The position numbers and the translations under genes are program-made. 64,000 bases of DNA, from contig NZ_CP118261.1 in assembly GCF_013337045.2 (NCBI RefSeq), positions 248,001 through 312,000 of the forward strand, given 5' to 3'. Numbering within the stretch: the first letter of the stretch is position 1; each line of letters starts with the position of its first letter. Positions 1 to 64,000 of the stretch are shown in pieces. Below the pieces are notes generated by a model. That model was not told the DNA's origin. It saw only the letters and a program-made list of their open reading frames with translations, and made no database searches. Source of the stretch: Agrobacterium vitis. Its GTDB lineage: Bacteria > Pseudomonadota > Alphaproteobacteria > Rhizobiales > Rhizobiaceae.

Positions 1-219
1 ATGGTTGATCTGGATCTCCGCCATCACCTGATGCCCATCCATTTCTGGCATCGTAATATCGCAAATAACGATGTCGGGCCATTTTGTCAGGATCACTTCC
101 AGGCCCTCCCTTCCGTTGCTGGCCTGCAACGTCTTAAAGCCGGCATCCTCCAGTTCTTCCACCACCAGAGTGCGGATCGCTTCCTCGTCTTCGATGCATA
201 GAATAGTAATCTTGCTCAT
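1..219 (-). CDS. Response regulator receiver protein, C-terminus cut by window edge
   Basis: Reading leftward from an ATG at 219 gives 73 codons open to the edge of the window, beginning MSKITILCIEDEEAIRTLV. The acidic pair after the first strand (DEE) and the phospho-acceptor region (DIVICDITMPEMDG, Asp at about residue 54) are those of a CheY-like receiver domain. It starts 14 bases after the stop of the sensor histidine kinase at 234-1967 and is almost certainly its partner in one operon. Whether an output domain follows cannot be seen. Gene callers may miss it because it is partial. Confidence 0.85.
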   Translation of the reverse strand, partial: MSKITILCIEDEEAIRTLVVEELEDAGFKTLQASNGREGLEVILTKWPDIVICDITMPEMDGHQVMAEIQINH

Positions 220-233
220 GCTGAATTCCCGCC

Positions 234-1967
234 TCAGGCGGCCTCTGTTTTGTGGATGTCTGATGTGATTTTTTCGGTTGCGGCAAATGGGAGGCTGATG
301 GTGAAGATCGATCCCTGGCCTTTTTCACTTGTGACCGAAAGCGTACCCCGGTGAAGTTCGACGATCTGCTGCACCAGGCTGAGCCCGATACCCGTCCCGG
401 CTATGCCGGTAGACGTGCGTGCCCGAAAGTAGCGCTGGAACATTTTCGGCAGGTCGTCGGCGTCGATCCCGATGCCCCGGTCCCTGACAGATACATGAAC
501 GCTGCCGTTCTCCTGCCATCCCCGAACGTCGATCTCGGGTGAATTGGGTGCGTATTTGACTGCGTTGGAGAGAAGGTTCGTAACGACCTGCTGCAGCGCA
601 GACCGATCAGCCGAGATCATCGCCGGTAAATGCTCGAGATCCAGATTGAAGCGATGGCTGGGGGTGATATCGCGTTGGCTTGCGGCGCAAAGGCGGATCA
701 GGTCGGCAATGGCGCAAGGTTCCGGCCGGATGTCGATCATGCCATGGTCGAGCCGGCCGACAGCAAGGATGCTTTCCATCAGGTCAACCATGCGCGATAC
801 CGAGCCACGGATCTGGCCGACCTTTTCGCCAACAAATTCTGGCGTGACCTCGCTCTTGCGCCGCATCAGGCGCTGCGCCGCCCCGTCTATGATGGCCAGC
901 GGCGTGCGGAACTCATGTGACGCCATGGCCACGAACTGGCGCTGCTGTTCGTTGACGTGGCGTTCATGGTTCAGCAGTCGCTCCAGCTTTTTTGCCTGCA
1001 GCTCAATTTCGGCCGTGCGTTCCGTCACGATCTCCTCCAGCCGGTCACGGTGGTGCAGCAGTTCGCGCTCTGCCATCTTGCGGGCGGTGACATCGACATA
1101 GGTCAGGACACATCCCCCGCCGGGCGATGGGGTGGAGCGAACCTCAAGCACAAGCCCCGAAGCAGTGTCGCGATCGAATGCATGGTCGACAAACAGTTTG
1201 GCGTGGCGAATGCGCTCTTGGGCCAATTGCTCGACATCGCCCTGGCCATATTCTCCACGAGCCGCATTGAACCGCAAAATGTCGCCGAAATTGCTGCCAG
1301 CGGGAAACAGCGCCTCGGGCAGGGTCAGAATCTCATAGAAGCGCTTGTTGGTCATGGCGACCGTCAGATCACTAGACAGGACACATATGCCACCGGGAAA
1401 ATTGTCGATTGTCGCCCGCAGGAGGTCGAGGACATTGTCTCCCGGCTTTCCTCCAGCAGTTTCATCGCCAAGCCGGCGGCTCGCCGCGGGCGCTGGCCCC
1501 GATTTCTTGTCAGCCCGCTGCTGCTTGCCGAGGATGACCGTCGAAATGTCCTGCGCCAACATGTCGAGGGCACCTGCGTGTTGGTAGTCCCCGCCGTTGT
1601 CGGTATAGACTGCCAGTGCGCCGACAGGCTCTGTGGCGGGGCCTCTGATCGGAACCAGTATCCGCGTCAGGTCTCCATGGGGATCGGCCCCTATCTGGAC
1701 CGTGCCGCATATGGCAATAGAGTTTTCGAGCTGGGACCAATGGATGTTATAATAGCCCGCCAACATCGCCGTCTGCATGGTGTCGCCATTGAGATAAACG
1801 GCGGCTCTCGGCTTCAATTGCAATTGGCTGGTTTCAACGATGACCCGCAAAATATCGGGAATGATCTGTCCGATGATGCGATCCGAATAGCCGATCCGCA
1901 GGATTTCGCGCCCGGCGGCTGCGGCCCAGGATGCAATCTCCAAACTGTTTGCGCGCCGTCTGCTCAT
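234..1967 (-). CDS. GAF/PAS sensor histidine kinase
   Basis: The 577-residue cytoplasmic kinase has no convincing membrane segment. Residues about 20-150 look like a GAF-type sensory domain and about 180-295 a PAS domain. A coiled-coil linker (about 300-345) leads to a HisKA domain with the phospho-acceptor His351 in the motif SHEFRTPL. The HATPase domain follows, with an N box (NLLSNAVKYAPN) and G boxes (DRGIGI and GTGIGLSL). It should autophosphorylate and pass phosphate to the receiver encoded 14 bases downstream. The signal is unknown; the GAF and PAS domains suggest a soluble ligand or redox signal. Confidence 0.9.
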   Translation of the reverse strand: MSRRRANSLEIASWAAAAGREILRIGYSDRIIGQIIPDILRVIVETSQLQLKPRAAVYLNGDTMQTAMLAGYYNIHWSQLENSIAICGTVQIGADPHGDLTRILVPIRGPATEPVGALAVYTDNGGDYQHAGALDMLAQDISTVILGKQQRADKKSGPAPAASRRLGDETAGGKPGDNVLDLLRATIDNFPGGICVLSSDLTVAMTNKRFYEILTLPEALFPAGSNFGDILRFNAARGEYGQGDVEQLAQERIRHAKLFVDHAFDRDTASGLVLEVRSTPSPGGGCVLTYVDVTARKMAERELLHHRDRLEEIVTERTAEIELQAKKLERLLNHERHVNEQQRQFVAMASHEFRTPLAIIDGAAQRLMRRKSEVTPEFVGEKVGQIRGSVSRMVDLMESILAVGRLDHGMIDIRPEPCAIADLIRLCAASQRDITPSHRFNLDLEHLPAMISADRSALQQVVTNLLSNAVKYAPNSPEIDVRGWQENGSVHVSVRDRGIGIDADDLPKMFQRYFRARTSTGIAGTGIGLSLVQQIVELHRGTLSVTSEKGQGSIFTISLPFAATEKITSDIHKTEAA

Positions 1968-2329
1968 GGCCAGCCCTAACCCAAGGTTGAGAAACCGCTA
2001 TGATCACGGCGGGCGGTAAAGATATATTTAAGGACCAATACATATTCAGGACTGCCAACCAATGGGGCCGTGATTAATTCAGCGCGGACATTAATATTTA
2101 CGTCCCGTTGGCAGGACTTCGGGAGGGACGACGTTGACTGTCGTTTCGAACAAAAAACCGGCTACAACCTCCGCCATCTCGTCACTCCATCACAGTGGTA
2201 GAAAGTGAGATAGGAGCCCAATTACCGACGACAAGATCAGGCAACGGAGCTGACTGAGGAGCCTGCGATCTATCGCTAACTCTGTTCAGCTTAAGAATTT
2301 TACGGGATCGACATAAAAGATCGGTCCGC
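1968..2329. other. Intergenic region, no gene seen
   Basis: The stretch lies between the start of the GAF/PAS kinase and the stop of the HWE kinase, both read leftward. It should contain the kinase promoter. I see no convincing gene, repeat or RNA; the short open frames here lack ribosome binding sites and recognisable composition. Confidence 0.5.
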
Positions 2330-3331
2330 TCACTTGACGAGTTTTTCTGCACGCAGTTTCAATACGACGACAACGCCTTTTTCCGACCAGTCGTAGGCTA
2401 TTATTCCGCCGAGTTGACCCGACACACTCCGGTTGAGCAGCTTGCTCCCATAACCCTCAGCCTCATTGGGGGCTTCCACTGCCGGCCCACCCCGCTCGGT
2501 CCAGGTCAGCGTCACCTCGTCGCTTTCTGCGGAGCCCGAGAGATCCAGAATTCCGGTGCCAACGGAGAGCGCACCGTATTTCATCGAGTTTGTCGCCAGT
2601 TCATGGAAGATAAGCGCCAAGGCCGTCGCGGCGGTCTCCCCTACCCCCATGCGCGGCACCGCGACCCGAATGCGCCCTTTGAACGCTCCAAGGTCCTCAT
2701 ATGGCGCCAGCAAAACTGATAGAAGATCACCCAGAAGAGCGGCATGACCTTGTGCACCAGGAATCGGGCGGACGAGATCATGTGCTCTTCCGAGAGCCGC
2801 CAGCCGAGCCGTCAATTCCTTCGCCATTTCCTTAGCAGTTGTCGTTGACTGCGAGGTTATATTGGTAAGGCCCATGGCAATGGCCAGCAGGTTCTTGACC
2901 CGATGGCTCATTTCGCCAGCGAGCAGTTCATTGCCTTCTTCGGCCTGCTTGCGGCCGGTGACATCCAGAAACACGCCGAACATCTGACCTTCGTGCAGTG
3001 CGGCATCGTCGCCCAACCCGCGAGCCGAGATCCAGCGTATTTCATTACCAACCATAATTCGAAAATCAATCTCGTAAGACCCAACGATCCCTCTCGTTGC
3101 CGTGAAAGCTGCGCGCACACGATCACGATCAGCGGGGTGGATATGGGCTGAGAGGTCTTCAAATTTCACCTCCCCGCCCTTGACGATCCCCCAGAGCTCG
3201 AACGCCTGTTCATCCATTGCGAAACGATCGTTCGTGACGTTCCACGACCAGAGGGCGACTCCTGCGGCGTGGACGGCACGACGCAGATTTTCCGGCTTCC
3301 ACAGCGGATGATTGGGGTCGCTAAACGGCAT
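2330..3331 (-). CDS. PAS domain HWE-family sensor histidine kinase
   Basis: The 333-residue protein has one PAS domain (about residues 20-128, ending in the usual DVTGRKQAEE linker), then an HWE-type kinase core with the phospho-acceptor His143 in EMSHRVKNLLAI. The core carries the family's N-box variant (FHELATNSMKYGAL) and the WTERGGP motif that names the family. HWE kinases are abundant in Rhizobiaceae and usually act with single-domain receivers or in general-stress and light signalling. No receiver gene adjoins it, so it is an orphan here. Confidence 0.9.
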   Translation of the reverse strand: MPFSDPNHPLWKPENLRRAVHAAGVALWSWNVTNDRFAMDEQAFELWGIVKGGEVKFEDLSAHIHPADRDRVRAAFTATRGIVGSYEIDFRIMVGNEIRWISARGLGDDAALHEGQMFGVFLDVTGRKQAEEGNELLAGEMSHRVKNLLAIAMGLTNITSQSTTTAKEMAKELTARLAALGRAHDLVRPIPGAQGHAALLGDLLSVLLAPYEDLGAFKGRIRVAVPRMGVGETAATALALIFHELATNSMKYGALSVGTGILDLSGSAESDEVTLTWTERGGPAVEAPNEAEGYGSKLLNRSVSGQLGGIIAYDWSEKGVVVVLKLRAEKLVK

Positions 3332-3742
3332 CGAGGTATCTCCATGGGATTTGCATTTGCTGACTATCGCGAGTTTTGAGACTCAACGGCTTCGAGCTTG
3401 CAATAAACCTCACATTGTTGATTGTCGGGGAAGATTAATCCAGTTTATCGTTTCGTCATGATCCACTTTCAATTCGAAAAGTTTTTTGCCCACAACTAGT
3501 TACTCTTACGTAGGTGGGATTAGATCAAACGCACAAATGGGGCAAAATCTTCTGAAACTCCACAATGCCTCCGTCGCGGCTATTACCGGAAAGGTAGCAT
3601 TTGTGCTCTAGAGAATATCTGGCAACCATAGATAAATTTAGCAAAATACAATTCAGCAAAAAGGGGTATTAAATCACAATTCATTAATGTTTATATAGCT
3701 AACTTAATCGCATCACTAATTCGGTCAGTCATGAGGCATTGA
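3332..3742. other. Divergent intergenic region, probable promoters
   Basis: This AT-rich stretch separates the leftward HWE kinase from the rightward chemoreceptor and must carry both promoters. I could not identify a unique -35/-10 pair, operator or RNA, and no gene is visible. Confidence 0.5.
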
Positions 3743-5527
3743 ATGCGACTTCTATCGATTTTTGGTAACGATCTCGCTTATATCATGAAGGCATTCGATC
3801 GGTCTCAGGCGATCATTTCCTTTACACCGGACGGCAAGATCCTTGATGCCAACGAGAACTTCTGCAAGGCAATCGGCTATTCGCGCGACGAGATCATTGG
3901 CAAACATCATCGCATGTTCGTTGACCCAAAAGAGGCTCAGTTTCCAGAATACAAGGCCTTCTGGAAACGGCTAGCCGACGGTGAGTACGACCAGCGTCAG
4001 TACAAGCGCATTGGCAAAGGTGGAAAGGAAATCTGGATCGAGGCTTCCTATAACCCAGTCATTCGCGGCGGCAAGGTGATCAAGGTAGTCAAAATTGCAA
4101 CTGAGATAACCGCTTCAAAACACGAAAGCTTGGAGAGTAAAGGCAAGCTTGAGGCGCTTTCGCGCGCCCAGGCGATTATCGAGTTCATGCCCGACGGCAA
4201 GATCCTGACAGCCAATAAGAATTTCCTTGAGACACTCGGTTACACGCTTGAGGAGATTGTTGGCAAGCATCATCGAATATTCTGCGAACCCGATTTCGTG
4301 GCATCGCGCGAATATTCGGAATTCTGGACGAGGCTTGCCAAAGGCGAATACTATAGCGATGAGTTCAAGCGGATCTGCAAAGATGGTCACCCAGTCTATA
4401 TACAGGCAACCTATAATCCGATCTTGGACGAGGACGGCAACGTCTTCAAGGTGGTGAAATTTGCGACCGATGTATCCGGGCGCGTCTTGGCGCTGCAGGA
4501 GATTGGATCGGGGCTCGAGCGCCTTTCAGACTGCAATATACGTGTTACTATCGATGAACCCTTTGTCGAAGAGTTCGAACACCTGCGCCACGACTTCAAC
4601 GAGTCGCTCGCCAAATTCCAGGAGACGCTGGAAGAGGTTATGTCACAGACCACCATGCTCTCCTCAAAAAGTGGGGACATGAGCGAGAGCGCAAACGGCA
4701 TTGCCCACCGCTCGGAGCAGCAGGCAGCAGCACTGGAAGAAACCTCGGCTGCACTGGAAGAAATAACTGTTACTGTTCGTGAGTCCGTTGGGAGAACAGC
4801 CGAGGCAAGAGACCTGGTTCGAGACGCTCGGTCCGCCGCCTCAAAATCGGTTCAAGTCGTCAATTCTACAGTGAATGCGATGGGGCGAATCGAGGCTGCG
4901 TCGAGGGAAATCACAAACATTATTGACGTGATTGACCAGATTTCATTTCAAACAAATCTTCTCGCCCTGAACGCCGGTGTTGAAGCAGCGCGCGCTGGTG
5001 ACGCCGGCAAGGGCTTTGCGGTTGTAGCACAAGAGGTACGAGAACTTGCTCAGCGGTCAACCAAAGCCGCCAAAGAAATCGCCGTTCTTATCGGCAATTC
5101 TTCAAATGCGGTGAAGGACGGTGTGCGCCTGGTAGGCGAAACGGGCGATGCCCTTAAGAGCATCGAAGGCTATGTGCAGTCGATAGATGCAAACATCGAT
5201 GGTATCGCGTTGGCATCGTCAGAGCAGTCGACCAGTCTCAATGAGATCAACTCAGCTGTGAACTCACTTGACCAGATGACTCAACAAAATGCTGGCATGG
5301 TGAGCAGCATGGGCACCATTGCCGAAGCTGTGGCATCAGGCGCTGCGGAGCTTGAAGCGCTTGTTAAACGCTTCAAGCTCAACCGTCGCGAGTGGATTCG
5401 TGAACCGGGATCAGAGGCAGCAAAGCTTGGTCCGGAAAGCAGGGGGTATGGTAAGAATACGATATACCAACCCAAGCGTGCTCCTCAACAAACGAAAGGC
5501 TCTTCTACGATGAAGCTAGCCTCGTGA
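3743..5527 (+). CDS. Soluble methyl-accepting chemotaxis protein with two PAS domains
   Basis: The 594-residue chemoreceptor has no membrane segment. Two tandem PAS domains (about residues 15-125 and 137-247) share the repeated start F(T/M)PDGKIL.AN.NF and the motif GKHHR, so they arose by duplication. A short HAMP-like stretch (about 250-300) leads to the signalling domain, whose tip reads [18 protein letters not shown] with EVRELAQRS after it. Such proteins report cytoplasmic redox or energy state to CheA/CheW. No che genes are near, so it should feed a chromosomal pathway. The C-terminus is not a CheR-tethering pentapeptide. Confidence 0.92.
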
Positions 5528-5544
5528 GTGTTTCTGGAGGATTT

Positions 5545-5577
5545 CGCTATTTCAATGCGGCAGGATGTGAAATAGCG
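5545..5577 (+). terminator. Hairpin downstream of chemoreceptor gene
   Basis: A perfect 10-bp stem (CGCTATTTCA paired with TGAAATAGCG) with a 13-base loop lies 17 bases after the chemoreceptor stop. There is no clear T run after it, so it may be a weak terminator or an mRNA-end structure. Confidence 0.4.
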
Positions 5578-5673
5578 CGGAAGGGTGACACCATACGAAA
5601 AGGTGGGAAGCGCCTGACTTTACCTGCAAAATAGCACCGAGAGCGGGGTCATCATCGGCGCTGTTTCACAGAG

Positions 5674-5928
5674 ATGACGATGACGATTTCAATCGAACAG
5701 CATATCGAGGAACTGCGGCTCGAAGCACGCGAACCGGCAACCAGGCACGAACGCCGCCAGATCGAGGCTGAATTCGGACTGGCGCTGGCCGAGCTTGCAG
5801 TTATCACGACTGAGCAGGGCGCAACGTCAGCGCGGAGCCTCCTTTCTAGGAGGCTTACATCGTACTGCCGCCGGCAGCCTTTTCGCCTCACGCATTCAGC
5901 GCGTCCTAGACGGCCCTGCCGGGTGTAA
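5674..5928 (+). CDS. Small hypothetical protein, helical N-terminus
   Basis: The 84-codon frame begins MTMTISIEQHIEELRLEAR. Its first 50 residues are a charged heptad-like helix (ERRQIEAEFGLALAELAVI), a composition I associate with short rhizobial hypothetical proteins. The last 30 residues are Arg/Ser-rich and lose that character, so the 3' part may be frameshifted and the true protein shorter. It overlaps the convergent HU gene by about 23 bases. Function unknown. Confidence 0.45.
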   Translation: MTMTISIEQHIEELRLEAREPATRHERRQIEAEFGLALAELAVITTEQGATSARSLLSRRLTSYCRRQPFRLTHSARPRRPCRV

Positions 5929-6166
5929 AGGTCAGCTTCTTCGATGCGGCGATCTTGATCGTTGCGCCCGTGGCCGGATTGCGGCCTTGGCGTTCCGGAG
6001 TGTCCTTGATTTTGAATTTGCCGAACGACGGAATCGACGTTTCCGCGCCGGCTAGAGCAGCATCAGTGATATGTTTAAAGACGCTTTCGACAATGGTCTT
6101 GGCCTGCGCCTTGGTTAGGCTCTGCTCGGATGCGAGCTTGCCAGCAATTTCGTTTGTGGTGGTCAT
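5906..6166 (-). CDS. HU-family DNA-binding protein
   Basis: The 86-residue protein starts at ATG 6166, behind GGAG at a good distance; an upstream in-frame start at 6208 would add an unlikely tail. It carries the HU/IHF fold: helical N-terminus (MTTTNEIAGKLASEQSLTKA), the beta-arm SIPSFGKFKIKDTPERQGRN followed by PATG, and a closing strand (KLTFTPGRA). HU bends DNA without strong sequence preference. Here it is an accessory copy, perhaps plasmid-encoded and involved in nucleoid structure or recombination. Confidence 0.92.
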   Translation of the reverse strand: MTTTNEIAGKLASEQSLTKAQAKTIVESVFKHITDAALAGAETSIPSFGKFKIKDTPERQGRNPATGATIKIAASKKLTFTPGRAV

Positions 6167-6506
6167 GGAAAGACAGTCTCCTTGGGTACGGTGTCTTCCC
6201 GGTATCACAATAAAGATGTGGCGGGGAAAGGGGCGTGAGGCTCCTCGCGTCTGCAGATCGTCCGGAAATCACAGGAAATTTAGGTTCGCGGACTTTTGCG
6301 GCATTGCCCCCGCTTTTTATCGACAACCTGCGGCAGGTCCAGGACGCTGGACGGCCGAATACAACGAGGGCCGTCAATCACCCCGTGGTAGCAGGGCGTT
6401 CCAGCGTGATCCACAACCCCTTCGTTGTCGGGCACATGTTGGGGGAAGAAGTCGAAAAATCGTGCTGGAATGGACAAGAAGTTTTCACAGCACTTTTGAG
6501 CGGAAC
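6167..6506. other. Intergenic region, no gene seen
   Basis: The stretch holds the HU promoter. The open frames that cross it on both strands look like chance frames in GC-rich DNA. Nothing else is recognised. Confidence 0.45.
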
Positions 6507-6746
6507 ATGAGAGCACGGTCGGCAGCGATTGCCATACCTGATGCAGTTCCAACGGAGAACGTCACATCGATCGTCTCTGGTACCGTTATGGACGCCTCAC
6601 TGCCACACGTTGCTGTAGGCTTTAACCCTTTGGAAGCATATTGCCGTGCAGCCCTTTCGCTTGCTGACGAAAGCGGCAATGAACTTGCAGCCCCGTATTT
6701 AACGTCGGCCCTGAACGTACTTTCGACCCAGCCTGAACGCGAGTGA
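6507..6746 (+). CDS. Small hypothetical protein
   Basis: The 79-residue frame starts at ATG 6507 and contains LEAYCRAALSLADESGNELAAPYL, a regular helix-like segment unlike the Arg/Ser-rich shadow frames around it. A weak GAGCGG precedes the start. I cannot assign a family or a function; it may be a small conserved rhizobial protein. Confidence 0.4.
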   Translation: MRARSAAIAIPDAVPTENVTSIVSGTVMDASLPHVAVGFNPLEAYCRAALSLADESGNELAAPYLTSALNVLSTQPERE

Positions 6747-6924
6747 TGCCACTGCCAAATCTGCTGTGACACCTCCATGATGCATGCGGACATTTTAACT
6801 TTTTGAATTAGCACTCTATGATATAGTGTGTCCGCTGACAACAAGGTCCTGATTTGTTCAATATTTTGGCGCTTTCTTGCTGATTTTGGCATATGCCTGG
6901 ATCCAAGCCACCACGAGGTACACG

Positions 6925-7281
6925 ATGAACAAGATGTCCCTAGCCGCGCAGCCAGACTTCGTGGAAACGAGCGCAGCACTCCTGAAAGCGATGGCGAACC
7001 CTGCTCGCATTAACATTCTGATTATTCTGGCTGAAAGAGAGGTTTCCGTCGGCCCGCTCAGTGAACTTGTTGGCTTGAGCCAGTCGGCGTTGTCACAGCA
7101 TCTCGCCAAATTGCGACAGGCCGGTCTTGTGACGACCCGCCGGGAGGGACATGCCGTCTATTATATTTGCAAATCCAGCGCGGTTCTGCGGGTTTTGGCA
7201 ATGCTCTCAGAGTTCTATCGGCCTCATCCTATGCATGCTTCGAATGCAGCGAAGCCTCAACGTAGTGCCCTGCCAGACTAA
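6925..7281 (+). CDS. ArsR-family winged-helix regulator, NolR-like
   Basis: The 118-residue regulator starts at ATG 6925 behind GAGG; a longer frame from 6877 is less likely. It has the ArsR/SmtB core: LLKAMANPARINIL, then the recognition helix SQSALSQHLAKLRQAGLV and the wing TTRREGHAVYY. There is no CxC metal site, so it is not an arsenite or zinc sensor of the usual type. The sequence pattern resembles NolR, the rhizobial repressor of nodulation and conjugation-related genes. That link is by similarity only. It stands alone, with dead IS6 sequence downstream. Confidence 0.85.
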   Translation: MNKMSLAAQPDFVETSAALLKAMANPARINILIILAEREVSVGPLSELVGLSQSALSQHLAKLRQAGLVTTRREGHAVYYICKSSAVLRVLAMLSEFYRPHPMHASNAAKPQRSALPD

Positions 7282-7398
7282 GCGAACTTTTTTCGATACC
7301 TGAAGCCTCGTCTCTCCTACCCAAGCGATGGTTTGTTCGAGAAGCTTGCCCATCGTGCGGAAAGTTGACCCCTTATTGGATCTTGCCATAGATCTGCG

Positions 7399-7860
7399 TT
7401 GAAGATGAGCAGGCATGTTGAGTTCCAGATGATGGTCGATTTCAAAGGCAGTCACTACCCCAAAGACGTGGTTTTATACGCGGTGTTTTTCTACGTCCGA
7501 CATGCATTGTCCTATCGTGATCTGGAAGAGATTCTGGCCGAGCGCGGTGTTGCCGTTGACCACGCGACGCTGAACAAATGGGTCGTAAAATATTCGCCGC
7601 TTATTGCTTGCCAGGCCCGGTGCCGCTAATCCGTGACCAGCCGTTCCTGGCGAGTAGACAAAACCTATATGCAGGTCAAAGGCAAGTGGAACTATTTCTA
7701 TCGCGCTGTCGATAAATTCGGCAAAACCCTTGATTTCATGCTGTCCGAGCATCGTGATGAGGCTGCAGCCAGCGCCTTCTTCGCCCGCACGATCGAGACA
7801 GTCTCTCAGCCATCATTGAGCAAGTTTATATCTACCAGTAATACTACTCGTTGTCAGTGA
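7399..7860 (+). pseudogene. Degenerate IS6-family transposase
   Basis: Two in-frame pieces, 7399-7629 and 7633-7860, carry IS6-family signatures: GSHYPKDVVLYAVFF and RDLEEILAERGVAVDHATLN in the first, SWRVDKTYMQVKGKW and RAVDKFGKTLDFML in the second. A TAA at 7627-7629, with apparent loss of the intervening residues, separates them. The catalytic second Asp and the Glu region are missing after about 7800. This is a dead insertion-sequence remnant, different from the intact copy just downstream. Confidence 0.85.
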
Positions 7861-7908
7861 TTACCTACCGTCTCATTGATGCATCATCCAGCGAGAAAAG
7901 GAAAACCC

Positions 7909-8106
7909 ATGCTTCGTAAAATCACCCTCGCAATAGCTGCTCTCATGATCATCACCTCCGGCCCTTCCTTTGCCGCCGAGCGATGCCGGGATGCCAAGGG
8001 CAAGTTCGTAAAATGCGCGACGACCAAGCCACCCACGCCGACAAAATGCAAGGATGCAAAAGGTAAGTTTGCAAAATGCGGAACGCCTGGCGCAAAGTCG
8101 ATGTAA
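7909..8106 (+). CDS. Small secreted protein with paired CxDAKGKFxKC motifs
   Basis: The 65-residue protein starts at ATG 7909 behind AGAAAAGGAAA. A classical signal peptide (about residues 1-24, ending FAAE) is followed by a mature chain of about 42 residues made of two near-identical units, RCRDAKGKFVKC and KCKDAKGKFAKC, joined by a Thr/Pro linker. The four cysteines suggest disulfide-bonded loops in the periplasm. I do not know its function; short periplasmic proteins of this kind occur in rhizobia. Confidence 0.6.
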   Translation: MLRKITLAIAALMIITSGPSFAAERCRDAKGKFVKCATTKPPTPTKCKDAKGKFAKCGTPGAKSM

Positions 8107-8177
8107 CAGTATTTACCCTCGCCTTCGGTCACGCGGATCGCATTCTCAGGCCGCGTGACTGGCTGCTCATCACTAGC

Positions 8178-8996
8178 GGTGGCGTCGCCTTAACGGCTTG
8201 GTTGGGATCGCCTTTTTATTCGGGTTGTCATGACCGAAGCTGCTCATGTTCACTTCAGACACCACCGCTTTCCCGCTGAGATCATTGCTCATGCCGTATG
8301 GCTCTATTATCGGTTTCCGCTCAGCCTACGCGACGTCGAAGATCTGTTGGCCGAGCGCGGCATCAACGTCTCATTCCAGACGGTCTCGGAATGGGCGGCG
8401 AAATTCGGCTTGAAGTTTGCTTATCAGCTCAGATGGCGCTCACGCGGCCACTTTGCCGACAAGTGGCATCTCGATGAGATGGTCGTGTCCATAAAGGGAA
8501 AGAAATACTGGCTGTGGCGCGCCGTCGATGCCAACGGCTACGTTCTCGATGCTCTGCTACAAAGCCGCAGAAACAAGAGAGCCGCTCTTCGGCTGATGCG
8601 CAAACTGCTGAAGAGCCAGGGCGTCACGCCCCGCGTGATGGTGACAGACAAGCTGGGCTCTTACTCCGCCGCAAAGCGACAGCTCATGCCGGGTATCGAG
8701 CACCGTTCGCACAAAGGGCTCAACAACCGCGTCGAGAATTCTCACCTTCCCGTGCGACTACGAGAGCGACGCATGATGCGGCTCAAGTCGGCGCGGCAAT
8801 GCCAGCGTTTCGTCTCAACCCACGGCCAGATTGCCAATCTTTTTCTTCTTCACCGGAAGCATTTGACCGCCGCCGATCATCGCCAACTCCGCGCCCACGC
8901 CAGCACCACCTGGCGTGAGATCGCCTTGTCGATCAAAGCGTGATATTCACGCCGAAGCAACGATCGCGTGCTGTGCTCGGTTAAGGCGACGCCACC
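8178..8996 (+). mobile_element. Intact IS6-family insertion sequence (819 bp)
   Basis: The ends are perfect 17-bp inverted repeats, GGTGGCGTCGCCTTAAC at 8178-8194 and its complement at 8980-8996, enclosing a single complete transposase. The 819-bp length fits the IS6 family. The 8-bp flanks differ (TCACTAGC and AGTAAAAT), so no target duplication remains. This is common when replicative transposition has been followed by deletion or recombination. Confidence 0.9.
8230..8943 (+). CDS. IS6-family transposase
   Basis: The complete 237-residue DDE transposase has an N-terminal zinc-finger-like and HTH region (HHRFPAEIIAHAVWLYYRFPL and RDVEDLLAERGINVS), then the catalytic Asp in HLDEM, Asp in VTDKLGSY and Glu in VENSH. 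It catalyses cointegrate-type transposition of the surrounding element. The frame is intact and the element could be active. Confidence 0.93.
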   Translation: MTEAAHVHFRHHRFPAEIIAHAVWLYYRFPLSLRDVEDLLAERGINVSFQTVSEWAAKFGLKFAYQLRWRSRGHFADKWHLDEMVVSIKGKKYWLWRAVDANGYVLDALLQSRRNKRAALRLMRKLLKSQGVTPRVMVTDKLGSYSAAKRQLMPGIEHRSHKGLNNRVENSHLPVRLRERRMMRLKSARQCQRFVSTHGQIANLFLLHRKHLTAADHRQLRAHASTTWREIALSIKA

Positions 8997-9072
8997 AGTA
9001 AAATACCCATGTTGCGACGATCAATTAAATCGGCCTCTCGACCGGAATCTAATCGTTGCAACACGTCCCATC

Positions 9073-10686
9073 TCAGGCGGCTTTATTTTCGTACTGACGT
9101 GCGGAAGCTTGGACGGAAGTTTTGGCGTCGAGTTGAAATTGTTCGATCAGAGCACGAAGTGTATTGGTTTCAGAGGCAAGAGCCGCGCCAGCTGCCGTGG
9201 TTTCTTCCACCATAGCGGCGTTTTGCTGAGTGACCTGATCCAGTTGGTTAATAGCTGTGTTCACCTCTGCAAGTCCGGTTGACTGCTCCCGCGACGATGT
9301 CGCAATCGCATTCATATGCTCATTGACAGTTACGATGTAGTTTTCGATGGTTTTCAATGCCGCTCCTGTTTCGCGAACAAGCTTGACGCCACTTTGCACC
9401 TCGATGCTTGAACTGCGGATCAATTCCTTGATTTCGCGCGCGGCCTGCGCCGATCGTTGAGCTAGTTCCCGCACTTCCTGAGCAACGACCGCAAAACCCT
9501 TACCTGCGTCTCCAGCTCGAGCAGCTTCTACGCCGGCATTCAGCGCGAGAAGATTGGTCTGAAACGCGATTTCATCAATGACGCCGATGATGTTAGAGAC
9601 CTGATTGGACGATTCTTCAATCTTCCGCATAGCGTCCACTGCACTTGCGACAACCACACCTGAATCCGAGGCGCTTGCGTTGGCTTGCGCGGCGACTACA
9701 CGGGCCTCCTCTGCACGCTTTGTAGAATTTGCAACATTGACTGTGATCTCATCGAGCGCCGCTGCGGTTTGTTCGAGCGAGGCTGCCTGCTGCTCGGTCC
9801 GTTTTGACAAATCTCCGGCGGCATGACTGATTTCGTTGCTTCCGGTATCGATAGCACCCACTGAGCCCACAATGGCATGCAGCGTTCCCCCGAGCTGCTT
9901 TACTGCAGTATTCAGATCGTGTCGTAGCGCCTCAAACTCGGATGAGAATGGGATATTGATCTGGAAGGCTAGGTCGCCCGCTGCGAGTCGGCGGAGGCCT
10001 TTGGCAAGGCCGTCTGTTGCCTCCTGTAAACGCTTTTGGGCTGCCGCCTCAGCCTGCAGGCTCACGCGCTGACGTTCGGCTTCCATCTCCAAATCCGCTT
10101 CTTTAGCCCGAAGAGCCATTTCGGCGTTGACCTCCTGGGCGGTCTTCGCCTGATCCATGGCTGCTTCCGCGGATTCAAGAGCGGAGATCAAGGAGTACAC
10201 CAGAGCGAACAGCACGCCGGTTTCCACAATCAAGATTGCAGCATGCAACACCACACGCGAAAAATCGGATCCCTCTGGAAAGACGGCCAGGGATGAGACG
10301 AAGAATAGAAGAATATGATGAACGCTGACAAACGCCGCATATGCCAGGATTGCGCGCCAATCAACCCAAACGGCGCAAATCGCAAGATTGGCGAAGAAAT
10401 ACATATGCATGTCGATCTGCAACGGCGAGCCGGAAAACGAAAACACCAGAATCGCGACTGATGCTGCGTGCGCCATGGACGTCACCACGCGGGTCGTGGG
10501 TCCTGTGCGATCGCTGTTCCACAAAACGCTCGCCAGAGTTCCCATGATAATAGCCGTAACGACCGTGGCCAGGTCAACGCCCTCTGATCGAAGCAAATTT
10601 CTCAGGATGATCAGGGCGACATTGATCCAGAGAAGCACGAGAATACCAATTGAGGATTTCTGGCGAATTTTATCGAGGGCGTTCAT
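9073..10686 (-). CDS. Membrane methyl-accepting chemotaxis protein
   Basis: The 537-residue protein starts at ATG 10686 behind AGGAGG. The first 190 residues hold about six hydrophobic segments (for example [16 protein letters not shown]) with little periplasmic loop, so ligand sensing may be within the membrane. A long Ala/Glu-rich coiled coil (about 190-260), a HAMP-like stretch and the signalling domain ([18 protein letters not shown]) follow. The upstream small membrane protein gene overlaps its start by 17 bases, so the two are probably co-translated. Confidence 0.9.
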
Positions 10687-11017
10687 CGGAAGCCTCCTGC
10701 TGGCAAGTAGAAATGGAATTGGCACTGAAAACAAAAAGGGCGCCTGCACTGCGCAAGCGCGCCGGAAATGAAGGTGCATTGGAATAAGCAACCGCGACCC
10801 ACGGTGCGATTCCAGAACTCACGAAAGAGCCATCGGCGTCCGCGATCAGGGACCATGTCGATTGCGCGGTAGTGAACGGTCTTGCTACAACAACGACAAA
10901 AGGCCCGCGCGGTACAATCCACATCCAAATGACAAGCAAAGTCATGATCAGAAAAACGCTGGAGACGATCTTCCAATTCACTTTCATCGTAGGGTTGGTA
11001 GCAGATGCTTTTTCCAC
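10670..11017 (-). CDS. Small membrane-anchored hypothetical protein
   Basis: The 115-codon frame starts with GTG 11017 (or ATG 10987). It has one strong membrane segment ([17 protein letters not shown]), then a compact domain containing [26 protein letters not shown] and PWVAVAYSN, ending in Cys-containing sequence. The pattern looks like a rhizobial membrane protein of unknown function, not a shadow frame. Its stop lies inside the first codons of the chemoreceptor gene, an overlap typical of translational coupling; a role in receptor assembly or sensing is inference. Confidence 0.55.
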
Positions 11018-11367
11018 GAGAAGCGCCCGATTTCAATTGCTTGAAGAGTGCTATGGATTTATTGACAACGAATTAAACAGTCAGGCTGGTTCCTTTAGAT
11101 TCGACGTAAAGGCTTGCAGATGACGGGTGCGCGAACACTTAACTGGGCACTGTAAAGTTAATCTGGCATCGATCTTAACCGCACCGGGTTTGCCGGATGT
11201 TAAATTTCAGCAGGATTTGACCCGTTTTTTCGCTTGGTGGCGCGCCATCTAGGTCGACTTACCAATCTGTATATTCACAGCGTTTTTGACTTATGCAGGT
11301 TCAGGGGGAAATGAAAAATCCCATACAGGGTCAGTTCTCAGTGACAATCAACAAAGTGCGCTTATGG
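11018..11367. other. Intergenic region with a relic IS6-type end
   Basis: No gene is visible. At 11145-11174 the sequence GGGCACTGTAA and its next 19 bases match the left end of the IS6-type fragment near 34816 at about 25 of 30 positions. IS6-family ends commonly begin GGCACTGT, so this is probably a scar of a lost element. Confidence 0.4.
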
Positions 11368-12594
11368 TCATCCGTTAGATCGATAGTAAGCACTTGCGGC
11401 CAACATTATAACTCCGGCGATTGATATCAGAATACCCCAAGAGACATAATAATAAATCGCATCCTCTATGCCGACCACTGTGGGGGATATGTAGATTGCC
11501 ATGCCTAAAAGGCTGACAACCATCGATGTGGCAGCCCGTACTCGTCCGATTTCCTCGTTCCTCGCCAGAATCAATATGCGGCCATCACAGATCGCTCTTC
11601 CCAATGCGAACATTCCACCGAGTAACGCGTAGATCACGACCAGTAAGGTGATGCTTCTGGAGGCGGCAAATACCACCATTGCCAGCCCGACCACTATGAG
11701 GATGACAAGCTCCCAACGATGGGCGCTGAACAATTTAGTTTGCGCTGCGGCTGTCGCCAGAATTGCCCCTCCCCCAACCGCCCAAGCTGTTTCAAGGAGG
11801 CCATAGACATCGCTGCCCCGTTGAAGGGTGTCTTTGACGAAGCCAGGAACGAGAACATTGGCCATCTGAGATGCGGAGAAAAATAGCCCAACGTTCAAGA
11901 TGGTAATTGCGAGTGAACGGTGCCTAAGGATCGCCACCACCCCCTCTTTCCATGCTGAAATAATATCCTGTGAAGATTTTGAAGGGGCGTTTTGATAGTC
12001 AGCAAAAAACCTGCTGATGATGACGAATTGAACCGTCATCAGGACCACCATCAACAACACCGACCAAATGGCTGGAAAATAGTGAAGGGCTACACCCCCT
12101 AGACCTGTGCCGCACAAGATTCCGACTTGGCGACAGATAGAGACCCGGATGGAAAGCTTCATGCGCTGCTGTTCATCTACTGCCAGTTGGACGATCCCAT
12201 CCAAAGCGCCGGCGTTCAAGGCGGTACCTACCGAAAACAAAACAGCGTAAGCAAACAGCCATGGTGCAGATGTAGAACTGAGGGAGCCGACTGCCAAAGC
12301 GGCAACGCCAAGAAGTCTCAAAGCCTGGCCTTGCCGAATAACAGAAAGGCGGTTCTTCCGATCAGTCACCACTCCGGCATAGACAGAGAAAACAAGTGAG
12401 GTCGCGCTGCTGGCGAAGAACAATTGGCCGACCAGAGAGATTGATCCCTCGATAGCCGCGATCCAAGATGTCACAACTAAACTAAGGCCAATCGTCGCGA
12501 AAGAGGCGAAAGAGAAGACAATAACGGCAATCTCGATCGCCGCAACCTCGCGGAGATACTGAACAAGTCCGGTCGAGCGCGGTTGATTTTCCAA
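11368..12594 (-). CDS. MFS transporter, probable exporter of the peptide locus
   Basis: The 408-residue protein has about twelve hydrophobic segments and the loop 2-3 signature of the major facilitator superfamily (GVVTDRKNRLSVIRQGQ). The start is a TTG at 12594 with GGAG five bases before it; an in-frame stop just upstream excludes a longer start. It lies 76 bases after the oxygenase gene and in the same direction, third in the unit peptide-oxygenase-transporter. Export of the modified peptide is inference from context; the MFS family alone does not fix the substrate. Confidence 0.85.
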   Translation of the reverse strand: MENQPRSTGLVQYLREVAAIEIAVIVFSFASFATIGLSLVVTSWIAAIEGSISLVGQLFFASSATSLVFSVYAGVVTDRKNRLSVIRQGQALRLLGVAALAVGSLSSTSAPWLFAYAVLFSVGTALNAGALDGIVQLAVDEQQRMKLSIRVSICRQVGILCGTGLGGVALHYFPAIWSVLLMVVLMTVQFVIISRFFADYQNAPSKSSQDIISAWKEGVVAILRHRSLAITILNVGLFFSASQMANVLVPGFVKDTLQRGSDVYGLLETAWAVGGGAILATAAAQTKLFSAHRWELVILIVVGLAMVVFAASRSITLLVVIYALLGGMFALGRAICDGRILILARNEEIGRVRAATSMVVSLLGMAIYISPTVVGIEDAIYYYVSWGILISIAGVIMLAASAYYRSNG

Positions 12595-12670
12595 GGTCGC
12601 TCCGGCGTTTGGAATTCAAATGGTCATCCGCCGACTCCTGAAAGCCGGCAGACGAAGATTGAAGGCGATT

Positions 12671-13657
12671 CTACATTACGTGACCGGTATTAACCGCTTC
12701 CACGGAAACGCTTCTGAGATAGTTGCGCGTTTCCTCATGTCCTAAGATCGGGTCCTCGAAGATGTCTCGCGCGTGAAAACCACTCATATTGTTTAAAACA
12801 ATCAATCGGCGGGACCTTTGCTCGGCCGCATATCTGAAGGGATTCTGGGCAATAGCGGTCTGGAAAGACTTCAGGCGATTGGCGTAATCTGTGCCTGCAC
12901 CTTCTTTCCCTGCGAACTTCCCGTTCATGAATGTGATAATGCTGCCATCTTCGCCTTCGCTGAAGATCGCAGTCTTGACCTTCCGCTCAACGACATTGTC
13001 TATCTTAGAACCGTTCTCACCGTATATGGCTGGCGTCAGCTCGAAGGTGAAATCGTCATCGAAGCCGATCCGGTCGACGTGCTCCGACAAGTTGTCGATC
13101 GCGGAAATCGGGACCCAATAAAAACTCCCGCACTTCCGATAGTTGATGAACGTGTTGTAGATGGCGATATAGCGCGGTACCCCAAGAGACTTCCCCCGGA
13201 TCAGCCCGTCAGAATGGAAATCCAGAATGTCGGTCGGAGAAATATTCAAGAGACCAGCCTCGTTGAGCGCTTTGTTGCTCTCATAGGACGCGCTGAACAT
13301 CGTGAAAGGAGTGAGATTTTCAATGTCTTTTGACGGCTCAATGAGCGTCGACGTAAGGGCGATCGAGACCAGCGCACCAGCAATTGCATCGTCAGTAACG
13401 TCCTCGTATATAGGAGGAATATCGATGGCGGCTATCCCGCACGTCTTGTCCGCGATCCGCGTCTCGATTTGTGCAGTGGTACCAGAAAACGCAGTCTTCA
13501 ATTCACTACTCAACTGTTCCAGAACTGAAGCTTCTCTAGTGTCCCCAAGGGACCGCAGTTCACCGTCGACCTCCAAAACGTCATGGCAGAATTGGCGGAC
13601 TTTCTCTTTATCCAAAGCGAACGAGGGGGCTTCTGCATATGCTTTGCTGTGAAACAT
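12671..13657 (-). CDS. Clavaminate-synthase-like Fe(II)/2-oxoglutarate oxygenase
   Basis: The 328-residue protein starts at ATG 13657 behind AAGGA. It has the facial triad spacing of the TauD/clavaminate-synthase group: His148-x-Asp150 in LDFHSDG and the distal His295 in LNNMSGFHARDIFEDP, with nearby Arg residues that would hold 2-oxoglutarate. Enzymes of this kind hydroxylate or desaturate amino-acid side chains, often Arg, Asn or Asp, free or in peptides. It lies between a 40-codon peptide gene, separated by a hairpin, and an MFS exporter. I infer that the peptide is its substrate. The family call rests on motifs, so it is moderately sure. Confidence 0.65.
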   Translation of the reverse strand: MFHSKAYAEAPSFALDKEKVRQFCHDVLEVDGELRSLGDTREASVLEQLSSELKTAFSGTTAQIETRIADKTCGIAAIDIPPIYEDVTDDAIAGALVSIALTSTLIEPSKDIENLTPFTMFSASYESNKALNEAGLLNISPTDILDFHSDGLIRGKSLGVPRYIAIYNTFINYRKCGSFYWVPISAIDNLSEHVDRIGFDDDFTFELTPAIYGENGSKIDNVVERKVKTAIFSEGEDGSIITFMNGKFAGKEGAGTDYANRLKSFQTAIAQNPFRYAAEQRSRRLIVLNNMSGFHARDIFEDPILGHEETRNYLRSVSVEAVNTGHVM

Positions 13658-13702
13658 GAGTGGGTTCCTTATTCGATATAGACCTCTTAATTTGAAAATG
13701 AA

Positions 13703-13725
13703 GAAGGGCCGGTTTCCGGCCCTTC
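13703..13725 (-). terminator. Strong hairpin between peptide and oxygenase genes
   Basis: A perfect 10-bp GC-rich stem (GAAGGGCCGG paired with CCGGCCCTTC) with a 3-base loop is followed, in the leftward direction, by the T-rich run TTCATTTTC. Its position between the small peptide gene and the oxygenase fits a leaky terminator giving more peptide message than enzyme message. Confidence 0.7.
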
Positions 13726-13742
13726 TCGATTGTTCACGCTGC

Positions 13743-13865
13743 TCAGGTAAGTGAGGTATCGGTGCATTCCGGGCGCGTCAGGCTGGGCTTCACACCCTTT
13801 GACAGGCGCTTCATCGAAACTGTGGTAACAGGTGCTTCGCTCTTGCGATTATCGATGGTCTGCAT
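13743..13865 (-). CDS. Putative RiPP precursor peptide (40 residues)
   Basis: ATG 13865 is preceded by AAAGGGAG at ideal distance. The 40-codon frame begins MQTIDNRKSEAPVTTVS and ends VKPSLTRPECTDTSLT before a TGA at 13743. The first half is hydrophilic and leader-like; the tail has Pro, Cys, Asp, Lys and several Thr/Ser, which are possible hydroxylation sites. Immediately downstream, after a terminator-like hairpin, come a 2-oxoglutarate oxygenase and an exporter. The layout is that of a ribosomally made, modified peptide. I know no family for it; an alternative is a small regulatory leader peptide. Confidence 0.6.
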   Translation of the reverse strand: MQTIDNRKSEAPVTTVSMKRLSKGVKPSLTRPECTDTSLT

Positions 13866-13880
13866 CGTCTTACTCCCTTT

Positions 13881-13898
13881 GAGCAGGATACCCTGCTC
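13881..13898 (-). promoter_or_regulatory. Hairpin in the leader of the peptide mRNA
   Basis: A 7-bp stem, GAGCAGG paired with CCTGCTC around a 4-base loop, ends just before the ribosome binding site of the peptide gene. It could stabilise the message or modulate initiation. On the plus strand it is followed by TTTT, so it could also stop rightward transcription. Confidence 0.4.
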
Positions 13899-14862
13899 TT
13901 TTCAGGTTTCGAGACAGCCAACCACTGGCTGCACCCTTAGGTTTCAGAAAGAATGTGGCAAAAATTGTAAGAGCTTATTTTAAAAAACTATATATTTGAA
14001 TTTTAAAGACAATTTTTTCATCGAACTAGGTGTCACCCTTTTACGATGACGTACGCATTCCTGACATCAATACAATTTACACAACTTTACCGATGACAAA
14101 ATATCTATTCCTTAGACATAAAAATGGTGTATCGGCGGTCCTAATTAATCGGCTCGAAATTCATTAACCTGACCCATGGAAATCCTATCAATATATCTAA
14201 TGTTCAGAGAACGCGCTTTTACCTCTATCCAGTTAACCGCAGAATATTTTCAAACGCACGGCTTCAGCAAAAGCTTAAAGGGACTTCTTCAATCCAAATT
14301 TTTCAAGCATTGTTACCAGAATAAGATCGAACTCAGATCGCTACCACACTTCCGTGTATTCAATGTCCGGGATCGAGGCACGGCTCTCGTCCCATCGAAG
14401 GTCCAACATTCCGGCGAGCTCCTTGACTAAGGGCGAACCGATTGTGGCGGATCGCCGCGTCAGTAATCGGGTGGCCCAAAAAAGCTTTCTCGCCGGGCCG
14501 GGATCGCGGCCAGCGGAGGTGAACCAACCGCGTCACGGAGTGACATTTTCCTCTTCATTGCAGGCAATTTGAGGGCAAGACGGTCACACTAGCAATCGAG
14601 CCAGGCTGGTTCTACGCGGATAAGATCATCTAATGATTGCTGGGCAATACCGGTGGCAAGGGCAGTATCGGATTCGCTGGTTTCGCGGCCACGCGACGGT
14701 GTCCAGGTTGGCAGGCAAGGTGACCAAGTTGATGACGGTTCCATTGCGGGAGAGAGCGAAACGATGCGAGAGAGAATAAATAATGAGTGCGGTTTATACC
14801 GGAGATATTGCAAAAACCGCACACATCGTCGCTAACAAAATACGTTCAATAATCTTGCATCA
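13899..14862. other. Large intergenic region, no gene assigned
   Basis: The first 300 bases are AT-rich and must hold the promoter of the peptide-oxygenase-transporter unit. An 84-codon frame at 14176-14430 on the plus strand has no recognisable family or good ribosome binding site. From 14430 to 14860 the sequence is GC-rich with only broken frames, and looks like decayed coding DNA beyond the end of the trb operon. No traR or traM was found here. Confidence 0.5.
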
Positions 14863-16185
14863 TCAGTTTTTATATTCATTTTTGAAAGAAATGTCTTGAT
14901 CTACCAGCACATTGAACTTGTAGCCGGGGCGAATTTCGAGGGTCGGCTGGACATCCATATTGCGCTGGATGGTACGATCAGCAACCCGGCCGAACGTTTC
15001 TGCGAAATTTCGCCGCGCCGCATCCGAGGCTGTATCCTGTGTTGCCAACGTCGAGCTCTCAGGCACGGCCATATCGATCCCAGTGCCGATCAGCGCGATC
15101 AGCACGGCTGAGCCGAAGGTTTTCAAATAATGATTGTTCACCTTGTCGTTGAACCCACTATGTGCTTGCGCATCGGTCCCCGACATGCCGCCGATCTGCA
15201 ACGTCGAACCATTCGGGAAGATGATGTCGGTCCAGACAACCAGCACACGCTTCTGTCCGAATGACACTTTGCTATCGTAACGACCGAACAGCTTTGTGCC
15301 CTGCGGGACCAGCAGACGATGCCCGGTGGCGCTGTCATAGACGTTCTGGCTCACCTGGGCGGTGATCCTGCCCGGGAGATCGGAATTGATGCCGGTGATT
15401 AGTGTGGCGGGTATGACAGACCCGCGTTTCAACTCGAAGGGCGATTGCTGAGGCACCACACGGTTCGACAAGTAACCGAGATCTTTGAGATCGGCGTTGA
15501 AGAAGTCCTCTTTTGAGCTTTGCCCATTGGGATCGGCATTTTGAGCACCTAAGCCAGCGCGCAACGCAGCCGCATAGAGATCCGACGGCTGCCCCGCCGT
15601 TGCGGATCGCGTTGTGGCAACTGCGGCCGTGTCCGCAGTCGCGTCTTTTGCTTCCGCGCGCGCTTCGAGCTTGCTGTGATCAATGGCCAACGGCGCGTCG
15701 TATGCGGCATTGTTCGCCTGCAGGCGAGCCATCCGCTGGCGCTGCTGCTCCCGCAGATATTGCTCTTGCTGTTCTCGCTGAAGTCGGGCACGCCAGACCT
15801 CTTCGGGCTCAAGCTCACGGCCCCGCTGCTGGTTCTCTCGCCCTTCCGGCTGCGACGCGAAGGGATTGTTGATCTTATCTTCGACCCGTTTTGTTTCGGC
15901 CGGCGTCGGTTGAAACGTAGTCTGCTGCTGCGGTTCGCCAATGATGCCATCGGTGACGCCGCGTTTGATCTGGTCGGCGTAGGTGGACGCGGGGTTGCCC
16001 GAACTCGTCTCCGGGCCAATGTCCTTGCCGAAGTAGAGCCCGCGCGAGGCGAGCCCGTAGAAGATCACGCCCAGAAACGCGACCGCCAGAACGATAATGA
16101 CGATGATCGGCAGCCGATTGATCCGCTTGATGCGGGATTGCGCCTGGCTATTCTGCGCGCCGCCAAGATTGAGGGATTGCACCAT
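14863..16185 (-). CDS. trbI: Conjugal transfer protein TrbI (VirB10-like)
   Basis: The 440-residue protein has a short cytoplasmic N-terminus, one membrane segment (LPIIVIIVLAVAFLGVIFYGLA, about 25-46), a long Pro/Gln/Arg-rich periplasmic region (EREQQEQ-type repeats, about 120-170) and a VirB10/TrbI beta-barrel domain (FELKRGSVIPATLITGINSD onward). It spans inner and outer membranes of the type IV secretion channel and couples ATPase energy to the outer-membrane pore. It is the last gene of the trb operon. Confidence 0.95.
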   Translation of the reverse strand: MVQSLNLGGAQNSQAQSRIKRINRLPIIVIIVLAVAFLGVIFYGLASRGLYFGKDIGPETSSGNPASTYADQIKRGVTDGIIGEPQQQTTFQPTPAETKRVEDKINNPFASQPEGRENQQRGRELEPEEVWRARLQREQQEQYLREQQRQRMARLQANNAAYDAPLAIDHSKLEARAEAKDATADTAAVATTRSATAGQPSDLYAAALRAGLGAQNADPNGQSSKEDFFNADLKDLGYLSNRVVPQQSPFELKRGSVIPATLITGINSDLPGRITAQVSQNVYDSATGHRLLVPQGTKLFGRYDSKVSFGQKRVLVVWTDIIFPNGSTLQIGGMSGTDAQAHSGFNDKVNNHYLKTFGSAVLIALIGTGIDMAVPESSTLATQDTASDAARRNFAETFGRVADRTIQRNMDVQPTLEIRPGYKFNVLVDQDISFKNEYKN

Positions 16186-16196
16186 TGGATCCTCCC

Positions 16197-16675
16197 TTAC
16201 GCGCGCCGCATGAGCGACAAGGCGCTCGCTGGCGTCGCGCCGTTGGCTGTGACCGTGTATGCCCGTCCGAGCTCGATAGTGTTGGTCGAAAGCCGGGCCA
16301 GCACCTGACCATCAACAGCCAACATCACATAGGCGAGCGGGATGACCGTCATGCCACCATCGGTCTTCTGATCGGTGACCACGGCGTAGCCCATCCCTTC
16401 AACGCCGCTTCCAGTGCCTGGCCGAAGGACGAGGGATCCACCTTGAGGACGACCGTTGCCTTCCCCGGTCCGATCTGTTCGGCAAGACGGCTCACCATAT
16501 CGCCGGCGATTGCACTTGCGGCCGGGCCGGAAATCTCGGGCGGCGCATTGCTCGTGACGAGGCCGTCGGCTCCGGTAGACTGGCATCCGGCGAGGAGGAT
16601 GGTGAGGGCGCAGGCTGCGGCAAGGCTTCGGATTGGGCCCAGGAAGCTTTTCGCACGGGCAAAGGTATCCATCAT
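16197..16675 (-). pseudogene. trbH: Conjugal transfer lipoprotein TrbH, frameshifted
   Basis: The ATG at 16675 overlaps the trbG stop. Reading gives a lipoprotein signal ([11 protein letters not shown], lipobox Cys near residue 30) and then [19 protein letters not shown]. The frame is lost at about 16392-16398, where one base appears deleted, and continues in another frame as [17 protein letters not shown] to a stop at 16197. Joined, the product is about 159 residues, the size expected for Ti-type TrbH. Either the gene is broken or the sequence has an error. TrbH is a small outer-membrane-associated part of the mating apparatus. Confidence 0.85.
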
Positions 16676-17526
16676 TGCCCTCCCCTTTTGATCGTTACCT
16701 TCTCTTGTTTCCACCCGACGCCGGAAACGAGCACCGCGCGGTCGATATGATAGTCGACGACCATCATATTGTTCTTCATGCGGTAATTGACGATGCGATT
16801 CTGCCCGCCTGACGTGACGAACAGAACCGGCGCGTCCTGGCCGGAGATCGTGCGCGGGAACTGGATGTAAGTTTTGAGCCCATCGGAATAGACGCGCGTC
16901 GGTCGCCAGCCAGCGCTGCCCGAAACAGAATAAGAGAAGTTCAGCTGCTCGGCGGGGACACCGGCACCTGGAATTGTACTCGCCTGGAGCCGGGCATTGA
17001 CGTCGGCAAGCTTTGCCGAAACGTCCTCCGGATATTCGAAACCGACGCGCGCCATATACTGGGTCGAATGAGACTTGAGCTGGATGTGATAGGTGCGCCG
17101 TGACGTCGTCACCACCATGGAGGTCACAAGGCCCGGCTCCGACGGTTTTACAATCAGGTGAATGGCCTGACCGCCGGCAGCACCCGAGGTCGCTGGCTCT
17201 ACCTTCCAGCGCACCGTATCACCGACCAATACGTCGCGGACCACCTCGCCGCCCTGAAGCTCGATGTCGCAAACCTGCAGCGGCGAGCAGACGACGGAGG
17301 GCTGGACCTCGCCGTAGAGAAAGATCACCTTGCCGTCTGGGCCCTTGGTGACGAGACCCCGCGACCCACGCCATTGGGTAGAAATCCCCATCCCTTTGGC
17401 CTCGTTCGCAGTGACACCGTCAGCAGCTAAAGCGTGGAGAGGGTTGAGGAAGACAGAAGTCAGCATCACTGACCCAAGGGTGCTTAAAGTCAGCCTGGCC
17501 GAAAAATTCTCAAGTCGGATAATCAT
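16672..17526 (-). CDS. trbG: Conjugal transfer protein TrbG (VirB9-like)
   Basis: The 284-residue protein is taken from ATG 17526. The signal peptide ends near [10 protein letters not shown]. The mature part has the VirB9/CagX pattern ([23 protein letters not shown], and the C-terminal [27 protein letters not shown]). TrbG forms the periplasmic and outer-membrane ring of the channel with TrbH and TrbI. It overlaps trbH by four bases (ATGA). Confidence 0.94.
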
Positions 17527-17542
17527 GTTCAGGCCATGCCTT

Positions 17543-18205
17543 TCAAAGCTGTGCTGTCCAGTCGAAATCGCGGAGATAGAGACCAATGGGGTTTAATCGA
17601 ATGACGCCCTCATCCTGCGGTGGGGTGAGGGTCACGGTGGCGATGCCACGGAATCGGCGGACGGCGGTTTCCTTGCCGCGCCGGTCGCGCTCAAATTCGG
17701 TCCAGTCGATCTGGTAACTCTGGTTCGACAGCGCGACGATGTTGTTCACTTCGATAGCCACGGTCGAATTCTTTGCTTTCTCGAAGGGCGAGTTCGAGCG
17801 AAACCAGTCATTGACCTTCTCGGTTGCGGGGTCCGAGGTCCTGAGCAATGCATAGGTCCGGTCGATATATTGCTTCTGCACCACGGCATCGGGCGTGACG
17901 CTCCGAAAACTCGAGACGAAACTGCCGAGGGTGGCGCGTACCACCCGCGGATCGGCATATTCGATCTGTTGGGGAACGCCGGCATTGACGGCCGTGCCGA
18001 GCTTGTCGACCTCGACGATATAGGGAACGAGCTTCACCTGGGTGCTCTGGTAGAGTGCGTAGCTAAAGCCGATCACAGCCATGGTCATGCCGATGATACC
18101 GACGATCCGCCAGGCGGCGGCGGCCTTTACGTAGGATCCATAGCGCTCGTTCCATTCGTTGCGCGCAGCGAGATAGGGATTATCGGGCATGTTTTGTCCG
18201 GCCAT
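17543..18205 (-). CDS. trbF: Conjugal transfer protein TrbF (VirB8-like)
   Basis: The 220-residue inner-membrane protein starts at ATG 18205, chosen because GGAGGC lies before it; an ATG at 18226, overlapping the trbL stop, would add seven residues. After the typical [17 protein letters not shown] start it has one membrane segment ([18 protein letters not shown]) and a periplasmic VirB8-like domain. It nucleates assembly of the channel. Confidence 0.93.
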
Positions 18206-18222
18206 GGTGGATCGGCCTCCAG

Positions 18223-19413
18223 TCATTTGGTGTCGTTGATCGGCGGGGGTGGAGGCGTAGCTCCGGGGCGGCTGGCCTGCTGGTCGAGTTTGGCATTCGC
18301 GAGCCCCAGCAGCGAACCGGCATAGGCGCCGGGTGACCCGACCGCTTTGTCTTTCGCGGCCGAACCGACAGCACCTGCCGCGCCACCGATGCCGGCCTCC
18401 ATGCCGCGCATCGCGGCACTGCCAAGGGACGCTCCCCCTGCCCTTGCCGCACTTGCAGCCTGAAACCCTCTGCTGGCTGCTGCGGTAGCCAAAAAGCCGG
18501 CGCCCGCCGCAACAGATGCGGCCTGTCCGCCGTGGCGGATCGACTCCATGCCACTGGTTACGGAGGCGCCCTGAACGACACCCTGCAGGATTGGCGGCAC
18601 ATACATGGCGATGACGAAGACCACGACCGATATGCCGGCGATCGCGAGCGTCGTGATGAACTGCTCCGAGGTTGCGGTTGGTGCCTCCGCCAGGCCCAGC
18701 AGGATGTCGGAGCCGATCTTGGCGATCATCACCAGCGCCATCAGCTTCATGCCGACAGAAAAGGCGTAGACCAAGTATTTGATGGCGAAGTCCTTGGTAT
18801 AGGACGTTCCGCCCAATCCGAGCATGATCATGCCGGCAAGCAAGCCGACATACATCTCGACCATGACCGAGACGAAGATGGCAGCAACAAGCGAGAAGCA
18901 GACGACGACCACGACCATGGCGAAGACGGCGGCTATCGCCAGGGCATTATCCTCGAAGAGGCCAAATTTCGCCTGTTCCGACATCTTGGTCGCAACGCGA
19001 ATGCCGGCGTCAAAAATGTTGGCCGGCGACGCAGACCCACCGCCAGCACCAATTTGGTAGAGGCTGTCGACGACAGCCTTGGCGAAGGCCGGCCCCCGGT
19101 CGAGGATGAAGGCGAATAATCCGATGAACATGATGCGCTTCACCAGCTCGGCAAACCAGCTATCAAGCGAGGCAGCGCTAATCGCCAGCCACACGGCGGC
19201 GATGCCGATCTCGATCCCCGCCAGGATCCAGAACAATGACCGGGCCGCATTCATGACCGTCGTCTCCCAGCCTTTGGCTGCAGTAACAACGGAATTCTCC
19301 AGGGTGGTCAGCACCTGACCCTGTTGTGCAAAGGCCGGCGCGCTCGCAAACAACACAAGGCCGATCGCGACCAGGGCGAGTTTGAGGCGGAGGGGACGTG
19401 CAACGATCACCAT
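18223..19413 (-). CDS. trbL: Conjugal transfer protein TrbL (VirB6-like)
   Basis: The 396-residue polytopic protein starts at ATG 19413, just inside the trbK stop. A signal-like N-terminus and about six membrane segments (for example [22 protein letters not shown]) are followed by a Gly/Ala-rich tail of about 100 residues ending in a run of five prolines. TrbL forms the inner-membrane pore of the mating channel. Confidence 0.93.
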
Positions 19414-19634
19414 CTCGGTTTCATTTCCTGGCCACCGCGAATGTCGCGATCGGTATCGCCACCGAAGAATTTTTCTCGATATTCGCGTCGGGCCGCATCG
19501 GATGAGGTCGCCGACGATGCTTCTCCCGTTCCAGATACGGACGCCGGATGGGGCAGTACGATCCACCTCGCGACGCCTACACCCGACGCGACGATCCCCA
19601 TGACAGCAAGGATGATAACGAGACGCGGGCTCAC
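19407..19634 (-). CDS. trbK: TrbK, putative entry-exclusion protein
   Basis: The 75-residue protein has one N-terminal membrane or signal segment (LVIILAVMGIVASGVGVARW) and a short hydrophilic tail ending [20 protein letters not shown]. By operon position between trbJ and trbL it is TrbK, implicated in surface exclusion in related plasmids. It lacks a lipobox cysteine. Its last 20 residues closely resemble the last 20 of TrbJ, encoded just upstream, which suggests a local duplication or a shared sorting signal. Confidence 0.85.
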   Translation of the reverse strand: MSPRLVIILAVMGIVASGVGVARWIVLPHPASVSGTGEASSATSSDAARREYREKFFGGDTDRDIRGGQEMKPRW

Positions 19635-20440
19635 CAGCGGGGCTCCATCGTCTGGCCACCGCGTATATCATGCTCGCTTCCGCTGAAGAATTGTTCGCGC
19701 CGAGCTTGGGCCAAATCCTTTTGCGTCTGTTCCGACTGGAACCATGTGCCCATCATCGTCATCTGCTGGGAAACCAGGCCACGCAGCTTTTGCATCTGCG
19801 CGACCTGTTGGGCGGCGATCTGGTGTCCGACCTGCAGCGCCTTCATCTGGCCGTCAGCCGTCTCCGACATTGATCGCAGCGACGACATCGTGCTCTCCTC
19901 GCTCGAGAACTGGTCCGCTGTCAGGTTTGCGGCCTTCAAGGTGCCGCCGATCGTATCGCGATTGGTGTCGGACCAGCTTTGATAGGTCGACGAGAAGCTT
20001 GCACCATCCGGTAGATTGCTCTTCATCTCGGAAAAACTCTGGAAGCGCTGTTTCAGGACATCGTCGATATTGCCCATCGAGAAGGCGACGCCCTGCCCTT
20101 GGGCAACGACATTTTGAAGGTTCTTGAGGTCGTTCTCGACCTGGCCCCAGACATGGTTTGGCAATTGTGCCGTGTTTTGAAGCATGTTCTTGTAGATGTT
20201 GATCTGGTTCTGGATTTGCTCGGCAAGCTGCGAGATCTGGGTAATCTGGTTGTTGACCTGCTCGGCCGACTTGCCGACAAGCGAGATCAGTTCTGTATTG
20301 TTGGCGAGCTGTGTCCATTCGGTTGCCTGTCCCGTCACGCCGCCGGCTTCAGCTGGAAGCGGCAACGCCATCGTAAGCGCAGCCACAACGACGGCGACCA
20401 TGTTTGCAGTCTCAAGAGGTCGGAAAGAGTGTTTCGACAT
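19631..20440 (-). CDS. trbJ: Conjugal transfer protein TrbJ (VirB5-like)
   Basis: The 269-residue secreted protein has a signal peptide ending near LPAEAGG, and then long amphipathic helices (NNQITQISQLAEQIQNQIN, FSMGNIDDVLKQRFQSF) as in VirB5/TrbJ minor pilus components. The gene overlaps the end of trbE by 29 bases and trbK by four. The C-terminus, SEHDIRGGQTMEPRW, mirrors that of TrbK. Confidence 0.93.
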   Translation of the reverse strand: MSKHSFRPLETANMVAVVVAALTMALPLPAEAGGVTGQATEWTQLANNTELISLVGKSAEQVNNQITQISQLAEQIQNQINIYKNMLQNTAQLPNHVWGQVENDLKNLQNVVAQGQGVAFSMGNIDDVLKQRFQSFSEMKSNLPDGASFSSTYQSWSDTNRDTIGGTLKAANLTADQFSSEESTMSSLRSMSETADGQMKALQVGHQIAAQQVAQMQKLRGLVSQQMTMMGTWFQSEQTQKDLAQARREQFFSGSEHDIRGGQTMEPRW

Positions 20441-22880
20441 GTGCGATCCCCCTTTGCTGGAGCCAGTGGAGAGGCCAGGAGGCCCCCTGTTCGGAATGCA
20501 GGGTGCGAATTTGCTTCAGGTCTTCCTTACCCGTCGCTCCGACGAAGGAGAGTGCGACCGGACCGAGCGCCATGTTAAAAAGACGGCGACCCTCTGGTGA
20601 GACAACGTAATATTCGCGCTTGGGAATAGCGGTTGCGACGATTTCGATCTGCCGCTCGTTAAAACCGATGCGCTCATAGAACTCGCGGGTGCCCGGTTCA
20701 CGCGCCGCTCCGTTCGGTAGGCAGATCTTTGTCGGGCAGCTCTCCTTCAAGACATCGATGATCCCGGATCGCTCGGCATCCGAAATCGACTGGGTGGCAA
20801 GTACGACGGCGCAATTGGCCTTTCGCAACACCTTCAGCCATTCCCGAATCTTGTCGCGAAACACTGGATGACCGAGCATCAGCCAGGCTTCGTCGAGGAT
20901 GATCAGGCTAGGAGAGCCGGTCAGGCGGTTCTCGATGCGCCGAAACAGGTAGGTGAGAACGGGGACGAGATTGCGCTCGCCCATGTTCATCAGCTCCTCG
21001 ATCTCGAAGCATTGGAAAGCGCCAAGCGCCAGACCGTCCTCTTCGGCATCGAGCAACTGGCCCATCGGGCCGTCAACGGTGTAGTGATGGAGCGCGTCCT
21101 TGATCTCACGCATCTGCACGCCTGAGACAAAATCTGAGAGCGAGCGGCCACGCGAATCCGCCATCAGTGCGATCTGCCGGGAGATGGCGTTGCGATAATC
21201 CGGGGTGATCGTCACACCCTGTAGCGCCACCAGCATCTCGATCCATTCGGCGGCCCAGGCACGGTCACCGTCGCTGGACAGTTCGGCGAGCGGGCAGAAG
21301 GCGAGCGCTTTCACCTCACCATTTACCGACGGACCGATATCGCCGCCGATCTGATAGTGATCGCCGTCGACGCCCAACGCTAGGGGAAGCATTGAGCCGC
21401 CCTTGTCGAAGGCGAATAGCTGGGCATCGGCATAACGCCGGAACTGCGCGGCGATCAGCGCCAGCAGCGTTGATTTGCCGGAGCCAGTCGGACCGAAGAT
21501 CAGCGTATGGCCGACATCATCGACGTGCAGGTTCAGCCGGAATGGCGTCGAACCGGACGCAACCTGCATCAGGGGTGGCGAGGCAGGCGAATAGAACGGG
21601 CAAGGCGCGGTCGGACTTCCGGACCAGACGGAGTTCAAGGGGATAAGATCGGCGAGATTGCGGGTGTTGACCAGCGGCTCGCGGATATTGGCGTAAGTGA
21701 CGCCGGGCAGGCTGCCGAGAAAAGCATCCGTGGCGTTTAAGGTTTCGATCCGGGCGCCAAACCCTTCGGCCTGGATCAAGCGGCGGATCGCCTCGCACTT
21801 TTCCTGGAGGCGAGTTTGGTCTTCTTCAAAGATGACGATGACCGGTGTGTAGTAGCCATAGGCGACGAGCTGCGAGGACGCTTCGGCGATGGCGTCCTCG
21901 GTTTCTGCCACCATCAGCATGGCGTCCTGATCGACCGAGCGGCTTTGTGTCTGGAAGAGCTGGTCGAAGAACGGTCGCACCTTCTGCTGCCACTTCTTGC
22001 GGGTGCGCTCAAGCCGCGCCCTCGCTTCCTCCGCGTCGAGAAAGATGAAGCGAGACGACCAGCGATAGGTCAGCGGCATCAGGTCCAGCGTGTTGAGGAT
22101 TCCAGGCCAGCTTTCGGCCGGTAGGCCGTCGATCGCCACCACGCCGAGAAAGCGGTTTTCCACGAGCGGTGTCAGGCCATGCTGCAGCTCGGCCGTCACC
22201 AGCCAATCGAGATACATCGGGATATCAGGCAGGCGCACCGGATGGTTCTCGCCAGTGATGCAGAAACGGATGAACTGGAAGAGTTCGTCGTATCGGGCGA
22301 TACGGAACCCACCGCGCTCTGAAATCTCTCGCGTCATCATCCGACGGATCGACAGGACATTGGCAAGATATTGCTCGACTTCACGGATCGAGGTCAGGAA
22401 GCTTTGCAACATCGTGTCGGCATAGGTCGCAGAACGGCTCGCCGCATCCGAATAGACATACCGTGTCAGGCCGGAACGCCGGGGCTCCGGCGGCCGCCAC
22501 GTCAGGATCAAAGCATGGCGGCTCTCGAAATGCCCCCTCTCCTTCTGGAAATGCGCCCGCCGCTCGTCGTCGATGGCGCGCGTGACAGGATCGGGAAAAT
22601 GAGACTCTGCATCGCTTGGATAGTCTCCAGTCGGGACGCGCACGGCCTCGACCTGGATCATCCATCCCGAGCCGAGCCGCGATAGGATGGCGTTGATCTG
22701 TCGTGATACCTCGTTGCGTTCAGCGTCGGTCGAGCTCTCGCTATCCGGCCCCGCAAAATACCAGCCGGCCATCAGCGAACCGTCCTTCAGCAGAATGACA
22801 CCGTTATCGACAAGGCCGGCATAGGGCACGAGATCGGCGAAGGACGGCCCGGAATGACGGAAGGATTTGAGGGCAACCAT
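20412..22880 (-). CDS. trbE: Conjugal transfer ATPase TrbE (VirB4-like)
   Basis: The 822-residue protein has the VirB4/CagE N-terminal domain and a RecA-like ATPase domain with Walker A (FGPTGSGKST) and Walker B (SLIILDEAWLML), plus the VATQSISD motif. It powers pilus assembly and substrate translocation from the cytoplasmic face of the channel. The length is normal and the frame is intact. Confidence 0.96.
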   Translation of the reverse strand: MVALKSFRHSGPSFADLVPYAGLVDNGVILLKDGSLMAGWYFAGPDSESSTDAERNEVSRQINAILSRLGSGWMIQVEAVRVPTGDYPSDAESHFPDPVTRAIDDERRAHFQKERGHFESRHALILTWRPPEPRRSGLTRYVYSDAASRSATYADTMLQSFLTSIREVEQYLANVLSIRRMMTREISERGGFRIARYDELFQFIRFCITGENHPVRLPDIPMYLDWLVTAELQHGLTPLVENRFLGVVAIDGLPAESWPGILNTLDLMPLTYRWSSRFIFLDAEEARARLERTRKKWQQKVRPFFDQLFQTQSRSVDQDAMLMVAETEDAIAEASSQLVAYGYYTPVIVIFEEDQTRLQEKCEAIRRLIQAEGFGARIETLNATDAFLGSLPGVTYANIREPLVNTRNLADLIPLNSVWSGSPTAPCPFYSPASPPLMQVASGSTPFRLNLHVDDVGHTLIFGPTGSGKSTLLALIAAQFRRYADAQLFAFDKGGSMLPLALGVDGDHYQIGGDIGPSVNGEVKALAFCPLAELSSDGDRAWAAEWIEMLVALQGVTITPDYRNAISRQIALMADSRGRSLSDFVSGVQMREIKDALHHYTVDGPMGQLLDAEEDGLALGAFQCFEIEELMNMGERNLVPVLTYLFRRIENRLTGSPSLIILDEAWLMLGHPVFRDKIREWLKVLRKANCAVVLATQSISDAERSGIIDVLKESCPTKICLPNGAAREPGTREFYERIGFNERQIEIVATAIPKREYYVVSPEGRRLFNMALGPVALSFVGATGKEDLKQIRTLHSEQGASWPLHWLQQRGIAHVETLFPTS

Positions 22881-22890
22881 TGCAAAGACC

Positions 22891-23190
22891 TCAGTATGCT
22901 CGCCAAGGCGACGACGTCGCGCGGTAAAAGGTCTTGTAGGAAATATGCCGGAGGTAGATCCTGCGCATCAGTGGATCGGCTTTGGCCATCATGCGGAGTG
23001 CCGCGACAGCCACCAGCCAAATCGCGATGCCGAACAGAGCCGCGTACCAGGTCAGCACGACGAAGATCAGTATGACCGCCGCAAGCGCCGTCAGCAGAAC
23101 CAGTTCGCGATCGGCCCCCATCAGGAGATTCGGTCGCGACAGCGCCCGGTGTACCCGCGAGCGTGCGAGAGAGGAACCAGCCTCAGCCAT
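22891..23190 (-). CDS. trbD: Conjugal transfer protein TrbD (VirB3-like)
   Basis: The 99-residue inner-membrane protein starts by overlapping the trbC stop. It contains [18 protein letters not shown] before two membrane segments ([19 protein letters not shown] and [15 protein letters not shown]), the standard VirB3/TrbD layout. It works with TrbE in pilus biogenesis. Confidence 0.94.
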
Positions 23191-23587
23191 GGGCCCCCTC
23201 CCCCACAGTGGCCGCCGTCATCGAGGGCTCGGTCATGCTGCGCCCAGCCTGCGAATGAGCCTCGCCGATCGAGGCACCGGTCGCGCCGAAGAGAGCGACA
23301 ATCTGGGTAGCTCCGAGAAGTACCCCCCCAACCAGCGCGACGTAGCAAAGCCGCCTCGCGAAATCATTCAATTCGCCGCCGAAGATCAGCATCGCACCGG
23401 CAATGGCGACCGCCGCCAACGCGATAAAACCGGCGACGGGTCCAGTGATCGATTGCTGGATTTGCTCCAGCGGCGATTCCCACGGCAGACTACCGCCGCC
23501 CGAAGAGGCGAGTGCGAAGTCAGCATAGCCGACAGAAACGGCGGCAAGCGCTGCGCCAACGAGAAGAATGGAGATTTTACGCGACAT
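23183..23587 (-). CDS. trbC: Conjugal transfer pilin TrbC (VirB2-like)
   Basis: The 134-residue propilin starts at ATG 23587, eleven bases inside the end of trbB. A signal peptide ending near FALASSGGG precedes two membrane helices ([19 protein letters not shown] and [21 protein letters not shown]), as in cyclic T-type pilins. After processing it would form the conjugative pilus. Confidence 0.94.
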
Positions 23588-24548
23588 GGCTGTCCTCATC
23601 GATCTGGGCATAATACTCGGTCTGGTAGCGGCCGTTGCGGTATCCCTCGATGTGGATGACCTCGCGGACCCGCCTCCCCTTTCCCGTTCGCTCAATTGAG
23701 ACGACGAGATCGACGGCTTCACCGATCACCTCCTGCATCGGCTGTTGGCTGGCTTCCGCCGTCAGTTGCTCCAGTCGGCGCAGGGCTGACATCGCCGTGT
23801 TGGAATGGATTGTCGTGACGCCGCCCGGATGTCCCGTGTTCCAGGCCTTGAGCAGCGTCAGGGCTGCACCATCGCGGACCTCACCGACAATAATGCGGTC
23901 GGGACGAAGGCGCATCGTGCTCTTGAGCAGGCGCGCCATGTCGATTGTATCGCTCGTGTGCAACGAGACTGCATTCTCTGCCGTGCATTGAATCTCTGCG
24001 GTGTCTTCGAGAATGACCATCCGATCGTCCGGGGCAGCGGCTACGACCTCGGCGATAATGGCATTGGCGAGAGTTGTCTTTCCCGATCCCGTGCCCCCTG
24101 AAATGACGATGTTCATCCGTGCATCGATCGCGCTGCGAATGGCTGACGCCTGCGCCTCGGTCATCACCTTCAACTTCACGTAGTCCGTCAGTGGGATGAG
24201 ACGCGAAGCGCGCCTGCGGATGGTGAATGCTGGACTTGATACGATCGGAGGCAACAGGCCCTCGAAGCGGTGTCCGCCGATTGGCAGTTCGCCGGAGATG
24301 ATTGGTCGCTCATTGTCGGCCTCCGACTGGAGCGCGTGGGCGACGCTGCCGATGACGACTTCGGCCGCGGTAGAGCTCATCGCGCCGGCAGCTGTAACGC
24401 CGTGCCCCAGCCGTTCGATGAATAGCCGGCCATCGGGATTGAGCATGATTTCGACCACTGTCGCGTCATCAAGCGCAACGCAGAGTTGGTCGCCTAGGGT
24501 GTCCTGCAGTTTGCGAACCAACCGTGGATGGGAGCGAAGTTGGGTCAC
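23577..24548 (-). CDS. trbB: Conjugal transfer ATPase TrbB (VirB11-like)
   Basis: The 323-residue ATPase begins at GTG 24548, whose bases overlap the traI stop (GTGA) and follow GGAGC. The longer open frame upstream is inside traI and unlikely. Walker A is [12 protein letters not shown] at about residues 149-160, with an Asp box ([12 protein letters not shown]) and Walker B ([14 protein letters not shown]). It is a hexameric traffic ATPase of the VirB11/PulE family. Confidence 0.96.
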
Positions 24549-25183
24549 GCAGCGCTCCTGATCTGAAGGCCGCGATATTCGGCGATGATCGAGCGGTAGT
24601 CTGACGGGCATACTCGGTGGAAACTTGCTTGATCGGCTGGCAACGTTCCTGCAACAGCGACAGTGTTGCCGACTGCCACGGGATCGCCAAGCCGCTTCAT
24701 TGGCCATCCGGCTCGGTTCAAGATGCGCTCAAAACGGAGGTCGGTTGCCGTGACGATCTCGTCATAGCCGTTTTCCATCGACCATTCGATGATGCCTGAA
24801 AACATGGTAAGCGTCGCGGAATGAAGTTGGCCCCCTCCCCTGCCGGCGGGCAGAGTCGTATCGACGCAGAAGCGCGAGCTCTCGACCATATTTGCGGATG
24901 CGTTGAGGGAACCGGTTGCCAGCAGTTGCGGGAATGTGAGTTCCAGCATGGTCGGGCCTATTGCCGGAAGCAGCCGAGCGCAGCCGACGACCCTCTCATC
25001 ACTGGTGATCGCGAGTATGTAAGTCGGGCCGAAATCGTCGTACTCGTCCCGTTCTCCTGCCTCAGTAGTCGTGACGTCCCATTCGAGACGATCGCGGAAG
25101 ACTGCGGCACGCAAGCAGTGCATCTGTTTCAGGAGATTCGAATGATTGACGTATCGATCAGGTGAAACGGTTAGAATCTGCAT
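24545..25183 (-). CDS. traI: Acyl-homoserine-lactone synthase TraI
   Basis: The 212-residue LuxI-family enzyme makes the quorum signal that activates TraR and so the conjugation genes. All family-invariant residues are visible: Arg25, Phe29, Trp35, Asp46, Asp49 and Arg70 in RAAVFRDRLEW, RDEYDD and VVGCARLL. As in Ti-type plasmids it heads the trb operon. The ribosome site is GGAG in GCGGAGATAGAG. A tra box lies about 60 bases upstream. No traR or traM is in the window. Confidence 0.95.
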   Translation of the reverse strand: MQILTVSPDRYVNHSNLLKQMHCLRAAVFRDRLEWDVTTTEAGERDEYDDFGPTYILAITSDERVVGCARLLPAIGPTMLELTFPQLLATGSLNASANMVESSRFCVDTTLPAGRGGGQLHSATLTMFSGIIEWSMENGYDEIVTATDLRFERILNRAGWPMKRLGDPVAVGNTVAVAGTLPADQASFHRVCPSDYRSIIAEYRGLQIRSAA

Positions 25184-25242
25184 CTCTATCTCCGCATGAT
25201 GTGGTCTTGCGGGAGAAAAACCATCTCAGGCGACTGATGGCT

Positions 25243-25260
25243 ATCTGCAGATCTGCAGAG
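25243..25260 (-). promoter_or_regulatory. tra box (TraR operator) upstream of traI
   Basis: The 18-base site ATCTGCAGATCTGCAGAG contains a perfect 14-bp palindrome, CTGCAGATCTGCAG (25245-25258). It matches the tra-box consensus ATGTGCAGATCTGCACAT at all but three outer positions. It lies about 60 bases before the traI ATG, where TraR with bound signal activates the operon. The adjoining IS6-type element begins at the very next base. Confidence 0.85.
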
Positions 25261-26064
25261 GGTGATGTCACGTTGCTAGTGGCTTAACGGTTGATAGCTA
25301 AGCCGGCGCGATGAACCCGTCGATCATCAGCTACAAGAGCCATCGTTTTCCACCGCCGATCATTGCCCACGCCGTGTGGCTTTATTTCCGGTTTCCTCTG
25401 AGCCTGCGTCTGGTCGAGGAAATGCTTCTGGAACGCGGCATTATTGTCTCCTACGAAACGGTCCGGCGATGGAGCCGTAAGTTCGGTGCTGCCTACGCAA
25501 AGCAGTTGTGCAGAAAGAAGCCGTCGCGAAAGGACATCTGGTACCTCGACGAGGTGGTAATTCCATAGATGGCCAGAAGCACTGGCTTTCGCGAGCCGTA
25601 GACCAGGACGGCTATGTTCTCGACGAGATCGTCCAGATCCGCCGTGATACAAAGGCAGACAAGCGGTTGTTGATTAGACTGCTGAAGAAGCAGGGCCTCG
25701 CACCAAAGAGGATTATCACCGACAAGCTGCGCTCATATGGAGCGGCGAAGCGAGACGTCATGCCTACCGTTGAACATCGCTCGCATAAACGCTTGAACAA
25801 TCGTGCGGAGAATTCACACCTGCCGCTGCGAAAGCGAGAACGGATGATGCAAGGCTTCCGATCCGCCGGTGGATTGCAACGATTCATCGAGGTCTTTTCG
25901 GCAATCAGAAATCACTTCGTCCCGCCCCACCAGAAGCACACCGCCCTCGCCACTCACATTCATAGTATCCGCGCAATGGCGCAGTGGAAGGCTGTGACAG
26001 GTGCAGATGCCTGAGTTCAACTGCAAGTCCTTCGCCGGCTTCAGTCAAACAACGTGACATAACC
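25261..26064 (+). mobile_element. IS6-family insertion sequence with frameshifted transposase (804 bp)
   Basis: Terminal repeats are GGTGATGTCACGTTG at 25261-25275 and the complement of GGTTATGTCACGTTG at 26050-26064, 14 of 15 identical. The element is 804 bp with one transposase reading rightward. No 8-bp target duplication is present (CTGCAGAG and GGAGGGTG). It sits directly beside the tra box, where Ti-type plasmids usually carry the divergent repABC operon. Confidence 0.85.
25311..26014 (+). pseudogene. IS6-family transposase with one-base frameshift
   Basis: The first frame runs to a stop at about 25568 (SLRLVEEMLLERGIIVSYETV through WYLDEVV). The protein continues in the next frame from about 25565 (SIDGQKHWLSRAVDQDGYVLDE, ITDKLRSYGAAKRDV, RAENSHLPLR). 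Restoring one T in the VVIS codons rejoins them into a normal 234-residue DDE transposase. All three catalytic acids are present, so this is recent damage, a sequencing error or, less likely, programmed frameshifting. Confidence 0.85.
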
Positions 26065-26094
26065 GGAGGGTGTGTTTCCGAATATTTTTGTCAT
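26041..26094 (-). CDS. Possible gene start truncated by the IS6-type element
   Basis: ATG 26094 follows AAGGGA. The frame opens MTKIFGNTPSGY and then reads into the terminal repeat of the insertion sequence, stopping after 17 codons. It could be the beginning of a gene whose remainder was removed when the element arrived. I cannot name it. Confidence 0.25.
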   Translation of the reverse strand: MTKIFGNTPSGYVTLFD

Positions 26095-26384
26095 TGTTGT
26101 CGTCCCTTGATGGAAGAAGTCATCGCTCCGATACAGCCAGCAATGACAGAGTGATCTTCGGGACGCGAAGGCGATAAAACCATTTTTTGTACTGCAAAAA
26201 AATAGGCTTTTGCACAATTTCATTCCTCAAGAACAATAATATATTGTTTTTATGGATTAATTGAATTCGGCAATGAAATGGATGGATTCGCATACACCTC
26301 AGCGTCTTGATCGCGTCAGTCCCCGACTGCGTTGGCAAGCCGTCGACCGGGCCTCATAAATCAACAGGCGCCCCTGAAACACTG
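26065..26384. other. Intergenic region, no gene assigned
   Basis: The region is AT-rich around 26160-26260 and sits between the IS6-type element and the end of the amino-acid importer operon. Apart from the truncated start at 26094 I see no gene or RNA. The sequence does not resemble repABC, which one might expect here in a Ti-like layout. Confidence 0.4.
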
Positions 26385-26423
26385 AGAGCATCGTACAGAA
26401 AATACGAATCGGCACGATGCTCT
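26385..26423 (-). terminator. Hairpin at the end of the amino-acid importer operon
   Basis: A perfect 10-bp stem (AGAGCATCGT and ACGATGCTCT) with a 19-base loop overlaps the stop codon of the ATPase gene. There is no T run after it, so the call is tentative. Confidence 0.35.
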
Positions 26424-27183
26424 ATATGTCGTAGCTATGTGCGGCATTGATCGTGGAGATGAAACGCTTTGTGCGGTCCTGTTGCGGGACCGTGAAGATA
26501 TTTTTCGCACTGCCGGTTTCAACGACACGACCTGCTTCAAGGAAAACAACATCGTTGGCGATCTTTGAGGCAAGCCGGAGATCATGCGTGGCAATGACCA
26601 TGGTGGTCCCCTCCCCGGCCAATCGGCTCAACACATCCACAACCTCTGCCGCAAGTTCCGGATCCAGTGCCGATGTTGGCTCGTCACACAACAAAACACG
26701 CGGCGACGGTGCTAGGGCTCTGGCAATGGCAATGCGTTGCTGCTGGCCACCAGACAAAGTGGATGGCCAGACATCGGCTTTGTGGGCCATACCCACTTTG
26801 TTCAGTAGCTCAATGGCGCGCTGACGCGCTTTTTCCTTTGGCCATTTCAGCACGGTGACCAAGCCTTCCATCACATTTTCGATGGCTGTTTGATGCGGAA
26901 ACAATTGAAAATTTTGAAAAACCATTCCGGTCTGGCGGCGAATTTTCTGAATGGATTGCCAACCGTTTTTTTGTCCGGGTGCAAATGTCAGACTTGCTTC
27001 ACCGATTTTAACGGTGCCGATTGTCGGGATTTCCAGCAAATTGATGCAGCGCAGCAACGTGCTTTTGCCACCTCCGGACGGTCCGACTAGCGCCGTAACA
27101 TTTCCTTCCGGGATACGCAGGTTGATATCATTCAGGATAACAGCCTCACCGAAACGCTTTTCGATATTGGAGAGCTCGATCAT
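26422..27183 (-). CDS. Polar amino-acid ABC transporter ATP-binding protein
   Basis: The 253-residue ATPase starts at ATG 27183, overlapping the permease stop (ATGA). Walker A is VGPSGGGKST (about 33-42), the signature LSGGQQQRIAIARAL, Walker B VLLCDEPTSALD and the switch ATHDL. It belongs to the GlnQ/HisP/TcyN group and energises uptake with the permease and binding protein encoded upstream. Confidence 0.93.
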   Translation of the reverse strand: MIELSNIEKRFGEAVILNDINLRIPEGNVTALVGPSGGGKSTLLRCINLLEIPTIGTVKIGEASLTFAPGQKNGWQSIQKIRRQTGMVFQNFQLFPHQTAIENVMEGLVTVLKWPKEKARQRAIELLNKVGMAHKADVWPSTLSGGQQQRIAIARALAPSPRVLLCDEPTSALDPELAAEVVDVLSRLAGEGTTMVIATHDLRLASKIANDVVFLEAGRVVETGSAKNIFTVPQQDRTKRFISTINAAHSYDI

Positions 27184-27866
27184 GCGTTGGACTCCATCAT
27201 ACCGCCATAGCGGGCAAAGCGACGCTCCAATCGCACCTGCACTGTCGAGAGCACAGAGCACAGGGCAAGATAGATCAATGCTGCTTCGATATAGAGGATC
27301 AGTGGTTCATAGGTGGTGGCGACAATGCGTTGGGCAGCCTGAAACAGCTCCGGCACGGTGATAGCCGCGGCGAGCGATGTGTCCTTCACAAGCGAAATGA
27401 ATGTATTGGACAGCGGCGGCACAGCGACGCGGGTTGCCTGCGGCAGGATCGTGCGCAGCATGGCTTGACGCCAGCTCATACCAATCGAATAGGCCGCTTC
27501 CCATTGTCCTTTCGGCACGGAGGAGATGACAGCGCGAATGATTTCAGAACTATAGGCCCCTATGTTCAGCGTGAAGCCGATGAGCGCCGCTGGAAACGCA
27601 TCCAGCAAAATACCAATGCTTGGCAAGCCGTAGAAAATTACAAAAAGCTGGACAAGCAGAGGGGTGCCACGAATGACCCAAACATAAAAGCGGGCAATCG
27701 CCGCCACCGGTTTCCCTCCGAACAGCCGGCCGATGGCCGTAACAAGCCCAAGTGTCAAGCCGAACGTGAAGGAAAGTATCGTTAGCGGAATGGTAAACAG
27801 CAACCCTGCCCACAGAAGAGGGACAAGCGAATCCACCATCAATTGAAGCCAGTGCGGCAAAGACAT
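27180..27866 (-). CDS. Polar amino-acid ABC transporter permease
   Basis: The 228-residue membrane protein is taken from ATG 27866 behind GAGGAAG. It has about five membrane helices and the EAA loop (EAAYSIGMSWRQAMLRTILPQA) of HisM/GlnP-type permeases. There is only one permease gene, so it would act as a homodimer, as in TcyL-type cystine importers. A strong hairpin separates it from the binding-protein gene. Confidence 0.92.
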   Translation of the reverse strand: MSLPHWLQLMVDSLVPLLWAGLLFTIPLTILSFTFGLTLGLVTAIGRLFGGKPVAAIARFYVWVIRGTPLLVQLFVIFYGLPSIGILLDAFPAALIGFTLNIGAYSSEIIRAVISSVPKGQWEAAYSIGMSWRQAMLRTILPQATRVAVPPLSNTFISLVKDTSLAAAITVPELFQAAQRIVATTYEPLILYIEAALIYLALCSVLSTVQVRLERRFARYGGMMESNA

Positions 27867-27882
27867 CTTCCTCAAAAGAGAT

Positions 27883-27910
27883 GCGCCCGGCAGACAATCC
27901 CGCCGGGCGC
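27883..27910 (-). terminator. Attenuator-type hairpin between binding protein and permease
   Basis: A perfect 9-bp stem (GCGCCCGGC and GCCGGGCGC) with a 10-base loop lies in the 96-base gap. Structures of this sort after binding-protein genes usually trim or protect the upstream message so that binding protein exceeds membrane parts. Confidence 0.55.
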
Positions 27911-27962
27911 TTTTCACATCAATATAGGGCGGTTTGAACGATATCCAGCTTTCTTCAAAACG

Positions 27963-28736
27963 TTATTTGGAAACGTCTTGACCGAAATACTTCTCAGAAA
28001 TTTTCTGATAAGTGCCATCGGCTTTGATGTCAGCCAGCGCCTTGTTGATAGCGGTCAGCAATTCGGGCTCTTGCTTGCGAATGATCACGCCGGAATAATC
28101 GGCATCGCTCTGCTCTGCGGCGATCTTTACCGGCGCATCCGGTTTGTGCTTTTTGAAATCCAGGAAGGACAGGCTGTCATTGATCGTGGCATCGGCACGA
28201 CGCGTCAGCACGAGTTGAATGGACTGATCAAACCCATCGGTACCAACCAGTTCCGCACCCGACTTTTCAGCCAGCTTTCCGAAATTGCTGCTCAGGGATT
28301 GCGCCGATTTCTTGCCCTTCAGATCAGCAAAGTCCTTGATACTGTTGTCATCACTGCGGACGATCAGAACAGCTTTCGAGGCGATATAGGGGTCCGAAAA
28401 ATCATATTTCTGTTTGCGCGTCTCGGTGATGCCAACTTGATTGATTACAGCGTCATATCGTTTTGCATCGAGACCGGCGATCAATCCGTCCCATTTTCCC
28501 TCAATGAATTCGGCTTTGACGCCGAGTTTGGCAGCGATCGCTTCTCCGATCTCCACGTCAAAACCAACCAGCTTGCCGCCCTCGTTGTGATAGGTGAAGG
28601 GCGCATACGTACCCTCGGTACCGATCTTGAAAACGCCAGCGGACTTGATCGTCGCGAGATTTTCACCAGCATGGGCGGGCATGAGCAGAACAGCCTGCAG
28701 CAACGCTACGGTGGCAATAGATTTGAGCAGTTTCAT
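27963..28736 (-). CDS. Amino-acid (cystine-like) ABC transporter substrate-binding protein
   Basis: The 257-residue periplasmic protein has a signal peptide ending LMPAHAGE, then the family 3 binding fold: GVFKIGTEGTYAPFTYHN, LVGFDVEIGEAIAAKLG, FIEGKWDGLIAGLDAKRYDAVINQVGIT. These stretches resemble FliY/TcyJ cystine-binding proteins. It is first of three genes (binding protein, permease, ATPase). Cystine as substrate is a family-based guess. Confidence 0.88.
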   Translation of the reverse strand: MKLLKSIATVALLQAVLLMPAHAGENLATIKSAGVFKIGTEGTYAPFTYHNEGGKLVGFDVEIGEAIAAKLGVKAEFIEGKWDGLIAGLDAKRYDAVINQVGITETRKQKYDFSDPYIASKAVLIVRSDDNSIKDFADLKGKKSAQSLSSNFGKLAEKSGAELVGTDGFDQSIQLVLTRRADATINDSLSFLDFKKHKPDAPVKIAAEQSDADYSGVIIRKQEPELLTAINKALADIKADGTYQKISEKYFGQDVSK

Positions 28737-28938
28737 ATCGGTGATGCGTCCTTATTAGTGATGTCAGACAATCGCAGAAATCACACCGAAAATCGGAGTA
28801 TAAAACTGCGCGGAAAATAAGCAATTGCAAATATTTTTCTCATTTTCGCGCAAATGCCATGGGATGGCGCAAGCACCCTTCAATCTTTGTTGGTAGGAAT
28901 GAGATCGTGTATGCCATGTTCCCGATGTATCGGTAGTT

Positions 28939-29165
28939 CTATGCGGATTTCCTTGGAAACTCTGCAAGGCCGCGGATGCCCCGATCGACAAGTTTGATCG
29001 CCTCGTCAAGATCATGGGGCACAATCGCCATGGTTGCCTGCCCAATGTCGAAGAGATGGTGTTGAAGGCGGCTTCTTGTCATGGCGTGGATTGCCGAAAA
29101 CTGCTCCTCTAACAGCAGCGCTTCTGGACTTGCGACAAGAGCGCGGGCAACAACAACGCGTTGTG
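28939..29165 (-). pseudogene. Remnant of an ABC transporter ATPase
   Basis: The frame includes QRVVVARALVASPEALLLEE, then QFSAIHAMTRSRLQ and HDLDEAIKLVDRGI, a decayed C-terminal half of a nitrate/taurine-type ABC ATPase. Walker B has become LLLEEQFSAIHA where LLLDEPFSALDA is expected, and the switch His region reads VPHDL. There is no Walker A. It is not functional. Confidence 0.65.
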
Positions 29166-29558
29166 CCTGTACATCGTCCCAGTTTTGCCGGAGGCCGTTG
29201 GCTTGAATTATGTGGCCATGGCTGCTGCGTCCAGCATGGGACAGTATCGTTCTTTTGCCTCGGGGCGCCGCGATGGGTCGATACAAGGGTGTCATTGGAC
29301 TGCGTTTGCGCGCTCGATCATTACTTGCTCAACAGACAGAGGCCGCGATCGGCGTCACCATCCTGAACCGAATGCTTGCCTGGGGAAGTCCGAAATCCGC
29401 TCAGCGCCAAGCCGGCGACTTCCCGCGACGCGCAATTCACTTGAACATCGCTAACCGGGCGATTAAGTTATCTCAGTTTTTTTGTAAATTCATTTTATTT
29501 AATAATAAGTTTGCTTAATTAGGTTGAAACCGCGTCATGCGTTCCCGGGAGAGGTGCA
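29166..29558. other. Intergenic region, no gene seen
   Basis: The first part is probably decayed DNA beyond the ATPase remnant. The last 100 bases are AT-rich and should carry the promoter of the dioxygenase gene at 29559. No convincing gene or RNA is visible. Confidence 0.45.
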
Positions 29559-30473
29559 ATGAATTTCACATCTGGCAGTTTGCCCGTCGCAACGCGTGAC
29601 GTTTCTCAAGCGAAAGCAGACCTTGATCAGTTCGGCTATGCGATCCTGGCCGATTTGGTGACGGGTTCTGGACTGGAGGCTCTTCGCCAGCGACTGGTCG
29701 AACAGGCGGATGCGGAATGCGCCGCCGGAGTAGCGCTTTTGCATGATGCGGATGACAAGCCACTATCGCAGGAGGTGGCACGAACAATCGATCGACACCT
29801 AGTGCCCAGGCAGATCCTGATGATGCTTTACAACAAGGGGAAGGTGTTTCGCGAAATCGCTCATAACCCCAGCCTTGTCACGTGCGTGCGGCACATGTTT
29901 GGGGGGCGGGAATTCAACCTCTCAGGGCTTGCGGCCCAGATTACCAACCATGGCAGGCCAGCCCAGAAATTGCACACCGATCAGGACCAGTTGCCGCTTG
30001 ATCCGTCGAAGGCTTACGTTGCCAACATCTTGGTGATGGTCAGCGATTTCACAGAAGCTAACGGTGCCACGCGGGTGATTCCGGGCTCGCACCTTTGGCC
30101 GCGTCCGCCTTGGTCGCGCAGCCCCAATACCGCCCCGGATTACCCCTTCCGCACCATGGACATTCCAGCCCCGCCGATGGATACAATAGCGGTAGAGGGT
30201 CAGCCAGGCAGCGCCCTTATTCTCGACGGTCGCGTATGGCACGGCGCGGGAGCGCATACCGCACCAGGGGTTACCCGATATGCTTTGGCGTCATCCTATG
30301 TACTGCCCTTTATCAGGCAATACGAGAATTTTCCGGCTAATATTCTGCCCGAAATATTCGAGGCCTTGTCCAGCGATGAGCGACATCTCCTAGGGTATGC
30401 GGGATATAAGGGATCTCTGGGCTATGTCGAGCCAAAGGCTTCCCGGATCGGTGAGAGCGCATCAGCCGGCTAA
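29559..30473 (+). CDS. Phytanoyl-CoA dioxygenase-family Fe(II)/2-oxoglutarate enzyme
   Basis: The 304-residue protein starts at ATG 29559 behind GAGAGGTG. It has the PhyH pattern: HxD in QKLHTDQDQLP (about residue 139), GATRVIPGSHLWPR, and the distal His in VWHGAGAHT followed by the cosubstrate Arg in TRYALASS. Such enzymes hydroxylate or halogenate small molecules. Its end is 58 bases from the end of the convergent sulfotransferase gene, so it adjoins the P450/sulfotransferase peptide cluster and may add a further oxidation there, or may be unrelated. Confidence 0.85.
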   Translation: MNFTSGSLPVATRDVSQAKADLDQFGYAILADLVTGSGLEALRQRLVEQADAECAAGVALLHDADDKPLSQEVARTIDRHLVPRQILMMLYNKGKVFREIAHNPSLVTCVRHMFGGREFNLSGLAAQITNHGRPAQKLHTDQDQLPLDPSKAYVANILVMVSDFTEANGATRVIPGSHLWPRPPWSRSPNTAPDYPFRTMDIPAPPMDTIAVEGQPGSALILDGRVWHGAGAHTAPGVTRYALASSYVLPFIRQYENFPANILPEIFEALSSDERHLLGYAGYKGSLGYVEPKASRIGESASAG

Positions 30474-30531
30474 AGCGCGTCCACTAACCGCTTCGGGCGG
30501 TCTTGAATGCGTAAATTCAAAAACCAAGATC

Positions 30532-31455
30532 TTAGCTCGTTTTGCCTAGGCCCGCATATCCGGACATCATCCATTTGGCGCAATCGACGCCAAGTTCTGC
30601 CATGGCATGCTGTTCAAACCTTGCGCTAGCCTCCGTCGTCAGCGTATCGATCCATCGCCCGTTTTGCCCCTTATTGAAGAACAACTTGCCATCGTCTTTC
30701 CACAGGCCTGCTCCATGAGGAACATAGCGACGGGCATTGTTCCTCATATGTCCGAGGCTACAGTTGTGCAAAATGCGCGGTAGCCGATCAAGCGACAATG
30801 GGACCTCTAAAAAGGCAGCGATCCTAAGGATTTGTTCGCCCATATCCGTGATGAGGTCGGCATAGTGCACAAACAGGACATTCGGGAGAATCCGCGCCAA
30901 CCACCAGGATCGTAGATTTTCCCAGAACGGCCAGAACGGAAAACCATCTTTATCGAGCCAGGCATCGAAAAAATCGGTGATTGACGACTGCGGCGGTGTC
31001 GCCACCCGCAGCCGCCCAGAACGCCCCGCTTCCTTGTCTAGCAGCAGTTGCGCATCTTGGCGGGCCGCATTTTGGTGATCGAAAAGGCTCCAGACGATAT
31101 CTCGGCCATCTCGCCCGACGTAGATATATTTCGCCTTCTCCGAAAGGATCAGCGCATCCATGGGCAAATGTGTTTTTAGAAACCGCCGATGGGTTTGCGC
31201 CTCGATCAGGCCCAGTTTAACCTGTTTGTCGGGATAAACTGAATCAATCCAAGGCGAAATAGTTGCCACGTCCACATCGTTATCCTGATCAAAAATGAGT
31301 TGCGCAATAATCTGTTGAACCAGTGTCGTTCCTGCTTTGGCATAGCTTGCGACAACGATATCTCCATCACGATATTTTATGTCGTTCCAGATGCTGGCAT
31401 CAAAATAGCGGTTGGCAAAATCCCGCTTCTTCAAAGGGTGATCGTTCGCATCCAT
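30532..31455 (-). CDS. Sulfotransferase domain protein (PAPS-dependent)
   Basis: The 307-residue protein starts at ATG 31455 behind GGAGG; an in-frame GTG at 31473 is possible. It has the cytosolic sulfotransferase signature: 5'-phosphosulfate loop ASYAKAGTTLVQQII (about residues 36-50), catalytic-His region FLKTHLPMD, and the 3'-phosphate site YIYVGRDGRDIVWSLFDH. The enzyme moves sulfate from PAPS to a hydroxyl group, often a phenol. It is the last gene of the peptide-P450-methyltransferase cluster, so a tyrosine phenol of the peptide is a reasonable but unproven acceptor. Confidence 0.85.
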   Translation of the reverse strand: MDANDHPLKKRDFANRYFDASIWNDIKYRDGDIVVASYAKAGTTLVQQIIAQLIFDQDNDVDVATISPWIDSVYPDKQVKLGLIEAQTHRRFLKTHLPMDALILSEKAKYIYVGRDGRDIVWSLFDHQNAARQDAQLLLDKEAGRSGRLRVATPPQSSITDFFDAWLDKDGFPFWPFWENLRSWWLARILPNVLFVHYADLITDMGEQILRIAAFLEVPLSLDRLPRILHNCSLGHMRNNARRYVPHGAGLWKDDGKLFFNKGQNGRWIDTLTTEASARFEQHAMAELGVDCAKWMMSGYAGLGKTS

Positions 31456-31476
31456 GACGTCCTCCGAAACCACGTC

Positions 31477-32172
31477 TTAACGAAATGTCGTTTGATGTAA
31501 GCCGTCCAGGTAATCGCGCGTATTGTCTTCAAGCTCTTCTGGCTTTTGTTCAGGCATCGACCGCCTCTGGAACAGGTTCCAGCGGGATTTCTTAGGCCGC
31601 GCATGGAGCCAAGGATAAGCCACCTCAGGGCATGCAACGCCCAGAAACGCGCAAAGCGGATCCCATCCCTCACCTGCGTCCAACACGAGCAAGCGATCGG
31701 CGGGAACTTCATCGATAACGGACTGATTCCACCGACGGAAATAGTTGGTCATGAACGTCCGGTCGCTTATATTGTCGCCGAAATCCCTGCGCAAAAAGTC
31801 GCTGAGGGCAAGGCCATCGTTGCCCAATAACATCCCTTTCCGTTTGGCTGGAAAGATTGTTTCACTGACGGATTCGAACCAGCCATCCGGGTCTCGCCTG
31901 GTCAGAATGACTTTCGCCTGCGGATAATGCTCCATCAATTCGCGCCAGAACAGGCAACTTGGGTAATCGACAGTTGCACGATATCCTTCGAAGATACGGT
32001 CCCAATCGGCCGTTCCACCGATAGCGTCGTTCCAAAGTGGCAGGGAGGTCCGAACCGTCGCGGCGATTTCCATGGCGTGATAGCAGGGCGCTATCCCCAA
32101 ATGCTCTAGAGCGAGCTTGAGGGATAAAGTCCCTGTTCGACCTAATCCGGCACCAATAACACAAAGGCTCAT
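31477..32172 (-). CDS. Sulfotransferase-family P-loop protein
   Basis: The 231-residue protein starts behind GAGGGAA. It has an N-terminal PAPS-binding loop, GAGLGRTGTLSLKLALEHLG (about 7-26), the strand KVILTRRDPDGWFESV and a C-terminal Lys/Arg-rich tail, as in the sulfotransferase group that opens with GxGRTGTxSL. It is distinct from the neighbouring classical sulfotransferase. Two sulfotransferases in one short operon suggest two sulfated positions, or one catalytic and one divergent partner. Confidence 0.8.
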   Translation of the reverse strand: MSLCVIGAGLGRTGTLSLKLALEHLGIAPCYHAMEIAATVRTSLPLWNDAIGGTADWDRIFEGYRATVDYPSCLFWRELMEHYPQAKVILTRRDPDGWFESVSETIFPAKRKGMLLGNDGLALSDFLRRDFGDNISDRTFMTNYFRRWNQSVIDEVPADRLLVLDAGEGWDPLCAFLGVACPEVAYPWLHARPKKSRWNLFQRRSMPEQKPEELEDNTRDYLDGLHQTTFR

Positions 32173-32212
32173 AACATTTCCCTCATTCTATCAATGGTGC
32201 CATCTATGCCAG

Positions 32213-32962
32213 TCAGAATCTGCGGTATTCTGAAATCGCTGTTCGGCTGGCGGAAACGAACGACTCGCGCTGCCAATTGCTCCACCGAGCATGAAGAAAG
32301 AGGCCGGCAGACCGCGCGAGCAAGTCCAGTTCATTCGGCCAGACGCATCGGATCTTGTGTCGGAAGACCTTGGGATGTGTACCGATGACCATGATGCGCT
32401 GCTCAAGCACTTGAGAGATCGGATCGCCCTTCACCCCCATGAGCATGACGGACGCCATCCCGTCCTCGTCCGATGGCAGGTCCCCCATGCGGTTGAGCCG
32501 GAAGTCGCTGCTGAAAATCGCTTCGTTTGGAATGATCGTTTGGACAACCAGCGAACCGCCCTCTGCGAGATGTTTTTCTGCATTGGCGAAGAAGCGCAGC
32601 TGCTCCTCTTGGGTGAGGAGATAGTCGAACGACGCCACACAATAAATGAGGCCGAATTCTCCCTCTATGGGCACATCCGCCATATCGCCTAGAACCAGGG
32701 ACAGTTTTTCTGCTCCCGGCTTTCGCTTTAGCCGTTCGAGCATCGCTTCGGAAAGGTCAATGCCGGAGACGTCAAGGCCGCGCTGAGACAGTGGCAAGGC
32801 GATCCGTCCTGTCCCAACGCCAAGTTCAAGCGCAGGGCGGCCATCGGCGATGTCCGCGAGAACATTTACGCAGGGAGTCATGACACTTTCGGGCCAGGAT
32901 TCCTGCCAGCTATCGTAAAACTCTGCATAGCTGTCATAGTTGTTAAACGAGCTTGCCGTCAT
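32213..32962 (-). CDS. Class I SAM-dependent methyltransferase
   Basis: The 249-residue protein has SAM motif I ALELGVGTGRIALPL (about 44-58), motif II LSGIDLSEAMLERL-like sequence and LVLGDMADVPI. Its start overlaps the P450 stop (ATGA), so the two are translationally coupled. In cittilin biosynthesis a methyltransferase encoded next to the P450 O-methylates a tyrosine; the same role is inferred here. The motifs do not distinguish O- from N-methylation. Confidence 0.85.
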   Translation of the reverse strand: MTASSFNNYDSYAEFYDSWQESWPESVMTPCVNVLADIADGRPALELGVGTGRIALPLSQRGLDVSGIDLSEAMLERLKRKPGAEKLSLVLGDMADVPIEGEFGLIYCVASFDYLLTQEEQLRFFANAEKHLAEGGSLVVQTIIPNEAIFSSDFRLNRMGDLPSDEDGMASVMLMGVKGDPISQVLEQRIMVIGTHPKVFRHKIRCVWPNELDLLARSAGLFLHARWSNWQRESFVSASRTAISEYRRF

Positions 32963-34365
32963 ATGAAGGTCCTATCTAGTCCGGCTTCCGAGGCACGGGG
33001 CGTTAAAGTCAGTGTGACACCCAAAGGGCGCAAGACGAGTGCTGGATAGGGTCGCACTTTGGTATGTGGCATCCGTTTCAAGGTGAAGCGCCTCAAAATA
33101 CAGACCAATATGGCTGTCATATGGATCATGCTGAAATGCTCGCCGATGCAGCGCCGGCTGCCCCCGCCAAAGGGGAAAAAGGCGTAGCGCGGTAAGCGTT
33201 CTTCCAGCGTGCCGTCCAGCCAACGGTCCGGCCGATAGTGCTCGGGCAAGTCGAAATAGCGGGCACTGCGGTGATTGACCCAGGGACTGATCATCAAGGC
33301 GCTACCCTTTGGGAGAAGGAAGTCGCCGAGCACCGTATCCTCAAAGACAGTCCGCCCGGTTAGCCAGGCCGGTGGGAACAGTCGCAGGGCCTCCTTGAGC
33401 GCAGCCCTTGTCTCGCGCAATCCGTTCTCGTTCAATCCGTCAAGGCTGATCGGGCCGTCGCCGTTCGTAGCCCAATCACTGCCCGTCAATGCCAACGCAT
33501 CTATTTCTGCGGTCACACGTCGCAGAACGTCCGGGTGCGCTGTCAACAGGTGCAAGGTCCAGGCAAGTCCGGCAGACATCGGCTCCAGCCCGGAGAGGAT
33601 CATGGTGCAAAACTCGTCGCGCAGCCAGTTGTCATCCTCATCAGACGCCTTATCGAAGGATCGTTCGAACCCATCGTGCCATGCGACGCTCTTGTCGCTG
33701 CCTTGGCGCGGCTGCCGCGCACGGGCAAGGGCAGCGCCAGCCAGTTCCTTCGCAGCATCTCGGGCGCAGGCAAGTCGTGCCTCCGTCCTGTCGAATGGGC
33801 CGAGTGGAAAGCGTATACCGTCGCGCGTCTTCGCTATGATCAAATCTGATAGGATCACGAACGCGGACTGCTCATTCTCGCCAAGCGTGGTTTTGAGAAA
33901 AAATTGACAGCCGATGTCAAAACACAGCCGCTGCAGGGATTTTCTGATGTCGGAATATGGAGGCTCGATCTGCCATCGATCAAGATGGCCCTGGGTAATT
34001 TCGATTGTTGCATCCACGCCCTTTGCAACGGCGTCGCGACTAAAGCCGGGTTGCAACATCTTTCGCTTGCGGCGCCAGTCTTCACCAGAGCTATTCATGA
34101 TCGAAGAAGCAAAATTGACCATGCCCCTATCTTCATCAGGAAGCGACTTTTGAAATACCTGATGCTTGTCATGAAGAACCAATTCAATCAGTTCAGGGGC
34201 AACGACAACATAGAAGCCGTCATCGATGCCGATCAAAGGACTGTCAATTTGACAGCACGAAGACAGCAATGACAGAGGATCCTTGCGGAATCTGAAGCTG
34301 TTGTTGAAAAGGCATCGCTGCCGAATATTTGGAATTTTTTGTTGATAATTCTCAACTGAGGCCAT
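32959..34365 (-). CDS. Cytochrome P450, putative peptide cross-linking enzyme
   Basis: The 468-residue P450 is taken from ATG 34365; a TTG at 34377 is also open, and neither has a strong ribosome site. The heme loop FPFGGGSRRCIGEHF has its Cys at about 406, ExxR is EALR at about 325-328, and the PERF-type region is YRPDRWLDG. The I-helix reads SGLEPMSAG: the Thr normally following the acidic residue is Pro, an alteration seen in P450s that do not perform ordinary hydroxylation. It follows a 25-codon Tyr-rich peptide gene, as P450s do in cittilin and biarylitide clusters, where they join aromatic side chains. Confidence 0.88.
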   Translation of the reverse strand: MASVENYQQKIPNIRQRCLFNNSFRFRKDPLSLLSSCCQIDSPLIGIDDGFYVVVAPELIELVLHDKHQVFQKSLPDEDRGMVNFASSIMNSSGEDWRRKRKMLQPGFSRDAVAKGVDATIEITQGHLDRWQIEPPYSDIRKSLQRLCFDIGCQFFLKTTLGENEQSAFVILSDLIIAKTRDGIRFPLGPFDRTEARLACARDAAKELAGAALARARQPRQGSDKSVAWHDGFERSFDKASDEDDNWLRDEFCTMILSGLEPMSAGLAWTLHLLTAHPDVLRRVTAEIDALALTGSDWATNGDGPISLDGLNENGLRETRAALKEALRLFPPAWLTGRTVFEDTVLGDFLLPKGSALMISPWVNHRSARYFDLPEHYRPDRWLDGTLEERLPRYAFFPFGGGSRRCIGEHFSMIHMTAILVCILRRFTLKRMPHTKVRPYPALVLRPLGVTLTLTPRASEAGLDRTFI

Positions 34366-34434
34366 CGGAAATAGCAACCGCCAAAACTGGAAAGCCTATA
34401 TTCACCAATATTAATTCAAACAAAGAATCGGCGT

Positions 34435-34464
34435 CCTCGGGAATTCAAAATTAAACCCCCGAGG
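34435..34464 (-). terminator. Hairpin between peptide gene and P450
   Basis: A 7-bp stem (CCTCGGG and CCCGAGG) with a 16-base AT-rich loop lies 13 bases after the peptide stop. It could reduce read-through into the P450 gene, a usual arrangement in RiPP operons. No T run of note follows. Confidence 0.4.
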
Positions 34465-34476
34465 AGCAACAGGTTA

Positions 34477-34554
34477 TCAGTATGTATAGATATAACGTGG
34501 CTTACGACGATTAAGCTTAGATGCGCCAATAAAGACGGCAAGAAATTTCTTCAT
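34477..34554 (-). CDS. Putative cittilin-like RiPP precursor peptide (25 residues, tail YIYTY)
   Basis: ATG 34554 is preceded by AAAGGAG six bases away, an excellent ribosome site. The frame begins MKKFLAVFIGASKL, continues with a basic stretch (NRRKPR) and ends YIYTY before TGA. A short Lys/hydrophobic leader, a basic junction and a C-terminal core with alternating Tyr is the layout of cittilin precursors, whose core is YIYY. The genes that follow are a P450, a methyltransferase and two sulfotransferases. Its own promoter lies at 34603-34631. It is too short for routine gene callers. The assignment rests on layout, not on database similarity. Confidence 0.75.
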   Translation of the reverse strand: MKKFLAVFIGASKLNRRKPRYIYTY

Positions 34555-34602
34555 ATCTTACTCCTTTATTATTCGTCGACGCTAACAGGGCGCCGGAAAA
34601 TA

Positions 34603-34631
34603 AAAATATCTTATATTACAAAAGAAGTCAA
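34603..34631 (-). promoter_or_regulatory. Putative sigma-70 promoter of the peptide cluster
   Basis: Read leftward: TTGACT (34631-34626), a 17-base spacer and TATTTT (34608-34603). It would give a leader of roughly 40 bases before the peptide ATG. The surrounding 200 bases are strongly AT-rich. Confidence 0.55.
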
Positions 34632-34712
34632 TTTAATTGTATTTATTTGATTCACAACTTGATATTTTATGAGAATATTCAATATATGCATAATTTAAAC
34701 AGTAATAAATAA

Positions 34713-34730
34713 TTGGAATTTTATTTCCAA
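34713..34730. repeat. Inverted repeat upstream of peptide promoter
   Basis: TTGGAA and TTCCAA are separated by six bases, about 85 bases before the -35 element. It is a candidate operator, but short repeats in AT-rich DNA arise by chance. Confidence 0.3.
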
Positions 34731-34816
34731 CTATCCTTTGAATGGGATGCTGGGAATGCCGTTAAGGGCCTTTTGCGCGGATCGCCGGAGAACTGCTATC
34801 AAGCGACGGTTTTTGG

Positions 34817-35026
34817 GGCACTGTAACGTCAACCGGACATCGATCAAATGTGGGATCTGGTTACATGACCAGATTTGCCCGGGATCCTGTTTATCGTCGC
34901 CGTCGATTTCCAGCCGAAGTGATTTCCTATGCCGTTTGGCTGTACCTCCGGTTTCCGCTCAGCCTGCGTATGGTCGAGGATCTGCTGGCGGCGCTCGGCA
35001 TCATCGTCTCTCATCAAACCGTAAGG
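34817..35026 (+). pseudogene. 5' fragment of an IS6-family element
   Basis: The left end, GGCACTGTAACGTCAA, is followed by a transposase start at ATG 34865 (MTRFARDPVYRRRRFPAEV, then SYAVWLYLRFPLSLRMVEDL and IIVSHQTVR). Similarity to IS6 transposases stops at about 35026, where it runs into sequence at the 3' end of the ROK kinase gene. More than two thirds of the element is missing. Confidence 0.8.
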
Positions 35027-35055
35027 CCGCGCTGCCGTCAGAAGTCAAAGGCCAG

Positions 35056-35736
35056 TCAAGTCTGGAACCGGGAATCCAGCCACACAGCAAATCCGCCCTT
35101 GAATGCATTGGCGTTATCGCCGTGACGGGCATTGGTCGGCAGTGTTTTCAACCTGGTGACATTGCCGCCGCCGATGACAACATAGTCCGGCTCCAGTGCC
35201 GCGCTGAGTTGCTCTACAGCCCTCAACACATGTTTCTCCCATTTACTATGCCCGCGTTCTTCCAGGCTGGCCTGACCGAGGTAGTCCTCATAGCTGCGGC
35301 CTTTGCGATAGGGAAGATGCGCTAGTTCCATGGGTTGGGTGACATAGTTGACGATCATGGCCGCTCCCAGCCCGGTGCCAAGGCCGAGAAACAGCATACG
35401 TCCGCCTTCATAGCTTCCCATAGCCTGCATCAGGGCATCGTTGACAATACGTACGGGCTTGCCGAACCGCTTTGCAAAATCGAAGCCTGTCCATCCAGCA
35501 GCTAAGTTATGCGGCTCCGCCAAAATACGATTATGAACAACCGGACCAGGATAACCAATGGCGATAACGTCATAATCCATGCCTGACGCAAGTGTCTCGA
35601 CTGCGTCGGCCATTGCGACAGCATCCATTTCAGGACCCGAGACAGCCTTTCTTTCCACGCCGTCAGCGCTGTTCATGATTTTCACATGCGACCCGCCGAC
35701 ATCGACGGCAAGCACGATCTGTGGCTTTTCATCCAT
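35056..35736 (-). CDS. ROK-family glucokinase, polyphosphate-glucokinase-like
   Basis: The 226-residue kinase starts behind AAAGGAAG. It has the phosphate-binding start VLAVDVGGSHVKIMNS, the loop LFLGLGTGLGAAMIV and GDNANAFKGGF near the end. It would phosphorylate glucose, perhaps with polyphosphate, feeding the dehydrogenase encoded just upstream. The last eight to ten residues (VWLDSRFQT) look unlike the usual GGFRMW ending, and an IS6-type fragment begins about 30 bases beyond, so the 3' end may have been rewritten by that element. Confidence 0.78.
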   Translation of the reverse strand: MDEKPQIVLAVDVGGSHVKIMNSADGVERKAVSGPEMDAVAMADAVETLASGMDYDVIAIGYPGPVVHNRILAEPHNLAAGWTGFDFAKRFGKPVRIVNDALMQAMGSYEGGRMLFLGLGTGLGAAMIVNYVTQPMELAHLPYRKGRSYEDYLGQASLEERGHSKWEKHVLRAVEQLSAALEPDYVVIGGGNVTRLKTLPTNARHGDNANAFKGGFAVWLDSRFQT

Positions 35737-35748
35737 AGATGTCTTCCT

Positions 35749-37125
35749 TTATGGTTGCGGATTGACCCAGCCACCGGGAGGAGCGAAATCCTTAAAGGCA
35801 TCGGCAGGCCCCCAGGTACCGGGCAGATAGACGGCTGGCTGTTCCTTAAGATCAAGCACAGGATCCACCACGCGCCAGGCCAGCTCAGCCGCGTCCTGCC
35901 GAGTGAAGAGCTGGCGCCTGCCGTTCAGGGCATCGCCGATCAACCGCTCGTAGGGCATCATGTCGTCGGTCGTATCATCAAGCGCACCGAGTTCAACGCT
36001 TTCACCGACCATCCCCTCGCCCGGCGCCTTGCGTCGGGTACCAATGCCGATTGCCACCTGCGGTCCAACACGGAACCGCAGATAATTGGCTTCGGCTGCG
36101 GTAACTTCGTCGAAAAGAGCAACGGGCGGGCGGCGAAACCGCACGACAACTTCTGTCGCACGGACCGGCAGGTGCTTGCCGGCTCTGATAAAAAAGGGCA
36201 CATCCTTCCATCGCCACGTATCCACGAACAGGCGCACAGCGGCAAATGTCTCGACAGGTGAGCCGGGCGCAACACCCGGTTCGTCGTGATAGCCTTGGAA
36301 CTGTCCCCTTACGAGGTCATGCGTCGAGAGCGGACGAATGGCTCGGAGAACCTGGACCTTTTCGTCACTAAGTTCATCAGAACCGTTGTTGACAGGTGGT
36401 TCAATCGTCAGCAGCAGGAGGATATTGATCAGGTGGTTCTGGATGACGTCACGAATGCATCCAACCTCGTCATAGAATTTGCCGCGGCCAGCAATTCCGA
36501 AATCCTCAGCCATGGTGATTTGCACGCTTTCCACGTGGGTCCGGTTCCAGACTGGTTCCAGAAAAGCGTTGGCGAAACGGAAATAGATCAGGTTCTGCAC
36601 CGCTTCCTTGCCCAGGAAATGGTCGATGCGGAACACTGCGTCCTCCTCGAACGCGGAATGCAGGACACCATCCAATGCCTGAGCAGAGGCTAGATCCCGT
36701 CCGAAGGGCTTTTCCACCATCAACCGGGCGTTCTCAGCAAGGCCAGCCGCCTTCGATGCCTTGATGACTGTCTCGAAAAGCGAAGGCGGGATGGCCAGAT
36801 AGTAAAGCGGATGGGTGGCAGGACCAAGCGCCTCACGCAGCCGATCGAAGGTGGCCGGACTTTTGTAGTCGCCACTGACGTAGCGCAGCAATCCCTTCAG
36901 CCTGGCAAAAACCGCCTCGTCAACCGTGCCGAACTGTTTGCTGATGCCATCGTGAGCGCGTGCCGCCAGGCGGTCGATATCCCAGTCATCGAGTGCCACC
37001 CCGATGACTGGCTCGCTCAACTGGCCTCGCCTCACCATCTGGTAAAGTGACGGGAGTATCATCTTATAGGCGAGATCACCGGTCACGCCGAACACGACGA
37101 GGGCGTCGGATCTGCCTTGTATCAT
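35749..37125 (-). CDS. zwf: Glucose-6-phosphate 1-dehydrogenase
   Basis: The 458-residue enzyme oxidises glucose-6-phosphate to 6-phosphogluconolactone. It has the nucleotide loop [19 protein letters not shown] (Val-Thr where most have Ala-Ser) and the catalytic [14 protein letters not shown]. Its ATG 37125 overlaps the stop of the 6-phosphogluconate dehydrogenase gene (ATGA). It is a second, operon-linked copy of a type usually also present on the rhizobial chromosome. No lactonase gene is in this operon. Confidence 0.95.
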
Positions 37126-38135
37126 GACTTGCTCTCCGGCTTCTCCACATGACCGCCAAAGGCGTGCCGCATGGCGGAAAGCAGCTTGTTGGCAAATTCA
37201 TCGTTGTCACGTGACGTGAAGCGTCCGAACAAGGCAGAAGACAGGACCGGAGCAGGCACTCCGGTTTCGACCGCCGCCTGCAATGTCCAACGGCCTTCGC
37301 CGGAATCCGACACGCGACCACCATACTGTGACAATTGCGGATCCTGCTTCAACGCGGATGCTGTGAGATCAAGCAACCAGGAGCCAATGACACTGCCATG
37401 GCGCCAGACTTCCGTCACAGCCACCAGATCAAGGTCAAAACGATAATATTGCGGATCCCGCAATGGCGCGGTTTCGGCATCGGCGTCACGCGCCTCGCTG
37501 CCTGCATCAGCAGCCTTCAGGATGTTCAGCCCTTCGGCATAGGCGGCCATGATGCCATATTCTATGCCATTATGGACCATCTTGACGAAGTGACCGGCAC
37601 CCGGCGGACCGCAGTGCAGATAGCCTTCCGTTCCTGTATCGGCGGTGCCGCCCGTGGCCCCCGTGCCGTCTTTTCCAGGGGCAAGGGCCGCAAAGATAGG
37701 GTCAAGATGCTGCGCCGCTTTCTTCTCACCGCCGATCATCAGGCTATAGCCACGATCGATCCCCCAGACCCCGCCACTGGTCCCGACGTCAACGAAGGAG
37801 ATACCTTGAGAACCAAGCTCAGTTCCGAGATCGACCGCGTCGCGGTAATAGGAGTTTCCGCCATCGATCAGAATATCACCGCTCGTCATTTCGCCAGCCA
37901 AGTCGCGGGCTATCTTTCCCGTGATCGCGGCTGGCAGCATCAGCCAGACAGCACGGGGCGTGGCCAATTTGGCGAGAAAATCGGCGTAGCTCGCCGCGCC
38001 GACAGCACCTTCGGCCACAAGAGAAGCAACGTTTTGCGGATTGACGTCATAGACGACACATTGATGCCCCGCCTTTATCAACCGCCGCACCATGTTCGCG
38101 CCCATACGACCGAGGCCGACCATTCCCAATTGCAT
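37122..38135 (-). CDS. gnd: 6-Phosphogluconate dehydrogenase (decarboxylating), short form
   Basis: The 337-residue enzyme is taken from ATG 38135 behind GGAG; a TTG at 38150 is also open. It has [19 protein letters not shown], the substrate region [12 protein letters not shown] and [19 protein letters not shown]. The length marks the short, YqeC/GndA-type form, often NAD-linked. It decarboxylates 6-phosphogluconate to ribulose-5-phosphate, the step after Zwf. Confidence 0.94.
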
Positions 38136-38153
38136 GTCTATCTCCGTCAAACG

Positions 38154-40559
38154 TTAAGCTATGATTTGAACTTTGAAATTGGCATTTTCCCAGAGGTCCG
38201 CCTCCTCCCAGAAGAAGGTGAACACCAGCTCCTGGCCGATCACGCCGTCCGCCAGGTCGATATCGACAACATGGGTCCCGAGACCGGTTTCGCGTGTTCT
38301 GGTGTCCGCCACCTCGTGCCAGCCCGTGGCGCTCCAGTGCACCAGGGCTGGCGCTTCCAGTTCAAGCCGCAATGTCTTGCCGTGGGGTATGGTGGAAATC
38401 TGATTGTTGAAGCGCCAGATGCGCAATGTTGATGGCGTCTGATGTTTTACATAGCGCTCAACTGTTTGCGGCGGCATGTCAAAAACGGCACCATCGTTCA
38501 GCGAGCGCAACAGCTTGATGTATTCCGCATGCGCCCAGACCAGTGGCATGGCGCTGCCTGACGGGCGGCCCAGGAACAACTCGCGTTCGGTGAGATCTGG
38601 TCCGTCCCAGCTCTGCTCGGGCAGAAGTCCCTCCGTCCCCGCCGAAGCCTCAAGCGTCTCCAGAAGCCGTTCGGCCATATCGCGATTTCCAGCCGCCAGC
38701 TCGTAATGTGCGCGCTCACCCGCCAGCAATGGCCACGGACGCCCCTGCCCGATGCCATCAAATGGGCTGCCATCAGGATGTTCGCCATAACCGTCACCCG
38801 TATAGCGATACCAGAGCGGACCTTGCGGCAGATCAATCTTCAACTGATGGTCGATGACCTTTATCGTGTCGAGGATCCTCGGATCGTCAGCGGCCCGCAA
38901 CCCAAACCGAACAAGCGCCAGGGCGTCGGGGCTGATAACGTCACGGGTCGGCAATAGCGACGTGTCGGCTGCCCGGTTGCGGATAATGGTCTGCCCTTGA
39001 GTGCCCGTCGCTACGTCAGTGACATCGAGCCCCCCAATACGGACATAATATCCTTTCACGCCGACGACATCGCAAAGGGTGGAATTGCTGGTATAAGTCC
39101 AGTTTTCAATCTGCTCATTCCAGCAGTCTGCGGTTTCGCGCAAATGCCGGGCCACATCCGGCTCACCGACAACGTCCAGACTGTCTGCGGCGGCCAGCAA
39201 TGCGGCAATCTCGACGGCCAGGGTGAACGGGCTATAGCCGCCATCTTCTTCCCAGCGGTCCTGGTTGGTGGCCGGCCCATTAGCGATGATGTAGCCAGCC
39301 GCCTTGCGGATCATCGGGAGGAATCGGGTCAGCAGCGTGTCCGGCAGATGACCATTTCGATACAGGAGATCGGCCAGCAGAATAGGAAAAGCGCATTCAT
39401 CCATCTGCACCCCGAGCCAATAGGGCTTTCCATCCAGCCAGAGATTCTGCGGCCAACGACCGGACGCCAACTGAACCTCGCGTAGATATTCCAGGATTTC
39501 GATTGCTTCCTTCCAGTCACCAGCAGCGAGAAAGCCGCCCGCGCTTTCCACGAGATCGCGAGGCCAGACAAGGTGATAACCACCCAGATCATCATCCCCT
39601 TTGCTCGCCCCCCAAGGAATGGACAGGCTGGCAACCACGGCTCCTCGCCGGTCAGCCGCGCGATGGGCGGCAAGCACGGCGGTCGAGACGCGGTACATAT
39701 TGATGGGCTTTGCGGTCTCGCGATCCAGATCGTAGAGACTTTTCTGCCAGCCGCGCCAATTCGCACAATACATGCCGAACGCGGCATCGAATCCATCCCG
39801 CAGACTGGCGAGTGCCTGGGCGCCTGCTTCCGTTTCCGACTGGCCGAAGCTGAGGGCCAGAATTGCGGTGTCAGCACTTTCCGTGAACTGGATTTGCCCC
39901 GTCAGCGCCGTATTGCCATCGTCGGCACGCTGATATTGGTGATGGAGACGGCCGTTTTGCAGTAATTGGCTATAGCCATCAGACTGTCCGGCAAAGCCGG
40001 CAGATCGCTCGCCCCATGGAAGTGATGATCCAAGCGCAAGATAGCGTGATCGGCCGCTTGCAAAGAGAAGTGCAGTATCGTCTTGCTCACCAATCCAGGC
40101 GGAATTATCCATCCCCGCGTTGACAAGATGAGGCGCAAGCAGCGCATAGACCTTGTAATCGGAAATGTTACCGACCAAAGGCCTGAACGTGATGCGCTGA
40201 AGAACTGTTGCGCGAGCGGGATCGGAAATGATCTGCTTTTCGATCCGGTAGCGGCCATCTCGTGAAATGTTGACGACATCAAACGCCAGTACGCCGCTTT
40301 CCACTTGATGGGTCGTTGTAATGCAATCGCGCTTTTCCTCGGAAAAATATCCTTCAGGACCAGTAACAAGTAGCCCAAGATCTCGAATACAGGCGCTGTC
40401 TACCCTGGGGTAATAGACTTCATTCAGCACCCCATGGCTCACTGTGAACCATACGGGAGACCGCGCCGAAAGCGCGGTGCCAATTCCGCTCTTGGCGCTC
40501 GAAGTCCAACGCGCCTGAATTCCTGGATTGCCGGGGGCAAAATCGACGAGGGTAGTCAA
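38154..40559 (-). CDS. Glucoamylase, glycoside hydrolase family 15
   Basis: The 801-residue protein begins with TTG 40559 behind AAGGGG. An N-terminal beta-sandwich (GIGTALSARSPVWFTVSHG, YYPRVDSACIRDLGLLV) precedes the (alpha/alpha)6 barrel with GH15 signatures YHLVWPRDLVESAGGFLAAG and GLLPEQSWDG, which hold the catalytic Glu residues. There is no signal peptide, so it should act in the cytoplasm on glycogen, maltodextrin or trehalose-like glucans. It heads the operon glucoamylase-gnd-zwf-kinase. Confidence 0.92.
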   Translation of the reverse strand: MTTLVDFAPGNPGIQARWTSSAKSGIGTALSARSPVWFTVSHGVLNEVYYPRVDSACIRDLGLLVTGPEGYFSEEKRDCITTTHQVESGVLAFDVVNISRDGRYRIEKQIISDPARATVLQRITFRPLVGNISDYKVYALLAPHLVNAGMDNSAWIGEQDDTALLFASGRSRYLALGSSLPWGERSAGFAGQSDGYSQLLQNGRLHHQYQRADDGNTALTGQIQFTESADTAILALSFGQSETEAGAQALASLRDGFDAAFGMYCANWRGWQKSLYDLDRETAKPINMYRVSTAVLAAHRAADRRGAVVASLSIPWGASKGDDDLGGYHLVWPRDLVESAGGFLAAGDWKEAIEILEYLREVQLASGRWPQNLWLDGKPYWLGVQMDECAFPILLADLLYRNGHLPDTLLTRFLPMIRKAAGYIIANGPATNQDRWEEDGGYSPFTLAVEIAALLAAADSLDVVGEPDVARHLRETADCWNEQIENWTYTSNSTLCDVVGVKGYYVRIGGLDVTDVATGTQGQTIIRNRAADTSLLPTRDVISPDALALVRFGLRAADDPRILDTIKVIDHQLKIDLPQGPLWYRYTGDGYGEHPDGSPFDGIGQGRPWPLLAGERAHYELAAGNRDMAERLLETLEASAGTEGLLPEQSWDGPDLTERELFLGRPSGSAMPLVWAHAEYIKLLRSLNDGAVFDMPPQTVERYVKHQTPSTLRIWRFNNQISTIPHGKTLRLELEAPALVHWSATGWHEVADTRTRETGLGTHVVDIDLADGVIGQELVFTFFWEEADLWENANFKVQIIA

Positions 40560-40743
40560 CTGCGTTCCCCTTGCTATGTAAGCTCGACTTATCGGCTCTC
40601 AAACATGTCGGACATGTGATCCAGAATACATAGGGCCGTTTTGTGATTTGGCAGCGCAAATAGTCGTGATTGTTATCAAATCGCTCTGAACGGCATTCCG
40701 ATTGCCGCGGCTTACGCGAGTGCGACTTTCTTGGGCGCTATTT

Positions 40744-42147
40744 TCAGAAGAAGGTGCCGGCCATTTGGGGAGAACCCTCCAGGGCGTGGCCCATGAATTC
40801 CAGCGCACCCTTGAGGGTCTCCCGGCGTATGGGGCCGCCGAGGCAAACCCGAACAGCTTCCTCGGCCACGCCATCGACAGTGAAGGCATCACTTGCGACC
40901 ACGCCAATGCCGGATGCGCGCATGTGCGTGCCGAAGGTTGAGCGCGTCCACCCATTCGTCAAGGGTAGCCAGATATTGAAGCTGATGGGGTCGCTTTGAT
41001 AGCTGCCCGCCGGTAGCACTTCGGCAACGAGCGCCTGGCGTGCAGCGGCCTCGGTGCGGATGAAGCGCAGAATGCTGTCTGCTGTGCCATCTTCGATCCA
41101 GCGGGTGGCAAGAGCGGTAGAGAGCGGCGAGGCCATGACGCTTGCCGTCCGCATGGCGCTGGCAAAGGGCCAGGCTGCCTTGGTGTCGGGAACGACGACA
41201 TACGCAAGCCGCAGGCCCGCACCGATGCATTTCGCCAATCCGCCAATATGCCAGGTGAGATCCGGCGCCATCGCGGCAAGCGGTGCCGGGCTATGAAGCG
41301 GGATGAACCCATAGGCATCATCCTCGACGATCGGAACATGATATTTGCGGGCGACCGCGCAAATTTCCTCCCGTCGCTTTTCGGGTATGGTGAGGGTCAT
41401 CGGGTTCTGAAGCGTCGGATTGAGATACAGCGCCTTTGGCTTGGCGGTCTCACAGATCTCGGCGAATGCGGCCGGGATAATGCCTTCCGCATCCATCGGA
41501 AGGCCCGTCAGATGAAGGCGGAGCTGGGCTGCAATCGAGCGCATGCCGGGATAGGTGATGTTCTCGGAGAGCACCATTTCGCCCGGTTTTGCCAGAAGTC
41601 CGAAAATCGCCAGAAGGGCCGGATGGGCGCCGGGTGTGACGAAGATACGTTCCTGGGAGGGAACAAGGCCACGGCGACTGAGCCATGATGCGGCGGCCTC
41701 CTTGTCCATGCCGGCTCCGCCGAACCCCTGATAGCGCAGGAGCGGGATCATATTGGTGGCGACGGCGGACAGCCCCTCCTGCATGCGCGCCAGAAGATCT
41801 GGATCATCAGGCTCCGGCGGCATGTTCATCGAGAAATCGACCACCGACATGCGCCGGGCATCCAGTGCGGCCTGCGATACGAAGCCGCGCCGTTGCTTTT
41901 CAGGACCGCCAGTCACGAAGGTTCCGCGTCCGACATGGGTCGCCACAAGTCCGCGCTTTTGCGCCTCAACATAACCGCGTGCCACAGTCGTAAAATCGAT
42001 GGCCAGCCGTTTGGCAAGGTCTCTTTGCGGCGGCAACCTGTCGCCCACCAGAAGCCTGCCGCTTTTCAAATCCATCTCGATAACGTCGGCGATCGCCAGG
42101 TAACGCGGGCCGTCGCTGCGGGAGAGGTCGGGGGTCCAGGTTTTCAT
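40744..42147 (-). CDS. MocR-type (GntR-HTH/aminotransferase) regulator
   Basis: The 467-residue protein has an N-terminal GntR winged helix (SGRLLVGDRLPPQRDLAKRL, TTVARGYVEAQKRGLVATHVGRGTFV) fused to a fold-type I aminotransferase domain. The PLP-lysine region is HIGGLAKCIGAGLRLAY, and VTPGAHPALLAIFGLL with YLNPTLQNPM are also visible. It is transcribed away from the Nit1C cluster across a 338-base gap with repeated ATTGACTGYA sites, and so is the likely regulator of that cluster, with a PLP or amino compound as effector. Confidence 0.92.
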   Translation of the reverse strand: MKTWTPDLSRSDGPRYLAIADVIEMDLKSGRLLVGDRLPPQRDLAKRLAIDFTTVARGYVEAQKRGLVATHVGRGTFVTGGPEKQRRGFVSQAALDARRMSVVDFSMNMPPEPDDPDLLARMQEGLSAVATNMIPLLRYQGFGGAGMDKEAAASWLSRRGLVPSQERIFVTPGAHPALLAIFGLLAKPGEMVLSENITYPGMRSIAAQLRLHLTGLPMDAEGIIPAAFAEICETAKPKALYLNPTLQNPMTLTIPEKRREEICAVARKYHVPIVEDDAYGFIPLHSPAPLAAMAPDLTWHIGGLAKCIGAGLRLAYVVVPDTKAAWPFASAMRTASVMASPLSTALATRWIEDGTADSILRFIRTEAAARQALVAEVLPAGSYQSDPISFNIWLPLTNGWTRSTFGTHMRASGIGVVASDAFTVDGVAEEAVRVCLGGPIRRETLKGALEFMGHALEGSPQMAGTFF

Positions 42148-42168
42148 GAAAGCTCATCGATATTGAAC

Positions 42169-42178
42169 ATTGACTGTA
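42169..42178. repeat. ATTGACTGTA direct repeat 1 (possible MocR operator)
   Basis: This copy lies 22 bases upstream of the MocR-type gene start. Two further copies, ATTGACTGCA, follow at spacings of 99 and 100 bases on the same strand. Confidence 0.5.
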
Positions 42179-42267
42179 TATTGTTGCTTTCCCTTTCTGT
42201 CACTCCAGAAAATAGGTTTTCACCAAAAAGACCCATTCACGCACCGGACAAGGCTAATTGATCGCAC

Positions 42268-42277
42268 ATTGACTGCA
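42268..42277. repeat. ATTGACTGCA direct repeat 2
   Basis: This is the middle copy of three in the divergent regulatory region. Flanking bases (CAC before, CGC after) are not shared with the other copies. Confidence 0.5.
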
Positions 42278-42327
42278 CGCAAAATTGCTGGTTATGCCTA
42301 TGAGGATGGCACAAAATTGCCCTGATA

Positions 42328-42358
42328 TTGACACGCCGGTTCGTTCACCGCTTATATT
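42328..42358 (+). promoter_or_regulatory. Putative promoter of the Nit1C cluster
   Basis: TTGACA at 42328-42333 and TATATT at 42353-42358 are separated by 19 bases (18 to TTATAT). The third ATTGACTGCA repeat and a variant ATTGAATGTA (42356-42365) overlap or follow the -10, so a protein bound there could repress. Confidence 0.45.
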
Positions 42359-42367
42359 GAATGTATT

Positions 42368-42377
42368 ATTGACTGCA
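42368..42377. repeat. ATTGACTGCA direct repeat 3
   Basis: This copy lies just downstream of the putative -10 element and about 110 bases before the first Nit1C start codon. The near-copy ATTGAATGTA begins 12 bases earlier. Confidence 0.5.
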
Positions 42378-42485
42378 AATTTCTCGATTTTGATTTGATA
42401 ATAGGCAAAACCTCATCTGGCATAGGCTTTGCAATTGAATGGTCGTGGCCCGTCAGGTGGGCCGACCTCGAAACAGGAGCCATTC

Positions 42486-42968
42486 ATGCCCGCAATCACT
42501 GCACCGGCCCACGCTGATGGGGACTTCTTCGTTGATTACGAGGAAAAAGTTTTCGAAGATATCCAGGCCAATGAAGGTGAAAAAGCCCTCATCACCTTCC
42601 ACACCGTTGCTTTTGAAGGCTCTATCGGCCTCGTCAATCTGCTTCAGGCCAAACGCCTTAAGCGCAAGGGCTATGACACGTCCATATTGCTCTATGGTCC
42701 CGGCGTCACCCTGGGTATCCAGCGTGGTTTCCCCAAGCTCGGCTCGGAGGCTTTCCCGGGGCATTTGAACTTCAACAACCAGATCAAGGGCTTTCTGGAA
42801 GAGGGCGGCAAGGTCTATGCCTGCCGGTTTGCTCTCCAGGCGCTCTACGGCCATGGCGAGCCTGCGTTGATCCCCGGCATCACACCCATCAGCCCGCTGG
42901 ATGTGCTGGACCTGATGCTCATCCACCGTCGTGCCGGGGCTGTCATTCTGGACACATGGACACTCTGA
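42486..42968 (+). CDS. MSMEG_0572/Sll0783-family protein (Nit1C gene 1)
   Basis: The 160-residue protein starts at ATG 42486 behind AGGAG. Its sequence ([69 protein letters not shown]) matches the conserved nitrogen-starvation-response protein that opens Nit1C clusters, related to the DsrE fold. Its biochemical role is not known. It is first in the cluster and is followed by a short hairpin before the nitrilase gene. Confidence 0.9.
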
Positions 42969-43000
42969 CTGACCTCCGCGCTCCGATCAGCGCGCCCGGA

Positions 43001-43020
43001 AGGCGGGGACAGCCCCGCCT
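43001..43020 (+). terminator. Hairpin between Nit1C gene 1 and nitrilase
   Basis: An 8-bp GC-rich stem (AGGCGGGG and CCCCGCCT) with loop ACAG lies in the 79-base gap, the only gap of note in the cluster. It is followed by CCTTC and not a T run, so attenuation or message trimming is more likely than full termination. Confidence 0.4.
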
Positions 43021-43047
43021 CCTTCACCCCAATCCAAGGAATTCGTC

Positions 43048-44091
43048 ATGGAGAAAAGCAGGACCGTTCGGGCTGCCGCCGCACAGATCGCGCCGGATCT
43101 CACCTCCCGCGACAAAACGCTTGCCCGCGTGCTGGAAACAATCCGCGAGGCGGCTGGCAAAGGCGCGGAGCTCATCGTTTTTCCAGAAACCTTCGTTCCC
43201 TGGTATCCCTATTTTTCCTTCGTCCTGCCACCCGTTCTGTCTGGTCGCGAACATCTCCGGCTTTACGACGAGGCTGTCACTATTCCGAGTAACACGACCG
43301 AGGCCGTGGCGGCAGCGGCGCGCGAGCACGGCATCGTTGTCGCACTCGGCGTCAACGAACGGGATCATGGCACGCTTTACAATACGCAACTGGTTTTTGA
43401 CGCGGATGGAGAGTTGGTGCTCAACCGGCGCAAGATCACGCCGACCTTCCATGAGCGGATGATCTGGGGCCAGGGCGACGCCTCCGGCCTTAGGGTGGTC
43501 GATAGCAAAATCGGCCGCATCGGCGCGCTGGCCTGCTGGGAGCACTACAATCCCCTCGCCCGTTATGCGCTGATGGCCCAGCATGAGGAAATCCACGTCG
43601 CGCAATTCCCCGGCTCCATGGTCGGGCCGATCTTTGCCGACCAGATGGAAGTGACAATCCGCCATCATGCGCTGGAAAGCGGTTGTTTCGTCGTCAACGC
43701 CACCGGCTGGCTGACCGACGAGCAGATCCGCACGATCACCCCTGAGGAAGGCCTGCAAAAGGCACTGCGCGGCGGCTGCATGACGGCGATCATTTCGCCG
43801 GAAGGCAAGCACCTGGCGCCCCCGATTACCGAGGGCGAAGGCATCCTCATTGCCGACCTGGACATCAGCCTGATCCTGAAACGCAAGCGAATGATGGATT
43901 CCGTTGGCCACTATGCGCGACCGGAACTTCTGCATCTCGTCATCGATGACCGCCCGGCAAATCCGATGGTTGCAGCCCATCCTTTCCTCGAAACCGCACC
44001 GACAGGGAGCAATACCGATGGATACCAGACCCCAGCTTTCGACGGAAACGCTGATCAACGAATTGCAGTCGTTCGGCGCGAGGCTCGTTGA
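43048..44091 (+). CDS. Nit1-type nitrilase
   Basis: The 347-residue carbon-nitrogen hydrolase has the catalytic triad Glu47 ([11 protein letters not shown]), Lys129 ([11 protein letters not shown]) and Cys163 ([10 protein letters not shown]). It hydrolyses a nitrile to acid and ammonia without a metal or cofactor. Nitrilases of this Nit1 clade occur in conserved clusters, which in some bacteria have been linked to cyanide or nitrile use. The next gene begins 74 bases before its end. Confidence 0.94.
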
Positions 44092-45136
44092 TCCGAAGGC
44101 CGGCCACGAAAGCCGCCGTGGTGGTGCAGGCCCTTCCGATCACAAGGCCCTGACCATCGATGGCATGACGGTGATGGTGCCGGTACACACGGCACCCGCA
44201 TTCGAGAGTCCTTACCTCGTCGAAAAACCGGATGACGCCGGTAACAGCCGCATCAGTCGCGACGGCCATATCATCGGGGAAGTCTCCTTCCCCTTGCGTC
44301 CACGCTTTTACGAGCGCTCGACGGCGGACGGCATTCCCTATTCGCAGATTGCCGTGCTTCACGGTCGCGACGTGCTGGCAACAACCGTTCTACAGACCTG
44401 TATCCGCTACCAGAGCCGGACGAAAACCTGTCAGTTCTGCGCCATCGGCCAGTCGCTGGCGGCTGGCCGCACTGTTGCCCACAAGACGCCGGAACAGCTT
44501 GCTGAAGTCGCCAAGGCCGCCGTGGAACTGGACGGCGTCAAGCATATGGTCATGACAACAGGCACACCGAAAGGCGACGACCGGGGAGCCGCAGTGCTTG
44601 CCGAAAGCGCCCGCGCCATCAAGGCTGCCGTCAACATTCCCATTCAAGCACAATGCGAGCCACCGGAAGATGACATCTGGTTTTCCCGGATGAAAGACGC
44701 TGGCGTGGATACGCTCGGCATGCATCTCGAAGTCGTCACGCCGGAAATCCGCGCCCGCATCATGCCGGGCAAGGCGCAGGTCGGCATCGAAAAATACATG
44801 GCCTCTTTCAAGGCTGCGGTCGAAGTGTTCGGGCGCGGTCAGGTCTCCACCTATATCCTCGCCGGGCTTGGAGACACACGCGAGGCCATCCTCGAAATCT
44901 GCGAAAGACTGGTGGCGATAGGCGTCTATCCCTTCGTCGTGCCCTTCGTGCCGATCTCGGGAACGCCGCTGGAAAGCCATCCCGCGCCGAAGCCGGACTT
45001 CATGCATTCGATCCTCGGCCCGCTCTCAAAAATGCTCGTAGAGAGTGGCCTGAAGGCCGTCGATATCAAGGCTGGCTGCGGAAAATGCGGCGCCTGTTCT
45101 GCCCTTTCCACCTATGAGAGGATGCTGACGCGATGA
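44018..45136 (+). CDS. MSMEG_0568-family radical SAM protein
   Basis: The 372-residue protein starts at ATG 44018 behind GGGAG, overlapping the nitrilase gene by 74 bases. The cluster motif is [18 protein letters not shown]: Cys128, Cys138 and Cys141, an unusual spacing (C-x9-C-x2-C) typical of this family. A second group, CGKCGAC (Cys354, 357, 360), near the C-terminus could bind an auxiliary iron-sulfur cluster. The reaction is unknown; it may build or modify the nitrile or its precursor. Confidence 0.9.
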
Positions 45137-45675
45137 TGATCGAACCTTTCTCACCCTTCCACACCAGCGAATTTCAGGTGAAGTTCGCGACATCAACTTG
45201 GGAGCGTCGCGAGGCTCATGCCCTTCGCCGTGATGTCTTCTGCCGCGAACAGCAGATTTTTGAGAGCGACGACCGGGACGAAATCGACGACCACGCCACC
45301 CCCATCGTTGCGCTCTCCATGCTGGGTGTGGCCGCCGACAGGCTGGTTGGCACTGTGCGCATTCACGAGGAACAGTCGGGCCTCTGGTGGGGGTCGCGCC
45401 TTGCCGTACATGAGGATTTCCGCAGGATCGGCGCGCTGGGCGCAACTCTGATCCGGCTTGCCGTCTCCTCCGCCAATGCGATGGGCTGCCATACGTTTCT
45501 GGCCAATGTGCAGGTGCAGAACGGCTTGCTCTTTCGCCGCCTGCACTGGGATGTTGTCGAGGAATTCGAGATTTACGGCAAACCACACCTGCGCATGAAG
45601 GCGGATCTAAGCTGGTATCCGCCCTGCGCCACGCCGGAGGCAGGTTTCGTGGCGCTGGCCAAACGGGCGGCATGA
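45133..45675 (+). CDS. MSMEG_0567-family GNAT acetyltransferase
   Basis: The 180-residue protein opens four bases before the radical SAM stop. It has the GNAT core: RREAHALRRDVFCREQQIF, DRLVGTVRIHEE, and the acetyl-CoA loop WWGSRLAVHEDFRRIGALGATLIRLAV. A Cys-containing tail (LSWYPPCATPEAG) closes it. In Nit1C clusters it always stands between radical SAM and AIR-synthase-like genes. Substrate unknown. Confidence 0.88.
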   Translation: MMIEPFSPFHTSEFQVKFATSTWERREAHALRRDVFCREQQIFESDDRDEIDDHATPIVALSMLGVAADRLVGTVRIHEEQSGLWWGSRLAVHEDFRRIGALGATLIRLAVSSANAMGCHTFLANVQVQNGLLFRRLHWDVVEEFEIYGKPHLRMKADLSWYPPCATPEAGFVALAKRAA

Positions 45676-46664
45676 CGATGGCCGGTTTCGGGAGGGACAT
45701 CGATCTCGACGCACTGGCTGAAAAGCTGCGCCCAAGCGGCGGGATCGCTGCGAAACACGATATCGGCAGCGTCACCGCGCGGCTCGGCGTGAAAGGCAAG
45801 TCTGTTCCGGTGGGGGACGACTGCGCCGCCTTGCCGCAGGGGAATGGCTACCTGCTTTTCGCCATCGAGGGTTTCATGAATGCCTTTGTAGCCGCAGACC
45901 CCTGGTTTGCCGGGTGGTGCGGCGTCATGGTCAACATCTCCGACGTCGTCGCCATGGGCGGTAGGCCGACCGCCGTGGTCGATGCTGTCTGGGCCGATGG
46001 CGAAGCGGGTGCCGCCCCGGTGCTGGATGGCATGCGAGCGGCGGCAGAGGCCTATGGCGTGCCCATCGTCGGCGGTCACACCAATATCCGTACCGACCGG
46101 GGCCAATTGTCCGTCGCAATCCTCGGACGCGCAAAGCACCTGCTCACAAGCTTCGACGCCCGTCCCGGCGACGTCCTCGTCGCCGCCGTGGATCATCGTG
46201 GCCGATATCGCCCACCCTTCGACAATTGGGAAGCGGCCACCGACGCACCTGCCGAGCGGTTGCGCGGCGATCTCGAGATCCTGCCGCAGATTGCCGAAGC
46301 CGGGCTCGCCCTGGCTGCCAAGGACATCAGCCAAGGCGGCATTGTCGGCACGGCAATCATGCTGGCCGAATGCTCCGGCATCGGCATAGACATCGATGTG
46401 GCGGCTATTCCCCTGCCCGACGGCGTCAGCCTTGACCGTTGGTTGGCGACCTTCCCAAGCTTCGGCTATCTGCTGTCCGTGCCGCCCGAAAACATCGATG
46501 CCGTGCTGACCCGTTTCGAAGCGCGCGACATCACCGCTGCGGCAATCGGCAGCGTCTCTATCGGCAGCACTGTTGCGATCACCAATGGCAGCAAGCGGAT
46601 TGTCATTCGTGACCATGCCGCAACGCCCCTGATGCAACTCGGGCCAGCGGAGCATTGCGTATGA
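45672..46664 (+). CDS. AIR-synthase-related protein (sll0787 family)
   Basis: The 330-residue PurM/SelD-like ATP-binding protein has VPVGDDCAALPQGNGYLLFAIEG, the metal-phosphate loop MVNISDVVAMGGRPTAVVDA and GGHTNIRTDRGQLSV. Members of this fold activate amides or selenide with ATP, so it probably phosphorylates a pathway intermediate. Start and stop overlap the neighbours by four bases each (ATGA), so translation is coupled. Confidence 0.9.
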   Translation: MTMAGFGRDIDLDALAEKLRPSGGIAAKHDIGSVTARLGVKGKSVPVGDDCAALPQGNGYLLFAIEGFMNAFVAADPWFAGWCGVMVNISDVVAMGGRPTAVVDAVWADGEAGAAPVLDGMRAAAEAYGVPIVGGHTNIRTDRGQLSVAILGRAKHLLTSFDARPGDVLVAAVDHRGRYRPPFDNWEAATDAPAERLRGDLEILPQIAEAGLALAAKDISQGGIVGTAIMLAECSGIGIDIDVAAIPLPDGVSLDRWLATFPSFGYLLSVPPENIDAVLTRFEARDITAAAIGSVSIGSTVAITNGSKRIVIRDHAATPLMQLGPAEHCV

Positions 46665-47818
46665 TCAGCCCGCTGCGCATCGCCATGCTCACGCATTCCA
46701 CCAATCCACGCGGTGGTGTCGTGCATGCCATGCAGCTTTCCGAAGCGCTAACGGCCCTCGGTCATGCGGTGACCCTGCACGCGCCCGATCCGAAGGGCAC
46801 CGGCTTCTTCCGCCCGCCCGCCTGTGGCACGGTCTGCTTTCCCGTACCGCCTGCCCCGACGGATATGACAGCCATGGTCGAGCAGCGGATTGCCGATTAC
46901 ACCGGCCACTTCGAACAGGCAGACAATCGTGACTTCGATGTCTTTCATGCCCATGACGGCATTTCGGGAAATGCGCTGGCGACGCTCAAAGACCGTGGTC
47001 TGATCCCCGGTTTCGTGCGTACCGTTCATCATATCGATCAGTTTGAAGATCCGCGCCTTATGGCCCTTCAGGACCGTTCGATCAAACGGGCCGATGCCTT
47101 CCTTGCCGTCAGCGACGCATGGCAGACCATCTTGCGCGACACCTACGGCGTGGACGCAACCGTGGTCGGCAACGGTGTCGATAACAGGCGCTTTGCCCCT
47201 GCCTGGAGCGGCGAGCAGACTGCGCTGCGAGACCGGATCGGTCTTCATTCCGGTCCCGTCTTCCTCAGCATCGGCGGCATCGAAGCGCGCAAGAACACGC
47301 TTGGCATTCTCGATGCCTTCCGGCAGTTGCGAGCGGTCAAGCCGGACGCACAACTGGTCATCGCTGGCGGGGTCTCGCTGCTCGATCATCGGGATTATCA
47401 GGAGGAGTTCCAGTCCCACTTGCGGGCGCTGCGCGATGATGCCGCCGCCGTACACATTATCGGCGCCGTATCTGACAACGATATGCCGAACCTCTACCGG
47501 CTTGCCGATGCGCTGGTGTTCCCGTCGCTGAAGGAAGGGTTCGGTCTTGTCGTGTTGGAGGCGATGGCCAGCAGCGTTCCAACCATCGTACCATCGATTG
47601 CGCCCTTCATAGACTATCTCGGCAGCGACGATGCCCTCTGGTGCGATCCCCGCCACTCCGCCTCGATTGCAGAAGCCATGGCCCTGGCGCTGGTGCCTGA
47701 GATCCGCGAGCGGATCATTCCGCGTGGCCTGGAGGTTGCCGGCCGTTTTCCCTGGCGGCGCGTCGCCGAGGCACATCTTTCCACCTATGCAACCTTGAAG
47801 GAGGCAGCCCATGCCTGA
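46661..47818 (+). CDS. MSMEG_0565-family GT4 glycosyltransferase
   Basis: The 385-residue protein is taken from ATG 46661, which overlaps the previous stop; a TTG at 46655 is also open. The N-terminal Rossmann domain (IAMLTHSTNPRGGVVHAMQLSEAL) and the C-terminal donor-binding domain (PVFLSIGGIEARKNTLGILDAF, FPSLKEGFGLVVLEAMASSVP) carry the GT4 EX7E motif. Its presence implies that a glycosyl group is attached or carried in the pathway. Confidence 0.9.
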   Translation: MISPLRIAMLTHSTNPRGGVVHAMQLSEALTALGHAVTLHAPDPKGTGFFRPPACGTVCFPVPPAPTDMTAMVEQRIADYTGHFEQADNRDFDVFHAHDGISGNALATLKDRGLIPGFVRTVHHIDQFEDPRLMALQDRSIKRADAFLAVSDAWQTILRDTYGVDATVVGNGVDNRRFAPAWSGEQTALRDRIGLHSGPVFLSIGGIEARKNTLGILDAFRQLRAVKPDAQLVIAGGVSLLDHRDYQEEFQSHLRALRDDAAAVHIIGAVSDNDMPNLYRLADALVFPSLKEGFGLVVLEAMASSVPTIVPSIAPFIDYLGSDDALWCDPRHSASIAEAMALALVPEIRERIIPRGLEVAGRFPWRRVAEAHLSTYATLKEAAHA

Positions 47819-48098
47819 GATGCGCTTTGTCATCACCTGGCCCGATGGCCAGGAAGAGACCTGTTATTCACCGTCGCTAATCATTCGCGAGTTCTTCACC
47901 GAGGGTGAAAGTTATCCGGTGGCGGATTTTGTCGAGCGCAGCCGAAAAGCGCTCACCATCGCCAGTGACCGCGTCGAGGCAAAATACGGATTTGCCTGCT
48001 CATCCGCAAACGACCAGCTCGCCCGCATCGAAACCGCCGCCCTCCCCTTCCTTGAGCGCGCCGATGCCCGCGTTCGCTGCGAGACCTTTATCCTGTGA
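47811..48098 (+). CDS. MSMEG_0570-family small protein
   Basis: The 95-residue protein overlaps the glycosyltransferase end. It contains MRFVITWPDGQEETCYSPSL, REFFTEGESYPVADFVERS and a Cys near each end, the hallmarks of the small conserved Nit1C protein. No enzymatic motif is visible. It may be a carrier or an assembly factor. Confidence 0.88.
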   Translation: MPEMRFVITWPDGQEETCYSPSLIIREFFTEGESYPVADFVERSRKALTIASDRVEAKYGFACSSANDQLARIETAALPFLERADARVRCETFIL

Positions 48099-48111
48099 AA
48101 GGACATATAAG

Positions 48112-49383
48112 ATGACCCGATCCCTGAAGCCGCATTACAGCGCCGTCGTGGTGGGGGGTGGTCAGGCCGGCCTCTCCGCCAGCCATTACCTCACGAAACA
48201 CGGTATCGACCATGTCGTTTTCGAAAAGAAGACTGTCGCCCACAAGTGGAAGGACGAGCGCTGGGATGCCTTCTGTCTGGTCACTCCAAACTGGCAATGC
48301 CAGCTGCCCGACCATCCCTATGACGGTGCCGATCCGCACGGTTTCATGGTGAAGGAGGAGATTGTCGCCTATGTTGATCGCTTCGTCACAAAGGTCGATG
48401 CGCCCGTTTTCGAAGGCACGAGCGTGACCGCGCTGGAGAAAACGGGAGAGCTGTTCCGGATCGAATCGACGGCTGGCACCATCACCGCCGACAGCGTCAT
48501 TCTCGCCACCAGCCTCTACAGCCAGCCCTTCGTGCCGCGTGCCGCAGAACGCATTCCCGATGGCATAGCCCAGATCCATACGGCCGATTATCGCAATCCC
48601 GCGCAACTGCCACCAGGCGGCGTCATCGTCGTCGGGTCCGGCCAGTCAGGCTGCCAGATTGCCGAGGATCTGCATCTTGCCGGCCTCAAGGTGCATATGG
48701 TCACCGGCAATGCGCCGCGCTGCGCCCGCTTCTACCGGGGCCGCGATGTCGTCGATTGGCTGGCCGATATTGGGCAATATGATATCACCATCGCCCATGA
48801 CGGCATGGCGAAAAAGAAGCATGATACCAATCATTATCTGACCGGACGGGATGGCGGACGCGATATCGATCTTCGAAAGTTCGCGTTGGAGGGCATGGCC
48901 CTTTATGGTCGTATGGCTGGCGTTTCCGCCGGAAAAATGCTGTTCGAGACCAATCTGAAGAGCAATCTCGACAGCGCCGACCGGGTGTATAACGGCATCA
49001 ATGCCCTCATTGATCGCCATATCGCGGAAAAGGGCATTCACGCACCGGCAGGCGGACCTTATGTTGCGCTCTGGGAACCGCAGAGTGAAACGACCGAGCT
49101 GGACTTTGAGGCCGAAGGTGTCACGTCAGTCATCTGGGCGACGGGCTTTACTCCTGATTGGTCCTATGTCGGATTGCCTATCTTCGATGGCACCGGCTAT
49201 CCGATCCAGCGCCGTGGCGTCACCGGCATCGAGGGTGTTTACGTCCTCGGCCTGCCCTGGCTCTGGACCTGGGGGTCGGGCCGGTTCCTCGCAGTCGGCA
49301 AGGATGCCGAATATGTGGTGGACCATCTGTTGACACTGCTGGAGCAAGCCCGGTGCCCGCAAAAGCAAGCGGCGAACGGATAA
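48112..49383 (+). CDS. MSMEG_0569-family flavin-dependent oxidoreductase
   Basis: The 423-residue protein starts at ATG 48112 behind AAAGGA. It has two dinucleotide sites, AVVVGGGQAGLSASHYL (FAD, about 11-27) and VIVVGSGQSGCQIAEDL (NADPH, mid-protein), with ATGFTPDWSYVGLP near the end, as in flavin monooxygenases. N-hydroxylation or another oxidation of an amine is plausible; FMO-type oxidation is one route to nitriles or oximes. Confidence 0.9.
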   Translation: MTRSLKPHYSAVVVGGGQAGLSASHYLTKHGIDHVVFEKKTVAHKWKDERWDAFCLVTPNWQCQLPDHPYDGADPHGFMVKEEIVAYVDRFVTKVDAPVFEGTSVTALEKTGELFRIESTAGTITADSVILATSLYSQPFVPRAAERIPDGIAQIHTADYRNPAQLPPGGVIVVGSGQSGCQIAEDLHLAGLKVHMVTGNAPRCARFYRGRDVVDWLADIGQYDITIAHDGMAKKKHDTNHYLTGRDGGRDIDLRKFALEGMALYGRMAGVSAGKMLFETNLKSNLDSADRVYNGINALIDRHIAEKGIHAPAGGPYVALWEPQSETTELDFEAEGVTSVIWATGFTPDWSYVGLPIFDGTGYPIQRRGVTGIEGVYVLGLPWLWTWGSGRFLAVGKDAEYVVDHLLTLLEQARCPQKQAANG

Positions 49384-50063
49384 GCGATGAACCTCGCATT
49401 GCGCACGTCATGCTCATTAAATACACTCTCGAGCCGCGATCTGATGGACCGCGCGCTCGAGCCTCATCTGCTGATTGGCATGCCGCACCTGACGCCACAT
49501 GGCCTGTCGGAAACCTGGTTGATGAAGGAGCTGGGCCACCGCCATTGGCTGATGCTGGCGCGCGACCTCGGCATGGACAATGCCGATTTCCGAACCGCCG
49601 ATGGAGAGGAGGTCTATGCGGCGATCTGCGCTACGTCACTAACAGAGGCTCGCTTCGAGCTCGTGCGGGCGAATGATATATTGACCATCCAATCCCTGAT
49701 TTCGGCAGTATCCAGGACCCAGACGTCGACGACCCATCTCCTGTCTATCGCGGGCCGGAGCGTCGGAAGAATAGAATTAGTTTCCGCCTTCGTTCACAGG
49801 GAAATCCAGGGGAGCAATCGCTCCATCGCACGGGTGACAGCGCCCAGGACGCAAACGAGACCGTACGAAGTCAGTCTTCTGGCGCAACATGCGGCGCATA
49901 TCCGCAATGGGCGGCTTCAGACCTATTGGGGGCTTCCTTTAGATGCTGCCGAAGCGCTGCGCACCTTCAGATTTGCCCCCAGCACGGCGCAGGAGTTCAA
50001 CGGAGCAGGACTTTTCTATTTCGCGGAGTTCCAGGCTGTGACAAATCGCGCCCTTGAAGCCTG

Positions 50064-50078
50064 CAGACCGTGTCAAAA
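50064..50078 (+). repeat. Left terminal inverted repeat of the IS1182-type transposon
   Basis: CAGACCGTGTCAAAA, identical to the complement of 52269-52283. The stop codon of the passenger kinase gene lies inside this repeat. Confidence 0.9.
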
Positions 50079-50600
50079 GTCCCGGCCTGGCTGACTTCTG
50101 CCAAGCGCAAGCTTTGACACCAATTCGGCGACTGATTGCCCCACATCCTGCGCCGCAGTATCGACAACGAGTGGGCTTTGCCCCCAATCGTCATAGTGTC
50201 GGGCCATAATTTCTTCCCAGGTTGGCTTTATCAACCCCTGAACATCTGTTGCCCGCGTTTCCGCCCTTCGGCGATGTTCATTTTTGTCGGAACAGATAAC
50301 CTCTATTTCAACTGATGGCACTGCCGAGCGCGTGGCAACCGATAGCCAGGCATCTCGCGTGACCTTCAAGCAATTCACAGAATCCGCAATGACCGTATTG
50401 CCGAGCGCCAGATTGTCTTCCGCGATCCCATAGGCGACCATATATCCCGCTGGGCCGACGTCCGCTTTCAAGACGGCAGAAGCTCGTATATTTTGTTCGA
50501 CCGTATCGACGCGGACATAGCTCGCCCCGAGCTCCTTCGCCAAAGCACGCGCGATCGTCGTTTTTCCGGTGCCCGGCAAGCCGCCAAAAATAATAAGCAT
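50073..50600 (-). CDS. P-loop kinase (AAA_33/zeta-like), passenger of the transposon
   Basis: The 175-residue protein has Walker A GGLPGTGKTTIARAL (about 6-20), the strand SYVRVDTVEQNIR, GNTVIADSVNCLKVTRDAWL (Walker B region with Asp), and the lid RRAETRA. It resembles small nucleoside, antibiotic or zeta-toxin-like kinases that phosphorylate small molecules. It lies wholly within the transposon, its stop codon being in the left terminal repeat, so it moves with it. Possible roles are drug inactivation or stabilisation; none can be fixed from sequence. Confidence 0.82.
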   Translation of the reverse strand: MLIIFGGLPGTGKTTIARALAKELGASYVRVDTVEQNIRASAVLKADVGPAGYMVAYGIAEDNLALGNTVIADSVNCLKVTRDAWLSVATRSAVPSVEIEVICSDKNEHRRRAETRATDVQGLIKPTWEEIMARHYDDWGQSPLVVDTAAQDVGQSVAELVSKLALGRSQPGRDF

Positions 50601-50684
50601 GAATACTGACCTTCCGTGTGCTCATGGGCGCTGGGAACCCGACTGGAGGATTCCTGATCGCAAAATCTCATGGTATATTCTGCC

Positions 50685-52118
50685 ATGGCACATTTATCAG
50701 GAACAGACCGCTTGCAAATGCTGCTTCTGCCTGAAGTGGTGGACGACTATGTCGGCGCAGACAACCCGGTCCGATTCATCGAAGCTTTCATTGACGGGCT
50801 GAATTTGCAGGCCTCCGGATTTGTCCGCGTCGAGCCCAAGGGGACGGGTCGTCCCGGTTACGATCCGGCCGATCTGCTGAAGCTCTACCTCTATGGATAT
50901 TTGAACCGGGTGAGGTCGAGCCGGCGGCTTGAAGTCGAGACACATCGCAACATCGAAGTGATCTGGCTGCTGCGCCACCTGAAGCCCGACCACAAGACGA
51001 TCGCCAACTTTCGCCGGGTGAACCATACCGCGTTTCGCCAGGTGTTCAGCGAATTCGTCATCGTGTGCCGACAGCTCGATCTGTTCGGGCGGGAGTTGCT
51101 GGCGGTGGACGGCACGCGCATCAAGGCGGTCAACAACAAGGATCGTAATTTCACGCGGGCGGCGCTGACAAAGTTCATCCGCGAGGCCGACGAACGGCTG
51201 ACCGAGTATATGAAGCGGCTCGATGACGGCGATGCACAGGAAAAGAATACTGGCAGCGGCAGACCGCAAGCCAAAAACCTTGCCGAGAAGATCGCTGCGA
51301 TCAAAGGCAAGCGTGATCGCCACAAGGCCCTGCTTGATGAGCTGGATCGCACCGGCGAAGACCAGATATCGCTCACCGATCCCGATAGCCGCGCTATGGC
51401 GCGCATGACCAATGTCGGCGTCGGTTACAACATCCAGCTTGCCGTCGACGTGAAGCACAAGCTGATCGCCGAACAGGAGGTCAGCAGCCAGGTCGTCGAC
51501 ATGGGACTGCTGACACAGACGACGCAGGCGGCGATGGACACGCTCGGCGTCGGGCAGATTGAGGTGGTTGCCGATCGCGGCTACTTCAAGGTCGAGGACA
51601 TCGAGGCCTGCGAGAAGGCAGGCATCACCGCCTATGTCCCCAAGCCATTGCGAGGAGCCGCTGTCCGCGAGGGCTTCTTTTCCAAGGACGAGTTCCGCTA
51701 TGATGCCGGGAAGGATGTCTATGTCTGCCCGGCGGGACAGCATCTTTCTCCGCGCTATGAGAAAAAGACGCGCGATCTGAAGCTTGTCGAATACTGCAAC
51801 CGTGATGCCTGCCGGTCCTGCGGGTTGAAACCTCACTGTACACATGGGTACCGAAGGGTTGGGCGTGTCGAGAACGAGGCGGTGCTAGACCGGATGGCAG
51901 CGCGCATTGCCGCCAGACCAGAAGTCCTAGACCAGCGACGCGAAAGCGTTGAGCACCCGTTCGGGACCATAAAACAATGGATGTATCAGGGTGCATTCCT
52001 GATGCGGCGGCTGGAAAATGTGCGCGGCGAGTTCAGCTTGACGGCACTCGCCTACAACATTCGAAGAGCCATCACTCTCGTCGGCGTCACCGGCCTGATA
52101 GCCGCTGTCAGGGCTTGA
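50685..52118 (+). CDS. IS1182-family transposase
   Basis: The 477-residue protein is taken from ATG 50685; an ATG at 50670 would add five residues. It has the IS1182 N-terminus (YVGADNPVRFIEAFIDGL, KLYLYGYLNRVRSSRRLEVE), the catalytic Asp in LLAVDGTRIKAVNNKD, a second in VVADRGYFKVEDIEACE, a Cys cluster (CNRDACRSCGLKPHC), and Glu in RRESVEHPFGTIKQWM. The frame is intact. Confidence 0.94.
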   Translation: MAHLSGTDRLQMLLLPEVVDDYVGADNPVRFIEAFIDGLNLQASGFVRVEPKGTGRPGYDPADLLKLYLYGYLNRVRSSRRLEVETHRNIEVIWLLRHLKPDHKTIANFRRVNHTAFRQVFSEFVIVCRQLDLFGRELLAVDGTRIKAVNNKDRNFTRAALTKFIREADERLTEYMKRLDDGDAQEKNTGSGRPQAKNLAEKIAAIKGKRDRHKALLDELDRTGEDQISLTDPDSRAMARMTNVGVGYNIQLAVDVKHKLIAEQEVSSQVVDMGLLTQTTQAAMDTLGVGQIEVVADRGYFKVEDIEACEKAGITAYVPKPLRGAAVREGFFSKDEFRYDAGKDVYVCPAGQHLSPRYEKKTRDLKLVEYCNRDACRSCGLKPHCTHGYRRVGRVENEAVLDRMAARIAARPEVLDQRRESVEHPFGTIKQWMYQGAFLMRRLENVRGEFSLTALAYNIRRAITLVGVTGLIAAVRA

Positions 52119-52268
52119 GGGGAAGCTCAGCAACCCGAAAAGCAGTATCTTTCCCCTCAAAGAGCCGATCATATCCCGTCAGAAACGGATTATCACACGA
52201 GCAGGAGCCGACCACCAAAGTTTCCATAGCAACGACGGCGCAAGCGCTAAAACTCATCGCGTCACGAG

Positions 52269-52283
52269 TTTTGACACGGTCTG
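52269..52283 (-). repeat. Right terminal inverted repeat of the IS1182-type transposon
   Basis: This is the complement of CAGACCGTGTCAAAA. About 150 bases separate it from the transposase stop; a 49-codon leftward frame there has no recognised family. Confidence 0.9.
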
Positions 52284-52477
52284 CCTGGTTTCCCGGCAGA
52301 AAACCGGTCGTGCGAAGGGACGTCTTCTTTCTTGGTAATATCGACCCAAACGAAACCGTGTCCTTCGACCTCATGGGATGGTCAGACGATCATGACATAT
52401 TGCACGGCAAACTGAGGCGCGAATCCGGGGATTTGATCGCGACGATATTCATGTCTTCAAAAGATCTCCCGTGGTGA

Positions 52478-52791
52478 CAACGTCTGGCTATGGCAACGCA
52501 GCCTCATTCAGATGCAGCAGCCAAAACAGTTGATCAATTCAATTTGATTTCCGGCTCATTAAAGAACGACAAGCATGATGAATTGAGCGCGGGAAACAAC
52601 GCAGGTCGACCTTTGATATCACTCCAAACGCCGTCGAGCCCAGGGTCTAGCGCACGAAGTGGTCTCTCCAAGCTGCGGTCCATCGCATAAATTTCAAAGA
52701 CATATGGTCGTCTTTACGGAGGCTTTCTGGTTCGGGATTGCTGGAACCATCCCCCGTCCGTGACGTTCTTTGGTTTTTAAAGGAGCGACAT
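52478..52791. other. Intergenic region upstream of catalase-family gene
   Basis: It contains a 66-codon frame (52490-52690) without a ribosome site or recognisable sequence, and presumably the promoter of the catalase-family gene. Nothing else is visible. Confidence 0.4.
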
Positions 52792-53868
52792 ATGACAGCC
52801 CCCACGCCTGTCCGTTATTCCCCGGACCTCGAAACAGTCAAACCGGGAGAACAGGAGACGGTCTCCGCTCTCATCAAGCAGTTCGATATCATCCTCGAAA
52901 AGACCGCTGAAGACTACGGCCATGCCGTGCGCTCCGTGCATGCCAAGGCACATGGAATTCTCGAAGGCAGGATGATCGTCAAAGATGGCTTGCCAGCCGA
53001 ACTTGCCCAGGGCCTGTTTGCGAAAGCCGGTGAATATCCGGTCTATATGCGTCTCTCTACAAACGCCGGTGACATCCTGCCCGATGCTATCGCTCTTCCG
53101 CGTGGTTTGGCCATCAAGGTCGTTGGCGTCGAGGGACCGCGTTTGCCGGACGCAAACGGCGATACGCAGGACTTTGTGATGGTGAATGGTCCGGTCTTCC
53201 AGGCACCTAACCCCGAGAAGTTTCTCTCCAGCCTCAAGCTTCTTGCCCGGACGACGGACAGAATGGAAGGTACCAAGACTGTGTTGTCGAGCGTGCTTCA
53301 AACCGTCAACAAAGGCCTTGAGGCCGTCGGCATTTCCAGCTCGACCATTCAGTCTCTCGGCGGCGCACCGAATGTCGATCCGCTTGGCGAGACATATTTC
53401 AGCGTTACCCCGTTCCGTTACGGTGACTACATCGCCAAGTTTCGTTTAAAGCCAGTCTCACCCGATTTGACGAAGCGGACCGGAACGGAAATCGATGTCA
53501 GCGTTCGTGAGGATGCGATCCGCGAGACCGTCCAGGCGGAGATGCAGTATACCCATGGGGAATGGGAATTCCAGGTGCAACTCTGTCGTGACGTCGAAAT
53601 GCAGCCGATCGAAGACCCGACTGTCGAGTGGGTGGAAGATGAAGCGCCGTTCGTCACCGTCGCCACTGTAACCTCCATGCCCCAGGACAGTTGGAGCGAT
53701 ACGAAGGTTCAGAAGGTCGATGAACAGATGCGGTTTAGCGTCTGGACTGGCCTCGCGGACCATCAGCCTCTCGGCGGCATCAACCGCGTCCGCAAGGACA
53801 CCTATGAGCACTCGGCAGAGTTCAGGGCAAAGTTCAATGGGTGTCCGTTCCATGAGCCACGTCAGTAG
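52792..53868 (+). CDS. Catalase-family heme protein (small, KatE-related)
   Basis: The 358-residue protein starts at ATG 52792 behind AAAGGAG. It keeps catalase-fold landmarks in shortened form: the distal His stretch AVRSVHAKAHGILEGRM, YMRLSTNAGDILPDAIALPRGLAIKV, and DFVMVNGPVF. It lacks the long N- and C-terminal parts of true catalases. Members are described as catalase-related peroxidases; the physiological substrate is unclear. It is followed by a molybdopterin oxidoreductase gene in the same direction. Confidence 0.85.
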   Translation: MTAPTPVRYSPDLETVKPGEQETVSALIKQFDIILEKTAEDYGHAVRSVHAKAHGILEGRMIVKDGLPAELAQGLFAKAGEYPVYMRLSTNAGDILPDAIALPRGLAIKVVGVEGPRLPDANGDTQDFVMVNGPVFQAPNPEKFLSSLKLLARTTDRMEGTKTVLSSVLQTVNKGLEAVGISSSTIQSLGGAPNVDPLGETYFSVTPFRYGDYIAKFRLKPVSPDLTKRTGTEIDVSVREDAIRETVQAEMQYTHGEWEFQVQLCRDVEMQPIEDPTVEWVEDEAPFVTVATVTSMPQDSWSDTKVQKVDEQMRFSVWTGLADHQPLGGINRVRKDTYEHSAEFRAKFNGCPFHEPRQ

Positions 53869-53954
53869 CCAGCTGTCGATACCAAACCATTTGGAGGCAT
53901 GGCTGTTTTAAAGCCGCCTCTTTTCCTAACCTCACATCAAAAGAAAGGTCCGCC

Positions 53955-56231
53955 ATGGCCGACCCTATCAAAAACCCGGAAGCCGAAGGTCCCGCTGGTG
54001 GCTGGGGATCGGTAAAGTCGATCGCCCGTATGCTGGGCGACAACAAACCCTCACCCGCAATCCTTGAAACGCTTTACCGCCTGAATAAGCCTGCCGGGCT
54101 TATGTGCGTTTCCTGCGCGTGGCCGAAACCCGCAAACTATCATCCCTTCGAGTTCTGCGAAAACGGCGCCAAGGCAACGATCTCGGACCTGACCAGTGCG
54201 CGCTGCACGCCTGATTTCTGGAGCCGCCATACCGTTGCTGAACTCAGGAACTGGAAAGACTATGACCTCGAACAGACCGGGCGGCTGACGCATCCTCTCC
54301 GCTATGACGCTGCAACGGACCGCTATGTTGAGGTGACGTGGGACAAGGCCTTCTCTGAAATCGGCGCGACGTTGAAATCCTTGCCGCGCGAGAGCGTTGT
54401 CTTCTATTCTTCCGGCCATGCCGGTCTTGAAGCATCCTATCTCTACGCCCTGGTCGCGCGGGTCTACGGCAACAACAACCTGCCCCAGAGTTCCAACATG
54501 TGCCATGAGACGACGTCAGTCGGGCTTCAGAAGGTTATCGGCTCGCCTGTTGGCACCATTGTCTGGGACGACCTGGAGAAGGCCGACGCATTCTTCTTTT
54601 TCGGCCAAAACCCGGGATCGAACAGTCCGCGCTTCCTTCACCCATTGCAGGAGGCCAAGCAGCGCGGTGCGCGCATCGTCACATTCAACCCGGTTGTCGA
54701 GCAGGGGCTGGTATCATTCGTCAATCCACAAAGCCCGGTTGACATGCTGACGGGACGCGAAACGCAGATTTCAGACGAGTATCTCCAAGTCCGGGCTGGC
54801 AGTGACATTTCTGCAATACTGGGTCTATGCAAGGTTGTCATCGAAGCTGACGACATGGCGGTGGCCAATGGACAAAAGCGCGTGCTCGATGTGGCGTTCA
54901 TCGATGAGCACACGACAGGATTCGATAGTTTTATCGCCCTTGTCAGAACCACGAACTGGGCCGATATCGAGCGTGAAAGCGGCCTGACTGAATCGGCGAT
55001 CCGGCGTGCCGGTGAAATATATATCGACGCGGAAAGGGTCATCGGTGTCTACGGCATGGGCCTGACGCAGCATTCGCAAGGCGCGATTAATGTGGCCATG
55101 CTGGTCAATCTGCTGCTTCTGCGCGGCAATATCGGACGCGAAGGAGCTGGCTGCTGTCCGGTTCGCGGCCATTCGAATGTACAGGGTCAACGAACCGTCG
55201 GGATCGCTGAGAAGACCAAGCTTATTCCCATGGACAGGTTGAAAGAGCTCTTCGATTTCGATCCCCCGACCGAGGACGGCACGACCATCGTCGATGCCGT
55301 GAAAGGGCTGATGGCTGACAAGATCAAAGCCTTCATTTCATTGGGAGGCAATCTTGTCCGCGCCGTACCAGATCAAAAGGAGATGGAACGCGCTTGGGCT
55401 CGCCAGGAGCTGACCGTGATTGTCTCTACCAAGCTAAACCGGAGCCATCTTTTTCCCGGCAAGCAGGCCTATATCCTTCCCTGCCTGTCGCGTGCAGAGA
55501 TAGATGAGCAGACCACAGGAAATCAAGCCGTATCCATCGAGGATAGCTTCTCCCATATTTCTGGATCAATCGGCAAAAGACCTCCCGCCTCCAAACATTT
55601 GAAGAGCGAACTGGCGATCGTGGCCGGCATTGCAAAGGCGACGCTCGCCGTAAGGCCAAAACTGAAATGGGATGAATGGCAAGGTGACTACAGGCTCGTG
55701 CGAGACCTGATCGAAGCGACCTATCCCGAGGACTTCAAGGACTATAATGCACGCATGTTCCAGCCGGGCGGGTTTTACCGCGGCAATGCAGCTCATGAAC
55801 GCATCTGGAAGACCGAGGAAAAGAAGGCTGTCTTTACAACGCCTAGCCAAATGAATGCGCTGTCCTTCGAGGATGCCGACGGCCGGTTCAGACTTGTCAC
55901 AATGCGATCAAACGATCAATTCAATACGACAATCTATGGTTACTCCGACCGCTTCCGCGGCATAGAGGGCACTCGCGACGTCCTGTTGATGTGCGAAAGC
56001 GATATCGCGACATCGGGACTTAAACCGGGGCAGGTTGTCACACTCGTCAGCGATTTCGGCGACGGCGTTCGCAGAGAGCTCGGTGGCTTGACGGTCACCG
56101 CTCATAATCTGCCAAAAGGGACGATCGGCACTTATTATCCTGAAGCCAATGTGCTGATCGCCATTGATCATCATGACGAGATGTCGAAGACACCCGCATC
56201 GAAAGCAATTCCAGTCCGGATCGAAACCTAG
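53955..56231 (+). CDS. FdhF/YdeP-family molybdopterin oxidoreductase
   Basis: The 758-residue protein starts at ATG 53955 behind GAAAGG. It has MCVSCAWPKP near the N-terminus (Cys pair and no full 4Fe-4S motif), SNMCHETTSVGLQKVIGSP, FFGQNPGSNSPRFLHP and the C-terminal cofactor-binding domain (GTIGTYYPEANVLIA). YdeP-type proteins resemble formate dehydrogenase catalytic chains but their reaction is not settled; in enteric bacteria one is tied to acid resistance. There is no partner subunit here. Confidence 0.9.
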   Translation: MADPIKNPEAEGPAGGWGSVKSIARMLGDNKPSPAILETLYRLNKPAGLMCVSCAWPKPANYHPFEFCENGAKATISDLTSARCTPDFWSRHTVAELRNWKDYDLEQTGRLTHPLRYDAATDRYVEVTWDKAFSEIGATLKSLPRESVVFYSSGHAGLEASYLYALVARVYGNNNLPQSSNMCHETTSVGLQKVIGSPVGTIVWDDLEKADAFFFFGQNPGSNSPRFLHPLQEAKQRGARIVTFNPVVEQGLVSFVNPQSPVDMLTGRETQISDEYLQVRAGSDISAILGLCKVVIEADDMAVANGQKRVLDVAFIDEHTTGFDSFIALVRTTNWADIERESGLTESAIRRAGEIYIDAERVIGVYGMGLTQHSQGAINVAMLVNLLLLRGNIGREGAGCCPVRGHSNVQGQRTVGIAEKTKLIPMDRLKELFDFDPPTEDGTTIVDAVKGLMADKIKAFISLGGNLVRAVPDQKEMERAWARQELTVIVSTKLNRSHLFPGKQAYILPCLSRAEIDEQTTGNQAVSIEDSFSHISGSIGKRPPASKHLKSELAIVAGIAKATLAVRPKLKWDEWQGDYRLVRDLIEATYPEDFKDYNARMFQPGGFYRGNAAHERIWKTEEKKAVFTTPSQMNALSFEDADGRFRLVTMRSNDQFNTTIYGYSDRFRGIEGTRDVLLMCESDIATSGLKPGQVVTLVSDFGDGVRRELGGLTVTAHNLPKGTIGTYYPEANVLIAIDHHDEMSKTPASKAIPVRIET

Positions 56232-56278
56232 AGTTTACCTTAGGAAAAGTGTGAGGTGGTTTTACCTCTGGAAATGCT

Positions 56279-56824
56279 CTAACGAACCAGCACCGAATCC
56301 ACTCCGAGCCAGTCGTCGCGCAGAAGCGCCATCAAAAGCAAATCGGCGCGACGGCCATCCGGGTAGCGCAACGCGCTGCGCATCAGTCCCTCCTCGATAA
56401 AACCCAGTTTGGTATAGACGCGCCGTGCAATCGTGTTTGACGGAAGGACATCGAGAATCAGGCGACCAATTGTCGGATCTGAGAAAACATCAGCGCAGAT
56501 ACGCTGCATAAACGCGCTGCCCATGCCGCTCCCGGACCGCTCAACGGCGACACGTCGAATTACGACATTCCCCATGCCGTCGTCCGGCCTCAACACCACG
56601 AAGCCAACGGGCTTTTCTACACACACGCCGATCAGATATTTGCAGGTGGGGTCAGCCATTCGGCTTTCATGTTCCTGAACCGAATAGGTACCCACGCGCT
56701 CTGGATAGCCGGGGAGCCGTTCGACACGCATGACGAAATCGATGTCATCCCGGGTTGCGGGCCGGATGGTAAGCGCAGGAAGTGCTGGCATCGCAACGCT
56801 CTCAGATTTTTCCGGGTACGACAT
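56279..56824 (-). CDS. GNAT-family N-acetyltransferase
   Basis: The 181-residue protein is taken from ATG 56824, overlapping the end of the PHP gene by 23 bases; ATG 56791 is possible. It has LTIRPATRDDIDFVMRVE, GNVVIRRVAVERSGSGMGSAFMQRI (acetyl-CoA loop) and RRVYTKLGFIEEGLMR. It is the last gene of the importer operon. The substrate may be an imported aminated compound, but this is open. Confidence 0.85.
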   Translation of the reverse strand: MSYPEKSESVAMPALPALTIRPATRDDIDFVMRVERLPGYPERVGTYSVQEHESRMADPTCKYLIGVCVEKPVGFVVLRPDDGMGNVVIRRVAVERSGSGMGSAFMQRICADVFSDPTIGRLILDVLPSNTIARRVYTKLGFIEEGLMRSALRYPDGRRADLLLMALLRDDWLGVDSVLVR

Positions 56825-57677
56825 CGTCTATGTCAGCCTGGAGCCATCCATTGGCACGCGTTAGATAGGCAATGCTCTCAAAGCCAGCGGCTCGGATCGC
56901 TGCAACGGACTGCTCAAGCCCAACGCCCACGGTGTCCACGCCGTGGCTGTCATCACCCAGCGTCACGCGGATACCCATATGGCAAGCACGTTTGAGTATG
57001 TGCGGCAGGGGGTAAACCGGGCCGTAGCCATTGCGAAATGCGGCGCAGTTCACATCCAATATGCCGCCATAGGCCTTGATCGCTTCGAGAAGAATGTCCA
57101 CCTCGCGCAGAACCGCCGGGGAAAATTCGAAGCTGGCTGGCTCAAATTTTCGAACAAGATCGAGATGGGCAACGACATCTGGACGAAGGCGCTGCACCAT
57201 GTCGGTTGCCGACCGGAAATAGGCGATCTGCAGGGCATCGGTGCCACCCAGTTCCTGCTTGAGAGCCTCGGTCGATTGGGCAGAGTAATCGAGCCAACAT
57301 CCGTCGATATCATGGACACTGCCGACAATGTAATCGAATGGATGAGCGTCCCGTATAGCTTTCATCTTCGCAAGCCAGGTATCCGGCGGCAATTTCTCAG
57401 TCTCAAAACCGATCAGCAACTCGATCCGGTCCGCATAGGCGTCACGAAGCTTGAATGCGTGATCGACATAATCGGCGAACTGCCGCACAAGACCCGCAAC
57501 CCCTAACCTTTCTTCGCCGGGATAAAGATCTTCTTCGCGATATCGCGGGCAGTGTTCGCTCAGGCCGTAATGGGTAAAGCCGCGGTCGATTGCCGTTTCG
57601 ATGACCTCAGCAAGGGTGGATTTCGCATGGTCGCAGAATTGTCCGCTGTGTCCGCCGTGATAACTAAACCAAGTCAT
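56802..57677 (-). CDS. PHP-domain phosphatase (histidinol-phosphatase-like)
   Basis: The 291-residue protein has PHP metal ligands in WFSYHGGHSGQFCDHAKST, YGLSEHCPR, FDYIVGSVHDIDG, VVAHLDLVRKF, and GDDSHGVDTVG. It resembles HisJ histidinol-phosphate phosphatases, but its place downstream of an organophosphate- or sugar-type ABC importer and a phosphoesterase suggests another phosphorylated substrate. Confidence 0.85.
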   Translation of the reverse strand: MTWFSYHGGHSGQFCDHAKSTLAEVIETAIDRGFTHYGLSEHCPRYREEDLYPGEERLGVAGLVRQFADYVDHAFKLRDAYADRIELLIGFETEKLPPDTWLAKMKAIRDAHPFDYIVGSVHDIDGCWLDYSAQSTEALKQELGGTDALQIAYFRSATDMVQRLRPDVVAHLDLVRKFEPASFEFSPAVLREVDILLEAIKAYGGILDVNCAAFRNGYGPVYPLPHILKRACHMGIRVTLGDDSHGVDTVGVGLEQSVAAIRAAGFESIAYLTRANGWLQADIDDVVPGKI

Positions 57678-57686
57678 AGCGTGTCC

Positions 57687-58523
57687 TCAGGCCGTTTTCG
57701 CAGGCGAGCGATAGATCGAACCCTTGTAATCCTCGATATAGCTCTTCATCAGCCCATCTATAGCCATGAATTCAACCGAGATATCATCCTTGCCGAAGTC
57801 CAGCAATGTCACGCCCAGCAGCTCTTTGCCTGGCTGGCTCGGCATGGATTCGTCGCGGGCCAGAAAGCTGGATGCAGGCGTCCAGATTAACACCGGCTCA
57901 TCCTTCTGCCGCAGATGCAGCGTGCGATGCATATGGCCTGAGATCACCGCAAACACGCCGTGCTCGGCGATCAGCCGCTGCAACCGCAGACGGTCTTGTG
58001 TCTTCAGCGCCCATGCAGGCCTGTCGGCTTCGTTCCAGTCTTCAAGAAAGAGAGGCATGTGGAGAAACAAGACCGGTTTACGGTTGCCCCGCTCGGTCAA
58101 CATGCGCTCCAAGGCTGCCCATTGCTGCTCCTCGGCTAGCAGGCCCGAGCCGATAATCTGGCTGTTCAGGCCGATCAGCCTCCAGCCCTCAGCAGCGTCG
58201 CTGTGCCAGGCCCAGGCGCCAAAATGCTTCTCCCAGGCCGCGAGACGCGCCTCATTTGCGGGCTGCACGCTGTCACTGGCAATATCGCCAACATCATGAT
58301 TGCCCGGCAGGACGAGAACCGGAGCCGTGATTTCCTTGAGTTCAGCCGCGCCAAATGCCAGATCTGCCTCGAGATTTGCACCATCCAACGTCAGATCGCC
58401 GAGAACAATTGCCAGTCCCACATCGTCACAGCCGTTGACGGTTTTAACCGCCGCCTTCCAGTTTTCGACGAATATGTCGTTTTGAGAGCCGATGTGAGGA
58501 TCGGCCAGGATCGCTATTTTCAT
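57687..58523 (-). CDS. Calcineurin-like metallophosphoesterase
   Basis: The 278-residue protein starts behind AAGGAAAG. It has the five metal motifs: IAILADPHIG, VLGDLTLDG, VLPGNHDVGD, LFLHMPL and VISGHMHRTLH, close to CpdA/GpdQ phosphodiesterases. It would hydrolyse a phosphodiester or phosphomonoester in the cytoplasm; glycerophosphodiesters imported by the upstream transporter are a reasonable guess. Confidence 0.88.
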   Translation of the reverse strand: MKIAILADPHIGSQNDIFVENWKAAVKTVNGCDDVGLAIVLGDLTLDGANLEADLAFGAAELKEITAPVLVLPGNHDVGDIASDSVQPANEARLAAWEKHFGAWAWHSDAAEGWRLIGLNSQIIGSGLLAEEQQWAALERMLTERGNRKPVLFLHMPLFLEDWNEADRPAWALKTQDRLRLQRLIAEHGVFAVISGHMHRTLHLRQKDEPVLIWTPASSFLARDESMPSQPGKELLGVTLLDFGKDDISVEFMAIDGLMKSYIEDYKGSIYRSPAKTA

Positions 58524-58585
58524 TATCTTTCCTTGGACGCTTTAATCTGCAACTGCCGATCACTGCGCATAAGCTGGCGGCAGGT

Positions 58586-58609
58586 GGGGCGCACCGAAGG
58601 GTGCGCCCC
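58586..58609 (-). terminator. Hairpin between binding-protein and phosphoesterase genes
   Basis: A perfect 10-bp GC-rich stem (GGGGCGCACC and GGTGCGCCCC) with a 4-base loop begins nine bases after the binding-protein stop. No T run follows, so it is more likely a message-protecting or attenuating structure than a full stop. Confidence 0.55.
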
Positions 58610-58617
58610 GGCTTGCA

Positions 58618-59889
58618 TTATTTCGCCGCCATCACAGCCGCGACATGCTCACGAATTTTCGGCATGGCAGCCTCGGGCGTGATCTTGCCCCGCTGCAATT
58701 GGTCCAGAACCGGAGCAACGCCCTTCCACACGCCATCCGCCGTATTCTTCGGATAGGCAAACCACGGCATGGCGGCATTCATCGACTTGAAGACCGTCTG
58801 GAAGTTTGGATGCTCTGCATAAAAACCCTCGAGCGCCTTGGCAGCCTGGACGTTGACCGGCATGTAACCGCTTGTCTTTGAGACTTCAGCCTGAACCGAG
58901 GCGCTGGTCATGTATTTGACGAACTCCCAGGCGGCAGCGCGCTTGGCGGCATCCTTGGAAAACACCATCAGGGCATTACCGCCAGCCGGCAGGCCGCCCT
59001 TCTTGGCGTCGATCAGCGGGAAGCGGACGGTGCGCATGGTGAAGCGGTCGCCGATGGCGGTCTCGTAAGCCACGAGATCGGACGGCGACTCCACGACGAT
59101 GCCAATCTTCCCGGCAAAGAACTGCTGCTGCGCAGGCTTGGGGTCGGCATAAACGGACATGCCCGTCTTGACCGCCAGATCCTGGGTGATGCGCAGTGCT
59201 TCCAGCCCCGCCTTGTTATCATAACCAATGCCGGTGGCCTTGGCATCAAGCATCTGGTCGCCAGCGCTCATTACCATCATCTGCCAGTACCAGTCATCGC
59301 TCAATCCACCGACGGAGAAACCGATGCCCGAAACACCATTGCCAAGCTTGCTGATCTTGGCAGCCAGATCAATGACGCCATCCCACGTGGTCGGGAACTG
59401 ATCGACATTGCCACCAGCCTTTTCGACCAAATCCTTGTTGACGTAGAGAAGCGGCAGGGAGGCCGTAAATGGCATCGCATACTGTTGACCATCGACTTTT
59501 GCGAGGTCGAGAATGGCCGGCGCATAATTGGCCGCCTGCCAGTCCTTCCCTTCCTTATCCAGCAGCGGATCGAGCGAGCTTGTCTCGCCCCGATCCTTCA
59601 TCACGCCCACAAGGCTAGGAATGGAGGAGTAAGACGCGAGATAGACATCCGGCGTCGAGCCCGTCATCATTCCACGAATGACGCTTTGGTCACCAGCGCT
59701 GTAGTTTTCGGCTGGTGCCTGCTCTTTGATGATGATCTCAGGATGTGCCTTCTTGAAACCCTCCAGAATAGGCTGCATAAATGCAAGCCGTGTGTGATAG
59801 AAGGTCAGCGTGACGGGATCAGCGGCGAAAGCCGATGTGGTACCGGCGATGGTCAGGGCCGCAGCCGCGAAGATGTTTTTCATTTTCAT
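58618..59889 (-). CDS. Family 1 (UgpB-like) ABC substrate-binding protein
   Basis: The 423-residue periplasmic protein starts at ATG 59889 behind TAGGAA; the longer frame upstream lacks a signal sequence. The signal peptide ends TTSAFAADP. The mature part has TLTFYHTRLAFMQPILEGFKK, GMMTGSTPDVYLASY and PFTASLPLLYVNKDLVEKAGG, like glycerol-3-phosphate and oligosaccharide binders. Strong hairpins flank the gene on both sides. Confidence 0.9.
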   Translation of the reverse strand: MKMKNIFAAAALTIAGTTSAFAADPVTLTFYHTRLAFMQPILEGFKKAHPEIIIKEQAPAENYSAGDQSVIRGMMTGSTPDVYLASYSSIPSLVGVMKDRGETSSLDPLLDKEGKDWQAANYAPAILDLAKVDGQQYAMPFTASLPLLYVNKDLVEKAGGNVDQFPTTWDGVIDLAAKISKLGNGVSGIGFSVGGLSDDWYWQMMVMSAGDQMLDAKATGIGYDNKAGLEALRITQDLAVKTGMSVYADPKPAQQQFFAGKIGIVVESPSDLVAYETAIGDRFTMRTVRFPLIDAKKGGLPAGGNALMVFSKDAAKRAAAWEFVKYMTSASVQAEVSKTSGYMPVNVQAAKALEGFYAEHPNFQTVFKSMNAAMPWFAYPKNTADGVWKGVAPVLDQLQRGKITPEAAMPKIREHVAAVMAAK

Positions 59890-59924
59890 GGTGGTTCCTA
59901 CAAGGTGAAGTGGTCTTGACTTTC

Positions 59925-59954
59925 GGACCTGCCCGGTGGCCGCCGGGCAGGTCC
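59925..59954 (-). terminator. Hairpin between permease and binding-protein genes
   Basis: A perfect 12-bp stem (GGACCTGCCCGG and CCGGGCAGGTCC) with a 6-base loop fills the gap between the second permease gene and the binding-protein gene. With the hairpin at 58586-58609 it brackets the binding-protein message. Confidence 0.55.
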
Positions 59955-59957
59955 GCA

Positions 59958-60785
59958 TCACTTGACGCCGGTCATCGTAACGCCCTGAACGAATCCGCGC
60001 TGTGCAGCGAGGAACAACAGGATCAGCGGTCCGGTGATCAGGGTCGCGCAGGCCATTAAAGGCCCGAAGCTGTCTCCGCCTTCCTGGCTCCGGAAAAACA
60101 GGAGGCCGAGCGTCGGTGGTGACAGATCGATGGATCTGATCACGATCATTGGCCAATAGAGATCGTTCCAATGAAAGGTGATCGAGAAGATCGCGAATGC
60201 GGCAATGGCGGGTTTCATCGCTGGCAGAATGATGCGAACGACGATTTCGATCTCGCTCATCCCGTCCAGCCGTGCAGCCAGAAGAATCTCGTCGGGGAAC
60301 GAGCGAATGAACTGATAGAACATGAAGATCGCAAAACCCGAGGTCAGGTAGGGCAGCATCACGCCCGCATAGGTATCCAGAAGCCCGAACTTGGCGAGCA
60401 CCATGAAGATCGGCAGGGCGGTTGCCTGGGCGGGAACGGAGAGGCTGATCAGAACAATCGCGAAAAGAAGGTGCTGACCACGAAACCTGAACTTCGCAAG
60501 CGCATAGGCACAGGTGACCGTCGTCAGGATCTGGAACAGCAGGATACCGCCGGTCATGATGACGCCGTTGAGCATAAACCGTGGCAATGGAGACTCGAAC
60601 AGCGCTCGCGTATAGTTGTCCGTTATCGATGTCAGGATCGGCGGCGCATCATTGAGGCTGCCGAATATCTCCCCCGGGGCCTGCGTTGACGCCCGCCACA
60701 TCCAGAAAAACGGATAGACCATCAGAAAGGCACCGCCGAGCAGAACGGCATGCGACATCACGGCACGAAGCAAAGAGCGAACCAT
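59958..60785 (-). CDS. Carbohydrate-type ABC transporter permease (UgpE/MalG-like)
   Basis: The 275-residue membrane protein has about six helices and the EAA loop (AARLDGMSEIEIVVRIILPAMKPAIA) of MalG-type permeases. Its start shares a base with the stop of the partner permease gene (TGATG), so translation is coupled. Confidence 0.92.
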   Translation of the reverse strand: MVRSLLRAVMSHAVLLGGAFLMVYPFFWMWRASTQAPGEIFGSLNDAPPILTSITDNYTRALFESPLPRFMLNGVIMTGGILLFQILTTVTCAYALAKFRFRGQHLLFAIVLISLSVPAQATALPIFMVLAKFGLLDTYAGVMLPYLTSGFAIFMFYQFIRSFPDEILLAARLDGMSEIEIVVRIILPAMKPAIAAFAIFSITFHWNDLYWPMIVIRSIDLSPPTLGLLFFRSQEGGDSFGPLMACATLITGPLILLFLAAQRGFVQGVTMTGVK

Positions 60786-61705
60786 CAGAAATGCGCCCTT
60801 CTGTTGCTCAAGCCGACATGGACGATCGAAAATGTGCCGATCAACAGGAGATACACGACAGTTAGCGCGCTGCCATAACCTGCTTTCAGGCCTGTGAACG
60901 TATCCGTGTTGATCTTGTGCAGCAGCATTTCAGTTGCGCCATAGGGGCCACCATTGGTCAGAACCGCTACCGTGTCGAAGACCTGGAACGACTGTATGCA
61001 GCTCAAAACGACAACGATGATCGTCGTCGGGGCCAACAGCGGCCAGGTCAGGTAACGAAGACGGTCCCAAAAGCCGTCCATGCCATCAAGGGCAGACGCC
61101 TCGTTCAGCTCGCTTGAAATAACCGTGAGCCCCGCCAGAAAAAGGATGAGATTGAAGCCGAAGAGATGCCAGATGCCGATGATGGCAAGGCCGATCAGCG
61201 CAAGCGTTCCATCGGCAAAAAAATCGAGGGGTGGCAAGCCCAGAGCTTCCAGCAGGCTGGCCAGGGGCCCGATATGGCCATTGAGCAGGTAGCTCCAGAC
61301 AATGGACATGGCCGTCAGTGTGGACGTGACGGGCAGAAAGTAGACGATTTCGTAGAAACGCCGCGAGCGGCGGCGACCGTTGAGCAGCACGGCAACACAC
61401 AGCGCACCGAACACCGATACGGGTACGACAATTGCCGTATAGAGTGCGCTGTTGCGCAAGGCGGCCCAGAAGAATGGGTCATTGATCATTTTGTAATAGT
61501 TGCCAAGGCCGACGAAATTCAGGCTGAGCCGACCGAGTCGATAATCGGTCAAGCTGATCAGGACCACGACGAAGATCGGCGCAACCACCGTTGCGATCAG
61601 CAGAAAGAAGACCGGAGCCGCAAAGAGATGCGCCATGGCGGCATAACTGAAGCGCTTTGATGAGACCGCAGACGATTGGGAGTGCAGATTAGACAGAGAC
61701 GTCAT
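60785..61705 (-). CDS. Carbohydrate-type ABC transporter permease (UgpA/MalF-like)
   Basis: The 306-residue protein is taken from ATG 61705 behind GGAGGAGG, which lies inside the end of the ATPase gene; the longer frame to 61816 is unlikely. It has six helices and the EAA loop (NEASALDGMDGFWDRLRYLTWPLLAPTTI). It pairs with the permease encoded next. Confidence 0.92.
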   Translation of the reverse strand: MTSLSNLHSQSSAVSSKRFSYAAMAHLFAAPVFFLLIATVVAPIFVVVLISLTDYRLGRLSLNFVGLGNYYKMINDPFFWAALRNSALYTAIVVPVSVFGALCVAVLLNGRRRSRRFYEIVYFLPVTSTLTAMSIVWSYLLNGHIGPLASLLEALGLPPLDFFADGTLALIGLAIIGIWHLFGFNLILFLAGLTVISSELNEASALDGMDGFWDRLRYLTWPLLAPTTIIVVVLSCIQSFQVFDTVAVLTNGGPYGATEMLLHKINTDTFTGLKAGYGSALTVVYLLLIGTFSIVHVGLSNRRAHF

Positions 61706-62882
61706 AACATGCCTCCTCCACCGGAGCTGCCAAAGGAAGCGACATTGGAACACGACGACCGCTTTGATCAAAGATGAGTGGGGCATCTGAGGCGATCCGC
61801 AGCGCAATCCTTTCACCTATCTTGCGGCCCGTCGCCAATCGGGCAAAGCTCTCTGGCCGCAGTTGCACGCGCACAGTACCAGCACCGATCTCAGTGCCGT
61901 CGCACCGGATGCCGACATCGTTGCCCGCGAACTCCACCTGTTCCACCCGAAGCGAAAAATCCCCATTTCCATCTTCAGTCGGATGCAGTCGTTCCGGCCG
62001 GATCGCCAATTGGTATGAACCATCCGCGATGCCCGGCAATGTCAGCTGCAATGCCCGTCCATTGATTGAAACCACCCCCTTGCTGACCGTCACCGGCATT
62101 TCGTTGATCGCCGTTGTGCCGACAAACCGTGCGACGGAAAGATAGTTCGGCTGGTCGTAGATCTCTGCCGGTGCTCCACACTGCCTGATCTCTCCACCTT
62201 CCATCACGGCGATCCGATCTGACATCGTCATGGCCTCGGTCTGGTCGTGGGTGACGTAAACGAATGTGATGCCAGTCCGGCGGTGCAGGTCCACGATCTC
62301 ATCACGTAACTGCTGGCGCAGCTTCGCATCGAGGTTCGAAAGTGGCTCGTCCATCAGAAAGACGCCAGGTTGCCGGACCATTGCGCGACCGACCGCTACA
62401 CGCTGTCTTTGGCCGCCGGACAGCTGTGAAGGCTTGCGATCCATCAACGTTTCGAGGCCAAGTTGTCTTGCTGTCCGGATGATATCCGTCTCGATATCGT
62501 TGCGGATGCTGCGCACCCTTGATGACAGAAGCGAGGCCCCCGGCAGGCGCTGGCTGAACGACAACCGCGCCATTTCGAGCGGCATGGCCAGGTTCGCACG
62601 GACCGTCATATGCGGATAGAGCGCATAATTCTGGAAAACCATGGCAATGCCGCGTCGCTTCGGCGGCAGTGAGGACACGTCACGTCCTTCGATCATGATA
62701 TGCCCGTCTGTGGAAGGTTCAAAACCAGCCAGCAGCCGCAACAGTGTCGATTTTCCACACCCGGATGGCCCGAGCAGCGTCAGGAATTCACCCTCACGGA
62801 TGTGAAGGTTGATGCGCTTTAGAACCTGCACGCGCTCAAAGCGCTTTTCCAGGTCAACGATATCAATGGAATGACCGACCAT
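61689..62882 (-). CDS. ABC transporter ATPase (UgpC/MalK-like)
   Basis: The 397-residue protein is taken from ATG 62882; GTG 62891 with GGGAA before it is also possible. Walker A is LGPSGCGKSTLLRLLAG, signature LSGGQRQRVAVGRAM, Walker B VFLMDEPLSNLDAKLR, and a C-terminal TOBE domain of about 130 residues (FVGTTAINEMPVTV onward). It heads the operon ATPase-permease-permease-binding protein-phosphoesterase-PHP-GNAT. Confidence 0.93.
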   Translation of the reverse strand: MVGHSIDIVDLEKRFERVQVLKRINLHIREGEFLTLLGPSGCGKSTLLRLLAGFEPSTDGHIMIEGRDVSSLPPKRRGIAMVFQNYALYPHMTVRANLAMPLEMARLSFSQRLPGASLLSSRVRSIRNDIETDIIRTARQLGLETLMDRKPSQLSGGQRQRVAVGRAMVRQPGVFLMDEPLSNLDAKLRQQLRDEIVDLHRRTGITFVYVTHDQTEAMTMSDRIAVMEGGEIRQCGAPAEIYDQPNYLSVARFVGTTAINEMPVTVSKGVVSINGRALQLTLPGIADGSYQLAIRPERLHPTEDGNGDFSLRVEQVEFAGNDVGIRCDGTEIGAGTVRVQLRPESFARLATGRKIGERIALRIASDAPLIFDQSGRRVPMSLPLAAPVEEACYDVSV

Positions 62883-63209
62883 ATTCTTCACTGCTTTTCC
62901 CGGATCACACCGTCAAAATTACGAGGGTCGAAACACAGCGATGTTTCAGCCAACGCCCTCAGTCAATTCGCCCCCTGATGTAAGAGGGTTTTTTAAAGAC
63001 TCGATGACAAATCCCCTAAAATAAAATATTTTTATCCATATTTCTTATGGAGATAGATTGCATAAATAACGAATTGGTTACTTTATAAATCACTCTAAGC
63101 TGTTGACGCAGGCCGTAAAACCGCCTTATCCAACATTGGCAATGACCGGGCCGAAATCGCCGTTTGGTCTGGGTGAAGCAAGGACGCCGATCTTGAAGTG
63201 AGGGTCATC
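62883..63209. other. Divergent intergenic region between importer operon and TetR gene
   Basis: It is AT-rich at 63000-63100 and must hold both promoters and probably the TetR operator. I could not identify a clear palindrome. No gene is visible. Confidence 0.5.
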
Positions 63210-63881
63210 GTGACGGAAGAAAAACAGGCAACGAAGCAGCCTCGGCGCCGACATCCGCGCAGGCCGGATTTGTCTCAAAACCGAATTCTGGAGGCTGCCG
63301 TTGTCGAGTTTGCGGCAAATGGTCTGACGGGCACCCGCGTTGAAGCCATTGCAGAACGGGCAGAGATCAACAAGCGGATGATCTATCAGTATTTCGGCAA
63401 TAAGGAATTGCTCTATCAGGCGGTGATCGAGAAGGTCTATCGCGATGTCTGGGACGCCGAGGCGGCGTTGAATCTCGATCAGCTACCACCGCGCGACGCG
63501 CTGATCGCCTTGGTCACGTTCGTCTGGACATATTATCTTGAACACCCGGAATTCATTACCATCCTGAACTCCGAGAATCAGTTGAAAGCCATCCACTTCA
63601 AAAAGTCCCGCGCCATCCGGGAAGGTGCTGCCAGCTCCCGGCCACTCGTTGATGACATCCTGCGGCGTGGTGAGGCGGATGGCACCTTTCGTCTTGGAAT
63701 TGATCCGATCCAGTTGAGCCTGACGATCACCTCGATCTGCTACTACTATTTCACCAACCAAGCCACCAGTTCAATCGTCTACGGGCAGCGAATGATGATG
63801 CGAGCGGCCTTGGAAAGGCGCCTCGCTTTCAACATTCAGACAGTTCTGGCCATCGTAAGCCCTGATCGGAACGAGCCTTGA
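63210..63881 (+). CDS. TetR/AcrR-family regulator
   Basis: The 223-residue protein is taken from GTG 63210, which follows GAGGG at a good distance; a GTG at 63198 would add four residues. The HTH lies at about residues 20-66 (SQNRILEAAVVEFAANGLTGTRV, INKRMIYQYFGNKELLYQAV). The C-terminal ligand domain resembles RutR/YcdC-type regulators. It is divergent from the importer operon and is the obvious candidate to control it. Confidence 0.9.
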   Translation: MTEEKQATKQPRRRHPRRPDLSQNRILEAAVVEFAANGLTGTRVEAIAERAEINKRMIYQYFGNKELLYQAVIEKVYRDVWDAEAALNLDQLPPRDALIALVTFVWTYYLEHPEFITILNSENQLKAIHFKKSRAIREGAASSRPLVDDILRRGEADGTFRLGIDPIQLSLTITSICYYYFTNQATSSIVYGQRMMMRAALERRLAFNIQTVLAIVSPDRNEP

Positions 63882-64000
63882 AAAACGCGGCGTCGCGGTC
63901 GCGAACCGGCAACGAGGTGCACTCCTGATAATCCGGCATGCTGCCAGGCAAAATTCAACCGTGAGATGGAACAGGATCCTCCTCGTGGCGTTTGCCTGCC

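What the first reader, a model, noticed from the sequence alone, without database searches (positions are those of the whole stretch)
30532..34554. Cittilin-like RiPP cluster with an unannotated 25-residue precursor ending YIYTY
Seen: a 25-codon gene at 34477-34554 with AAAGGAG, its own TTGACT-N17-TATTTT promoter, a basic NRRKPR junction and a YIYTY tail. It is followed in the same direction by a P450, an ATGA-coupled SAM methyltransferase and two sulfotransferases. Known: cittilins are made from a short precursor with core YIYY by a P450 that cross-links tyrosines and a methyltransferase. Inferred: this is a proteobacterial relative outside the myxobacteria with a new core (YIYTY) and sulfation.
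Basis: partly seen in the sequence, partly recalled or inferred. Interest (0 to 1): 0.93.

Follow-up and report, generated by a model that had tools for sequence, protein, structure and literature searches.

The report
Bacterial look-alike of plant hormone phytosulfokine
Bacteria from several distant groups, most of them known from plants, share a tiny overlooked gene ending in the five amino acids YIYTY, beside sulfate-adding enzymes, which suggests that they make a modified copy of the plant growth hormone phytosulfokine (YIYTQ, sulfated on both tyrosines).

Summary
A 25-codon frame (34477-34554, minus strand) ending YIYTY precedes a P450, an ATGA-coupled methyltransferase and two sulfotransferases. 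It is real: 12 of 12 loci with a homologous cassette, all found by P450 similarity, carry such a frame at the same place; four annotated plasmid records list no gene there. The loci are Agrobacterium vitis-type plasmids, two Rhizorhapis paralogues, and genomes taken as Trinickia, Robbsia and Xanthomonas sacchari. P450 identity falls to 36-38% and leader identity to 26%, yet the core is YIYTY in 11 and FIYTY in one. The FIYTY cluster is the only one without the second sulfotransferase. Robbsia adds an APS kinase. Best reading: a sulfated, P450-modified RiPP that imitates phytosulfokine. The RiPP part is nearly certain; mimicry is about even odds and needs mass spectrometry and a receptor test.

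The parts
34477..34554 (-). Precursor peptide gene, 25 aa, MKKFLAVFIGASKLNRRKPR + core YIYTY
   Evidence: homologous frame in 12 of 12 loci; 1 of 78 columns variable in 5 close loci
34561..34567 (-). AAAGGAG ribosome-binding site of the precursor
   Evidence: kept in the A. vitis-type loci; GGAG in L033, L034, L067, L090 and GAGG in L068
34603..34631 (-). Promoter-like TTGACT-N17-TATTTT (weak)
   Evidence: 2 sites found against 1.7 expected; second hexamer differs in 4 of the 5 other A. vitis-type loci aligned
34431..34467 (-). Stem-loop between precursor and P450, possibly a partial terminator or 3'-end stabiliser
   Evidence: -25.3 kcal/mol, z -4.8; hairpins after the stop also in L033 and L034 (shuffle controls) and in L067, L068 and L090, these three without shuffle controls
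32959..34365 (-). Cytochrome P450, 468 aa (PF00067), likely tyrosine cross-linking enzyme
32213..32962 (-). SAM-dependent methyltransferase (Methyltransf_25), ATGA-coupled to the P450
31477..32172 (-). Sulfotransferase ST4 (PF17784); present in 12 of 12 loci
30532..31473 (-). Sulfotransferase ST1 (PF00685, cytosolic SULT type); missing only in the FIYTY locus L034
29559..30473 (+). Phytanoyl-CoA dioxygenase-like (PF05721), convergent; accessory candidate, in 8 of 12 loci (7 A. vitis-type, convergent; L033, on the other side of the cassette)

Best explanation
The genes make a small sulfated peptide. The 25-aa precursor is translated; the P450 oxidises the C-terminal YIYTY, most likely by linking the rings of Tyr3 and Tyr5 (the pair kept in every core read; inferred); the methyltransferase adds a methyl group (site unknown); ST1 sulfates Tyr1 and ST4 sulfates Tyr3 or Tyr5 (inferred); a protease encoded elsewhere cuts before the core (after Arg here, after Gly in the Burkholderiaceae and Xanthomonas types; inferred). 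The product, released at the plant, imitates the disulfated plant hormone phytosulfokine (YIYTQ); an i,i+2 ring link would hold it extended and protect it from proteases. Acting on PSK receptors it would favour cell growth and damp immunity against bacteria. Shown by sequence: precursor, enzymes, conservation, co-occurrence. Inferred: all chemistry and the target.
For: Loci were found by P450 similarity, not by the core, and 12 of 12 have the frame. Core 93% against leader 26% mean pairwise identity over six lineages; 4 of 5 core against 1 of 20 leader columns invariant, Fisher p 0.0019 (rows not weighted for kinship). P450, methyltransferase and ST4 in 12 of 12, ST1 in 11 of 12; the one without ST1 is the one whose Tyr1 is Phe. 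ST1 keeps its PAPS-binding, His and GxxGxW motifs in the 6 rows read (5, 1; motif meaning recalled). APS kinase (PF01583) next to the Robbsia cluster. Plant PSKs are YIYTQ, YIYTH (perhaps a pseudogene), YIYTN, YVYTQ, YVYTN, Tyr1 and Tyr3 sulfated, fifth residue variable (passages of PMC11534595; PMC10796568). PSK signalling attenuates immunity to (hemi)biotrophic bacteria (PMC10796568 passages). A. vitis-type plasmid records come from Vitis vinifera; the other carriers are plant pathogens or plant isolates (recalled). Precedent: RaxX/RaxST of Xanthomonas, a sulfated RiPP mimicking PSY (PMC8872720 passages).
Against: Residue 5 is Tyr, not Gln/Asn/His. A true PSK needs no P450 or methyltransferase. 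The Asp that precedes PSK in plant precursors (PMC10796568) is absent. The sulfotransferases are SULT and PF17784 types; matches to Sulfotransfer_3 are below or only just above its cut-off of 27 bits (26.2 in the window ST1, 33.5 in L033). Cittilin's core, YIYY (recalled), also holds YIY, so part of the match may be what such P450s prefer. P450 relatives occur in myxobacteria and Streptomyces, and myxobacterial ones are nearer to the Robbsia P450 by identity than the window's is. The FIYTY/ST1 link is one event, and the same genome has ST1 on another contig that could act in trans. No transporter or protease was seen among the cassette genes. No chemistry was measured. The cassette is rare: strong matches only in the window's own genome among 297 family and 398 phylum genomes.
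Confidence: 0.52

Rival explanations
1. A sulfated P450 RiPP of the cittilin/aminopyruvatide kind whose target is not the PSK receptor (for example another plant or microbial target, or a protease). The core is constant because four enzymes and an unrelated target constrain it.
For: Among NCBIfam models the P450 scores 142 bits to a terpene-type monooxygenase and 134 bits to ApyO, both far below cut-off (700 and 525), and the methyltransferase 73 bits to the daptide methyltransferase (cut-off 175). 17 of 277 biarylitide clusters encode sulfotransferases (5 in one clade plus 12 others; PMC13417212 passages). A peptide with a biaryl link and C-terminal aminopyruvate inhibits proteases at sub-nanomolar level (PMC13192836 abstract).
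Against: Does not explain why Ile2 and Thr4 are kept along with the tyrosines, why there are two sulfotransferases, or why the carriers verified here are plant-associated (hosts partly recalled). No MNIO gene was seen among the cassette genes.
Confidence: 0.4
2. A plain member of the cittilin family that spread to plant bacteria, with sulfation as decoration.
For: Same gene content (precursor, P450, methyltransferase) and a 27-aa precursor in cittilins (PMC8708641 passages); core YIYTY against YIYY (recalled); myxobacterial P450s 47-49% identical to the Robbsia one.
Against: Two sulfotransferases in 11 of 12 loci and one in the twelfth; a supported split separates myxobacterial P450s from the rows with verified cores, though CitB itself was not identified and the root is open; extra Thr between the last tyrosines.
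Confidence: 0.06
3. The short frame is a chance frame and the enzymes make a non-ribosomal product.
For: Short frames are common: 1777 of 15-40 codons in the window, nested starts counted.
Against: Same core type in 12 of 12 loci with P450 identity down to 36-38%; a single synonymous change in close loci.
Confidence: 0.02

Closest known systems
Phytosulfokine (plant peptide hormone PSK)
   Same: Pentapeptide core with Y-I-Y-T; fifth residue varies in plants (Q, N, H); sulfotransferases present
   Different: Tyr at position 5; bacterial 25-26 aa precursor; P450 and methyltransferase; different sulfotransferase families; no Asp before the core; sulfation not measured
RaxX/RaxST of Xanthomonas
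   Same: Bacterial ribosomal peptide with a sulfotransferase gene, imitating a sulfated plant hormone (PSY)
   Different: 60-aa precursor with GG leader, peptidase-transporter RaxB, one RaxST (passages of PMC8872720); no P450 or methyltransferase named in the passages read
Cittilins (precursor, CitB and a methyltransferase, Myxococcus)
   Same: Short precursor with C-terminal aromatic core, P450, methyltransferase (passages of PMC8708641)
   Different: Core YIYY (recalled); no word beginning with sulfo occurs in that paper's main text
Aminopyruvatides (ApyA/ApyO)
   Same: P450 linking two Tyr in a Y-x-Y motif of a ribosomal peptide; basic residue upstream required
   Different: 66-aa precursor ending YLYD, MNIO chemistry, no sulfotransferase mentioned in the sections read
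Biarylitides
   Same: P450-linked aromatic tripeptides; 17 of 277 clusters have sulfotransferases
   Different: Five-residue precursor
'Proteobacteria sp.' PSK homologue listed in PMC8618561
   Same: Bacterial YIYTQ sequence listed as PSK-like (passages)
   Different: Has a signal domain and PSK domain; no biosynthetic cluster described in the passages read

Membership tests
RiPP pathway (general) | Short precursor gene next to tailoring enzymes, conserved core, variable leader | tested here: met
RiPP pathway (general) | Ribosomal product detected | not testable with these tools
   No mass spectrometry
Cittilin | P450 orthologous to CitB | tested here: inconclusive
   Myxobacterial P450s are 47-49% identical to the Robbsia P450 but split from the rows with verified cores; CitB not identified, paper not held
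Cittilin | Core YIYY | tested here: not met
   Core YIYTY or FIYTY; YIYY recalled
Cittilin | Biaryl plus aryl-oxy-aryl link | not testable with these tools
   Needs chemistry
Biarylitide | Five-residue precursor | tested here: not met
   Precursors of 25-26 aa
Aminopyruvatide | P450 above the NCBIfam ApyO cut-off | tested here: not met
   134 bits against 525
RaxX-type sulfopeptide | TPST/RaxST-type sulfotransferase | tested here: not met
   Best families PF00685 and PF17784; that RaxST and TPST belong to Sulfotransfer_3 is recalled
RaxX-type sulfopeptide | Double-glycine leader and RaxB-type transporter | tested here: inconclusive
   No GG before the core in the window, L033 and L034 precursors; L068 has GG only near its N-terminus; LGG a few residues before the core in L067 and L090. 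No transporter among the cassette genes read
Phytosulfokine | Core Y[IV]YT[QNH] | tested here: not met
   Four of five positions agree; position 5 is Tyr
Phytosulfokine | Sulfate on Tyr1 and Tyr3 | not testable with these tools
   Two sulfotransferases, one missing where Tyr1 is Phe, is indirect
Phytosulfokine | Binding to PSKR | not testable with these tools
   Needs a binding assay

The most novel reading that the evidence does not exclude
Plant-associated bacteria of at least three groups (Alphaproteobacteria, Burkholderiaceae, Xanthomonas) make, from a dedicated and exchanged gene cassette, a ready-made, disulfated, P450-ring-locked and methylated imitation of phytosulfokine. It would be a second hormone-mimic sulfopeptide in Xanthomonas beside RaxX, and a growth signal outside the T-DNA in the A. 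vitis group.
Probability: 0.5. Interest if true: 0.95.

Novelty: new variant of a known kind. Interest (0 to 1): 0.88.

Why it matters
If true, bacteria have evolved a chemically altered form of a plant growth and immunity hormone, using a P450 and two sulfotransferases that are not of the RaxST/TPST type. It gives a concrete, testable candidate for how grapevine Agrobacterium, Xanthomonas and some Burkholderiaceae could influence plant growth and immunity, a new source of PSK-receptor ligands, and a natural set for asking which sulfotransferase acts on which tyrosine. Even if the target differs, it is a RiPP type with a nearly invariant five-residue core that gene tables leave out.

Tried and rejected
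Chance frame: rejected by 12 of 12 loci. Biarylitide and aminopyruvatide membership: rejected (membership table). Viral contigs: no relatives. Distant P450s as controls: none of the 29 loci L003-L031 has a frame ending YxYxY in the 1.5 kb held before the match, of which part is P450 where the match is partial (one search was a first try that mishandled minus-strand loci). L043, a distant match in the Rhizorhapis family, has none either. Of 18 further Burkholderiaceae-type P450 loci at E 1e-74 to 1e-79 (L049-L066) I read only 3 (L049, L050, L061); none showed such a frame.

Where the cassette was not found: 296 of 297 genomes of the window's family have no strong match (the other 42 with a match are 26-43% identical), 397 of 398 of the phylum draw at E 1e-70, 59 of 63 of the genus, 395 of 397 of the Rhizorhapis family, one of the two hits being the distant L043, 294 of 294 in family f71, perhaps Comamonadaceae, at E 1e-85. 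Paracidovorax, R. lemnae, Brenneria, X. oryzae and myxobacterial loci could not be fetched, so their cores are unknown. Structure prediction was not used: it would not settle the chemistry.

Paper searches for prior claims, in a library limited to open licences: 30 of 90 papers listed; 12 of 12; 20 of 28; 0 papers; 5 of 6; 0 papers for YIYTY with peptide; 3 of 4. In these listings I saw no report of this cassette; unlisted papers were not seen. The review passages name one bacterial PSK-like sequence.
Full report
What is there. On the minus strand a 25-codon frame (34477-34554) with AAAGGAG encodes MKKFLAVFIGASKLNRRKPRYIYTY. A strong stem-loop follows (34431-34467; -25.3 kcal/mol, 0 of 200 shuffles as stable), then a P450 (32959-34365), an ATGA-coupled methyltransferase (32213-32962) and two sulfotransferases of different families, PF17784 (31477-32172; 'ST4') and PF00685 (30532-31473; 'ST1'). 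A convergent PhyH-type dioxygenase (29559-30473) follows.

Is the short gene real. Three relatives came from the species-genome scan and five plasmid records at 89-96% from the plasmid scan (H2 is the L032 plasmid, the other four were fetched). Across five close loci (window, L032, L035, L036, L037) the frame has 1 variable column of 78, a synonymous one, against 36 of 180 upstream, 15 of 114 in the gap after it and 51 of 400 at the start of the P450 gene. PLSDB's gene table, which is incomplete, lists no gene there in the four records read. Frames ending [YF]IYTY stand before the P450 in both Rhizorhapis suberifaciens clusters.

Wider search. Profile searches of the P450 named further carriers of related P450s: Rhizobium lemnae, Trinickia caryophylli, Paracidovorax valerianellae (26 hits), Robbsia andropogonis, Brenneria sp., many Xanthomonas, and several myxobacteria at 47-49% to the Robbsia P450 (120 of 893 hits listed). 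In family f66, taken as Burkholderiaceae, 23 of 398 genomes matched, two of them strongly; in the high-GC family f46 1 of 10 genomes matched. G1226 is taken as T. caryophylli (its contig length equals that of P0015), G1182 as R. andropogonis (P0027, 99% identical), G1823 as X. sacchari (P0066, 99.8% identical). All three have a frame at the expected place: MKNMISVVSKLVRILGGHKLGYIYTY, MKSMIGGITKLVRMFGWQKLGYIYTY and MKRLFDSLSRWVQSLGGNRLGYIYTY.

The matrix. Over 12 loci (window, L032, L033, L034, L035, L036, L037, L038, L067, L068, L090, L091; L032 and L038 are near-duplicates; L092, the same plasmid as L036, is not counted) the precursor, P450, methyltransferase and ST4 are present in 12 of 12, ST1 in 11 of 12, PhyH in 8 of 12 within the stretches held (the window supplied the queries). 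In L033 the PhyH gene lies on the other side of the cassette, behind a transposase-like frame. Core identity is 93% against 26% for the leader over six lineages. P450 identity between the alphaproteobacterial and Burkholderiaceae-type rows is 36-44%, methyltransferase 51-55%, ST4 58-64%, ST1 55-60%. Gene order differs: P450-MT-ST4-ST1 here, P450-ST1-MT-ST4 in L067 and L068, P450-ST1-ST4 with a divergent methyltransferase in L090. A hairpin after the precursor stop occurs in six lineages with different sequence (shuffle controls only for the three). Robbsia has an APS kinase after ST4, which would help supply PAPS.

What it most likely is. The tail is kept while the leader is not, as expected of a RiPP core. 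What is unusual is that the core hardly varies between such distant bacteria. The single variant, FIYTY in L034, is the single cluster without ST1. This fits ST1 sulfating Tyr1 and ST4 sulfating Tyr3 or Tyr5, though it is one event and another ST1 exists elsewhere in that genome. Tyr3 and Tyr5 are kept in every core read, so a Tyr3-Tyr5 link by the P450 is the simplest guess. ApyO links a Y-x-Y motif and depends on an upstream Arg/Lys (PMC13192836: abstract, introduction and part 1 of results read). Here a basic residue stands within three residues of the core in all six precursors.

The phytosulfokine match. Plant PSKs are YIYTQ, YIYTH, YIYTN, YVYTQ and YVYTN; PSK is sulfated on Tyr1 and Tyr3; the tetrapeptide YIYT, disulfated, keeps 8% activity; PSK signalling attenuates immunity to (hemi)biotrophic bacteria (passages of PMC11534595 and PMC10796568). 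YIYTY agrees at Y1, I2, Y3 and T4 and differs at the position that varies most in plants. With two sulfotransferases and plant-associated hosts (Vitis in the records; the rest recalled) I rate PSK mimicry at about one half. Within the genus of the window, 4 of 63 genomes carry the P450; two of them match A. vitis CG78 and A. ampelinum S4 by coordinates or contig length. RaxX is the precedent for a bacterial sulfated hormone mimic (passages of PMC8872720). One 'Proteobacteria sp.' PSK-like sequence is listed in a review (passages of PMC8618561).

Against it. Position 5, the extra P450 and methyltransferase, different sulfotransferase families, no Asp before the core, cittilin's similar YIYY (recalled), and the absence of any chemistry. 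On a P450 tree of 40 rows a split with full support sets 14 rows (myxobacteria, Streptomyces, Longimicrobium and others) apart from 26 rows that include every row with a verified core (X. sacchari is represented by P0066). The tree is rooted at the midpoint, which puts the alphaproteobacterial rows first, so whether YIYTY P450s form a clade that excludes myxobacterial ones is open. By plain identity the myxobacterial P450s are nearer to the Robbsia one than the window's is.

Mobility. IS genes flank or neighbour the cassette in L032, L036, L037, L038 (those of L032 read from the translation), and a transposase-like frame lies beside it in L033 (recognised by eye). This suggests exchange as a unit between Rhizobiaceae and Sphingomonadaceae.

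Verdict.

Noticed in passing
L034 5782-10800 against L033: Rhizorhapis suberifaciens carries two paralogous cassettes; one has FIYTY and lacks ST1 and PhyH.
   Followed up: yes
L068 5165-5821 and 1190-2644: Robbsia-type cluster has an APS kinase after ST4; an LRR-repeat protein lies a few kb away.
   Followed up: partly
window 34431-34467; L033, L034, L067, L068, L090: Stem-loop after the precursor stop in six lineages, with different sequence.
   Followed up: partly
L067 9468-9548 and L090 12092-12172: These two leaders contain LGG a few residues before the core, a possible double-glycine cleavage site; the other four lineages do not.
   Followed up: no
window 35056-40559: ROK kinase, zwf, gnd and glucoamylase genes next to the cassette, the same block as in plasmid pRvVAR031a; not within 12 kb of the cassette in the other three plasmid records read.
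   Followed up: partly
window 14863-24707: VirB10-, VirB6/TrbL-, VirB4- and VirB11-like frames (recognised by eye), so the window may lie on a conjugative plasmid.
   Followed up: no
window 43048-47818: Nitrilase, radical SAM, AIR synthase-like and glycosyltransferase frames (by eye), resembling the MSMEG_0568/Sll078x-type genes annotated in L035.
   Followed up: no
window 29559-30473: PhyH-type dioxygenase near the cassette in 8 of 12 loci; role unknown.
   Followed up: partly
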